A stretch of DNA of 35,010 bases. It comes from a virus. The stretch's first letter is position 1. Every line of letters starts with the position of its first letter. A program made the position numbers and the translations under genes. This document shows positions 1 through 35,010 of the stretch, piece by piece. The notes beneath the pieces were generated by a model that did no database searches, was not told the origin of the DNA, and was given only the letters and a program-made list of their open reading frames with translations. The stretch is taken from the IMG/VR virus record IMGVR_UViG_3300032268_001377, positions 1-35,010 of that record. One strand, 5' to 3'.

Positions 1-1
1 C

Positions 2-166
2 CTCCGCAACGCCGTGGGTCTCGTGTCGATGTCGGAGGCGACGGTCGAGCGGTGCAAGCACACGGCGACAGATCTGGAAACGTGGGTCAACGAGGTCGAT
101 CTGCTGGAGGCGCAGGCCAACGCCCACCTCTTCGCGATGGTGGCCAGCCGACGGAGGGCTCGGTGA
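2..166 (+). CDS. 3' end of an unknown early phage gene (5' cut by window)
   Basis: An open frame enters from the left edge and ends at TGA 164-166, giving 54 visible residues. The visible part looks helical and amphipathic (…SEATVERCKHTATDLETWV…) and ends in a basic tail, ASRRRAR. Its stop overlaps the next start (TGATG), so it belongs to the same early operon. An internal ATG at 29 could make it a complete 45-residue protein, but the frame is open to the window edge, so a truncated longer gene is more likely. If the phage genome is circular, it could be the end of the operon whose first gene starts at 34846. No family recognised. Confidence 0.5.
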   Translation, partial: LRNAVGLVSMSEATVERCKHTATDLETWVNEVDLLEAQANAHLFAMVASRRRAR

Positions 167-588
167 TGGGCGGCCAACGACTCGACGACGACGCGACGGT
201 AGCCCGCGTCGAGCGCTTGGCGCGCGAGGGCGGACGCACGCCCAACAGCCTCGCTCTGGAGTGCGGCATCGGCCACATGGTGGTGCGTCGCATCCTTCGC
301 GAGGCGGGCATCAGCCTTGCGGGCGGTGGCGAGGGGCGCGAGGTCTCCCGCGGCCACGTCGCTGCGGCGCTGGCCGAGCGCGAGGCGGGGCAACCCCTCG
401 TCACCGAGTCCCTGACGCAGCGGCTCGAGCGCCTCGTCCCTGGGGCCTACGTCCGCAACGACGGCCCGGCGTTTGGTGACGTGTGGGTGGTGTGGCGGAA
501 GTCGGGGCGCGGCGTCTCGAAGCTGGCCACCGGCCACACCGAGCGCGAGGCCGTGGAGAAGGCCATCGCGCTGTGGGGGCGACGATGA
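166..588 (+). CDS. Small HTH-like early phage protein
   Basis: A 140-residue protein of unknown function. The ATG at 166 was chosen because it overlaps the preceding stop (TGATG) and has a good Shine-Dalgarno, GGAGGG, at 153-158. A GTG further upstream (52) would give an arginine/glycine-rich N-terminus that looks non-coding. Residues about 20-50 (…TPNSLALECGIGHMVVRRIL…) have the spacing of a helix-turn-helix, consistent with a DNA-binding role, although no family can be named. The last 50 residues hold a short tryptophan-containing segment (DVWVVWRKSGRG) that may be a small beta domain. The stop overlaps the methyltransferase start by 4 bases (ATGA), implying translational coupling. Confidence 0.7.
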   Translation: MGGQRLDDDATVARVERLAREGGRTPNSLALECGIGHMVVRRILREAGISLAGGGEGREVSRGHVAAALAEREAGQPLVTESLTQRLERLVPGAYVRNDGPAFGDVWVVWRKSGRGVSKLATGHTEREAVEKAIALWGRR

Positions 589-1772
589 GGTACGGCTCCG
601 TGTGCAGCGGCATCGAAGCGGCCTCCGTCGCGTGGGAGTCGCTCGGTTGGTCGCCTGTGTGGTTCGCCGAACTCGCGGCGTGGCCCTCGAAGTTTCTCGC
701 TCAACGCTTCCCTTCGGTACCCAACCATGGCTCTCTCGTCGGACTCGCAGGTCGACTTGCTGGAGATGATTGCCGCATCGACGTCCTCGTCGGAGGCACC
801 CCGTGCCAGGCCTTCTCTGTCTCAGCGCTGCGAGGCGGACTCACTGACGAGCGCGGCAACCTCACGCTCGAGTTTGCGCGACTGGCTGCGGCGCTTCGCC
901 CTCGGTGGCTCGTCTGGGAAAACGTTCCCGGAGTTCTGTCCGACAGCACCAACGCCTTTGGGTGCCTTCTCGGGGCCCTTTCAGAACTCGGGTATGGCCT
1001 CGCATGGCGAGTGCTGGACGCTCAGTTCTTCGGAGTGGCCCAGCGACGCGAGCGTGTCTTCCTTGTCGGACATCTTGGAGCCGCTGCCGCTGCCGGAGCG
1101 GTACTTTTTGAGCCCGAGGGCGTGCGCCGGAATCCTCCGACGCGCGGAGAAGCGCGGGAAGACGTTGCCGGTGCGCTTGGCATTGGCGCTGGCGGCCGTC
1201 GCCGCGATCTTGACGGACAAGGCGCTTACATCCCCGAAATCAGCAAGTGCCTCACGACGAGCGCGAGGCGACTCGACTCCGAAACCGAAACCTTTATCAC
1301 CGCGTCGTTCGACGAAACGCAAGTGACTTCGCCCAAAAATCGGAGTTCGTGCGACCCGTCGACCGCTGCGCTCGTGAAGTCCGGCCGACCGCCCGCCATC
1401 GCCTTCAACGCGCGACAAGACCCCGTGCCCTCCGAGCACGTCGCAGGCTCGCTCGACACGGACGGGACGACGCAGGCCGTCTGTGTGACCGGCGAGGTGA
1501 CGCACGCGCTGCGCAGCGTCGGTGCCGACGCCAGTGAGGACGGCACGGGGCGCGGCACACCCATCACGACAGCCACGGCAACGCGCGTCCGGCGCCTCAC
1601 GCCGCGCGAGTGCGAGCGACTCCAGGGATTCCCGGACGACTGGACGGCCATCGACGGAGCGAAGGACACGCCGCGCTACGCAGCGCTGGGAAACTCGATG
1701 GCCGTGCCGGCAATGCGATGGATCGGCCGCCGAATTGAACTTGTCGACGGGATTCTCCGAGGTGCCGCGTGA
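585..1772 (+). CDS. DNA (cytosine-5-)-methyltransferase
   Basis: A 395-residue C5-cytosine DNA methyltransferase, which transfers a methyl group from S-adenosylmethionine to C5 of cytosine in a short target. The ordered motifs are visible: motif I SVCSGIEAASVAW near residues 5-17; motif IV GGTPCQAFSV at 70-79 with catalytic Cys74; motif VI WENVPG at 111-116; motif VIII QRRERVFLVG at 153-162. After a variable target-recognition region come motif IX LTPRECERLQGFPDDW and motif X GNSMAVP near the C-terminus. ATG 585 is used because it overlaps the upstream stop and places motif I at the N-terminus. No cognate restriction enzyme is adjacent, so protection of phage DNA from host restriction is the likely role. 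Part of the gene (727-1326) is also read in the +1 frame as another protein. Confidence 0.93.
   Translation: MRYGSVCSGIEAASVAWESLGWSPVWFAELAAWPSKFLAQRFPSVPNHGSLVGLAGRLAGDDCRIDVLVGGTPCQAFSVSALRGGLTDERGNLTLEFARLAAALRPRWLVWENVPGVLSDSTNAFGCLLGALSELGYGLAWRVLDAQFFGVAQRRERVFLVGHLGAAAAAGAVLFEPEGVRRNPPTRGEAREDVAGALGIGAGGRRRDLDGQGAYIPEISKCLTTSARRLDSETETFITASFDETQVTSPKNRSSCDPSTAALVKSGRPPAIAFNARQDPVPSEHVAGSLDTDGTTQAVCVTGEVTHALRSVGADASEDGTGRGTPITTATATRVRRLTPRECERLQGFPDDWTAIDGAKDTPRYAALGNSMAVPAMRWIGRRIELVDGILRGAA
727..1326 (+). CDS. Overlapping-frame phage protein inside the cytosine methyltransferase gene
   Basis: A 199-residue open frame lying wholly inside the methyltransferase gene, shifted +1 relative to it. 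It is listed because its sequence matches a recurring family of unnamed phage proteins that I recognise from memory: a serine-rich N-terminus, then SSGKTFPEF, a segment like SGMASHGECWTLSSSEWPSD, SVSSLSDIL, and the signature RYFLSPRACAGILRRAEKRG followed by KTLP. The same DNA in the methyltransferase frame encodes the region after motif VIII (LFEPEGVRRNPPTRGEAR), which is also typical of phage methyltransferases. Both frames therefore appear to be selected. The start is uncertain: ATG 727 has no clear Shine-Dalgarno, and later starts are possible. The family's function is unknown. The basic RRAEKRGK helix suggests nucleic-acid or partner binding, but this is speculation. Confidence 0.72.
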   Translation: MALSSDSQVDLLEMIAASTSSSEAPRARPSLSQRCEADSLTSAATSRSSLRDWLRRFALGGSSGKTFPEFCPTAPTPLGAFSGPFQNSGMASHGECWTLSSSEWPSDASVSSLSDILEPLPLPERYFLSPRACAGILRRAEKRGKTLPVRLALALAAVAAILTDKALTSPKSASASRRARGDSTPKPKPLSPRRSTKRK

Positions 1773-2752
1773 GCGCCTACCGCCAGTCCGACAGCGACCC
1801 GTTGCCCTACGTGCAGGTCGACCGCGCGGTGAAGCCCCGCGCCGCCCTCCTCGCCGGCGCACTCGGCGTCACGACGCAGCACGCCCTCGGCAGCCTCGTG
1901 GAGTGGTGGGACCTCAACGGCGACCCACGCGAGCTCGAGCGCATCGTGGAGGCCACCCCCGACGGCGCAACGCCCGCCGTCGTCGTCACCCGCGAGGACG
2001 CCGCCCTGCGCTTCCGGCTGGCCTCGGGAAAGGACGTCGAGCCCGTCACCCTCGTCCACCTGGGCCTCCTCGAGCCCGTCGGCGATGGCTTCCGGGTGCG
2101 GGGCATGAGTCGCTACTTCGCGCCCGTCGAGGCCCGGATTCGGGCCCGTCAGGCCGCAGCGGCTGGGGGGCGAAAGCGCGCCGCCCAAGCCTCGCGTGGA
2201 GCCAACGGACGGCTTCTGAGCGCTGGTGACGCCGCTGGGGCTCCGGCTGGTGAGTCGGCTGGAGCGGACCAGCCGACTATCCAGCCCGGAACCAGCCGAC
2301 AGCCAGCCGACAGCCAGCCGACAGCCAGCCCTATCGGTCAGCGGTCAGCGGTCAGCGGTCAACTACAGGTAAAAGACTCCGCGCCGCTGTTCGCGTCGCC
2401 CCCGGCGAGGCCGCCGAAGGCCAAGCCGGACAAGCCGACCGACCCACGGCACGCACCCCTCGTCGTCGAACTCGTCGAGGCGTACGCCAGCGCCCGCAAC
2501 GGCGCGCGGTACCCCTTCGGGCCTCGAGACGCCCGCGCGGTGTCGACGCTGCTGGCACAGGCTGCGCCTGACGTCGTGGCGCGTGCGTGGCGGCGCGCGC
2601 TGGCCCACCAGGGCTTCCCGACGGTGGCGACGCTGTCGGAGCTGTCCACGCACCTTGCACACTTCGTGGCCGACGCGGCGCCCGGCCGCGGCCCCGTCCC
2701 GGCCGAGTCGGTGGACTGGACGCAGCAGCAGACGGGGGAGGTGCCGTTGTGA
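1769..2752 (+). CDS. Replication initiation (lambda O-like) protein
   Basis: A 327-residue protein called a replication initiator mainly from context. It directly precedes a DnaC-like loader, its N-terminal half (residues about 1-120: YVQVDRAVKPRAALLAGALG … LVHLGLLEPVGDGFRVRGM) reads like a winged-helix domain of phage replisome organisers, and its gene carries iteron-like repeats. A low-complexity Gln/Pro/Ser/Ala linker (about 170-200) is encoded by those repeats. The C-terminal 100 residues (…HAPLVVELVEAYASARNG…) form a second helical domain that in O-like proteins recruits the helicase loader. GTG 1769 overlaps the methyltransferase stop (GTGA), the usual junction in this operon. Origin binding is inferred and no enzymatic motif is seen. 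Confidence 0.68.
   Translation: MSAYRQSDSDPLPYVQVDRAVKPRAALLAGALGVTTQHALGSLVEWWDLNGDPRELERIVEATPDGATPAVVVTREDAALRFRLASGKDVEPVTLVHLGLLEPVGDGFRVRGMSRYFAPVEARIRARQAAAAGGRKRAAQASRGANGRLLSAGDAAGAPAGESAGADQPTIQPGTSRQPADSQPTASPIGQRSAVSGQLQVKDSAPLFASPPARPPKAKPDKPTDPRHAPLVVELVEAYASARNGARYPFGPRDARAVSTLLAQAAPDVVARAWRRALAHQGFPTVATLSELSTHLAHFVADAAPGRGPVPAESVDWTQQQTGEVPL
2292..2361 (+). repeat. Iteron-like tandem repeats, candidate phage replication origin
   Basis: Two adjacent tandem arrays lie inside the replication gene. The first has three exact copies of CCAGCCGACAG (2292-2302, 2303-2313, 2314-2324) plus a partial CCAGCC. The second has three exact copies of CGGTCAG (2335-2355) plus CGGTCA (2356-2361). 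The core CCAGCCGAC also appears just upstream at about 2269-2277, and in inverted form (GTCGGCTGG) at 2253-2261. A locally A-rich stretch, ACTACAGGTAAAAGAC, follows immediately. Iterons plus an AT-richer segment within the initiator's own gene resemble the lambda ori inside O. Origin function is inferred. Coding simplicity of a Q/P/S/A linker is the alternative explanation. Confidence 0.55.
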
Positions 2753-3516
2753 GTCGCATCGCGCAACTGGAGGCCGACATCGCAGCGCTGGGCCGCCCCA
2801 CCCTGTCGCTCGCGGGCTGGCGGGCCATCATCGAGACGGGGCAGCGGGCGAAGGCCTGGGACGCCGCGCACCCCGTCGAGGCCGCGCGTCACCGGGCGCT
2901 GGTGGCCGAGCTCGAGGCCGAGACGCGGCGGGCCGAGACACAGGAGGCCGAGCGACTGGCGGCCGAGCGTGTCCTGCGCACGTCGGCGGCGAAGCTTGAG
3001 CGCAGCGGCGTGGGGCAACGCGCCCTCGCGGCAGCGGCGGACGCGGAGGACACCGAGGCGCTCACCGCGGTGAAGCGCTGGCTCCAAGACACCTCGAAGA
3101 CGTGGCTGGTGCTGTGCGGGGCGAAGGGCGCCGGCAAGTCCGTCGCGGCGACGTGGGCCGTCCGGGAGGCCATCACCTCGGGCGCCACGGCGGCGTTCCG
3201 GCGCTCGTCCGAGTTGGCGAAGCTGTCCGGCTTCGATGCGGGGGCGGTGGAGTTGGAGACGCTGAAGCGCGTCTTCCTGCTCGTCCTCGACGACGTCGGG
3301 ACGGAGCAACTCAACGACTGGGCGCGGGCGCAGCTCCACGAACTCGTCGACCACCGGCACGAGGCCTACGGGCGAACCATCCTCACCAGCAACCTGCCGT
3401 GGCGCGGGCCGGGTGGGCTTGAGGCGCGACTCGGCGAGCGCATCGCCGACCGCGTGGCGCAGGCGGGGACGGTGGTGCAGGTGTCTGGGCCGTCGCGGCG
3501 AAGGGGGGCGGCATGA
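2749..3516 (+). CDS. DnaC/IstB-like helicase loader ATPase
   Basis: A 255-residue AAA+ ATPase of the DnaC type, expected to load the replicative helicase at the phage origin. Walker A is GAKGAGKS (residues 124-131), Walker B is FLLVLDDVG (176-184), the sensor-1 strand is RTILTSNLP (209-217), and RLGERIADRV (227-236) fits the conserved arginine region near the C-terminus of these loaders. Residues 45-90 are strongly charged and probably coiled coil, replacing the usual helicase-binding N-terminus. GTG 2749 overlaps the stop of the replication gene (GTGA); starting further upstream would add an unrelated-looking sequence. The O-like/loader order matches lambda O/P and similar phages. Only a general DnaC/IstB-like call is possible, with no closer assignment. 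Confidence 0.85.
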   Translation: MSRIAQLEADIAALGRPTLSLAGWRAIIETGQRAKAWDAAHPVEAARHRALVAELEAETRRAETQEAERLAAERVLRTSAAKLERSGVGQRALAAAADAEDTEALTAVKRWLQDTSKTWLVLCGAKGAGKSVAATWAVREAITSGATAAFRRSSELAKLSGFDAGAVELETLKRVFLLVLDDVGTEQLNDWARAQLHELVDHRHEAYGRTILTSNLPWRGPGGLEARLGERIADRVAQAGTVVQVSGPSRRRGAA

Positions 3517-4280
3517 GCGCGTGGCAGGTGATTCACGGCGACTGTCTAGAGGTGCTGCCGACGCTGGGGCAGGTCGACCACGTCATCACCGATCCGCCGT
3601 ACTCGGAGCGCACGCATGCGGGCGCAGCGGCAGCCCCAAGCCACCCTGTGATGCCGTGCGGTTCAAAGCGACGCGGAGCGCTCGGATTCGAGCATCTCAG
3701 TGCTGAAGTACTCAAGGCGACGGCATTGGCCCTCGGCGTCACCTGTAAACGCTGGTGTGTTGTGTTCAGTGATGTGGAGCAAGTCCACTCGTGGGCGGAG
3801 TCGCTCGCCGCAAACGGATTGGAGCACATCCGAGTCGGGTGGTGGGTGAAGCCGAACGGTTCGCCTCAGTTCACAGGAGATCGCCCCGGCTCAGCTGGAG
3901 AGGCTATCGAGATCGCGCACCGCAAGGGTCGCAAACGCTGGAATGGCGGCGGACGTCGAGCGCTTTTCACACACAACACCCCGGCACTGGAAAATTGCCG
4001 CCGTGAGTGGCTTCACACCACACAGAAGCCGCTGCCGCTGATGCTGGAGTTGGTCGAGCTCTTCACCGACCCCGGCGATCTCGTGCTCGACCCATTCTGC
4101 GGCTCCGGCACCACCGGCGTCGCATGCCTTCGCCTCGGGCGGCGCTTCATCGGCGTCGAGAAGGACGCCACCTACGCGGCCGTCGCACGCGAGCGACTGG
4201 AGGCCGAGGCGCGCGGACTGACGCTGCGTGACGCGCGTGCGGGGCAGACGTCCATCTTCGACGTGATGGGGGATCCATGA
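3513..4280 (+). CDS. DNA methyltransferase, N6-adenine or N4-cytosine (beta-class order)
   Basis: A 255-residue SAM-dependent amino-methyltransferase. Catalytic motif IV, DPPY, is at residues 27-30. The SAM-binding motif I, DPFCGSGTTG, is at 193-202, preceded by the HTTQKPLPLM segment (168-177) seen in this family and followed by the acidic strand end FIGVEKD. Motif IV before motif I is the beta-class order. DPPY favours N6-adenine over N4-cytosine but does not settle it. No partner endonuclease lies nearby, so it is an orphan enzyme, probably for evading host restriction or marking phage DNA. The central 3640-3980 stretch is less GC-rich than its neighbours, suggesting separate acquisition. 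ATG 3513 overlaps the upstream stop (ATGA). Confidence 0.9.
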   Translation: MSAWQVIHGDCLEVLPTLGQVDHVITDPPYSERTHAGAAAAPSHPVMPCGSKRRGALGFEHLSAEVLKATALALGVTCKRWCVVFSDVEQVHSWAESLAANGLEHIRVGWWVKPNGSPQFTGDRPGSAGEAIEIAHRKGRKRWNGGGRRALFTHNTPALENCRREWLHTTQKPLPLMLELVELFTDPGDLVLDPFCGSGTTGVACLRLGRRFIGVEKDATYAAVARERLEAEARGLTLRDARAGQTSIFDVMGDP

Positions 4281-4390
4281 CGCCCTACCGACGACACGAG
4301 GCCGAGGAGCGCCGCCGGGACCAGTTCGAGGCGCTGTGCCACACTCTGACGCTGCTGGCGCTGGCGGGACTGGCGTGGTGGCTGTCGTGA
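4277..4390 (+). CDS. 37-residue single-membrane-segment protein
   Basis: A short frame coupled at both ends: its ATG at 4277 overlaps the methyltransferase stop (ATGA), and its own stop overlaps the next GTG. The protein has a charged N-terminus (YRRHEAEERRRDQFEAL) and a hydrophobic C-terminal stretch (TLTLLALAGLAWWLS) that would make one short membrane segment. Function unknown. Its presence is supported by this tight coupling, since removing it would leave a gap in an otherwise gapless operon. Confidence 0.6.
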   Translation: MTPYRRHEAEERRRDQFEALCHTLTLLALAGLAWWLS

Positions 4391-4680
4391 GGGTGCTCGA
4401 GTTGCTTGGGGCCGCGCTGCCCTTCACGGAGACGGCGCGTCGCGAGCGGTGCGCACGCCGCGTCACTGACGCACTCGCGGTGCTGCTGGTGACGCGTGGA
4501 CGCGTGGCGGTGCCAGGGCTCGGTGTCTTCGTGGTGAAGACGCGCAAAACCCGGCGCATCACCAACCCGCAGACGGGCGAGTTGATGACGCTGCCGAAGT
4601 CCGTGGAGGTTCGGTTCCGCGCGGCGAAGTCACTGAAGGACGAGTTGCGCAGCACTGGGTGGGCTGGGAGGTCGCCATGA
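4387..4680 (+). CDS. HU/IHF-like DNA-bending protein
   Basis: A 97-residue protein resembling HU/IHF. Residues 38-88 follow the family pattern: RVAVPGLGVFVV corresponds to the HU strand with VxGFGxF, NPQTGE (60-65) is the diagnostic arm motif with the intercalating proline, and RFRAAKSLKDEL matches the HU ending. The N-terminal helices (ETARRERCARRVTDALAVLL) are divergent, so dimerisation may differ. It could compact phage DNA or assist at the origin or in packaging. The start is GTG 4387, overlapping the preceding stop (GTGA). Confidence 0.8.
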   Translation: MRVLELLGAALPFTETARRERCARRVTDALAVLLVTRGRVAVPGLGVFVVKTRKTRRITNPQTGELMTLPKSVEVRFRAAKSLKDELRSTGWAGRSP

Positions 4681-5012
4681 GTCGCGGGGCGATGCGATGG
4701 GGTGCGCGCGGCGACGCCAACGTGACGGCCATCGTGGAGATGTTCCGAGCGCTGGGGTGCAGCGTCGAGTTTGTCGTCCCCAGGCGAGCGGGTGTGCCGG
4801 ACCTCCTCGTCGGGTGCAGCGGCACCACGCACCTTGTCGAGGTGAAGACGCCGACAGGGAAGCTGCGGGTGACGCAGGTGGAGTGGCAGCAGTCGTGGCG
4901 CGGAGAGCGCCCGATGGTGGTGCGCAGCGTCGATGACGTGCGCGTGGTGGTGGCCGGGTGGCGCAGGCGCGCCGACGGCCGTGGGCTCAACCTTGAAGGA
5001 GGCGAAACATGA
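4677..5012 (+). CDS. VRR-NUC-like PD-(D/E)XK nuclease
   Basis: A 111-residue protein with the compact nuclease core of the VRR-NUC group (PD-(D/E)XK superfamily). The visible pattern is GVPDLLV, with Asp42 in the PD position, then HLVEVKTPTGKL with Glu55 and Lys57 as the ExK pair, followed by Gln67 and a Trp-containing helix (VEWQQSW). These would coordinate metal and cut structured or branched DNA. Single-domain phage VRR-NUC proteins commonly sit in replication regions and may resolve or trim DNA before packaging. ATG 4677 overlaps the HU-like gene stop (ATGA). Confidence 0.83.
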   Translation: MSRGAMRWGARGDANVTAIVEMFRALGCSVEFVVPRRAGVPDLLVGCSGTTHLVEVKTPTGKLRVTQVEWQQSWRGERPMVVRSVDDVRVVVAGWRRRADGRGLNLEGGET

Positions 5013-5218
5013 CGGACGAGGTGACGCAGGCGCAGGAGCGACGCTGGACGCGGCAACTCACCGAGGCGCTGGTGGGCGTCGTGCGTGCGGAGGTGCCGCA
5101 GGACGAGCGCGAGGAGACGCTGCGCGACATGGCGCGGGCGCTGACGGCGGCGGCTGAGGTGGAGCGACGCGGCGGGCCGTACGTCGCGCACGCAGGAAGC
5201 CCGGAGGTGAAGCCATGA
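5009..5218 (+). CDS. Small hypothetical early protein (69 aa)
   Basis: A 69-residue charged, mostly helical protein starting at ATG 5009, overlapping the nuclease stop (ATGA) and preceded by AAGGAGG at 4997-5003, a strong ribosome site. No signal peptide, membrane segment or known motif is visible. The helix DEREETLRDMARALTAAAEV looks amphipathic, suggesting a small oligomerising or partner-binding protein. Reality is supported by the coupled start and Shine-Dalgarno. Confidence 0.65.
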   Translation: MTDEVTQAQERRWTRQLTEALVGVVRAEVPQDEREETLRDMARALTAAAEVERRGGPYVAHAGSPEVKP

Positions 5219-5421
5219 ACGCACGCCCGAAGGAACCGCCTCATGTCGTGCTGGAGTTGTCTCGCGAGGAGGCCGCCGCGCTTCACCGCGCGTTGGGTCG
5301 AGCAGAGGAGCCCGTGCGCGCCGCTGGGAATACCCTCGATGTGAGGAGGTTCGCGACGCTACGCGAGGCGTTGGCCGTGGCGCTGCGCGGCGGCTCGTTC
5401 ACCGAGGAGGTGGAGCCATGA
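5215..5421 (+). CDS. Small hypothetical early protein (68 aa)
   Basis: A 68-residue protein, ATG 5215 overlapping the upstream stop, with GGAGG (5203-5207) in front. The sequence suggests one beta strand (HVVLELSREEAAALHRAL) followed by helices, a pattern seen in many small phage proteins. No family recognised. It is coupled to the next gene (ATGA at 5418). Confidence 0.62.
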   Translation: MNARPKEPPHVVLELSREEAAALHRALGRAEEPVRAAGNTLDVRRFATLREALAVALRGGSFTEEVEP

Positions 5422-5609
5422 CGTCCGACCGACACGGCTACGCCCCATGCGGGCGCTGCGGTACACTGCGGCCGGTAGCGCACCTGGTGACGCTGGTGGA
5501 CGCGCTGTCGCACACTGTCCTCGTGCGCGTCGAGTGCGCGGACGCAGGGTTTTGTAGTCGCGCGGCGGGCGTGGGGAAGGGCGAGATGCCGAAGGAGACG
5601 ACGACGTGA
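5418..5609 (+). CDS. Small cysteine-motif (possible zinc-ribbon) protein
   Basis: A 63-residue protein with CGRCG near the N-terminus (APCGRCGTLRPV) and two more cysteines, at VECADAGFCSR. The C-x2-C … C-x6-C arrangement could bind one zinc ion. It shares a GGAGG-type ribosome site and ATGA coupling with its neighbours. Function unknown; a regulatory or nucleic-acid-binding role is only a guess. Confidence 0.6.
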   Translation: MTSDRHGYAPCGRCGTLRPVAHLVTLVDALSHTVLVRVECADAGFCSRAAGVGKGEMPKETTT

Positions 5610-5851
5610 GCCGCGCTCACATCGAACGCAGCGAGTACGCCGTCGAGGCCGCAAGAGAGCGCGCGAAAGACAAGCTTCGCGTGCTGCAGTTGGTGCTGGT
5701 GCACTGGGCAGAAGGCCTCTCGTCGTCGGTGTCGGCCGAGCGGCTCGAGATGCGCGCGGTGACGGTGCGGAAGTACCGCTCCTTCCTTGGGCTACGCTGG
5801 AACACGCGCGACGTAGGCGCGGGACTGAGACGGGAGTCGAGCGATGTCTGA
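5606..5851 (+). CDS. Small HTH-like protein preceding terminase
   Basis: An 81-residue protein starting with GTG 5606 (overlapping the previous stop, GTGA). Residues about 24-60 (VLQLVLVHWAEGLSSSVSAE … MRAVTVRKYRSFLGL) have the helix-turn-helix feel of sigma-like or Trp-repressor-like small phage proteins, with a basic recognition-like helix VRKYRSF. Its 3' end overlaps the terminase small subunit start by 8 bases. A late-gene regulator is an attractive idea from its position, but no family can be named. Confidence 0.6.
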   Translation: MSRAHIERSEYAVEAARERAKDKLRVLQLVLVHWAEGLSSSVSAERLEMRAVTVRKYRSFLGLRWNTRDVGAGLRRESSDV

Positions 5852-6272
5852 CGAAACAAAAGGCCCAGGTCGCCCGACGGCCATGACGCCTGAAGCCGTT
5901 GACCGCATCTGTCAGGCGCTGTCCGAAGGCAATTATCGCAACGTGGCTGCCGAGTGGGCTGGCGTTAGCCCTCGCGTGATGCGCGAGTGGATGGCCAAAG
6001 GCAGGGCCGAGAAGAAGGGGCCTCACCGAGATTTCCGCCGCCGCGTCTTGGAGGCCGAGAAGCAGGCAGAAATCAGGTGCGTGGGGCTCATCATGAAGGC
6101 CGCCGCCGAAGACGCAAAACACGCGCAGTGGTGGCTTGAGCGCAAGTTCCCTTCGCGATGGGCGCGCAAGGACAGGCCCGAGATGAAGCTAACCCACGAC
6201 GTCAACACGTCCGACGCGTCCGGCCTCGTCGAGATTGTCCGACGCCTCGCGGGCGAGCAGCCAAAGACGTGA
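5844..6272 (+). CDS. Terminase small subunit
   Basis: A 142-residue protein called as the DNA-recognition subunit of the packaging terminase. The N-terminus GRPTAMTPEAVDRICQAL with GNYRNVAAEWAGVSPRVMRE (residues 30-49) is the helix-turn-helix found in many small terminases. It is followed by a charged oligomerisation region (RRRVLEAEKQAEI) and QWWLERKFPSRWARKD, a motif shared by many phage small terminases. The large subunit follows 3 bases after the stop. ATG 5844 lies 8 bases inside the preceding gene. Confidence 0.83.
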   Translation: MSDETKGPGRPTAMTPEAVDRICQALSEGNYRNVAAEWAGVSPRVMREWMAKGRAEKKGPHRDFRRRVLEAEKQAEIRCVGLIMKAAAEDAKHAQWWLERKFPSRWARKDRPEMKLTHDVNTSDASGLVEIVRRLAGEQPKT

Positions 6273-6275
6273 CGC

Positions 6276-7691
6276 GTGCCGGCGCGCATTCATCCAGCGC
6301 AGGCGCCAGGGCTCCCGCGCGACTCGCTCCTTGCGCGCGCCATCGCGGCCGTCGGCGTCGATGCCTTCCTTCGCGAGGTGCAGTCACGGCCTGATGTCGC
6401 GGCGCTGCCCTTCGCGTGGGAGCTACACGCGCGGCCCGAGCAACTGCCCCCGCCCGGCGCGTGGACGTGGTGGCTGCTGTCGGGCGGGCGCGGCAGCGGG
6501 AAGACACGCAGCGGCGCGGAGATGGTGCGCGTGTGGGCGAAGCGCAGCGACGCGCGCATCGGCATCCTCGGCAAGACGCCCGACGACGTGCGGCGCGACT
6601 TGCTCGACGGGCCGTCCGGCCTCATGGCCATCACGCCGCCCGAGGAGCGGCCGACGTTCGCCGCGTCGGTGTCGGGTGGCGAGCTGACGTGGCCGTCGGG
6701 CGCCAAGGCCTTCCTGTTGTCGGGCGCGCACCCCGCGGGCATCCGCGGCGTCAACCTCACGCACGCGTGGGTCGACGAGTTGCCGCACTTCAAGTACCCG
6801 CGGCTGGCGTGGGACAACCTCAACTTCGCGCTGCGACTCGGCACGCACGTGCAGGGCGTCATCACCACGACGCCACTGGCCATCAAGCTGATGCACGAGC
6901 TGATGCAGCGGGGCGACCTCATCTACAGCCGCGCGTCGACGTACGCGAACAAGGCGAACCTCGCGGCGAACTTCTTCACCGAAGTCATCGCGAAGTACGA
7001 GGGAACGCGCTTTGGCCGACAGGAGATTCACGGCGAGCTGCTCGAGGACGTGCCGGGTGCGCTGTGGAAGGCGGGAGAGTTCCGCTACGCGTGCGTCGAG
7101 GCCTCGGCGTGCAGTCGCGTTGTGGTGGCCATCGACCCAGCGACGACGGACGGCGAGGACAGCGACGAGACGGGCATCGTGGCGGCGGGACAACTCAAGC
7201 CGGCACCGGGAGAGCCGCCGACGGCTGCGCGCTACGCCGTGCTGGGCGATGCGTCGTTGCAGGGCAGTCCCTCGGAGTGGGCGCGCGCCGCCATCGCGCT
7301 CTACGACGCCGTGGGCGCGCAGGCCTTCGTCGTCGAAACGAACCAGGGCGGGCAGATGGTGGCCCACACGTTGCGCATGGAGTGGCAGGCGCTGGGGCGG
7401 CCGGGACTCCCCCTCGTGCACGAGGTGCGCGCGTCGAAGGGCAAGCGCGCGCGGGCGGAGCCGGTCGCTGCGCTGTACGAGCAAGGCCGCGTGACGCACG
7501 TGCCGGGACTCGAGGGGCTTGAGGACCAGCTGACGGGGTGGAGCGCGAAGTCAGGCGAGGCGTCGCCCGACAGACTCGACGCGCTGGTGTGGGGACTCAC
7601 CGAGTTGTCGACGATGCCGGACTCGGGCGACGTGCCGACGGAGCCGACCGCCCCGACGCACGCGCCGCCGTTGCGACGGATGAGGATGTAG
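6276..7691 (+). CDS. Terminase large subunit
   Basis: A 471-residue packaging motor. The ATPase domain has Walker A GGRGSGKT (70-77), Walker B THAWVDE (162-168) and a coupling motif ITTTP (196-200). The C-terminal nuclease domain begins with VVVAIDPATTDGEDSDETG, where Asp287 would be the first RNase-H-like catalytic acid, and ends with SPDRLDALVWGLTEL, supplying a later aspartate. It translocates DNA into the prohead through the portal and cuts the concatemer. GTG 6276 is the first start after the small subunit stop. No typical cos site was identified, so the cutting mode (cos or headful) is unknown. Confidence 0.95.
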   Translation: MPARIHPAQAPGLPRDSLLARAIAAVGVDAFLREVQSRPDVAALPFAWELHARPEQLPPPGAWTWWLLSGGRGSGKTRSGAEMVRVWAKRSDARIGILGKTPDDVRRDLLDGPSGLMAITPPEERPTFAASVSGGELTWPSGAKAFLLSGAHPAGIRGVNLTHAWVDELPHFKYPRLAWDNLNFALRLGTHVQGVITTTPLAIKLMHELMQRGDLIYSRASTYANKANLAANFFTEVIAKYEGTRFGRQEIHGELLEDVPGALWKAGEFRYACVEASACSRVVVAIDPATTDGEDSDETGIVAAGQLKPAPGEPPTAARYAVLGDASLQGSPSEWARAAIALYDAVGAQAFVVETNQGGQMVAHTLRMEWQALGRPGLPLVHEVRASKGKRARAEPVAALYEQGRVTHVPGLEGLEDQLTGWSAKSGEASPDRLDALVWGLTELSTMPDSGDVPTEPTAPTHAPPLRRMRM

Positions 7692-7695
7692 CAGC

Positions 7696-7734
7696 GGTGT
7701 TGAGGCGTAGCAGGCCCGCACGCACCGTGCGCGC
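7696..7734 (+). promoter_or_regulatory. Copy 1 of a repeated 39-nt upstream element (18-bp exact repeat)
   Basis: The intergenic DNA between terminase and portal begins with GGTGTTGAGGCGTAGCAG (7696-7713). The same 18 bases recur at 24907-24924. In both places ACCGT follows after exactly 10 bases, and a start codon begins exactly 39 bases from the element's first base (GTG 7735 here). No Shine-Dalgarno precedes this start, and an in-frame TAG lies inside the repeat, so translation cannot begin further upstream. Read as a promoter, TTGAGG and CACCGT are 17 bp apart and would put the transcript start near the start codon. Possible roles are a late promoter giving leaderless mRNA, a translation signal, or a recombination joint. 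Confidence 0.55.
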
Positions 7735-9993
7735 GTGGGCCTCCTCGCCACTATCGGGCAACGCCTTGGCCTGACGCGGCCCTCCGTCGTCGCGTCTGCC
7801 ACCGTCGAGGGACAGGTGGTGACGCCAACGCGCGGCACCGAGGGCACCACCAATTGGAACGGGCGCATCCTCGCCGAGCGCAACGCGGCGCTGCGGGACG
7901 AGCTCGGCTACGGCCGGGCCGGCAGTCAGGAGTGGGGCGAGTGGGAGGAGATTCGGCGCACCAACCCCTTCGTGGCGGCGAGCATCGAGTTCGTCCTCGC
8001 GCCGCTGGGCGAGGCGCGGCTCGACGTCGAGGCGGCCGAGGCGCACCCCAACCCGGGCCTGGCGAAGGCGCAGGCCGACTTCGTGCGGTGGAACCTCGAA
8101 CTGCTCGAGATGCCGCTCCGCACGCGCGCCGCCGACGGCATGCTGACGGCGGGCTTCTCGCTGTTCGAGCACCCGTGGGCGCGCACGCCGCGGCCCGAGG
8201 TGCCGGGCGGGGCATTTTTTATCCCGGCCCTTGAAGAGCGCTCGCCGTCGTCGCTGTCGGCTAATCCGTGGTTGGAAGACGAGACGGGGCGCCTGTACGC
8301 CGTGAAGCAATCGGCGCCTGCGCCGGGTGGTGGCGGGTGGTTCTCCGGCGAGATGCCGGTCGAGCAGTTGCTGCGCTTCACGTGGCAGCAGGCCGGGCGC
8401 AACTACCAGGGCTTCAGCGCGTTCCGGCCCGCTTGGTATATCGCGGGGCGGGTGCAGCCGGAGTTGCTGCGCCTCATCGGCGTGACGTACCAGCGCGAGG
8501 GAGCGGGTGTTCCGGTGGCGTCAGCTGTCGACCCGAAGACGCCGCTGGGCATTCCCGAGCGCGAAAAGCTGCACGAGTTGCTGGCCAACCTCGTGTACCA
8601 CGAGAACGCGAGCGCGGTGCTTCCGGCTGGCTGGAAGTTGGACTGGATTTTCTCCCCAGGCGCCAACAAGGGCCACGTGCTCGAGGCGTGGCAGCAACTG
8701 GGCACCGTCGTGCTTCAGCAGGTGGGCGCACAGCAACTGGCCCTCGGCACGGGCGACACGGGTAGCCGCAGCGTGGGCGAGGTGCACGACGCGCGGGCGA
8801 TGGCCTTCGTGCGCAAGGTGGCCGCGGTGCTTCACGCCGGCATGGACGAGCTGACGAGGAAACTCGTTGACGCCAACTGGGGCCCGCAGGTGGTGTACCC
8901 CAAGGCGAAGTTGACGTTGCGCCGGCCGGAACTCGACCCGAAGACGCGCGCGGAGGCGACCAATATCGCAAAGGCCGCGGGCGTCTTCACACCTACGCTG
9001 AAGGACGAAAACCAGATGCGCGAGGAACTGGGGTTCTCGCCCATCACCGAGGCCGAGCGCGCCGCAGCCCCGCCCGTCGTTGCGCCGCCCGTGGGACAGC
9101 CGCCCGTGGGACAGCCGCCCTTCCGCGCTTCGCACGAGGCCGCGTGCGCGTGTGGTGCGTGCGAGACGCCAACGCTGCGTGCCGCCGTCGCGTGGCAGCC
9201 GTGGCGTCCACTGCGCGCGTCGGAGTCGCGAACGGACTGGACGCGCATCGACGAGTACCTGTCGACGCGGCGGGACGCCTTTGAGCGCCAGGTGCGGCCC
9301 ATCGTCGTGGAGATGCTGGCGCGCGCGGCCGGTGACATCACGCGCGCCATGGCAGACGGCAACCCGTCAGAGGTGGCCGAGCTGTCCCTCGACACCTCGA
9401 GACTCGAAACGGCCCTTGAGTCCTTTCTCGGTGACGTGCGCGAGACGGGCGGGCGCATGGCCCGCAGCGAATTGCGCCGCGACACGTCGGAGGAGTTGGC
9501 CGAGGCGCGACGGCTGACGGCGGCGGCCGAGGAAGACGACAGGCTTGCCGACGAGGCCGAAGACGACGCCGACGAGGTGATTGAGGCGCAGCAGCGCGCG
9601 CTGGTGCGGCGCATGACGTCGCGCTTGCGCACCGAGTTGGAGGCCGAGGCGCTCGACGTGCTGCGCACTGGGGGCGATGCCTCGCAGGTGGTGTCGCGCG
9701 TGCTGACGCGGCAACTTGAGACGGGCGCCTTCCGCAGCGACGCGGGCGCCGTCGTGACGCGCATCTTCAACGTCGGCCGAGATGAGGCCGCGCGCATCGT
9801 CGGCGGCGTGCAGGCCGTCGAATACTCGGCGCTGTTGGACACGCGCGTGTGTGAGCCGTGTCGCCGCATGGACGGGCGCCGCGCGCGTTTCGGCAGTGCC
9901 GAGCACGACGCCATGCTTCCACCCAACCGCGACTGCGACGGCGGCGCCAACTGTCGCTGTCTCGTCGTGTACGTGCCCGGAGGTGATGAATGA
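7735..9993 (+). CDS. Portal protein (DUF935-like) fused to MuF-type minor head protein
   Basis: A 752-residue two-domain protein. Residues about 1-440 resemble Mu gp29-like (DUF935) portals: RRTNPFVAASIEFVLAPLG, FTWQQAGRNYQGFSAFRPA and TGDTGSRSVGEVHDARAMAF are typical. A proline linker with the duplicated unit PVGQP (about 447-457) leads to a C-terminal domain ending in the MuF/SPP1 gp7 signature: YSALLDTRVCEPCRRMDG … PPNRDCDGGANCRCLVVYV, with paired cysteines. The portal is the DNA channel and the MuF part is a minor head protein that may enter the capsid or be ejected. In Mu these are separate genes (29 and 30). GTG 7735 is the first start after an in-frame TAG at 7708 and has no Shine-Dalgarno. 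Confidence 0.88.
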   Translation: MGLLATIGQRLGLTRPSVVASATVEGQVVTPTRGTEGTTNWNGRILAERNAALRDELGYGRAGSQEWGEWEEIRRTNPFVAASIEFVLAPLGEARLDVEAAEAHPNPGLAKAQADFVRWNLELLEMPLRTRAADGMLTAGFSLFEHPWARTPRPEVPGGAFFIPALEERSPSSLSANPWLEDETGRLYAVKQSAPAPGGGGWFSGEMPVEQLLRFTWQQAGRNYQGFSAFRPAWYIAGRVQPELLRLIGVTYQREGAGVPVASAVDPKTPLGIPEREKLHELLANLVYHENASAVLPAGWKLDWIFSPGANKGHVLEAWQQLGTVVLQQVGAQQLALGTGDTGSRSVGEVHDARAMAFVRKVAAVLHAGMDELTRKLVDANWGPQVVYPKAKLTLRRPELDPKTRAEATNIAKAAGVFTPTLKDENQMREELGFSPITEAERAAAPPVVAPPVGQPPVGQPPFRASHEAACACGACETPTLRAAVAWQPWRPLRASESRTDWTRIDEYLSTRRDAFERQVRPIVVEMLARAAGDITRAMADGNPSEVAELSLDTSRLETALESFLGDVRETGGRMARSELRRDTSEELAEARRLTAAAEEDDRLADEAEDDADEVIEAQQRALVRRMTSRLRTELEAEALDVLRTGGDASQVVSRVLTRQLETGAFRSDAGAVVTRIFNVGRDEAARIVGGVQAVEYSALLDTRVCEPCRRMDGRRARFGSAEHDAMLPPNRDCDGGANCRCLVVYVPGGDE

Positions 9994-11087
9994 CGACGAC
10001 GCTTCGAGGCGCATCGGCATCGCTGCGTGCGCAGGCCACCGAGTCGAAGGCGTGGAACCTCATCTTCCCGCGCGGGGAGTGGCACGGGCCCAACCTCGGC
10101 GCTATCGGCGGAAGCATCGACATCGACGACGCCATGTTGCGCGAGATGGTGGCCAACTGGGAGTCGGCCGGGCGGCCTGGGCTGCCGGTGCGGGTGACGC
10201 ACGCGCACCTCGACGAGGCGGACCCGGTGAAGCGGCTTGAGCTCGAGCGCGCCGTCGGCCTCCTCACCGACATGCGCGTCACCGCCGACGGCCTCGAGGT
10301 GCTGACGGAGTGGGCGCCCGCTGGTGTCGAGGCGGTGCGCAGCGGCGCGTGGAATTTCTGGAGCCCCGAGTGGCAGCCGCAGCACCGCGACAGGCGCACA
10401 GGCGAGGCGCGCGGGTGGTGGCTGTCAGGCGTCGCCCTCACCAACGACCCTTTCTTTCACTCGATGCCGGCCGTGGCCGCGTCGACGGCACTCCCGCCGG
10501 GCAGTCCCACGGGCACCCCACACAAGGAGCAGCTCATGTCGTACGCGAAGATCGCCGCTGCCCTCGGCATGCCCGAGGACAGCACCGAAGAGGCCATCGT
10601 GGCCGAGTGCATGAAAATGAAGGGCGGCATGCAGCAGATGCAGCCGCCTGGGATGATGCAGGCGTCGGTTCGGGCCGAGGTGTCCAAGGCTGTCGAGCCG
10701 CTGCAGGCGTCGCTGAGGGCAGCCAACGAGAAGGCCGCGGCCCTCGAGGCGGCGCTGTTCCAGCGCGACGTGGACGGCGTCATCGAAGCGGCGAAGGCTG
10801 AAGGTTTCGCGTGCGAGCCAATGCGCGAGGCCATCCAGCTGGTGGCGTCGGCGAAGGGCCTCGAGGCCGCGAAGACGCTGGCGCAGTCGGCGCCAAAGCT
10901 GGCGATGAAGTCGGCCGGTGTCAGCACCGAGAAGAAGCTGACGGCGTCCGCCGAGGAGTACTCGGTCGCCCTCAACGAGCACGAGAAGAAGACGGGGCTG
11001 AAGGGTCGCGAGGCCATCCAGTCCTTCCACCGCGCCAACCCCGAGATGGCCAAGGCGATGGTCGCCTCCATCCCCACCAACCGCTGA
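9990..11087 (+). CDS. Prohead maturation protease with C-terminal scaffold domain (Mu I-like)
   Basis: A 365-residue protein. Residues 20-160 match the Mu gpI-type protease layout: WNLIFPRGEWHGPN, the GLPVRVTHAHLDEADP segment with candidate catalytic histidines, and the WNFWSPEWQPQH … GVALTNDPFFHSMPA block seen in phage I-like proteases. Residues 183-365 form a separate Met/Gln-rich then helical region typical of scaffolds (VSKAVEPLQASLRAANEKAA), ending in RANPEMAKAMVASIP. Proteolysis would remove scaffold during head expansion. ATG 9990 overlaps the portal stop (ATGA). An internal start at 10536 with a strong ribosome site would give the scaffold alone. Confidence 0.85.
   Translation: MTTTLRGASASLRAQATESKAWNLIFPRGEWHGPNLGAIGGSIDIDDAMLREMVANWESAGRPGLPVRVTHAHLDEADPVKRLELERAVGLLTDMRVTADGLEVLTEWAPAGVEAVRSGAWNFWSPEWQPQHRDRRTGEARGWWLSGVALTNDPFFHSMPAVAASTALPPGSPTGTPHKEQLMSYAKIAAALGMPEDSTEEAIVAECMKMKGGMQQMQPPGMMQASVRAEVSKAVEPLQASLRAANEKAAALEAALFQRDVDGVIEAAKAEGFACEPMREAIQLVASAKGLEAAKTLAQSAPKLAMKSAGVSTEKKLTASAEEYSVALNEHEKKTGLKGREAIQSFHRANPEMAKAMVASIPTNR
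10536..11087 (+). CDS. Nested in-frame capsid scaffold protein
   Basis: An in-frame ATG at 10536 inside the protease gene is preceded by AAGGAG (10524-10529) at 6-base spacing, a better ribosome site than that of most genes here. It would produce a 183-residue protein beginning MSYAKIAAALGMPED, exactly at the junction between protease and scaffold regions. The same arrangement is known in lambda C/Nu3 and Mu I/Z, where the internal product is the assembly scaffold. The predicted product is helical and charged. The ribosome site is seen directly; expression and role are inferred from those phages. Confidence 0.68.
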   Translation: MSYAKIAAALGMPEDSTEEAIVAECMKMKGGMQQMQPPGMMQASVRAEVSKAVEPLQASLRAANEKAAALEAALFQRDVDGVIEAAKAEGFACEPMREAIQLVASAKGLEAAKTLAQSAPKLAMKSAGVSTEKKLTASAEEYSVALNEHEKKTGLKGREAIQSFHRANPEMAKAMVASIPTNR

Positions 11088-11106
11088 ACGAGAGGACACA
11101 ACAACC

Positions 11107-11499
11107 ATGGCTCAGGAAAACTTTATTGGAATGGCCCCGCTGGCCCGCGTCGCGGGCGGCACCATCCTCCGCGGACAGGGGCTCGTCATCAACTCGTCGG
11201 GCGCCGTCGTCGCGTCCACCGCCATCACCGAGGCCATCGCGGGCGTCGCCCTCGACGATGCCGCCTCAGGCGCGCAGTGTCTTTTCATGCCGTCGGGGCC
11301 TGTCGTCACGGCCATCGGAGGCGCGGCCATCACCGTCGGTGCGCAGGTGATGCCGCAGGCCACTGGCCCCGGGAAGTTCGTCACGGCGGCCGGCGCGACG
11401 TCCCTCTCGTGCGGCATCGCCCTCAGCAACCCAGGTGCGGACAACGGCCTCTTCGAGCTGCTCCTCGTCCCCACCCTGCGCAGCGCCGCCAACACCTAA
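11107..11499 (+). CDS. Capsid decoration (cement) protein, DUF2190-like
   Basis: A 130-residue, Gly/Ala-rich beta-type protein between protease and major capsid gene, the standard place for the head decoration protein. The features GQGLVINSSGAVVASTAITE, AIAGVALDDAASG, VTAIGGAAITVGAQVMPQA and CGIALSNPGADNGLFELLL match DUF2190-type proteins (lambda D-like role), which trimerise on the capsid surface and stabilise it after expansion. A purine-rich AGAGGA (11091-11096) precedes ATG 11107. The family call is by pattern and neighbourhood. Confidence 0.78.
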   Translation: MAQENFIGMAPLARVAGGTILRGQGLVINSSGAVVASTAITEAIAGVALDDAASGAQCLFMPSGPVVTAIGGAAITVGAQVMPQATGPGKFVTAAGATSLSCGIALSNPGADNGLFELLLVPTLRSAANT

Positions 11500-11523
11500 C
11501 CCAACCATCAAGGAGACACTGCA

Positions 11524-12501
11524 ATGGCTCTCAACCCGAGCGAGTTCAAGACTCGCACCCCGCTGGACAACATCAGCTTCAAAATCATCAACTCCAAGGA
11601 GGACTTCGTCGCCGACCGGATTTTCACGCCCGTCTACACGGACGAGAAAGACATCTTCCAGGTGTACCAGTACGACGCGCGGCACCTCCGAAACATCTCG
11701 AGCGCCTCCAGCTCGAAGGCCGAGGCCAACCGCGTCGACTGGGGCGTCTTCAAGCGCAGCTACGACTCGGTGCTGCACAAGCTGAAGACCGACGTCGACC
11801 CGCGCGACTCGAAGACGTTCGACCCCGCCGTCGCGGACGTTCGCGTCGACGCGGCCGACACCATCTGGAGCCACCTGATGGTTGAGCGCGAGGTGGCGGC
11901 GACGACGCTGGCCACCACGGCGGCCAACTACCCCTCCGCGCTGACGAAGTCGCTGGTGGATGGTACCTCGACGTTCACCTCGGCCACTGGGAACGTGGAG
12001 TCCGAAGCCTCCATTGCCCACGCGGCCCTGCGCGCTGCGTGCGGCAAGCGCGCCAACGCCGCCGTTATCTCGGCGACCGGTTTCGAGCGCATCCGCGCCG
12101 CGCCGTCCGTTGTCAGCCGCATCCAGTACGTCGAAGGCAGCAAGGCGACGGAGTCGCAGGTCGCCAACCTCCTCGGCGTGCAGGAGCTGATCATCGCGGG
12201 CGCGTCCGTCAACAGCGCCCTCGAGGGTGCGGCCGCGTCGCTGGCCGACATCTGGCCGGACGACATCCTCTTCTTCGTGAAGGAGGCGTCGTCCAACAAG
12301 CGTTCGATGCGGTACGGCGCCTGGTACGTGCGGAACGAGATCTACACGCACGAGGCCGAGGACCCGAAGCGTGGCAGCGCGGACGGCCGCGTGTCCGAGC
12401 TCGAGATGGGCTGGGAGTACGTGCTCGCCCCTGGCGCCACCGTGTCTGCGTCCGACGGTGACTTTATCGCCGGCTACCTCCTCAAGAACATCATCGGCTG
12501 A
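11524..12501 (+). CDS. Major capsid protein
   Basis: A 325-residue protein with the position, length and composition of an HK97-fold major capsid protein lacking a long N-terminal scaffold arm, as expected when scaffold is encoded separately. Notable segments are FVADRIFTPVYTDEKDIFQV, SSKAEANRVDWGVFKRSYDS, MVEREVAATTLATTAANYP and a C-terminal SKRSMRYGAWYVRNEIY preceded by DILFFVKEAS. It forms the icosahedral shell. The ribosome site AAGGAG (11511-11516) is strong, as expected for the most abundant protein. A related MCP family of the same fold cannot be separated by eye. Confidence 0.86.
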   Translation: MALNPSEFKTRTPLDNISFKIINSKEDFVADRIFTPVYTDEKDIFQVYQYDARHLRNISSASSSKAEANRVDWGVFKRSYDSVLHKLKTDVDPRDSKTFDPAVADVRVDAADTIWSHLMVEREVAATTLATTAANYPSALTKSLVDGTSTFTSATGNVESEASIAHAALRAACGKRANAAVISATGFERIRAAPSVVSRIQYVEGSKATESQVANLLGVQELIIAGASVNSALEGAAASLADIWPDDILFFVKEASSNKRSMRYGAWYVRNEIYTHEAEDPKRGSADGRVSELEMGWEYVLAPGATVSASDGDFIAGYLLKNIIG

Positions 12502-12513
12502 TTCGGAGGCATC

Positions 12514-12792
12514 ATGCCCAAGTACGTCGTCATCCACGGCAGCCTTTCCCTCCCCGGGAAGCCCCTGCCGCCCCCGCACGAGCGGGTGACTCCCGAGCCC
12601 ATCAAGGTGGGCCTCGGCGAGTCCGTCGAACTGACGGAGGCACAGGCCAAGCAGCTGGTGGCCGACGGTTTCCTCACCGACGAAAAGAAGTTCGCCGCGC
12701 TGAAGAAGACGCTCGACGCGGCTGAGGAGTCCGGCACCCCTCTGCCCAAGGCCATGGAGAAGCTCGCCCGCGGCCTGAAGGCGAGGGGGTAA
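12514..12792 (+). CDS. Hypothetical protein between capsid and connector genes (92 aa)
   Basis: A 92-residue protein whose N-terminal half is beta-like (YVVIHGSLSLPGKPL), followed by VELTEAQAKQLVADGFLTDEK and a lysine-rich helix (AMEKLARGLKARG). Such small proteins after the capsid gene are frequent in phages and often act at the head-tail interface, but no function is established. ATG 12514 follows GGAGG (12504-12508). Confidence 0.7.
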   Translation: MPKYVVIHGSLSLPGKPLPPPHERVTPEPIKVGLGESVELTEAQAKQLVADGFLTDEKKFAALKKTLDAAEESGTPLPKAMEKLARGLKARG

Positions 12793-12795
12793 CCC

Positions 12796-13281
12796 ATGCC
12801 TGCGACGTTCGGCGTCACGCCTGACTCCGTGCGTCGCCATCGCTTCCCCCACCTCGACAATTTCGGCCCCAACACGGTGCCGGCGCTGTCGACGGTGGAG
12901 GAGGCGGTGGGCCGGGCGTCTGCGCGCCTGGCTGGCAAGCTGTTGCTGGAAGCCATCGTCCCCGAGGACATCACCGACGCCACGTCAGCGGCGTACCTGT
13001 GGTGTCAGGAGACGCTGGAGTTGATGGTGGCCGTGCGCGTCGCCGAGGCCGCCACGCACAAGGACTACGAGTTGCTGCGCGTGTGGCGCAGCGAAGTCGA
13101 CGCGCGCTTCGCCGAGTTGGCCGAGGGCGGCGCGGACGCACTGGGCGGTGGCGCGACGTCGGCGGGAGACTCCCCGCCCGACGGGCCCACGACGCACATC
13201 AGCCAGTACCGACTCACCACCGACTCGGCGACGAACATGTCCACCACCATCCCCCGCCTGCGGAAAGACGACGCCCTGTGA
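12796..13281 (+). CDS. Head-tail connector / head completion protein candidate
   Basis: A 161-residue helical protein in the slot usually held by the adaptor that plugs the portal after packaging. It has TPDSVRRHRFPHLDNFG, then several helices (STVEEAVGRASARLAGKLLL; ETLELMVAVRVAEAATHKDY), a Gly/Ala/Asp-rich linker and a short C-terminal strand (THISQYRLTTDS). The helical bundle is consistent with gp6/gp15-like adaptors, but the call rests mainly on gene order. Its stop overlaps the next start (GTGA). Confidence 0.6.
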   Translation: MPATFGVTPDSVRRHRFPHLDNFGPNTVPALSTVEEAVGRASARLAGKLLLEAIVPEDITDATSAAYLWCQETLELMVAVRVAEAATHKDYELLRVWRSEVDARFAELAEGGADALGGGATSAGDSPPDGPTTHISQYRLTTDSATNMSTTIPRLRKDDAL

Positions 13282-13823
13282 CTGCCGTCGCCATCACGCT
13301 GGAGTACCAGGTGGGCAACGCCTCGGGCGAACAGCAGCTCGAGCGGCTCGCCGTGGCCTTCGAGCGCGCGGGCGCCGAGACGGCCAACTTCGGCAAGCAC
13401 ATCTTCCCCGAGTTGGTGCCCGTCCTCGAAGCAGGCGCGAAGGCGCAGTTCGACGCCGAGGGCGCGGGGCCGGTGGCCGGGGCGTGGGCGCAGTTGTCGG
13501 CGTCCTACGCCGCGTTTAAGGAGGACGCGTACCCCGGGCAGCCGCTCCTCGTCGCAACGGGCGCGCTGCGTGACGCCCTCACCATCGAAGGCAGCCCGCA
13601 CGCATTGCGCGACTACAGCGACGCGCAGTTCAACTACGGCACGCAGGGGCTCGACTACGCCTCGTTTCACCAGACGGGCACGGCACGCATGCCGCCGCGT
13701 CCACCGTTCGACTTCGGGCCGGATTTCGACAGGCAACTTCAGCGTGCCGCCGCGCAGGGCGTGCGCAATGCGGTGCGTGAGTCGGGGCTCGACGAGTTCG
13801 CCGACATGAAGGGGGACGAGTGA
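13278..13823 (+). CDS. Phage virion morphogenesis / tail completion protein (Mu gpG-like)
   Basis: A 181-residue protein. The pattern YPGQPLLVATGALRDALTIE, followed by YASFHQTGTARMPPRPPFDF, is characteristic of Mu gpG / P2 gpS-type virion morphogenesis proteins (LxxTGxLxxS … HQ.G…MPxRPF). These act in joining or completing the tail. The N-terminal part (TLEYQVGNASGEQQLERLAVAF) is helical. The start is GTG 13278, coupled to the upstream stop. A longer upstream frame exists but is not coding-like. Confidence 0.8.
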   Translation: MTAVAITLEYQVGNASGEQQLERLAVAFERAGAETANFGKHIFPELVPVLEAGAKAQFDAEGAGPVAGAWAQLSASYAAFKEDAYPGQPLLVATGALRDALTIEGSPHALRDYSDAQFNYGTQGLDYASFHQTGTARMPPRPPFDFGPDFDRQLQRAAAQGVRNAVRESGLDEFADMKGDE

Positions 13824-13824
13824 C

Positions 13825-14604
13825 ATGCCCGGCCTGACGCCCAGCTCGCCGCCCAACGCCAGCGCTACGGTGCGCGGCCTCGTCTCGACGCTGGCGCAGA
13901 CGTTCGCCGGCGTGAAGACGTTCCTCGCCCGCGCGGTGTTCCAGCTCGGCATCACCGCTGGCCTCGCTCGGCTCGATCTCCGTTCCGACCTCGGCGCGAA
14001 CGCGTCCGACGTGTGCGGCGTCGTCGGGTCGACCGTGGCGGACGGGTCGGTCAACGCGGCGGCGCGGCTCTTCTCGGTGCGAACGGGGCTCGGTGGGACT
14101 GAGGTCGAGAAGATCTGGATCGACAAGCAAGGCGACTTTCGGGCCGGAGCGGCCACGTTCGGGCTGTTCCGCGGCGCGTCAGCCTCTCTCGGCTTTGTTT
14201 CTGTCGATGATTCGCTTGGTGCTCAGATGCGGTTCGGGGCTATTCGATGGGTTCTCGACAACGGAAGCGCCACGCTGACCGACACGGCTGTGCTTGGGAA
14301 CCTTGTACGGTTTGAGCAAAACGGGCGGCAATCTCATCTAGGCACCGACTCGACCGGCACGCCCGGCGCAGCAACCATCAACCGCCCCACGGGGAAAAGC
14401 GCCATCGCGGCGGGGGCGTCGTCGGTCGTCATCACGAACTCGCTGGTCACGGCGGCCTCACGCGTGATCATCACCCCGCACGCCCGCGACGCGACGTGCA
14501 AGGAACTCATCGCCGTTCCGGGCGCGGGAATCATCACTGTGTCAGGCACCGCCAACGCGACCGCCGCGCTTCCGTTCAGCTGGGAAGTCTCGAACATCAT
14601 CTGA
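13825..14604 (+). CDS. Beta-rich fibre-like virion protein
   Basis: A 259-residue protein that looks like a phage appendage protein. The N-terminus (ATVRGLVSTLAQTFAGVKTF) resembles the repeat-like starts of fibre shafts. The middle is Gly/Ala-rich with alternating strands (GDFRAGAATFGLFRG), and the last 70 residues (SSVVITNSLVTAASRVIITP … GIITVSGTANATAALPFSWE) match the beta C-terminal domain common in tail-fibre or receptor-binding proteins. Its place between head-completion and tail-terminator genes is unusual for a fibre. A neck or head fibre is possible. Codons at 14180-14340 are less GC-biased than their surroundings. Confidence 0.68.
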   Translation: MPGLTPSSPPNASATVRGLVSTLAQTFAGVKTFLARAVFQLGITAGLARLDLRSDLGANASDVCGVVGSTVADGSVNAAARLFSVRTGLGGTEVEKIWIDKQGDFRAGAATFGLFRGASASLGFVSVDDSLGAQMRFGAIRWVLDNGSATLTDTAVLGNLVRFEQNGRQSHLGTDSTGTPGAATINRPTGKSAIAAGASSVVITNSLVTAASRVIITPHARDATCKELIAVPGAGIITVSGTANATAALPFSWEVSNII

Positions 14605-14612
14605 GGTGACAC

Positions 14613-14858
14613 ATGCCGACGCCCCGCCAGTGGTTCCGAGACGCACTCGCCGACTTCCGCGCCAGCCGCACGGGCAACCAGCGCCGCCAGCGGATTCGCG
14701 ACGACGTGGCCGCCCTCATCAACGCCGCGCAGGACTGGCAGGCTCGGTTCGACGCGCAGGAGAACGCGGCCGCGCGTGCCTTCGCTGACGATCGACCCGG
14801 ACAGTTCAACACGTTCGTCGACACCCTTTCGCCTGTCGAACCCGACCAGACGCCCTGA
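14613..14858 (+). CDS. Small hypothetical tail-region protein (81 aa)
   Basis: An 81-residue, Arg/Gln/Ala-rich helical protein (WFRDALADFRASRTGNQRRQ; DDVAALINAAQDWQARFDAQ) with an acidic proline-containing tail. ATG 14613 follows GAGGTGA (14603-14609). No family is recognised. Its placement beside the fibre-like gene suggests a chaperone or structural partner, without direct evidence. Confidence 0.6.
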   Translation: MPTPRQWFRDALADFRASRTGNQRRQRIRDDVAALINAAQDWQARFDAQENAAARAFADDRPGQFNTFVDTLSPVEPDQTP

Positions 14859-14861
14859 CGC

Positions 14862-16256
14862 ATGGCTGACGCGCGCTCCACCCTCGTGCTGGACTCCACC
14901 GGCGCCCCGCTGACGACGGCGACGCCGTCCTTCGTCGACTACCGCGACAGGGCGGGCAGCGCGCGCACGCCACCGGCCGCACCGTCGCATCTCGGCGGCG
15001 GCGTCTGGGCCTTCACGCCGTCGGACGCAGACGAGACGGCGGGCACCGTCGCCCTCGTCGACTTCGGGGCCGGTGCCGAGCCGCGCCGCGTGACGTGGGG
15101 CCTGCACCTGCCGGACGGCAGCAACCAGTTCTGGGCCGTGCACATCGAGGACGAGGCGGGCGCGCTGTGGACGGGCGCTGCGCCGACGGCGGGCGTGTAC
15201 GACGACAGCGCGGGCAGTCCACGCACGCCGCCGTCGCTGGCCGTCGTGTCGGGCGCATACCTCTTCGCGCTGACGCCCACGTCGGCCGATGTCGCGGCGG
15301 GCATCGAGGGGCGGCTCGACGGGCCCGCAGGCAGCAACCAGCCGTACTGGGCCTTCTCCTCGGTGCCGCTCGTCGAGGGTGGTGGCGCGCCGTTGCCGCT
15401 CGCCCCGTCGGTGGGCGTGCAGCCGACGCGGCTGGCGGCCAGCGCGCTCCGGGACTACCTCCTGCGCTACCTCCCCGCGAAGGTGACGCAACTCAACGCC
15501 CTGCGCGGCGCGGTGCTGAAGTCGCCCGCCGTCGGGCCGTGGAACATCTCCAGCGGCAGCCTCGCCCTCGCCACAGCCCGGGAGGGGGCGGTGACGACGG
15601 TGACGCTGCCGACGGGGGCGGCCGTCACGGCGGCGCAGGTGGTCACGGCCATCAACGCGGCGCCCGTCCCTGGCCTCACCGCGTCGGCCGACGGCGACGG
15701 GCGTCTCGTCCTCACGGCGGCCGCGCCCACGGAGGGCGTGCAGTCGGTGGCGCGCGTGACGGCGGGCGCGTCCAATGCCCTCTTCGGCTGGCCACAGGAA
15801 GGCGCGTACGAGACGACGACGGCCCTCACGGCCCCGACACACAAGGGTGTCCTCGACGGCTGGCCGGTGTCGTTGCCGGACATGGGGCGGACGTTCGCCG
15901 TCATCATCGGCGACAGGGACGCCGTGCCACTGGGCGGCGTGCGTCGGGATGAGCACACCGTCACCCTCGACGTGGCCGTGTGGGTGGCCGACAGGGCCGC
16001 CGGCGGACACCGCAGCCGCGAGACGCTGGAGTCGTGCGCGCGTGCCGTGCACGAGTTGCTGACGTCGGACGACGGCCGCACCCTCGGGCGTGCGCGCGTC
16101 GGCGACGTCATCCACACCGACGTCACCCGCATGCGCATCAAGGGCATGCCGTTCCAGGCGTTCGACGAGTCCAAGCGGCCCGTCGGAGGGCCCACCGAAG
16201 TCGCGTCACTCACCGTCACCGTCAAGGTGTTTCACCGCCCCAGCATCACCCCGTGA
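14862..16256 (+). CDS. Tail terminator-like protein with duplicated N-terminal beta domain
   Basis: A 464-residue composite protein. Residues about 1-95 and 95-185 are an internal duplication: DYRDRAGSARTPP … VWAFTPSDADETAGTVALVD, then YDDSAGSPRTPP … YLFALTPTSADVAAGIEGRL, each ending near a GSNQFW/GSNQPYW segment. Residues about 205-330 hold another beta region (NALRGAVLKSP; TTVTLPTGAAVTAAQVVTAI). The C-terminal third (PDMGRTFAVIIGDRDAVPLG … LDVAVWVADRAAGG … VASLTVTVKVFHRPS) fits the fold and location of tail terminator proteins that cap the tail tube. Terminators are usually 120-170 residues, so the extra domains are unusual and may decorate the neck. Confidence 0.6.
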   Translation: MADARSTLVLDSTGAPLTTATPSFVDYRDRAGSARTPPAAPSHLGGGVWAFTPSDADETAGTVALVDFGAGAEPRRVTWGLHLPDGSNQFWAVHIEDEAGALWTGAAPTAGVYDDSAGSPRTPPSLAVVSGAYLFALTPTSADVAAGIEGRLDGPAGSNQPYWAFSSVPLVEGGGAPLPLAPSVGVQPTRLAASALRDYLLRYLPAKVTQLNALRGAVLKSPAVGPWNISSGSLALATAREGAVTTVTLPTGAAVTAAQVVTAINAAPVPGLTASADGDGRLVLTAAAPTEGVQSVARVTAGASNALFGWPQEGAYETTTALTAPTHKGVLDGWPVSLPDMGRTFAVIIGDRDAVPLGGVRRDEHTVTLDVAVWVADRAAGGHRSRETLESCARAVHELLTSDDGRTLGRARVGDVIHTDVTRMRIKGMPFQAFDESKRPVGGPTEVASLTVTVKVFHRPSITP

Positions 16257-16264
16257 GGTAGCCA

Positions 16265-17446
16265 ATGGCCATCGTCCCCATCCGCGCGTATGACTCTCGC
16301 GTCCTCGCCCGCCTCGAAACGACGTTCGGCACGTCGCCGGACCCAGCCGCCGCGCAGGCCCTCGAGGTGGTGGCCGTCAACATGGGCCCCGTCGAGGCCG
16401 GCGTCATCCGCCCGAAGCGCGACCGGGCGCTGGGCCGCGGCGCACAGAACGACTTCGTGGAGGGGCGCGTCGAGCTCATCCCGTGGAGCCTCGAGACGTC
16501 GCTGAAGGGCCGAGCAGCCGTCGACACGGTGCCGGCCGAAGACGCGCTGTACCGGGCGGCGGGGCTGGCGCGTACCGTCAACGCGGGCACGTCGGTGGTG
16601 TATGCGACGGCGGGCGAGCCCAACCCCCTCCTCTCGGGCCTCACGCTCGAGCGCGTGCGCGGCGGCTCGACGCAGCTGGGCGCGCAGTCGGCCGAGCGCG
16701 GGTTCGGCGGGGCCGTCGAGCGCCTGACGTGGAAGGGCGGCGACACTGAGGCGGGCCTCATGGCCTCGGGCCGCTTCGTCGGGAAGGAACTGCGCGGCAA
16801 GCTGGACTCCATCACGCTGGCCAACGGCACGGTGACGTCCCTCACCATCACGGCCGAGGAGTCGTACCGGCTGGGCCTGGGCTTCTACCTGTGCGAGTCG
16901 GAGGCCATTCAAGTGACGGCGGTGACGCCGGGCGGGACGTCGGCCACCATCGTGCGCGGCGTTCTCTCGACGACGGCCGCAGCCCACACGGCGCAGCCGC
17001 TGGTGCCCTTCGTGCCGGCCGTCAGCAACCCCACGGGCCGGCCGCTGCCCGAGTCGACGTCCACCGTCACCGTCGACGGCGTCGCGCTGCGCATGCAGTC
17101 GTGGGAGGTGGCCTTCGCCACGGGCATCAGCCACCTGCCGGGCGAGACGGGCAACCGGCGCGTGCAGGGCCTGAAGGCGACGCGGTACAACGTCGAGTTG
17201 TCGATGCGCGGCGTCCTCTACGAGGACTATGAGTCCTTCCGCGGGCGCAGCACGGCGCGGCGCAACTGCCCCGTCACCATCGTGCAGGGCACGGGCGCGG
17301 GGCGCATCCTGACGCTGTCGATGCCCTTCACGGAAGTCATCGCGCCGGACTCGGCGGACTCGGCGGACGACGTCGCGCTGGTCGACCTCTCATTCCGCGT
17401 GCGCGACAACGCGGGCAACGACTCCCTCTCTCTCACCCTTACCTGA
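16265..17446 (+). CDS. Major tail (tube) protein
   Basis: A 393-residue beta-rich protein just upstream of the chaperone and tape-measure genes, the usual slot for the tail tube protein. The repeated structure ALGRGAQNDFVEGRVELIPW, RLTWKGGDTEAGLMASGRFV, MQSWEVAFATGISHLPGETG and LKATRYNVELSMRGVLYEDY resembles phage tail tube proteins with an N-terminal and a C-terminal tube-like barrel. It would polymerise as stacked rings around the tape measure. ATG 16265 follows GAGGTA. Confidence 0.83.
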   Translation: MAIVPIRAYDSRVLARLETTFGTSPDPAAAQALEVVAVNMGPVEAGVIRPKRDRALGRGAQNDFVEGRVELIPWSLETSLKGRAAVDTVPAEDALYRAAGLARTVNAGTSVVYATAGEPNPLLSGLTLERVRGGSTQLGAQSAERGFGGAVERLTWKGGDTEAGLMASGRFVGKELRGKLDSITLANGTVTSLTITAEESYRLGLGFYLCESEAIQVTAVTPGGTSATIVRGVLSTTAAAHTAQPLVPFVPAVSNPTGRPLPESTSTVTVDGVALRMQSWEVAFATGISHLPGETGNRRVQGLKATRYNVELSMRGVLYEDYESFRGRSTARRNCPVTIVQGTGAGRILTLSMPFTEVIAPDSADSADDVALVDLSFRVRDNAGNDSLSLTLT

Positions 17447-17453
17447 GGCGCAC

Positions 17454-17894
17454 ATGCTGACGCTGACGCAGTGGGACAGGTACGAGCTGGACATCGGCAA
17501 CAACCGCGAGCTGCCCAAGCCTGAGCGCGTCTTCCTCGAGGTGGAGCGCGGCTTGTCGGTGCGCCAGCGCGAGGCCTTCTCGAAAGCCCTGGGCGAGGCG
17601 TTGGGTGTGTTGGGTGTCGACGACGACGCCCTTCACAAGCTGGCCGCCGTGCTGTCGATGCACCTTCGCTGGGGCGGCGTGCCGCTGCGCTGGGAGGGCG
17701 GCGAAGTGACGACGCTGGAGGGCTACGTCCGGTTGGTGTTCGTCGAGCTGGCGCTGAGTCGGTACACACAGGAGCTGCTGCGCCTCGTGTACCGCGCCAA
17801 CAGCTGGGACTCGGAGGCGGCCCAGCTTTTCGAGCGGCCCTCTGGTACGGCGCTTGGTACCGGGACGACGGGCCTTCCTCCGCCGACGGTGTGA
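17454..17894 (+). CDS. Tail assembly chaperone (lambda G-like)
   Basis: A 146-residue, largely helical, acidic protein located between the tube and tape-measure genes. Segments such as TQWDRYELDIGNNRELPKPE, REAFSKALGEALGVLGVDDD and LEGYVRLVFVELALSRYTQE fit a G-like chaperone that coats the tape measure before tube assembly. The C-terminal 20 residues become Gly/Thr/Pro-rich. The next gene lies in the -1 frame with a 4-base overlap, the geometry in which many phages make a frameshifted G-GT fusion. Confidence 0.68.
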   Translation: MLTLTQWDRYELDIGNNRELPKPERVFLEVERGLSVRQREAFSKALGEALGVLGVDDDALHKLAAVLSMHLRWGGVPLRWEGGEVTTLEGYVRLVFVELALSRYTQELLRLVYRANSWDSEAAQLFERPSGTALGTGTTGLPPPTV

Positions 17895-18217
17895 CGTGGC
17901 GGCCGAGCGCGAAGTGGCGGTTCGACGCGGAACAAGGGTGGCTGGGCCGACGCCCGCCGCCTCGGCAGGGGCTTCCCGCGCAGCCGCTGCACAAGGACGT
18001 GCGCGTCGACATCGAGCGGGCCTTCGTCGTGTCGGAGCCGGCACTCCGGGTGTGGGGTGTGTCCGTGGCGACTGATGCCCCGCTGTACTCGGGCGGCGTC
18101 CTCGACGCGTGGCCGGCGTGGGTGGTGGATGTGCTGAAGGTGGCGAGGCCGGAGATGGAGTGCATCAAGGCCTTCCTCTCGTGGGAGGCGACGCAGCGCG
18201 GAGGCGGACATGGCTGA
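17891..18217 (+). CDS. Second tail assembly chaperone (lambda T-like)
   Basis: A 108-residue protein beginning at GTG 17891, overlapping the previous stop (GTGA) and lying in the -1 frame relative to it. It starts with a Trp-rich region (TWRPSAKWRFDAEQGWLGRR) and ends in a helix before the tape-measure start. The -1 frame stays open well upstream of the GTG and contains a Trp/Tyr-rich stretch (ALWYGAWYRDDGPSS), suggesting translation may enter by ribosomal frameshifting instead of, or as well as, the GTG. No canonical slippery heptamer was found. Role inferred from position. Confidence 0.62.
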   Translation: MTWRPSAKWRFDAEQGWLGRRPPPRQGLPAQPLHKDVRVDIERAFVVSEPALRVWGVSVATDAPLYSGGVLDAWPAWVVDVLKVARPEMECIKAFLSWEATQRGGGHG

Positions 18218-19676
18218 CTTGCAGCTGCGCATTCTGGGTGAGGACGCCGCGTCGTCGGCCTTCACGTCGGTGTCGTCGGCCGCCCGCAGCGCCCAGCAGG
18301 TGCTGGTGGACTTCGCGCGCGCCAGCGTGCGCAGCTACATGGAGGCCGAGCGCAGTCAGCGGCAATTGGCCGTCGTCGCGAAGGAGATGACGAGCGCGTT
18401 TCAGGCCCAGGCGTCGGCCCTCGCGCAGGCCAACGCGGTTTCGAGCGAGCTCGTCGAGTCCATCCAGACGCTGCTGTTGCGGTACGGCGCGGCACCCAAG
18501 GACGTCGAGGCCACTACGCAGGCCGTCCTCGACTTCGCTGCGGCGACGGGGACGGACGCGCGAGCGGCGGCCGAGGCGCTGACTCGAGGTGTCGAGACGG
18601 GCAGCGGCGCGGTGAAGGCGCTCGGCATCAACTTCAAGGCGACGGGAGAGCGCACGGAGGACTTGCGCCGGGCTGTCGATGCGCTGGGGAAGAAGTTCGG
18701 CGGGACGGGCGCGGCTGACGCGGAGTCGTTGGCGGGGCAGGTGCGGCTGGCTGAGGACGCTTTCGGGGACATTCAAAAGGCGTTTGGAGGATTCATCGCG
18801 GAAGTGGCTCAGAAGTCCGGCGCGCTGTCGGCGGTGACGGGGCTGCTGAAGTCCTTCCTTGAGGAGGTGCAGAGCGTCAATCGTTTCCTCGGCGCTGGCG
18901 GCTTCGACGCCATGGTGGGCGCGGCCAAGGCCTTCATCTCTGGCGACGATGGCGCCATGTCGGCCGCCCGGCTTCGCCTCGCCCAGGCACAGGCCGGTGG
19001 CGTGTTGGCGGAAGTCGGTGGCGGGTTGCAGAGCCAAGCGGAAGCTCGAGCGCTTGCTGTGGGTGGCGCTGGGCGGCGCGGGCGCGTCACTGGCGGCGGG
19101 GGTGGGGCGGCGGGTGGCGGCGTCATGGACATGTCGCGCTTCGAGATCGACCTCACGCCCGAGGGACCTGAAGCGCCGTCGGGGGCGCAGTGGCAGCAGA
19201 TGGCCGAGGCACAGCGCGCGGCAGAGCGACAGATGGCCGAGTCGCACGCCAAGGCGCTCGACGACTACCTGAAGTCCACGCGCGAGGCAGCGTCGAAGCT
19301 GGCGGCCGAGCAGGCGCGCTTTGCCCAAGCCGGCGCACAGGTAGGCGCGGCATTCGCCGACGCAGTGTCTCAGGGCATCCAGGCGCTTGCGTCTGGCGGG
19401 GAGCAGGACGCCGGGCAGGTGGTGGCCAACATCCTCGCGGGGCTGCTGCAGACGCTCGGCACCATCGTCGGCAACGTGCTGCTGCCCGGTATTGGTGGCG
19501 CGCTGGGTGGAGCCATCGGCGGGTTGGCCGGCGCGGGCGTGCGCGCAGCTGCCGCAGGGCCGACCGTCAACATCAACACTTTCGACTCACGCAATACGAG
19601 GGAGTTCTTCGAGGCGGACGGCGGGCGCGGCTTCTACAACGCGCAGCGCACGGGCCGCGGACAGGGAGGCCGGTAA
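18210..19676 (+). CDS. Tail tape measure protein
   Basis: A 488-residue protein rich in Ala/Gln/Glu helices, the only long helical protein of the tail module. The N-terminus LQLRILGEDAASSAFTSVSS is typical of tape-measure starts. A Gly-rich break (RRGRVTGGGGGAAGGGVMDM) near residue 300 separates two coiled-coil regions, and a hydrophobic glycine-zipper segment (LLPGIGGALGGAIGGLAGAG) lies near residues 427-446, as in many tape measures that cross the host membrane. Using about 0.15 nm per residue, the tail would be roughly 70 nm, short for a siphovirus. Its start overlaps the chaperone by 8 bases. Confidence 0.82.
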   Translation: MADLQLRILGEDAASSAFTSVSSAARSAQQVLVDFARASVRSYMEAERSQRQLAVVAKEMTSAFQAQASALAQANAVSSELVESIQTLLLRYGAAPKDVEATTQAVLDFAAATGTDARAAAEALTRGVETGSGAVKALGINFKATGERTEDLRRAVDALGKKFGGTGAADAESLAGQVRLAEDAFGDIQKAFGGFIAEVAQKSGALSAVTGLLKSFLEEVQSVNRFLGAGGFDAMVGAAKAFISGDDGAMSAARLRLAQAQAGGVLAEVGGGLQSQAEARALAVGGAGRRGRVTGGGGGAAGGGVMDMSRFEIDLTPEGPEAPSGAQWQQMAEAQRAAERQMAESHAKALDDYLKSTREAASKLAAEQARFAQAGAQVGAAFADAVSQGIQALASGGEQDAGQVVANILAGLLQTLGTIVGNVLLPGIGGALGGAIGGLAGAGVRAAAAGPTVNINTFDSRNTREFFEADGGRGFYNAQRTGRGQGGR

Positions 19677-20509
19677 TGCCTTACGGATTCATCCCAGCCA
19701 CACGCAACCGCGCCGGAGGGTTGGCGGCCTCGCAATTCACCGCGTCGTCTGGGCCGTCGAACGACACGCGGACGCGGCTCAACGACAGGCGTCTCGACAG
19801 GCAATTCATCTTCACATCGGCGTCGTCGGGCGTGACGCTGACGGTCGACCTCACCGTTGCGCAGGCAATCGACACCGCAGCCGTCGTCAACCACAACCTG
19901 CTGACGATCGGCTCCGGCACGCGCAGTATCGAGGTGCGCGGGGCGGATGACTCCGGTTTCACGACGGGAGTGGTCGGACCATTCGCGTCAACGCTGACAG
20001 GCACCGGGCCTAGGGCGAAGGACACGTGCGCAGCCTTCACGCAGGCCACCAAGCGCTACTGGCGCTTCACCTTCGTCTGGGGTGGTGGCGGCTCCGGCGT
20101 GTTGCGTGTCGGCGAGGTGGTGCTTGGTGCCGCGACGACGCTGTCTCGTGGAGAACTCGACGGCAGCGGTGATGATGAGCGCGTGCGGGCGCCGACGGTG
20201 GAACTGGCCAACGGCGGAGTCCGGGGCATCTTCCTCGCGGGGCCGGTGCTGACGCGGAGTCTCATCTTCGCGGAGTTCACCGAGGCGGAGAACGCCATCC
20301 TGCGCACGCTGTGGCGCGACTGCCGAGGCCCCGCCATTCCGCTGCTGTGGTGCGACGACTGGCGTCAGGGCGTCTTCGGTGAGGCGCAGCAGCGGTGCCT
20401 GTACGGACATCTCGAGATGCCCGCCTACTCGTGGCGGTGGCAGGACTTCAGCATCGTGAAGCCGCCCGACTTCGTCATCCGCAGCCAGGGGCGTGAGGTG
20501 GGTGCATGA
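19676..20509 (+). CDS. Distal/minor tail protein
   Basis: A 277-residue beta-rich protein. ATG 19676 overlaps the tape-measure stop (TAATG). The N-terminal half (TVAQAIDTAAVVNHNLLTIG … SIEVRGADDSGFTTG; RYWRFTFVWGGGGSGVLRVG) resembles galactose-binding/discoidin-like folds used in distal tail proteins. The C-terminal half (RSLIFAEFTEAENAILRTLW; PAIPLLWCDDW) matches a segment often seen in minor tail proteins next to the hub. It probably joins tube to baseplate. No exact family assigned. Confidence 0.7.
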   Translation: MPYGFIPATRNRAGGLAASQFTASSGPSNDTRTRLNDRRLDRQFIFTSASSGVTLTVDLTVAQAIDTAAVVNHNLLTIGSGTRSIEVRGADDSGFTTGVVGPFASTLTGTGPRAKDTCAAFTQATKRYWRFTFVWGGGGSGVLRVGEVVLGAATTLSRGELDGSGDDERVRAPTVELANGGVRGIFLAGPVLTRSLIFAEFTEAENAILRTLWRDCRGPAIPLLWCDDWRQGVFGEAQQRCLYGHLEMPAYSWRWQDFSIVKPPDFVIRSQGREVGA

Positions 20510-22893
20510 CATTCGCTCTCCTGTCGCCGCAGCCTGTCCCCGGTGCTGCCATTACCATGGAGGTATCGACGGACAACTTCGCCACCACGCTGGTGGTGGA
20601 CGGCGTCACGCAGCGGTGGAGCACCGTCACGGGCGGCTTCACGGTGCCCATCGTCGGCTCCCCGTTGCTCGAGTTCGACGGGCGCATCATCTCGGTGGGG
20701 CGTCACCAGCGCAGCCTGTCGGCCGACGGCCTCATGGCGGCGTCGACGCTGTCGATGGTGCTGGACAACACCGACGGCACCTTCGACTGGATGACGAAGC
20801 CCGAGACGGTGACGTCGACGCTGCTGAAAGCGCGCTTCCGCGTGGCCCTGTCGTTGTTTGACCCAGCGCAGCCGACGTCCGAGGGCGGGCGGTTGATGGG
20901 TGTCTTCACGTGTCTGGACTTCCCGTCTCGAGACGAGTCGCGTGTCTTCCTCGAGCTCGCCGACGATGCGCTGGCGGCGGCCGACATCGCCACCCCGCCC
21001 TCGCTGCTGGACTGGATGAGGGCGACGGGCGGTGTTGGTGGCGTGGCTGCCGACTTCGGCAACGCGAGCGGGGCCTACGCTGGCGTCGACGGCAACTGGG
21101 GGACAGACGCGCGCCGGCCGTTGCCGTTGGCATTCGGAAGCGTCCGCGTGCCGCTGCTTCCGACGGTGCGCAAGTGGGTCAACACACTGACGCGAAACTC
21201 GCTGACGTCACCGCGAGTGCAGTGCGTGTTGTGCTGCACGACGCTCGACAACCTTGTCGGTCCTCCTGACTCGGCGCTCTTTCAGCTCATCCCCGACAAG
21301 CAGACCAACTCGTTTCCCGGCCCGCCTCAGGCTTGGTATTCGCTCAACAAGTCGGTGCAGGTGACGAAGTCCGGGAAGAACTGGCGCATCTGGTTCGTGG
21401 ACTTCGACCTGACGCTGATGCTGTCCGTCCCGTTCGTGATGAATGACCTTTTGGGTGGGCAGTTCGGCGCGCCTGGCGCGCTGGTGTCGAGCGTCGATCT
21501 CGGCGCCTTCTGGGAGGCTTTCTGGCAGGCGTGTGGTGGAGGCATCAGCGCCTTGGCCTTCCCTCTGTCTTCGCACACGTACCCGCCCTCGTTCGATGCG
21601 TTTGGTGGGCGGCTGAATGCTGCCATTCCGTGCAGCAACGTGGCGCGCGACCTCATCCAGCAATACTCGCGCGGGACGCTGTCGGTAGACGCGACATCCT
21701 TCAATGACGTGGCGGCGGCCAACCCAGGGAATCAAGCTGCCGTGTACGTCGGGGAAATCGGACTCCTGTCGACGGCACGCGCCGAGACGACCGTCGTCAC
21801 GGAGGCGGGGCAGCTCCGCGGCGTCCTCCGCACGCTGGCGTCGTCTGGGCAGTTCGACTTGTCGGTGTTGCCGGACGGGCGCGTGCGGGCGCTCGCCAAC
21901 ACCGCCACCTTCGCGCAGTACGCCACAGCCAGCACGGGCGTGGGGCTGACGACGCTCGACGAGACACGCATCGTGGCCGACTCGCTGCGGCTGCGGACGC
22001 CCTCCCAGGGGCAGCGGTGGGCGCCGTACAACCGCGTGTACATCGAGACGGGCGGGCAGCGACGCGGGCCGTTCGACCACACCGGGAACATCGTCGACTG
22101 GGGCAAGCCCTTCACCCGCGTCGTCGATGCGTCGTACACCGACGTTGGCCTCACCATTGGCGACGTCTTCGGCATCGGCAACCCGCAGGGCTTCGAGGTG
22201 GTGGAGCGGCAGTTTCAGCTGGAGTCGCGCGTGCGGCCGGTGGTGTCCTTCCGCTACGGGCCCGAGGCGATGGCGCTCGAGCTGGGCGACTTCTTCCAGC
22301 TGTCCATCACCCGCGGCGGCGCGTCCTTCCCGGATACGTACACCGACGCCATCTGGAAGGTGGAGTCGCTCAACTACCTGCACGAGACGGGGCAGGTGGA
22401 GGTGGAGGCCGTCTGGGTGTCGGACATCCTCACCGAAGTGCCGTTCCTTCTCGACGACGAGGCGCTCATCACGCGGGCGAGCTCGGCCACGTACAACGGC
22501 GGCGGCGTCACCGTCAGCGTGCTTGACGACAACGTGGCCACCTTCTCGGCCGGCAACCTCACCTCGGCTGGCGTGCAGGCAGGGGACATCCTCGTGCTGC
22601 AGGACGGCGACGCAAACGAGGCCTCAACGGAGTTCGCCCACAACCGGGGCCTGCGCATCACCGTTATCAACTCGGCTTTCGAGTTGACGGTGTCGGATAC
22701 CATCCGCGCCGTCGGCGGCACTATCGCCATCTCGACGTGGAAGATTCTGCGCGGACACACCACCTACCCGACGGCCATCTCCGACCCCACGAACTACCCG
22801 GACGGCAGCCGCATGTACGGGAAGGCCGCCGACACGAAGACGGCCGGCGTCTACAGCAACAGCGACACCGGCAACCGACTCTCCACGGGGTAA
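20506..22893 (+). CDS. Tail hub / baseplate protein
   Basis: A 795-residue protein, the largest here, immediately after the distal tail protein. Repeated beta segments (TTLVVDGVTQRWSTVTGGF; LSADGLMAASTLSMVLDNTD; SRDESRVFLELADDALAAAD) and a region with PLPLAFGSVRVPLLPTV suggest a baseplate hub that anchors fibres and contacts the tape-measure tip. The last 180 residues (SSATYNGGGVTVSVLDDNVA … GDILVLQDGDANEASTEF) form an added beta domain. No hydrolase motif is visible. ATG 20506 overlaps the upstream stop. Confidence 0.73.
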   Translation: MTFALLSPQPVPGAAITMEVSTDNFATTLVVDGVTQRWSTVTGGFTVPIVGSPLLEFDGRIISVGRHQRSLSADGLMAASTLSMVLDNTDGTFDWMTKPETVTSTLLKARFRVALSLFDPAQPTSEGGRLMGVFTCLDFPSRDESRVFLELADDALAAADIATPPSLLDWMRATGGVGGVAADFGNASGAYAGVDGNWGTDARRPLPLAFGSVRVPLLPTVRKWVNTLTRNSLTSPRVQCVLCCTTLDNLVGPPDSALFQLIPDKQTNSFPGPPQAWYSLNKSVQVTKSGKNWRIWFVDFDLTLMLSVPFVMNDLLGGQFGAPGALVSSVDLGAFWEAFWQACGGGISALAFPLSSHTYPPSFDAFGGRLNAAIPCSNVARDLIQQYSRGTLSVDATSFNDVAAANPGNQAAVYVGEIGLLSTARAETTVVTEAGQLRGVLRTLASSGQFDLSVLPDGRVRALANTATFAQYATASTGVGLTTLDETRIVADSLRLRTPSQGQRWAPYNRVYIETGGQRRGPFDHTGNIVDWGKPFTRVVDASYTDVGLTIGDVFGIGNPQGFEVVERQFQLESRVRPVVSFRYGPEAMALELGDFFQLSITRGGASFPDTYTDAIWKVESLNYLHETGQVEVEAVWVSDILTEVPFLLDDEALITRASSATYNGGGVTVSVLDDNVATFSAGNLTSAGVQAGDILVLQDGDANEASTEFAHNRGLRITVINSAFELTVSDTIRAVGGTIAISTWKILRGHTTYPTAISDPTNYPDGSRMYGKAADTKTAGVYSNSDTGNRLSTG

Positions 22894-22895
22894 CG

Positions 22896-23915
22896 ATGCC
22901 CTTCGTCAACCTGCCAATTACCGCGCGAAAGACGCCCCTCGGCCCAGGGCGACTCAACACGTGGCGCGACAACCTCGGCTGGCTGCGCGGATGCTTCGCA
23001 CAGCAACACCGGGCCTCCAACGGAGAGCACAACGTGATGGAGGTGCCCCGCGTCTGCCGGCGCATCACCTTCACCGGCCCTTCCACCTACGCCCTCGCCA
23101 ACGCGTCGACGGACATCACAGCCGTGACGCGCGTGGGGACGGGACACATCCGCCTGACACTGGCGTCGGGGCGATTCACCGCCGACATGCGCGCGCAGGT
23201 GAACGTCTCCGGCACCGGCATCGAGTCGAAGCCGTGGCTTCACCGCGTCGAGGTGACGTCGGCGACGCAGCTCGAGGTGTACCTGTCGCAGTTGTCGTCG
23301 GCGCTTGGCGTCGTCAATGGCAACACATGGGCGGCGGCAGACGCCACCTTCGACATCGCCATCCACTCCACGCCGCTGACTGCCACCAACTGGGCCACCG
23401 CCATCATCGGCCCCGGCACTCGCTTCCCCGAGGGGTGGACGCGCGGGCAGACGGTGGGCGCGCCCGGGTACTTCTCGGGCGTCGCGCAGGACTACAACGA
23501 GACGCTCTTCCACACGGCCAACTGGGAGGCGCAGTTCCTCGCCGAGCACGCCGCCGACGGAAACCACAACACGCGACAGGTGGCGCGTCACTTCGTGCAG
23601 GGGCGCTTCAAGTCCGTGGGGCTCTACGACAAGATTCAGCAGCTCAGCCCGTCCACCATCACTCTCGCGGAGGTGTCTTTGGGGCGCGTGTCGGTGACGT
23701 TCGGCACGGCGTTGGTGGCGGGCATTTCGCCATTCATCTGTCCCGACTGGACGCGCCAGGACGCGACGCAGACGCCCGCCGGCACGGTGCTGGTGACGCA
23801 CGCCGAGGTGACGTCCACCACCGTCACCGCGCTGTGGAGCTACAAGTACAACAAGGCCAACAACGGATGGGAGCGCGCTCGCGCCGACTTCTGGGCTGTC
23901 TGGCACGGAGGGTGA
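22896..23915 (+). CDS. Virion/tail fibre protein
   Basis: A 339-residue beta-rich protein directly downstream of the hub. It begins MPFVNLPITARKTPLGPGRL, then GSTYALANASTDI-like and RLTLASGRFTADMRAQVNVS strands, and contains a His/Asn-rich segment AEHAADGNHNTRQVARH resembling the shaft-start motifs (DGxH) of tail fibres. It likely contributes to host contact. The start is the ATG two bases after the hub stop codon. Confidence 0.65.
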   Translation: MPFVNLPITARKTPLGPGRLNTWRDNLGWLRGCFAQQHRASNGEHNVMEVPRVCRRITFTGPSTYALANASTDITAVTRVGTGHIRLTLASGRFTADMRAQVNVSGTGIESKPWLHRVEVTSATQLEVYLSQLSSALGVVNGNTWAAADATFDIAIHSTPLTATNWATAIIGPGTRFPEGWTRGQTVGAPGYFSGVAQDYNETLFHTANWEAQFLAEHAADGNHNTRQVARHFVQGRFKSVGLYDKIQQLSPSTITLAEVSLGRVSVTFGTALVAGISPFICPDWTRQDATQTPAGTVLVTHAEVTSTTVTALWSYKYNKANNGWERARADFWAVWHGG

Positions 23916-23916
23916 C

Positions 23917-24477
23917 ATGGCGTACGCGAAGCCGGTGTTGGTGTGCCAGGACATGCCCATCACCTTCCAGCAGGCGAACCTCGCGCAGCAGAACCTGCAG
24001 GAGTGCTGGCTTCAGCTGACGCTGCGTCACGGTTGGGAGGAGTCGCTTCAGTTCCCGCCTGCGCCGGGCCTTCCGAGCGGTGCCAGCATTAACCCTCCAC
24101 GACTCACGCGACGGTACGGGCAACACAACGACGTCCGTATTCCGCGCGTCGTCGTGAGGGTGCAGGGCGCAGCCATCGGGAGTACCTTCGCCAGCGTCGT
24201 CGGTGCGAGCGGGGAGCCAGGCATCCTCGGGGCGCCTGTCCGGCTGTCGACGGGCGTGTTCGACTTCCCGGTTTTGGGGTTGTCCGAGTTCTACGCGGAG
24301 GCGACGCCCTTCGGCACCTCGGCCGGCGCGCAGCGCATCGTCACGCCGACCAGCATCTTCCCGTCCCAGGGCCGGGCCGTGCTGCGGTTCGAGCTCTACC
24401 AGCAAGACTCAGGTGGCGTGGGCGCGTTCCTGCCGGCCGAGTTCGACTTCACCGCGGCCGTCTACGGCGCGCCCTGA
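23917..24477 (+). CDS. Virion/tail tip protein
   Basis: A 186-residue protein following the fibre-like gene by one base after its stop. It contains DMPITFQQANLAQQNLQECW and alternating hydrophobic strands (RIPRVVVRVQGAAIG; AVLRFELYQQDSGGVGAFLP; FDFTAAVYG). It looks like a small structural or fibre-associated protein. Its last 16 bases are shared with the antisense lipoprotein gene. Function unknown. Confidence 0.63.
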   Translation: MAYAKPVLVCQDMPITFQQANLAQQNLQECWLQLTLRHGWEESLQFPPAPGLPSGASINPPRLTRRYGQHNDVRIPRVVVRVQGAAIGSTFASVVGASGEPGILGAPVRLSTGVFDFPVLGLSEFYAEATPFGTSAGAQRIVTPTSIFPSQGRAVLRFELYQQDSGGVGAFLPAEFDFTAAVYGAP

Positions 24478-24887
24478 GTCGGGCGGCACTGGTAAAAGGG
24501 CGGAGCCGAGGGCGTGACTTGGCCGGAGTCACAGGCTGCGTTGGCGAGACACGTCACGCAGTAGCCCTGGTTCAGCCCGGGCTCGGGAGGACAAAGGCTC
24601 GAGGAGAACGGGGAAGGTTGCCCGGCTCGAGGCATCGAGACGCACCGCCCCTCCGAGTCGCAGCATCCGCTGTTACACTGGCACTTCGGCCGGCAAGCGC
24701 CAGAGGCGCACACCGCGCCGGTTGCGCACGTCGTGCACATCGCGCCGGCCGTGCCGCACTCGGCCGGCGTGTTGCCGGCGACGCAGGTGCCGCGCTCGGA
24801 GCAACACCCGGAGCAGTTTGAGGGGTCGCAGGTCGATCCACAACCCAAGGAGGCAACGGACACCGCCAACGCAAGGAGGAAGCGCAT
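24462..24887 (-). CDS. Cysteine-rich lipoprotein, probable lysogenic-conversion (moron) gene
   Basis: A 141-residue protein on the strand opposite to all surrounding late genes. It starts with a lipoprotein-like signal (MRFLLALAVSVASLGC, lipid attachment predicted at Cys16, with an atypical Ser at -3) and has 21 cysteines. CSGCCSERGTCVAGNTPAEC and CNSGCCDSEGRCV are CCxxxGxC modules resembling those of myxobacterial cell-surface lipoproteins. It would be exported and anchored to a membrane, stabilised by disulfides. Opposite orientation, its own upstream region and no obvious virion role make it a candidate gene expressed from the prophage to change the host surface, for example receptor masking. 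Function is not known. Confidence 0.78.
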   Translation of the reverse strand: MRFLLALAVSVASLGCGSTCDPSNCSGCCSERGTCVAGNTPAECGTAGAMCTTCATGAVCASGACRPKCQCNSGCCDSEGRCVSMPRAGQPSPFSSSLCPPEPGLNQGYCVTCLANAACDSGQVTPSAPPFYQCRPTQGAP

Positions 24888-24906
24888 GCCTTACTCTACA
24901 CCCAGA

Positions 24907-24945
24907 GGTGTTGAGGCGTAGCAGCGCGACCCCCACCGTCCCGTC
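24907..24945 (+). promoter_or_regulatory. Copy 2 of the repeated 39-nt upstream element
   Basis: The exact 18-base sequence GGTGTTGAGGCGTAGCAG (24907-24924) reappears, followed after 10 bases by ACCGT (24935-24939), and ATG 24946 starts 39 bases from its first base, the same geometry as at 7696-7734. Again no Shine-Dalgarno precedes the start. The element lies between the minus-strand lipoprotein and the plus-strand lysis-region genes, so it could restart late transcription interrupted by the inserted lipoprotein gene. The bases outside the 18-mer and ACCGT differ between copies, arguing that the shared parts are selected rather than a recent duplication. Confidence 0.55.
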
Positions 24946-25173
24946 ATGTCCGACCCACGCAACCTCGACGACGTGGAGGCCCGTGTCCGTCTACTCGAGG
25001 CCCGCGCTGCCGACGTCGACGCCCGCGTTGCGGAGCTGACTCGAGGCCTCGCTGCGCTGTCGACGCAGGTGACCCGTCTTTCCGACGTCGCCACCACCCA
25101 GACGTACTCGCTCGAGCGCATCGAGCGCACCCTGCGGCAACTCGTCGAGGCCGTGACGAAGCGAGGCGCGTAA
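24946..25173 (+). CDS. Small coiled-coil protein (75 aa)
   Basis: A 75-residue protein that is almost entirely a heptad-patterned helix: NLDDVEARVRLLEARAADVD and RVAELTRGLAALSTQVTRLS have a/d hydrophobic positions and would form a parallel coiled coil. No membrane segment. It is coupled to the next gene (TAATG). With the following two genes it may belong to lysis, but it could also be a structural spacer. It has no Shine-Dalgarno and carries the repeated upstream element. Confidence 0.65.
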   Translation: MSDPRNLDDVEARVRLLEARAADVDARVAELTRGLAALSTQVTRLSDVATTQTYSLERIERTLRQLVEAVTKRGA

Positions 25174-25547
25174 TGGAGTCCATCTCGATGCCGCCGTGGG
25201 CGCTCGGGTTGCTGGCCGTGCTGACGACGTTCGGCCCTGGCGGCGCGGCTCTCTTCTTCACTCGGTGGCTGAAGCGCCAGGACGCACTGGGCGCCGCGCT
25301 GAAGGAAGCCGAAACGGCAAAGCTGGATGAGGTGTTGGGCATCGCGAAGCGGTTGGAGAGCGAGGTGTCCGGGCTGAGTCACCGCCTCTCGCTGTCGGAC
25401 GCGCTGCAGAATCAGATGAAGGGCGCTCTTGACAAGGTCGAGGAGCGCATCAACGGCATCGGCCAGACGTACGGCCGGCGGCTGGGCGACCTCGAAGCCC
25501 TCGTGCAGCGTCTCGACGAGCGCACCCGAGAGAGGCGGCGGCGATGA
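25173..25547 (+). CDS. Membrane-anchored coiled-coil protein (lysis-region)
   Basis: A 124-residue protein with one N-terminal membrane segment (WALGLLAVLTTFGPGGAALF, residues 9-28), a positive stop-transfer (TRWLKRQ) and a long helical C-terminal half (EVSGLSHRLSLSDALQNQMK; VEERINGIGQTYGRRLGDLE). This topology is found in phage holin-like and spanin-like proteins and in many unnamed lysis-cassette products. ATG 25173 overlaps the preceding stop. Holin activity is not shown by sequence. Confidence 0.62.
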   Translation: MESISMPPWALGLLAVLTTFGPGGAALFFTRWLKRQDALGAALKEAETAKLDEVLGIAKRLESEVSGLSHRLSLSDALQNQMKGALDKVEERINGIGQTYGRRLGDLEALVQRLDERTRERRRR

Positions 25548-25954
25548 ATCTCGAGCTGAAACGGCGCTGGCTCACCCCGCGATCGACCATCGGTGAGCTG
25601 TACGTGGACGGCGCCTTCGAGTGCTTCATCCTCGAGGACAGGTACCGGCCGCCACCGGAGCCCAAGGTGTTCGGGCAGACGGCCATCCCCTGCGGTCGCT
25701 TCGAGGTGCGCATCACGCCGTCGCCGCGGTTCAAGCGCGACCTGCCCCTCGTGATGGATGTCCCAGGCTTCAAGGGCATCCGCATCCACGCGGGCAACGA
25801 TGCCAGCCACACAGAGGGCTGCCTTCTCCCAGGCCGGGAGCGCGAGACCGACAAGGTGCTTGAGTCGACGGCGGCCTTCAACGCGCTCTTCGAGAAGATC
25901 AAGAACGCACAGGGGCCGCACTGCATCACCATCACCATCGGGCCACCACCGTGA
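25544..25954 (+). CDS. DUF5675-family phage protein, candidate peptidoglycan-active enzyme
   Basis: A 136-residue protein with the DUF5675 layout: an N-terminal strand pair with LEDRYRPP, then CGRFEVRITPSPRFKRDLPL and the signature GIRIHAGNDASHTEGCLLPG. His82 in IHAGN and Cys93 in TEGC recall the His/Cys pair of L,D-transpeptidase (YkuD-like) enzymes (HGxx … GCxR), which act on peptide cross-links of the cell wall. That resemblance is an inference by pattern. The gene sits in the lysis-type cluster where an endolysin is expected, and no other peptidoglycan hydrolase was recognised. ATG 25544 overlaps the previous stop (ATGA). Confidence 0.72.
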   Translation: MNLELKRRWLTPRSTIGELYVDGAFECFILEDRYRPPPEPKVFGQTAIPCGRFEVRITPSPRFKRDLPLVMDVPGFKGIRIHAGNDASHTEGCLLPGRERETDKVLESTAAFNALFEKIKNAQGPHCITITIGPPP

Positions 25955-26472
25955 CGCCCGAGGCTCGCCAGCGCGTCATCTTGGCCGTTGCCATCGTGGG
26001 CACGGCTGCGGCTGCGTTCTCGGCGGGGCGCTTCACCGCACCGGTGAAGACTGACGTGCGCGAGGTCGAGAAGGTCGTCTGGAAGGACCGCATCGTCGAG
26101 AAGGTCGTCACCCAGCGCGCGAAGGCCGAGGCGCGCGTGGTGTACGTCGACCGCGTCGTCAGCCCCGAGGGCGAGGTGCGCGAGAAGCGCCTCACCACGA
26201 CGAAGGCCGACACGCGCGAGCTCGTCGACCTCGGGAGGGCGTCGGAGAGTAGCGGCAAGATTGAGGTAACCAGCTCGAGCACCACCACCCTCCGGCCTGA
26301 CTGGCGGGTGGGCGTGCTTGTCGGGGCGTCGCTGCGGGAGCCACTCGTCCCCCTGGCCGGACCCCTCGTGCTGGGTGCTTCGCTCGAGCGGCGCATCGTG
26401 GGCGGCGTCTCGGCGGGCGCGTGGGTCAACACCGTGGGCGCGGCCGGCGCATCCGTCTCCCTGGAGTGGTGA
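25951..26472 (+). CDS. Signal-anchored protein with coiled periplasmic stem (spanin-like)
   Basis: A 173-residue protein starting with GTG 25951 (GTGA overlap). It has an N-terminal membrane anchor (VILAVAIVGTAAAAFSAGRF, residues 9-28), then a Val/Lys/Glu-rich extended stem (REVEKVVWKDRIVEKVVTQR; VYVDRVVSPEGEVREKRL) and a C-terminal beta-like region with alternating hydrophobic residues (WRVGVLVGASL … ERRIVGGVSAGAWV). Similar anchored proteins occur beside phage lysis genes. An inner-membrane spanin or envelope component is possible but unproven; no lipobox-bearing o-spanin partner was seen. Confidence 0.58.
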   Translation: MTPEARQRVILAVAIVGTAAAAFSAGRFTAPVKTDVREVEKVVWKDRIVEKVVTQRAKAEARVVYVDRVVSPEGEVREKRLTTTKADTRELVDLGRASESSGKIEVTSSSTTTLRPDWRVGVLVGASLREPLVPLAGPLVLGASLERRIVGGVSAGAWVNTVGAAGASVSLEW

Positions 26473-26700
26473 ATGACGACACCTCGCAGCGGCTGGGCCT
26501 CGACGAAGCTCCACCTCGCGTGCATCGCCATCGCGGTGCTCACCTTCGTCTTCGTCTTCGTCGTGCACGTCGCCGGGACGGCGGCAGGCTTCGGCGAGTA
26601 CTGCATCGCCATCGTCACCGTCGTGGCGTCGGCGCACGGCAGCCGCGTCGCGGAGTCGTTTGCCGCTCGGCGACCCAGCCTCCCACCATCGGAGAAATGA
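26473..26700 (+). CDS. Holin-like small membrane protein
   Basis: A 75-residue protein with a strongly hydrophobic first segment (LACIAIAVLTFVFVFVVHVA, residues 15-34) and a second one (YCIAIVTVVASAHG, about 43-56), followed by a basic, soluble tail (SRVAESFAARRPSLPPSEK). Size and two-segment topology fit a class II holin that would permeabilise the inner membrane at the end of infection. Its ATG directly follows the previous stop codon. Context supports a lysis role; the family is unassigned. Confidence 0.62.
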   Translation: MTTPRSGWASTKLHLACIAIAVLTFVFVFVVHVAGTAAGFGEYCIAIVTVVASAHGSRVAESFAARRPSLPPSEK

Positions 26701-26704
26701 CAAC

Positions 26705-27112
26705 ATGGCCCTCAAGTTCCCTGCAGCGTTTCGCACCACGCGCGCCAACACCATCGCGACGCGCGCAGGCAACGGCGCATTGCTGCGCATCTACTCGGGA
26801 ACGCGTCCTGCCGACGCCGACACCGCACCGGCAGGCACGCTGCTGGCCGAGCTGACGTGCGGGACGCCCTTCGCGCCTGCCGCTTCAAGCGGCGTGTTGA
26901 CGGCCAACGCCATTACGCAGGACTCGTCGGCCAACAACACCGGCACCGCCACCTGGTTCCGACTCGTTGACTCGGCTGGCACTACCACCGTCACCGACGG
27001 GGACGTGACGGCCACGGGCGGCGGCGGCGACTTGCAGCTCGTCACCACCAGCATCGTCGCGACGCAGCCGGTGCAGGTGACCTCCTTCATCATCACCGAG
27101 GGCGGAGCGTGA
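26705..27112 (+). CDS. Phage structural protein of a widespread unnamed family
   Basis: A 135-residue Thr/Ala/Gly-rich beta protein. The pattern NGALLRIYSGTRPADADTAP … LLAELTCGTPFAPAASSGVL … ITQDSSANNTGTATWFRLVD is recognisable from many siphovirus genomes, where it is annotated as hypothetical or virion-associated and often lies near tail fibres. It is probably an adhesion or fibre accessory subunit. ATG 26705 follows the holin-like stop by four bases. Confidence 0.7.
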   Translation: MALKFPAAFRTTRANTIATRAGNGALLRIYSGTRPADADTAPAGTLLAELTCGTPFAPAASSGVLTANAITQDSSANNTGTATWFRLVDSAGTTTVTDGDVTATGGGGDLQLVTTSIVATQPVQVTSFIITEGGA

Positions 27113-27399
27113 CTCCGCTTAGCGCCCTCAACGCTAGGTTGGTCGGCGCAGAGCAGCCGCCTCGAAATGGCGTTGGCGTCGTCCTGGACTGTCCGTGCGG
27201 CGGACGGCCTGCGTGCGTCGGGCCCCTCTATGTCCCGTTTATCAACCCCGTAGACGGTGGCGAATTCCTAGACATAAGCGGCCACTACCAAGACGGCGGC
27301 GCCAACCTTGAATCGTTGACCGTTCTTGGCGAGGTGGTTCGTCTGGGTGGTTGCGGCTGGCGTGGTTGGATTCAGAACGGGCTTGTTTTGGAGGGATGA
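27109..27399 (+). CDS. DUF6527-like cysteine-containing phage protein
   Basis: A 96-residue protein with CPCGGRPACVGPLYVPFINP near the middle and GGCGWRGWIQNGLVLEG at the end. This cysteine plus W-x-x-W-I-x-N-G pattern matches small phage proteins I recall as DUF6527, of unknown function and usually close to virion genes. The cysteines could bind a metal. Its DNA (27109-27400) is visibly less GC-rich than the neighbourhood and has more A/T third positions, suggesting recent acquisition. GTG 27109 overlaps the previous stop (GTGA). Confidence 0.65.
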   Translation: MTPLSALNARLVGAEQPPRNGVGVVLDCPCGGRPACVGPLYVPFINPVDGGEFLDISGHYQDGGANLESLTVLGEVVRLGGCGWRGWIQNGLVLEG

Positions 27400-27400
27400 C

Positions 27401-27691
27401 ATGGCCTCGGGCACCGGCACAGCGACTATCGACTTCGGGGCCCTCCCTGGCTCAAACGAGGCGTCTGTCGTGGTGACGGGAGTCGGCACCATTGGAGGGA
27501 GCGCGAAGGCCGAAGCCTTCTTTATGCGCTCTACGTCGGTCGACCACACCGCAAACGACCACTCCTACGCGGCACTTCTCACCGGATTGTCGTGTGGTGA
27601 CGTCATCGCGGCCACCGGCTTCACCATCTACGCCCGCAGCGCCGAGAAGCTCACGGGCAGATTCACGCTGAATTTCGTCTGGTCAGACTGA
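27401..27691 (+). CDS. Small beta-rich virion protein (96 aa)
   Basis: A 96-residue protein: GTGTATIDFGALPGSNEASV, VTGVGTIGGSAKAEAFFMRS, TANDHSYAALLTGLSC and FTIYARSAEKLTGRFTLNFV. The alternation of small and hydrophobic residues and the ending strand TLNFVW suggest a single beta domain similar to those appended to tail fibres. Start ATG 27401 follows GGAGGGA (27389-27395). No enzyme motifs. Likely part of the adhesion apparatus, by neighbourhood. Confidence 0.6.
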   Translation: MASGTGTATIDFGALPGSNEASVVVTGVGTIGGSAKAEAFFMRSTSVDHTANDHSYAALLTGLSCGDVIAATGFTIYARSAEKLTGRFTLNFVWSD

Positions 27692-27701
27692 GGAGCCGAA
27701 C

Positions 27702-29144
27702 ATGGCAATGGACACGAATATTCGAGGGTCGACAAGCGGTAACGGCGCGGAGGTCGACGCCAACAACAACCTGAAGACGACGTTGCCGGTCATTCCGAAT
27801 CAGGCCGGCTTCGCTCGCCTCGCGGGCGCGGTGTCTAACAGCGGCGACCCGGCAGGGCTCGTCGTTGAGCCACTCCGCTCGTCGGCGCAGGGGCGGCTGT
27901 CAACCGGCCAACCCGTACCGCTCTTCTTCGAGCTCTTCAACAACACCTCCATCAACTCGGCCATCTTCACGGCGCCCGTCACCACGATGACGGTGACATT
28001 CGCGGGCGGCACGGCGAACCTCAATGCGTCGCTTATCAACACCATCAACACGAACGCGCGCCTTGCAACCTACCAGCACTTCCCGTTTCTGCCGGACCTC
28101 GCCACGTACCTGACGATGGATATGCTGTACACACAGCCCCCGCAGAACAACAACGTCATGGAGTGGGGTTTTGGCATCGCGACGGGCGCGACGGCTCCGA
28201 CGGACGGGGCGTTCTTCCGAATGAACGCCTCGGGGCAGTTGTTCGCTGTCGTCAACATCAACGGCGCCGAGACTCTCAGCGCGGCTCTACCGGTGCCCGC
28301 CGATAACGTGATGCACCGATGGAAAATCACAGTCGAGAACGACCGCGTATTCTTCGCAATCGACGGCGCAACGCAGGCCATCATCAACACGCCGACAACA
28401 GCGGGTTTCCCGGTGTACGCGCCCGCGCAGCCGTTCTTCGCGCGTGTCGTCAACGGCGGCGTGGCTCCGACCCTGGCTTCGCAGATGAAGATTGGCTACA
28501 TCTTCGTTGGGTTGCAGGATGCCGCCGGAATCAGTCTCAACAGCGAAAACATCTTCTCCATGTCGGGCCGTCACGGTTCGCAGGGACAGACGGGACACAC
28601 CGTCGGCTCCACGGCGCTGCTGACAAACTCGCTCGCACCTGGCGCTGGCGCGGCCATTGCGAACGCGACGGCGGGCGCTGGTGCGCTGGGGCTCGGAGGA
28701 CAGTTTGCGGTGCAGCCGACGCTGGCAGCCAACACCGACGGAATTCTCTGCAGCTACCAGAACCCGCTCCCCACGGCAGCCATCCCCGGCAAGACGCTGC
28801 TTATCAATGGGGTGCGAATTCAGAGTATTGTCTCGACGGTGCTCGTCGGCGGGCCAGTGCTCTACGAGTACTCGCTCTGCTACGGCCACACCAACGTGTC
28901 GCTCGCCACGACGGAGAGCGCGACGGCGAAGGCTCCGCGTCGCCTTCCCATCGGCCTCGAGACGTTCGCCGCTGCCGCTGCGGTCGGTGCGCTTGGCTCG
29001 CCTGCCGGGCAATACATGGGTTTCAACAATCCCATCCCGGTGTACCCTGGCGAATTCGTCGCAATCGCCGCGAAAAACATCGGCACCGTCACCACGTCAG
29101 GCGTCATCATGTTCATCGTGACGTTTGACGCTGTTTTCATCTGA
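27702..29144 (+). CDS. Tail-fibre-like virion protein (480 aa)
   Basis: A 480-residue Ala/Thr/Asn-rich beta protein. Residues about 65-270 contain a lectin-like block (FFRMNASGQLFAVVNINGAE; MHRWKITVENDRVFFAIDGA), resembling concanavalin-like sandwich domains used in receptor binding. The C-terminal part (KTLLINGVRIQSIVSTVLVG … YPGEFVAIAAKNIGTVTTSG) forms a second beta domain. It probably recognises a host surface polymer. A weak GGAGCC-type ribosome site precedes ATG 27702. Confidence 0.65.
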   Translation: MAMDTNIRGSTSGNGAEVDANNNLKTTLPVIPNQAGFARLAGAVSNSGDPAGLVVEPLRSSAQGRLSTGQPVPLFFELFNNTSINSAIFTAPVTTMTVTFAGGTANLNASLINTINTNARLATYQHFPFLPDLATYLTMDMLYTQPPQNNNVMEWGFGIATGATAPTDGAFFRMNASGQLFAVVNINGAETLSAALPVPADNVMHRWKITVENDRVFFAIDGATQAIINTPTTAGFPVYAPAQPFFARVVNGGVAPTLASQMKIGYIFVGLQDAAGISLNSENIFSMSGRHGSQGQTGHTVGSTALLTNSLAPGAGAAIANATAGAGALGLGGQFAVQPTLAANTDGILCSYQNPLPTAAIPGKTLLINGVRIQSIVSTVLVGGPVLYEYSLCYGHTNVSLATTESATAKAPRRLPIGLETFAAAAAVGALGSPAGQYMGFNNPIPVYPGEFVAIAAKNIGTVTTSGVIMFIVTFDAVFI

Positions 29145-29164
29145 GGTCGTGACGGAGGCCGCCC

Positions 29165-29692
29165 GTGTCGCTGCTACTCGCCCTGACGGGCACCAGCTCG
29201 GGCACCACCGGCACCGTCAGCGCGACGACGCCGGCGCCCACGCTGGCGGCCAGCGGGACGCCAGTTGTCACGGGCTCAAGCGCGACGTCGACACCAGCCC
29301 CTAGCCTTGCGGCCTCGGGCACCGCCGTCGTCTTGGGCACTGCGGCGGCCTCCACTGCGCCGCCAACACTCGCGGCGTCGGGCACCTCAGTCTCGGCTGG
29401 TGCGGCTGCCGTTTCGACGCCGGCGCCCAGTCTGGCGGCCTCTGGCACTCCCGTCGTGGCGGGGCAGGGGGCGTCCGTCACGCCGGCGCCCACGCTGCAG
29501 GCCGCGGGCGGACCGCCTGCGCCCGACATCTGGGTGACGCCCGGCCTCGGTGGCGCCACCGTCCTCGTGCTGTCGGGCAGTGCGCGCGGCCTCGTCCTGT
29601 CGTCGTCCGAGTCGCGCGTCGACGTCTCTCGCACCACCGCTACCGCCGTCGTCTTGTCCTCCACCGCCGCACGCACCGAGGTTCTGCAATGA
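29165..29692 (+). CDS. Low-complexity 21-residue-repeat virion protein
   Basis: A 175-residue protein made mainly of four 21-residue repeats plus a partial fifth (residues 20-116) built on TPAPSLAASGTPVV, then a Gly/Pro break and a C-terminal segment LGGATVLVLSGSARGLVLSS with serine-rich strands. There are no cysteines, membrane segments or enzymatic motifs. The repeats may form an extended stalk or a mobile linker of the fibre apparatus. GTG 29165 has a good Shine-Dalgarno (GGAGG, 29154-29158). Repeat count may vary between relatives. Confidence 0.62.
   Translation: MSLLLALTGTSSGTTGTVSATTPAPTLAASGTPVVTGSSATSTPAPSLAASGTAVVLGTAAASTAPPTLAASGTSVSAGAAAVSTPAPSLAASGTPVVAGQGASVTPAPTLQAAGGPPAPDIWVTPGLGGATVLVLSGSARGLVLSSSESRVDVSRTTATAVVLSSTAARTEVLQ
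29222..29512 (+). repeat. 63-bp coding tandem repeats
   Basis: Four complete 63-base units and one partial unit encode the 21-residue repeats of the 29165 gene. The conserved core reads CCGGCGCCCA-like, then (A/C)(G/C)CCTNGCGGC(C/G)TC(G/T)GGC, with drift between units, so the array is old enough to have diverged but still homologous at the DNA level. Unit length is a multiple of three, so expansion or contraction would keep the frame. Confidence 0.7.
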
Positions 29693-30018
29693 GCACCGTC
29701 TACATGAAGCAGGGCGACCGACTCCCTGCGCTGCGCGTCCAGCTTCTCGACGCCAATGGCGCCGCCCTCGACATCACCAGCGCCACCGTCACGTTTCGCA
29801 TGCGCGACGCGCGGACGAAGGCGCTGAAGGTGGCGGCGGGCAGCACCACGAAGCCCAACGGCGGCGCGGACGGCGTGGTGCAGTATGCGTGGGCGACGGG
29901 CGACACGGACACCGTGGGCTCGTTCGAGGCGGAGTTCGCGTGTGCGTTCTCCGGGCTGGTGCAGACGGTGCCCACCAACAACTACGTCACCGTCGTGGTT
30001 GTGGACTCGCTGGCATAA
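29689..30018 (+). CDS. BppU-like baseplate upper protein N-terminal domain
   Basis: A 109-residue protein matching the BppU N-terminal domain pattern: YMKQGDRLPALRVQLLDANG, then DITSATVTFRMRDARTKALK, GVVQYAWATGDTDTVGSFEA and a final strand TNNYVTVVVVD. In lactococcal phages this domain attaches receptor-binding proteins to the baseplate. Stand-alone versions are common in other siphoviruses. ATG 29689 overlaps the preceding stop (ATGA). Confidence 0.75.
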   Translation: MSTVYMKQGDRLPALRVQLLDANGAALDITSATVTFRMRDARTKALKVAAGSTTKPNGGADGVVQYAWATGDTDTVGSFEAEFACAFSGLVQTVPTNNYVTVVVVDSLA

Positions 30019-30149
30019 GGGCCGAGCTGCAGCGGCTGCGCGAGGAGTCGCGCGCGCCGTCGTGGGTGACGGCGGTGCTGTCGGTGGTGGCCACCGGGGT
30101 GTGGGTGGCCGACCGGGTCAGGGTGTGGACGACGACGCCGACGCCGTGA
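30015..30149 (+). CDS. Possible small membrane protein, start uncertain
   Basis: A frame ending at TGA 30147-30149 encodes RAELQRLREESRAPSWVTAV followed by LSVVATGVWVADRVRVW, a charged helix plus one membrane-like segment that looks protein-like and sits where coupled small genes are usual. No ATG, GTG or TTG lies at the expected junction. The only codon overlapping the previous stop is ATA (30015), and the first ordinary in-frame start is GTG 30066, which would leave 27 residues. It overlaps the 3' end of the convergent regulator gene by 32 bases. Listed with low confidence. Confidence 0.33.
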   Translation: MRAELQRLREESRAPSWVTAVLSVVATGVWVADRVRVWTTTPTP

Positions 30150-30321
30150 GTCGCACCCGCATCGCCTCGCGAATCCACTCCGCGCGCGTCACGCCCGCCG
30201 TCCGCGCGGCCTCCGTCGCGGCATCGAGGAGCGCCTCGGGCAACGTCACCAGCACGCGCGCCTCGGTGAGGCCTCGCGACGGGCGCCCGTCGGGGTTGTT
30301 GCTGCGTCGTCGTCGCGTCAT
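30118..30321 (-). CDS. Ribbon-helix-helix DNA-binding regulator
   Basis: A 67-residue protein with a basic N-terminus (MTRRRRSNNPDGRPS), the short beta strand ARVLVTLPEA (21-30) and two helices (LLDAATEAARTAGVTRAEWI), the classical MetJ/Arc/CopG-type ribbon-helix-helix. Such dimers bind operators with the beta ribbon in the major groove. It is the last gene of the minus-strand cluster, 157 bases after an unrelated small acidic gene that has its own promoter with a palindromic operator. Autoregulation there is plausible. A 7-bp hairpin lies immediately upstream. Longer upstream starts give non-coding-like Pro/Arg-rich sequence. Confidence 0.75.
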   Translation of the reverse strand: MTRRRRSNNPDGRPSRGLTEARVLVTLPEALLDAATEAARTAGVTRAEWIREAMRVRLTASASSSTP

Positions 30322-30331
30322 CGTCCCCAGG

Positions 30332-30349
30332 CCCCGAGGTGACTCGGGG
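30332..30349 (-). promoter_or_regulatory. 7-bp stem-loop upstream of the RHH gene
   Basis: CCCCGAG-GTGA-CTCGGGG is a perfect stem of 7 pairs with a 4-base loop, 11 bases before the RHH start on the minus strand. No T-run follows on either strand, so it is not a canonical intrinsic terminator. It could be an operator, an mRNA structure controlling the RHH start, or attenuation after the preceding gene. The rest of 30350-30478 shows no convincing gene. Confidence 0.4.
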
Positions 30350-30478
30350 GCTCGAGACGACGGGCGAGTTGCCTCGCCGTCGCTGCCCTGTGGATGGCCG
30401 GGCCAGCCGTCACCGCGCTGAGGATGTCGCGCGGGGATTCCGTCAGACGCGCGCCCGGGCGATGGCCTCGCGGGTGGG

Positions 30479-30796
30479 TCAGGCCTTGCGCTCGGCCAAC
30501 TCGTGCGCCAGGGCGGCGTGGTGCTCGCGGTCGTACACGGCCAGAGCGGCGTGCAGCTCGTCGCGGCTCTCGGTGAGCGGCACGCCGAGGTACTTGGCCG
30601 TGCCCTCAAGTCCGAGCGCATTGCAGAGGCCTTCGCTCGCGCCGAGTTGTCCCGGCGTGAGACACTCGGCCAGGGCATCGAGCCCACCCTCGCGCACGAG
30701 GTCGTCGGCCGTGGAAGCGGCGTCCGAAACGGCGAGCTTGGCGATGCGGGCGTCGTCGGTGTGGGTCGTGGTCGTCGTGGTCGTCGTGGTCGTCAT
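30479..30796 (-). CDS. Small acidic unknown protein with poly-Thr N-terminus
   Basis: A 105-residue, acidic protein. It begins MTTTTTTTTTTHTDD, encoded by near-perfect ACGACCACG 9-base repeats (30764-30796), then SDAASTADDLVREGGLDALA, GQLGASEGLCNALGLEGTAK and a C-terminal helix (REHHAALAHELAERKA). GAGGAGA lies upstream of ATG 30796 on the minus strand, a good ribosome site. It has its own promoter and operator (30849-30885). A small acidic protein followed by a DNA-binding regulator recalls anti-defence gene pairs, but no family is recognised. The Thr tract could start further in if the true ATG is different. Confidence 0.62.
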   Translation of the reverse strand: MTTTTTTTTTTHTDDARIAKLAVSDAASTADDLVREGGLDALAECLTPGQLGASEGLCNALGLEGTAKYLGVPLTESRDELHAALAVYDREHHAALAHELAERKA

Positions 30797-30848
30797 TGTC
30801 GTGTCTCCTCGGCCCTCCCGGGCCTCAACGCGGCTCCATGCCGCCGTC

Positions 30849-30885
30849 GTGAGATATTGATATCACTAGCTCACAGCCAGCGCAA
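30849..30885 (-). promoter_or_regulatory. Minus-strand promoter with 26-bp palindromic operator
   Basis: On the minus strand, TTGCGC (30885-30880) and TATCAA (30862-30857) are separated by exactly 17 bp, a weak sigma70-like promoter firing toward the gene at 30796. Over its -10 lies a two-tier dyad, 30849-30874: outer arms GTGAG/CTCAC and an inner TGATATCA share the same centre at 30861.5. The segment is far more AT-rich than its surroundings. A repressor bound here would block the promoter. The linked RHH protein is the obvious candidate. Confidence 0.55.
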
Positions 30886-30912
30886 GGGGGAATCGACCGA
30901 CGCGTCGAGTCG

Positions 30913-31434
30913 TCAGTTGTTTCGGGCGGTTAGGCGCTTCCACTTCCGCCGCGGGCACCCAGCCTCAAGCCACGCGTCGAGCGCCACCAGCAGCTCGCGC
31001 GCGTCGACTCCCTGCCACCGGCCGCCCTTCTCCGCGTGCGCCCGCAGCCACGACACGCGCGCCCGGTGATGCGAGCGCCACTTCCCTGGGACGTGGTGAC
31101 ACGGCCGCAACGAGAGCACCTCGTCGCCCGACGGCCACGAGACGAAGCGCGCGGCCGGCATGGCGATCGACCCCGCGACTTGATCGCCACTCACCTCGAA
31201 TCCGGGCCGCTCCGCAAACACGACACGGCCGGGGTGCGAGATGCGCCGGTGGACGACGGCACGCACGCGCAGGTCGGTGCGGGCGGCTTCTCCGTCGATG
31301 TGAGCGAGGCAGTCCGCCAACACGACGTCGGGGTCGGTAGGGTCGACAGGAATGCGCATCACACCCGCCCCGGACGTCACGCGCCGGATGGCCTCGCCGA
31401 TGCGCGTCGACAGCGCCTTCACGTCGTCACTCAT
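30913..31434 (-). CDS. Hypothetical recombination-operon protein (173 aa)
   Basis: A 173-residue protein, last of the operon that begins at 34616. ATG 31434 overlaps the preceding gene by 8 bases. The sequence mixes strands and helices (MRIPVDPTDPDVVLADCLAH; RVRAVVHRRISHPGRVVFAE) and ends in a Trp/Arg-rich region with HAEKGGRWQGVDARELLVAL and CPRRKWKRL. The basic end and one Cys/His-containing stretch (RPCHHVPGKWRSHH) could contact nucleic acid. No family recognised. Confidence 0.63.
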   Translation of the reverse strand: MSDDVKALSTRIGEAIRRVTSGAGVMRIPVDPTDPDVVLADCLAHIDGEAARTDLRVRAVVHRRISHPGRVVFAERPGFEVSGDQVAGSIAMPAARFVSWPSGDEVLSLRPCHHVPGKWRSHHRARVSWLRAHAEKGGRWQGVDARELLVALDAWLEAGCPRRKWKRLTARNN

Positions 31435-31828
31435 GGTTGGCCGCCTCGCCCTGGCGTCGCAGCTCGTCCCGCACCGCATCGAGCAACGCCTGCTCTTTGT
31501 GGTGCCACTTCGCCTTGTCCGGGTTGTCGAGGTTTTCCCGCGCACAGCGCTCGTAGAAACGCAGGGTGTCGATGGCCGCGCCGCGAATCGGCTGGCCCTT
31601 CGAGCGCCCGAACGGCGGGAACACCGTCACGCCGTCGCCCGCAACGGCGCTGCGCTCGCCCGACGCCACGCGCTGCGGCGCTGTGACCGGCTGCAACCCC
31701 GACGCCTTCGCGTACCGCATCACGGCCGCGTGGATGACGCGTTTCACGTCGTCCGGCACAGCGTGCGGGTCGAGCCCGGCTGCGGTGAGGACTTCGTTCC
31801 ACGCGATGACTCGCTCTGCGCTGCTCAT
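31427..31828 (-). CDS. DUF3820-like phage recombination-associated protein
   Basis: A 133-residue protein. Residues 1-50 are helical (RVIAWNEVLTAAGLDPHAVP; VKRVIHAAVMRYAKASGL). The second half contains VFPPFGRSKGQPIRGAAIDT and LRFYERCARENLDN, the pattern of the small DUF3820-type module (FGKYKGxxIxxIPxxYLxWL) found beside phage exonucleases and annealing proteins. It is coupled upstream to the nuclease gene (ATGA). Function unknown; an accessory role in recombination is inferred. Confidence 0.63.
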   Translation of the reverse strand: MSSAERVIAWNEVLTAAGLDPHAVPDDVKRVIHAAVMRYAKASGLQPVTAPQRVASGERSAVAGDGVTVFPPFGRSKGQPIRGAAIDTLRFYERCARENLDNPDKAKWHHKEQALLDAVRDELRRQGEAANHE

Positions 31829-33075
31829 GTCGTCTCCTCGCCTTCGTTCCCCTCGTCCTCGGAAAAAACCGGCCCTGCGCCCGAGGGGGGAGCGGACGCA
31901 GCGGCCGGGAGCGCAGACGTCGCGCTCGTCACTTGGTACTCCTCGAACTCCGTCACAGTGCGCATCGTCACAGCGCCCGCCGCCGTCAGCAGCGCGAGTG
32001 CTGTCTTCGCGGCGTCCGCCTTCTGGCCGCGCGGGGCCAGCTTCGACGCGACGCGACCGATGGCGGTCTTGCTCGTCTTCATCGTCATCATCTCGCGCGC
32101 GGCGTCGACGCCGTACCTGCGGACCAACTCGGGCCACGCCTTCTCCGCGTCGATGACGCTGCGCTGCGACTCGCGCGGGCCCCACATGCGGCCGTTGCCG
32201 AGGGGGATGCCGTTGTTTTCTTTCGCCCACGCATGAAGCTGCGCCTCCACCTGCGACATGGCCGCCTTCACCGCGCGATACCGCTGGTAGGCGAGGCGCG
32301 CGACATCGGGCGTCACGATGCCCGTGGCGATGTCCTCCGCGACGGCCTGTGGGTCGGTCGCGAGCCGCCGCAGCATGGCCGTCTGCGTCGGGCAGTCGCG
32401 CCGCGCCGGGCAGTACCCGCACCACCCGCCGACGTTGTACCGGGGCGTCGTCTTCGCGGCCTCGACGGCCTCCACGACGCGACCGATGCGCGCCGCCGCG
32501 TGCAGCAGGTCGAGCGGGCCGAGCTCGTGCCACGTCACCCACGGCGTCGAGCCCATCGGCGCGGCGAGGATGCCCACCCGCACCGTCGTGACGCCGTGCC
32601 ACGCCGCCGCCGCAAGGGCGAGCAGCGCGAGCTGGGGGTTCTCCGACGGGTGCGTCACGTCGCCCCGGCCCGTCTTCAGGTCGACCACCACGACGCCGCC
32701 GGCCGCCTCGTCGACGCGCACGTAATCCGCCGTGCCGGCAATCTCCGTCGACCCGACGTCGTACGCGCGGCCCAGGTTGCGGCCCAACAACCGGCCGCGC
32801 CCCGTCGCAACGTCGTAGGCGTAGGCCACCTCGGACACGTGCGACGTGAGCCACGGGTGGCGCTCAAGCACGCCGTCGCTCCAGTCGGCCTCGTCCTCCG
32901 TCGCCACGGGGCCTTCCGACGCCTCGCCGCGCAGGTACGCGACGCGAGAGGCCAGCACTTCATGCAGGCGCGTGCCGTCCTCGGCGGCTTCAGTGGACTC
33001 CGGCACGCGCGGCAGCGCAAAGGACGACGGACAACGTTCGGCAGCCTCAAGGCCGGACGCGGTGAGGGCGCTCAC
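31825..33075 (-). CDS. Cas4/AddB-type PD-(D/E)XK exonuclease (RecB-like)
   Basis: A 416-residue nuclease of the RecB/Cas4/AddB type. The N-terminus LTASGLEAAERCPSSFALPR carries Cys15 and the usual ASxLExxxxCP pattern. GTRLHEVL (35-42) supplies the histidine, GTADYVRV holds Asp117, VVVDLKTGRG (129-138) gives the DxK pair (Asp132, Lys134), and NPQLALLALA (146-155) is motif QxxxY-like. CGYCPARRDC (219-228) together with Cys15 can hold a 4Fe-4S cluster. Paired with the ERF protein two genes upstream, it probably resects dsDNA ends for single-strand annealing, replacing lambda Exo. GTG 33075 overlaps the upstream stop (GTGA). The last 40 residues are Ser/Ala/Pro-rich. Confidence 0.85.
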   Translation of the reverse strand: MSALTASGLEAAERCPSSFALPRVPESTEAAEDGTRLHEVLASRVAYLRGEASEGPVATEDEADWSDGVLERHPWLTSHVSEVAYAYDVATGRGRLLGRNLGRAYDVGSTEIAGTADYVRVDEAAGGVVVVDLKTGRGDVTHPSENPQLALLALAAAAWHGVTTVRVGILAAPMGSTPWVTWHELGPLDLLHAAARIGRVVEAVEAAKTTPRYNVGGWCGYCPARRDCPTQTAMLRRLATDPQAVAEDIATGIVTPDVARLAYQRYRAVKAAMSQVEAQLHAWAKENNGIPLGNGRMWGPRESQRSVIDAEKAWPELVRRYGVDAAREMMTMKTSKTAIGRVASKLAPRGQKADAAKTALALLTAAGAVTMRTVTEFEEYQVTSATSALPAAASAPPSGAGPVFSEDEGNEGEETT

Positions 33076-33308
33076 TGGCCGCCTCGCGCCCGCTGCAGCG
33101 CCGCGCCCATGGCCTCGTACCTCGCCAGCGCCTCTCGCCTCGCGCCCGCGAAGTTGGCCGACGACCTGCCAAACGCGGGCTCGGCGACGTCGACAAGCTG
33201 CACCTCCCACGAGAACGTGCCGCGCTCATCGCGCGTGATGGTGACCCACCCAGCCGGGAACCCCGGCATCGTGCGGCGCCACACCGTCGACTTCCTCCAA
33301 TCGCTCAC
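33072..33308 (-). CDS. Small recombination-operon protein (78 aa)
   Basis: A 78-residue protein between the nuclease and ERF genes, overlapping both junctions (GTGA). It has MPGFPAGWVTITRDERGTFS and WEVQLVDVAEPAFGRSSANF as strands, then a helix (ARREALARYEAMGAALQRAR). This strand-strand-helix layout is seen in small phage accessory proteins. No family named; likely an auxiliary recombination or nuclease-modulating factor given its position. Confidence 0.62.
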   Translation of the reverse strand: MSDWRKSTVWRRTMPGFPAGWVTITRDERGTFSWEVQLVDVAEPAFGRSSANFAGARREALARYEAMGAALQRARGGQ

Positions 33309-34009
33309 TGGCCACCGCCCTTCTCGCGCGCCGCCAGCGCCGTCATGCGCGCCGTGTAGGCCGAGCGGATGCGCGCATTCTCCCGCAGCCGCTTGGCGTC
33401 CTTGTCGTCGGCCATCGCCTTGCCCACGGCCGTCAGCGCCGCGAGCGTGTCGGCGGCCTCGACGCGGGCGCACCACTCGCCGATGGTGTCGGGGAACGGC
33501 ACCACCTGCGCGGGCGGGCCGCTCGGGCCGCGCGGCGGACTCACCTGGGGCGGACGGGGCGGCGCGGCAATCTGCGGCGACTGCTCCTCGGTGTCGCGGT
33601 CCACCTCGTAGGTGGGGATGAGCAGCGTTTCGGTCAGCGCGTACTTGAGCGCCGCCGACATCGCCTTGTTGCTGGCCTTGTCGCCCGAGTCCATCGCTTC
33701 GCCCAGCGTCGTGCAGATGACGTGCGAACCGTCGAGGGCGTAGAAGGTGTGTTCGACGAGCAGCCGGACGCTCGCCATCTTCCCGCCAGACTTGCTGTCA
33801 AGCAGCTCGCGCTCGCGCTCGATGACGCGCGGCACGCAGATGACGCCCTGCTGCGCCATCACGTCCTGCACGTGCGCAACGACGTCGTCGATTCCGCGGA
33901 ACTGGTACTTCTGCGACTCGTTCTTCCGCGTTTTGCCGATGGCCCCAACCTCAGCCATCACCTTCGCCAGCGCCGCGTAGATACCCAGCGTCTTCGGTGC
34001 CTCGCTCAT
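33305..34009 (-). CDS. ERF-family single-strand annealing recombinase
   Basis: A 234-residue single-strand annealing protein of the ERF family. The conserved core is visible at residues 6-135: IYAALAKVMAEVGAIGKTRK, YQFRGIDDVVAHVQDVMAQQ, GVICVPRVI, and the signature LGEAMDSGDKASNKAMSAAL followed by KYALTETLLIPT. ERF proteins form rings that anneal complementary ssDNA, promoting recombination and genome circularisation. After a Pro-rich linker (PPRPPQVSPPRGPSGPP) a C-terminal helical region may contact SSB or the nuclease. ATG 34009 overlaps the upstream stop (ATGA). Confidence 0.92.
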   Translation of the reverse strand: MSEAPKTLGIYAALAKVMAEVGAIGKTRKNESQKYQFRGIDDVVAHVQDVMAQQGVICVPRVIERERELLDSKSGGKMASVRLLVEHTFYALDGSHVICTTLGEAMDSGDKASNKAMSAALKYALTETLLIPTYEVDRDTEEQSPQIAAPPRPPQVSPPRGPSGPPAQVVPFPDTIGEWCARVEAADTLAALTAVGKAMADDKDAKRLRENARIRSAYTARMTALAAREKGGGQ

Positions 34010-34212
34010 GTCTCCACCCCTGGGCCGCGCTGCGGCCGTCCGTACAGCGTCACTACTGCCTGAATCTCCGCGTCCAGCAGCACGCGGCCGCCGAACGCCG
34101 TGAACGTGTCGAGCGCGCGCCACTCGTGCGTCGCCGTGTCGAGGAGCCACCCACGGCCGCCCTCGACCCACATGGGCACCTTGCCGCCAAGCAACACCAC
34201 AAGCGCGCTCAC
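34006..34212 (-). CDS. Small hypothetical early protein (68 aa)
   Basis: A 68-residue beta-type protein (MWVEGGRGWLLDTATHEWRA; FGGRVLLDAEIQAVVTLYGR) starting at GTG 34212, coupled to the preceding gene by GTGA. No motif or family is recognised. It precedes ERF in the operon, so it is expressed early with the recombination genes. Confidence 0.6.
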   Translation of the reverse strand: MSALVVLLGGKVPMWVEGGRGWLLDTATHEWRALDTFTAFGGRVLLDAEIQAVVTLYGRPQRGPGVET

Positions 34213-34616
34213 CGGTCCTCCAAGCGCCGCCGCTCGAGCGCCGCGTCGTCGCGCCGCGCCTCTGCCTCCTCCAGTCGCTCGTGGGGCGTGCGCGACAGTC
34301 TCGACGCAGCCGACGGCAACATTCCGCGCGCACGCATCACCGACTCCAGCCGCGCGAGCTCGCGCACCAGTCCAGCGCCGGCCGCGCGCCACGTCCGCGC
34401 CTCGACGCCCGCGCGCTGCGCCGCCAACACCGCGCGCACGCCTTCGGTGACGCGCTCGAGCTGCTCGAGACAGACCCGCTCCTCGTCGAGGAGCGACTCC
34501 GCGCACTCGGCACAGACGGTGGACGCGCGCGCGTCCCCGCTGCACTCGCTGCACTCCACCCCACGCGGCGCGTCGTGCGCCGGGTTGTGGTCCCACTGCG
34601 ACTCTCTGTCGTTCAT
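34209..34616 (-). CDS. Zinc-finger-like protein, first gene of the recombination operon
   Basis: A 135-residue protein. The N-terminus contains CSECSGDARASTVCAEC, a C-x2-C-x9-C-x2-C arrangement fit to bind one zinc ion, followed by SLLDEERVCLEQLERVTEGV and a long Arg/Glu-rich coiled region (ARLESVMRARGMLPSAASRL; ERLEEAEARRDDAALERRRL). A zinc ribbon plus coiled coil suggests a regulator or RNA-polymerase/DNA-associated protein, but no family is certain. ATG 34616 is the first start downstream of the minus-strand promoter at 34748-34720, with a leader of about 95 bases. Confidence 0.68.
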   Translation of the reverse strand: MNDRESQWDHNPAHDAPRGVECSECSGDARASTVCAECAESLLDEERVCLEQLERVTEGVRAVLAAQRAGVEARTWRAAGAGLVRELARLESVMRARGMLPSAASRLSRTPHERLEEAEARRDDAALERRRLEDR

Positions 34617-34719
34617 TGTCCACCCCTGGTTGCTGCGCGTTCCCGAGCAACGCTTTCGCGATGCCGCCCGCCGCCACCTGCACGCCCGCCCGGCCCTCAG
34701 TGCTGCGAGGGTGAAAGGA

Positions 34720-34748
34720 GATATAGAACCAAAACGGTTTCACGTCAA
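34720..34748 (-). promoter_or_regulatory. Minus-strand early promoter (PL-like)
   Basis: On the minus strand, TTGACG (34748-34743) and TATATC (34725-34720) are spaced by exactly 17 bp, a good sigma70-like promoter upstream of the recombination operon (first start 34616). One operator copy (34727-34739) lies inside its spacer and the next (34750-34762) adjoins the -35, so a bound repressor would block RNA polymerase. Confidence 0.72.
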
Positions 34749-34785
34749 GAACCAAATTGGTTTGACGGGTGAAACCGAACTGTGT
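34727..34785. promoter_or_regulatory. Three operator sites in 23-bp tandem array
   Basis: Three 13-bp sites recur at exactly 23-bp steps: AACCAAAACGGTT (34727-34739), AACCAAATTGGTT (34750-34762, a perfect palindrome) and AACCGAACTGTGT (34773-34785, right half degenerate). The middle site is the exact centre (34756) of a larger dyad with arms CGGTTTCAC (34735-34743) and GTGAAACCG (34769-34777). The arrangement, three sites of graded quality between divergent promoters, resembles lambda OR/OL. The repressor itself is not identified. Confidence 0.72.
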
Positions 34786-34790
34786 ACAAC
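34762..34790 (+). promoter_or_regulatory. Plus-strand early promoter (PR-like)
   Basis: TTGACG (34762-34767) and TACAAC (34785-34790) are separated by exactly 17 bp, mirroring the minus-strand promoter about the central operator. The third operator copy lies within the spacer and first -10 base. The transcript would begin near 34797 and reach the gene at 34846. Confidence 0.65.
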
Positions 34791-34799
34791 GAGGGCGCG

Positions 34800-34812
34800 G
34801 GGCTGTGAGCCC
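34800..34812 (+). promoter_or_regulatory. Short hairpin in the plus-strand leader
   Basis: GGGCT-GTG-AGCCC makes a 5-bp stem with a 3-base loop at the very start of the predicted plus-strand transcript, about 35 bases before the start codon. It may stabilise the mRNA or affect early elongation. No U-run follows, so it is not a terminator. The short stem could also be chance in GC-rich DNA. Confidence 0.3.
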
Positions 34813-34845
34813 GTTCAGTAGAAATCCCCAATCAGGAGTGGGAAC

Positions 34846-35010
34846 GTGCACGCCTCGTCTCGGCCGACCCCGATGCCCTCAAAGTTTAAGGTTCCAGAAC
34901 GACGGAAGCAGGTGGCCGCTCGGCTGCCTGAGACGCTCGTGAGGAAGCTCGAAGCGGCGGTGCGCATCTGGAAGATTCAGGCGGTCGCCCAGGGGAAGGC
35001 CACTGAGGAG
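34846..35010 (+). CDS. 5' part of an early regulator-like gene (cut by window)
   Basis: An open frame from GTG 34846 runs to the window end (55 residues). AGGAG (34834-34838) with 7-base spacing is a strong ribosome site, and the plus-strand promoter lies 56 bases upstream. After a Ser/Pro/basic leader, KQVAARLPETLVRKLEAAVR looks like the strand-helix start of a ribbon-helix-helix or Arc-like protein, continuing with a basic helix (IWKIQAVAQGKATEE). Being first behind an operator-controlled promoter suggests a Cro-like or early regulatory role. The downstream half is missing. Confidence 0.6.
   Translation, partial: MHASSRPTPMPSKFKVPERRKQVAARLPETLVRKLEAAVRIWKIQAVAQGKATEE

Follow-up and report, generated by a model that had tools for sequence, protein, structure and literature searches.

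The locus analysed here raises the question of whether a phage C5-cytosine DNA methyltransferase (MTase) gene carries a second protein in its +1 frame and, if so, what that protein does. The window, that is, the whole stretch of 35,010 bases from an IMG/VR virus record, is a tailed phage. Its terminase, portal, head-protease and major-head-protein genes lie right of the MTase locus, and genes for an exonuclease and an Erf-like annealing protein are on its minus strand. Its MTase gene is 69% GC, and the main frame has motifs I-X in one chain. An earlier note on this DNA had described a 199-residue stop-free frame in the +1 frame of that gene. The ORF, with an ATG start, is present, as are the peptides that had been named from the two frames (YFLSPRACAGILRRAEKRGK-TLP, GMASHGECWTLSSSEWPSDA and SVSSLSDIL in the +1 frame; QRRERVFLVG and LFEPEGVRRNPPTRGEAR in the main frame). 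There are three candidate +1 starts in the window, ATG 727, TTG 757 and ATG 766, and most homologs start at the ATG 766 column. Table 1 gives the features of the locus.

Table 1. Features of the MTase locus and its neighbours, in positions of the window.
Feature	Position	Strand	Match or basis	Remark
C5-cytosine DNA MTase, main frame, 395 aa	585..1772	+	Pfam PF00145 E=8.7e-50 (positions 2-322/324); PHROG 116 E=1e-85; TIGR00675 E=1.2e-47	best start ATG 585, stop 1772
Overprinted +1-frame ORF, 199 aa from ATG 727	727..1326	+	PHROG 16143 E=1.2e-5	
QVDLL, clamp-binding-like pentapeptide	748..762	+		+1 residues 8-12; only if start is 727
MTase stretch with strongly reduced synonymous variation	765..1215	+		equals conserved part of +1 ORF
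GKTFP, shared GK[TM]SP element	916..930	+		+1 residues 64-68; G64 nearly invariant
Most conserved core of +1 protein	991..1170	+		+1 residues 89-148
Predicted C-terminal helical hairpin (LSPRACAGILRRAEKRGK-TLP-VRLALALAAVAA...)	1114..1230	+	AlphaFold	+1 residues 130-168
DnaC-like helicase loader	2758-3516			shortly after MTase locus
Second DNA methyltransferase	3513-4280		PHROG 67 E=2.1e-48	after DnaC-like helicase loader

The length of the ORF in the window is by itself no evidence of a gene, because 30% of synonymous-codon shuffles of this GC-rich MTase still had no +1 stop between 727 and 1323. A 293-residue antisense ORF (minus strand, 981-1862) also crosses the MTase and is probably a by-product of high GC. 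Selection was assessed in 51 non-redundant MTases as codon identity at conserved residues, observed over expected. This ratio is ~1.1 before nt 720, 1.21 at 720-764 and 1.5-2.8 from 765 to ~1215; it is 1.6 at 1215-1259, a single sparsely covered interval, and 1.0-1.3 beyond 1259 except in two sparsely covered intervals of ~1.3 and 1.4. The +1 tail beyond ~1215 is without conservation. The +1 frame is open in 45 of the 51 genes, compared with 4.0 expected (sd 1.9) when codons are shuffled within each gene, and the identity of its core is 0.67 as opposed to 0.27 in the codon-shuffled null. In five separately sampled sets, the synonymous constraint inside and outside the overlap was 2.10/1.22, 1.97/1.23, 1.95/1.16, 2.13/1.35 and 1.82/1.18.

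The codon phase of this constraint separates a coding sequence from a cis-acting one. At Leu and Arg codons, changes at main-frame position 3, which alter the +1 residue, occur at 0.33 inside versus 0.62 outside the overlap in window-like MTases and at 0.16 versus 0.50 in the Pseudomonas type, whereas synonymous changes at main-frame position 1, which is the third position of the +1 codon, are much less reduced (0.205 versus 0.266 and 0.082 versus 0.115, respectively). A constraint on coding would produce this pattern whereas a cis element would not, so that an RNA or DNA element of that kind is disfavoured. Comparative sequence data thus place purifying selection in the +1 frame, with the overlap in the same phase in every lineage examined, and the +1 ORF is, on the same data, almost certainly a real conserved protein-coding gene.

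The homologs speak to the same point. The +1 ORF occurs in the same phase at ~375 loci, always under a phage-type MTase. Some 295 of these are viral or GenBank loci, and in bacterial genomes 79 of 80 loci have it; no standalone copy was found among the ~295 viral and GenBank and the 80 genome loci. At the 80th bacterial-genome locus (L314, 2768-4037), a stop interrupts the MTase frame while the +1 ORF is intact. Searching with the +1 product by tblastn yielded 261 phage records, with phages of Caulobacter, Mycobacterium, Vibrio and Streptococcus as well as cyanobacterial and P1-like phages, and a scan of viral contigs with the same query left 80 loci, each with the MTase in the -1 frame relative to the product. 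A single stop in the conserved +1 part was seen among the first 80 loci, in L038 (2920-3195), where the MTase frame is intact; one wrong-frame row (L083) was excluded from the +1 profiles. Because the first loci had been picked by the +1 product, the search was repeated with the MTase C-terminus alone (query 1530-1769), and the +1 ORF was present in 75 of the 79 new loci fetched in this way. Of the other four, one is a lone MTase C-terminal fragment (L096), one has its MTase interrupted by an HNH-containing insertion (L102), and in two the MTase is cut by a contig end (L152, L168). The Firmicutes-type, Pseudomonas-type and bacterial-genome sets agree with this result. In 12 genomes picked for holding one +1 ORF locus, there are 30 C5-MTase loci, and the ORF is found in 14/14 of the phage type and in none of the 16 other C5 MTases, so that bacterial-type C5 MTases are rejected as carriers. 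The overlap spans the MTase catalytic core (motifs IV-VIII) and is kept in phages of many bacterial phyla and in the prophages of many genomes.

Homolog searches in several collections and the synonymous-site test accordingly bear out the earlier note's proposal of a dual-coding locus whose second protein is conserved in many phages. Among the signs that the note had named as speaking against a gene are a lack of homologs outside the shadow frames of MTase genes and unreduced synonymous variation. The former is what we find, as no homolog lies outside such frames, but synonymous variation is strongly reduced.

Two readings in which the window encodes no separate second protein can be weighed on these data. 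One holds that there is no gene at all and that the frame is open owing to high GC and conserved MTase residues, or that an RNA or DNA element lowers synonymous variation. The chance openness of the frame in the window alone and the long antisense ORFs over the same DNA fit this reading, but the constraint tracks the +1 codon phase, the amino-acid sequence, start and ribosome-binding site of the +1 ORF are conserved, and none of the 51 aligned genes has a +2 frame free of stops across the overlap. Moreover, the frame is open in low-GC phages in which the chance of this is 0.3-2%; a GC artefact is rejected for the family on these grounds and on the conservation of homologs, and we regard the no-gene reading as barely credible and already largely refuted. 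The other reading is programmed frameshifting, which would give the MTase an alternative C-terminus; frame fusions of the MTase and the +1 ORF in a few loci (L235, L288) are in its favour. In the 51 aligned genes, however, the +1 start occupies a conserved column (ATG in 35, TTG in 14, GTG in 2) and is frequently preceded by AAGGAG or GGAG encoded within the MTase. The starts follow 4-mers of Shine-Dalgarno type at 19/22, 15/19 and 42/78 loci, where 3.6, 3.4 and 22.0 would be expected, the signal not being clear in the window itself. At many loci a +1-frame stop sits ~7 codons upstream of the +1 start, which removes the need for a frameshift from the MTase start. These stops, together with the conserved starts and the ribosome-binding sites, disfavour programmed frameshifting and make it very improbable.

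What kind of protein, then, does the overprinted gene encode? Across the family, the +1 product is small (about 130-190 residues) and basic (pI ~10). AlphaFold predicts helices at residues 130-143 and 149-168 of the window product, with high confidence only in this C-terminal hairpin (pLDDT ~95 over residues 131-160), and the same hairpin is predicted in a second subfamily; the remainder of the chain is, by the same models, probably disordered. Most subfamilies share the elements GK[TM]SP, LNxSEWPND and LSxxLE together with the hairpin, which has the consensus KACxGILRRAExRGKxLPxxLxxAL with near-invariant A, G, I, L, R, A, R, G, L and P. Neither Pfam nor NCBIfam gave a significant match for the window +1 product, and comparisons with the PDB gave no sequence match and no meaningful Foldseek match. 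The best viral match was G1FGG9 of mycobacteriophage Thibault, which appears to be gp104, an annotated piece of the +1 ORF.

The phage protein family to which the earlier note had linked the +1 peptides does exist, as PHROG 16143 (139 positions), which matched 90 of 115 +1 proteins (best E=3.6e-14). Its label, 'DNA methyltransferase', names no function for the +1 protein, which by sequence is no methyltransferase; the PHROG was evidently built from a few annotated copies of the +1 ORF, and the name was likely mis-transferred. The GenBank phage records examined, those of P7 and reference P1 included, leave the +1 ORF unannotated with the one exception of Thibault gp104 ('hypothetical protein'), and a literature search that had most subscription papers outside its reach found no paper on it. 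This conserved phage protein family has gone unrecognised or received the wrong label owing to its location within another gene. In P1 dmt and P7 dam, whose sole annotation is that of a bifunctional DNA methyltransferase, the C5-MTase part has the +1 ORF (HMM E=2.9e-45 and 3.1e-46, respectively). The P1 copy (L411, 6729-7199, corresponding to about 66728-67198 of AF234172; P7 is L410) reads MQLTTNGL...KACAGILRRGEKRRKSLPPLLQMALQSVAKA, its N-terminus being without a good clamp motif. As P1 is a much-used laboratory phage, expression and function of the +1 ORF are directly testable.

The N-termini of many +1 proteins point to a possible target. Frequent forms are M-x-QLTFL, MQLTMF, MQLSIF, QMSLF, QMNIF and QLDLF, and the pattern Q[LMIV][SDTN][LMIF][FLW] lies near the N-terminus in 43 of 121 lineages (strict clusters) versus 0.88 expected. 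These pentapeptides resemble published sliding-clamp-binding motifs, QL[S/D]LF and more generally QxxLF (PMC12309361; PMC4549789), as in Hda (QLSLPL) and PolC (QLSLF), whereas the rest of the +1 protein is unrelated to such proteins and many members are without the motif. The enrichment indicates that the peptide is conserved and does not thereby establish clamp binding. The motif lies at ~MTase codon 60 in the window-like type and at ~codon 104 in the Pseudomonas type, and because its position differs between these two subfamilies, the same kind of N-terminus arises from different MTase sequence. In the window it is the weak QVDLL, aligned by eye with QITLF of a relative (L093), and requires the start at 727. 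P1 and P7 (QLTTN), several enteric and Vibrio phages and most Firmicutes members are without it; its absence from P1, P7 and most Firmicutes members leads us to reject clamp binding as a universal function. The motif may thus be, at best, one module of the protein, and clamp tethering in the lineages that bear it is a possibility falling just short of evenly balanced.

We propose a model whereby one mRNA would yield the phage C5-MTase and a small basic protein translated in the +1 frame from its own start codon, usually with its own ribosome-binding site. The conserved C-terminal hairpin would be the working part of this protein and, in many lineages, the N-terminal sliding-clamp-type motif would tether it to the host replication clamp. 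By contacting the MTase, it would bring the enzyme to freshly copied DNA, or regulate it there, and so couple phage DNA methylation to replication. An MTase accessory of this kind is the likeliest role because the two proteins would share one message and have never been found apart. The strict co-occurrence of the +1 ORF with the phage-type MTase supports the link to the enzyme, and is partly expected because the ORFs overlap; the DnaC-like helicase loader in the window supports the link to replication, and the predicted disorder of most of the +1 chain counts against the model. Judged from sequence, the evidence favours a replication-linked or MTase-partner role a little more than the putative roles named in the earlier note, those of enzyme modulator, anti-restriction protein or target-site chaperone, and whether the +1 protein is a partner of the MTase and/or the replisome in a broad sense is evenly balanced in our judgement. 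The statement as a whole, a dual-coding gene with a replication-coupled MTase accessory, is put forward tentatively, as slightly less probable than its opposite. The full replication-coupled model is rather unlikely to hold in every part, and it is doubtful that the overprinted gene in the phage C5-MTases of many phyla encodes a product tethering the MTase to the bacterial sliding clamp. If it did, clamp tethering would amount to replication-coupled phage methylation, comparable in principle to that of eukaryotic PCNA-DNMT1.

Other roles for the +1 protein have to be set against this accessory model. In the C5 MTase M.EcoHK31I, the beta polypeptide is encoded in another frame within alpha. M.EcoHK31I and M.AquI are both two-polypeptide enzymes in which MTase motifs lacking from the first chain are provided by the second (PMC3404938), and with a C5 MTase and a second polypeptide they are the nearest enzymological precedent for the present locus. 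The +1 product might belong directly to the MTase, as a subunit or as a partner in its folding, and have no role in replication, its hairpin packing on the enzyme near motif VIII and the target-recognition domain (TRD) and tuning specificity or stability. That the +1 ORF is never found without a phage-type MTase is in keeping with such a subunit, as are the natural frame-split MTases of L052, L055, L056, L286, L324 and L351 (the last being the same gene as L391 of Pseudomonas abyssi), which approach the M.AquI/M.EcoHK31I arrangement through fusion of the +1 protein to their TRD-IX-X half; in L235 and L288 the fusion is instead to the MTase N-terminal half, and these split loci are either natural split enzymes or sequencing errors. 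However, apart from the few frame-split fusions, the +1 protein has no MTase motif or significant Pfam match, and membership among the two-polypeptide C5 MTases fails because the main frame here is a complete MTase. Moreover, the C5 MTases at the 16 other loci manage without a +1 protein, and the conserved clamp-like N-termini would be left unexplained, so that we consider this reading somewhat unlikely. Alternatively, the +1 protein could be an early anti-host effector that slows host replication or blocks a defence by sitting on the sliding clamp or on some other host factor, and merely shares its DNA with the MTase. Many phages encode small host-takeover proteins, and a small, basic, disordered protein with clamp-like motifs would fit among them, but the fixed pairing with one enzyme family over a very wide phage diversity, the retention in prophages of many genomes, where host inhibition would be costly, and the absence of the motif from P1 and most Firmicutes members render an effector improbable.

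Since the +1 ORF and the phage-type MTase nearly always go together, studies of phage DNA methylation, anti-restriction or MTase cloning may have included a second product unnoticed, and a genuine clamp-binding N-terminus would tie the methylation of phage DNA to its replication. In overprinted viral genes generally, an older gene encodes a further protein in a different frame (PMC8227390). The principle is the same here, with the difference that the shared stretch runs through an enzyme's catalytic core and has been retained in phages of many bacterial phyla, making this a very widely distributed natural example of one DNA stretch encoding two proteins, useful for studying how overprints persist. 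Finally, we note that HNH-endonuclease-bearing insertions lie inside the dual-coding stretch at three loci, L102 (1544-2192) and those of Thibault (L414) and Schatzie (L415) (1148-1765). The Schatzie record calls its insertion an intron with undetermined boundaries; splicing would need to restore two frames at once.

Follow-up and report, generated by a model that had tools for sequence, protein, structure and literature searches.

An 18-bp sequence, GGTGTTGAGGCGTAGCAG, occurs twice in the DNA of an uncultured phage, each time at the same distance from a start codon that lacks a Shine-Dalgarno (SD) sequence and opens a block of late genes. From the repeat, its fixed spacing, the absent SD sequences, the positions at operon heads and the retention in a relative, we infer a promoter role, late activity, recognition by a phage factor and leaderless mRNA. 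The chances that the two copies are the cores of two late promoters of a single phage-specific class, probably giving leaderless mRNAs, appear to us about evenly balanced. The window, i.e., the whole stretch of DNA analyzed, is a 35,010-base IMG/VR virus record with 69% G+C, in which genes were called from open reading frames and codon use.

The two copies share their geometry

The positions of the element and of the blocks associated with it are as follows:

7696..7713, plus strand: copy 1 of the 18-bp element, in the terminase–portal gap, −39 to −22 relative to GTG 7735; exact match
24907..24924, plus strand: copy 2 of the 18-bp element, between a minus-strand gene and the gene at 24946; exact match, identical in the relative
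7700..7705, plus strand: TTGAGG, putative −35-like hexamer in copy 1 if +1 is at 7735; 4/6 to TTGACA
24911..24916, plus strand: TTGAGG, putative −35-like hexamer in copy 2
7723..7728, plus strand: CACCGT, second common block of copy 1, −12 to −7; recurs at this offset in copy 2 and the relative
24934..24939, plus strand: CACCGT, second common block of copy 2

A search of both strands bore out what an earlier note on this DNA had stated, namely that the sequence is present exactly twice, each copy beginning 39 nt before a start codon; both copies lie on the plus strand. No third site with up to three mismatches exists in the whole sequence, the next best match (14/18) being located within coding sequence. 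The note had also described ACCGT 10 nt further on, followed by the start codon after another 6 nt. This motif is indeed found at 7724–7728 and 24935–24939, but the shared block is one base longer and reads CACCGT after 9 nt. When the copies are compared, 18 identical positions are thus followed by nine that are mostly unlike, by the identical CACCGT, by six that are again mostly unlike, and then by GTG (7735) or ATG (24946), a pattern more in keeping with a pair of contacts a set distance apart than with a duplication that is eroding.

The mere presence of a dispersed exact 18-mer repeat is unremarkable, as a third-order Markov model predicts 0.42 of them per window, with 24% of sequences containing one or more. 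The equal offset was evaluated with 300 dinucleotide-preserving shuffles covering the 60 nt before each of 41 predicted starts: the longest word at equal offset reached a mean of 8.1 and a maximum of 13 in the shuffles versus 18 observed, and even at any offset the longest common word in the same shuffles did not exceed 15.

Each copy heads a contiguous late gene block

The genes on either side of copy 1 and the gene following copy 2 are:

6276..7691: large terminase gene, before the portal gene
7735..9993, plus strand: portal gene (Portal_Mu, Phage_Mu_F-like C-terminus; Pfam PF06074, 8e-15), first gene of the structural block, without SD
24946..25173, plus strand: gene opening the lysis/tail block, for a SlyX/hemolysin-like coiled-coil protein of 75 aa (phrog_937, 6e-4; SlyX, 2e-4, not reaching the Pfam cut-off), without SD

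The claim that neither start has an SD sequence is confirmed by anti-SD pairing energies of −1.5 kcal/mol before 7735 and +0.4 kcal/mol before 24946, compared with −6 to −13 for most genes. All other SD-less starts adjoin the preceding gene or overlap with it, so that translation by coupling is possible there; this leaves 7735 and 24946 as the only predicted starts that are both uncoupled and devoid of an SD sequence, the combination that leaderless translation calls for. The largest gaps of the late region precede these same two starts, while plus-strand gaps do not exceed 24 nt throughout 7735–24477 and 24946–30018. Each element therefore heads one contiguous block, and these are the only two contiguous plus-strand late blocks, with the element before each of them. 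The description of the copies as marking the beginnings of the structural and the lysis-region module thus holds. In the second block, the gene at 24946 is followed by genes for a short protein, a DUF5675 protein (the phage proteins it matches bear the annotation transpeptidase) and others. A tail-region gene carries coding repeats (ACGCCGGCGCCCA...) spaced 63 nt at 29228–29509.

The element is retained in the one close relative

Searches with the element and several proteins retrieved one close relative with about 92% DNA identity. It is represented by two overlapping contigs, IMGVR_UViG_3300044631_003673 and IMGVR_UViG_3300045999_013119, which we counted as one phage because they have about 100 identical bases in common at their ends and do not differ at copy 1. 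The overlap of the contig ends suggests that the relative's genome is circular or permuted and, by the same token, the right and left ends of the 35,010-nt sequence may join. The earlier note had proposed to look for the element and its spacing in related phages and had named relatives that keep the genes and lack the element as evidence to the contrary; the one close relative keeps both copies, each at 39 nt, even though its early control region is unrelated. Two copies at two late operon heads, with the same spacing in one close relative, are what a class of late promoters would display.

Copy 2 is exact in the relative, and copy 1 carries one substitution (GGTGTTGAGCCGTAGCAG) at what would be the sixth and least conserved −35 position; a 3-bp deletion lies just upstream of it. 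Across the terminase–portal gap, one substitution was counted in 40 aligned nt as against about 15.5% at flanking third codon positions (binomial p = 0.01). No identical stretch in the alignment is longer than the one that contains copy 2 (254 nt, 24799–25052); since it includes coding sequence on both sides, the identity of copy 2 cannot be taken as a sign of constraint on the element. For the same reason, a constraint estimate of 1/98 versus 20/126 substitutions (p = 1e-4) was discarded as too generous. The identical stretch may mark a recent exchange. With only two copies and one close relative, conservation is weakly tested.

Searches with the portal, terminase, major head and activator-candidate proteins and with the protein at 25173 yielded nothing beyond this relative and very distant phages that lack the element, and no matching junction was present in distant phages whose terminase shares 31%–50% identity. 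Matches of phage records to the two gaps all had E values of at least 0.1 and were taken as chance, as was one further viral match to the element, located inside antisense coding sequence. Matches to the pattern in cellular DNA (four contigs, from Pseudomonas, Bacteroidia and Acidimicrobiia) were about as numerous as expected by chance in 257 Gb.

A minus-strand gene lies next to copy 2

One gene adjacent to copy 2 was missing from the earlier note:

24462..24887, minus strand: Cys-rich lipoprotein-like gene with a lipoprotein-like start and a third-position substitution bias versus the relative

Substitutions amount to 12.7% at minus-strand third codon positions and 2.8% at each of the other two, so we regard it as a real gene. 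It is convergent with the structural block and is probably a moron; judging by the style of the Cys-rich lipoprotein alone, the host might be guessed to belong to the Myxococcota. The start of this gene lies 19 bp left of copy 2, which consequently sits in a 58-bp gap between divergent genes. Because of this antisense gene, the block from 24946 could be a mere continuation of the structural operon only if transcription read through in antisense, and a new plus-strand promoter is therefore to be expected in the divergent intergenic region.

The late element differs from the early promoters

With +1 placed at the start codon, TTGAGG occupies −35 to −30 and CACCGT −12 to −7, separated by a 17-bp spacer. 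Support for the proposed promoter TTGAGG-17-CACCGT is divided. The hexamer positions, the location at block heads, the uncoupled SD-less starts and the retention in the relative speak for it; the agreement with the sigma-70 consensus does not, as it amounts to 6/12 (4/6 plus 2/6), a value equaled by about 1,200 plus-strand combinations of site and spacing. The poor −10 sequence CACCGT also argues against a promoter, as do the substitution in the relative's copy 1 and the 3-bp deletion just before it. It is thus position and conservation, and not a match to sigma-70, that point to a promoter.

The early promoters of the two phages, by comparison, score 9–10/12. In the window they are predicted at:

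34762..34790, plus strand: early promoter TTGACG-17-TACAAC, joint best plus-strand sigma-70 score (9/12)
34720..34748, minus strand: divergent early promoter TTGACG-17-TATATC, best minus-strand sigma-70 score (9/12)

Two operator-like palindromes, AACCAAAACGGTT (34727–34739) and AACCAAATTGGTT (34750–34762), overlap these divergent promoters, and the region 34720–34790 is probably the early/immunity switch. The early control region of the relative is unrelated, yet canonical promoters occur there as well (on the plus strand, TTGACA-17-TATACA). As both phages have canonical sigma-70 early promoters with 17-bp spacing, the late element represents a different class; the host sigma-70 seems ordinary, and the late element, with only 6/12 agreement, would need help from the phage in the form of an activator or an alternative sigma factor.

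We therefore envisage one late promoter per plus-strand late operon, serving the structural genes from 7735 and the lysis/tail genes from 24946, respectively. A factor made or modified by the phage would recognize the −39 to −22 block and make a second contact at CACCGT, RNA polymerase would be directed to start at, or a few bases from, the start codon, and the first gene of each operon would be translated from a leaderless mRNA. A stricter version, in which the factor reads the −39 to −22 block together with the G+C-rich CACCGT in place of a −10 element and sets +1 exactly on the start codon, such that leaderless mRNAs serve both the structural and the lysis operon in their entirety, strikes us as unlikely.

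A candidate for the regulator

A possible regulator is encoded upstream of the terminase genes:

5606..5851, plus strand: weak candidate for a regulator gene (81 aa), immediately preceding the small terminase gene

Residues 28–71 of its product weakly match phrog_9217 'transcriptional regulator' (E = 0.0068), a match to the GerE/LuxR helix-turn-helix is likewise weak (0.15), and the protein is 98%–99% identical in the relative. A structural model, helical and of low confidence (pLDDT 70), had no match in the PDB. As the late factor, the protein is a weak lead and not an identification. Pfam and PHROGs scans of most, though not all, of the proteins predicted in this possibly incomplete sequence revealed no activator of the C/Mor family. 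The phage also encodes an HU/IHF-like DNA-binding protein (4336–4680; PF00216, 9e-14).

Other explanations for the repeat

The copies could be remnants of mosaic junctions, i.e., a short sequence that was copied between module boundaries by recombination and has no present function. Phage modules do exchange at boundaries, copy 2 is embedded in the 254-nt identical stretch, which suggests recent exchange, and the adjacent lipoprotein-like gene looks like a moron. Such an origin would explain neither why both copies stand 39 nt from a start, nor why CACCGT matches separately beyond an unlike spacer, nor why SD sequences are absent at precisely these two uncoupled starts, and we consider it fairly improbable.

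An element that acts in translation, located in a 5′ untranslated region and bringing ribosomes, or an RNA-binding factor of the phage, to the SD-less starts, would fit the fixed distance to the start codon and the lack of SD sequences at both starts, and repeated elements linked to start codons are known from phages (PMC3203893). The start-associated sequences (SAS) described there lie at 3–7 bp and contain AGGAG, whereas the present element is 22–39 nt away, with GAGG 28 nt upstream. Furthermore, the two RNAs fold differently and, at 101 nt, no better than shuffled sequences (z = −0.16 and +0.22), and inspection of both copies revealed no shared upstream ORF, so this reading, too, is improbable. 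Three related candidates were rejected: an RNA hairpin, as copy 1 folds well and copy 2 does not; a peptide encoded by the element (VLRRS...), as neither copy, inspected by eye, shows a conserved continuation and the relative's substitution alters the peptide; and re-initiation from an 11-codon ORF with a strong SD sequence (MPYSTPRGVEA, ending at 24921), which has no counterpart at copy 1.

As a third option, the element may serve as an operator through which a phage regulator controls late transcription originating elsewhere or from undetected promoters and, at copy 2, for example, the divergent lipoprotein-like gene. The position of copy 2 between divergent genes would suit an operator and an asymmetric 18-bp site could be bound by a protein; copy 1, however, has no divergent gene next to it, yet both spacings refer to a plus-strand start, and the site is not palindromic, which makes an operator quite improbable. 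Finally, a repeat that arose by chance is conceivable for an 18-mer somewhere in the window (p ~0.24) and becomes very improbable indeed in view of the equal offset before two starts (18 versus a shuffle maximum of 13) and the retention of the element in the relative.

Comparison with known systems

The late promoters of phage P2 (Ogr/Delta) resemble the proposed late promoters in that a set of late operons shares a common activator site. The Ogr site lies near −55 and has dyad symmetry. Mycobacterial leaderless mRNAs usually have an A/T-rich −10 element, unlike the corresponding hexamer here, CACCGT. In mycobacteria, leaderless mRNAs can be translated from nothing more than a 5′-terminal ATG or GTG, and leaderless genes have been reported from P2 and lambda (PMC4633059). 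The SAS and ESAS elements of Cluster K mycobacteriophages, which occur in dozens per genome among non-structural genes (PMC3203893), are likewise short asymmetric repeats at start codons, but they contain an SD core within 3–7 bp of the start, and the present element lies 22–39 nt away.

If the late promoter reading is true, it would give a readable late-control signal to a group of uncultured phages that has no close relatives among the phage records searched, and would be an example of structural operons expressed from leaderless mRNAs. The two sites are small and lend themselves to tests, and would point the way to a new late regulator. A close parallel is offered by phage Mu, whose C-activated late promoters (lys, I, P and mom) also serve several late operons, have non-consensus −35 and −10 elements and depend on one phage activator, and the head genes described here belong to Mu-like families (Portal_Mu, Mu-like_Pro). 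Unlike in Mu, where the C site lies upstream of the −35 element or overlaps it (PMC4461284), the conserved block here extends over the −35 hexamer and the half of the spacer next to it, the start codon coincides with the presumed +1, and no homologue of Mu C is present among the proteins scanned. As the kind of control proposed follows that of known late-activator phages, the surprise is moderate. Each part has a precedent: an activator with its late promoters is known from Mu C (PMC4461284), and genes without leaders from lambda and P2 (PMC4633059).
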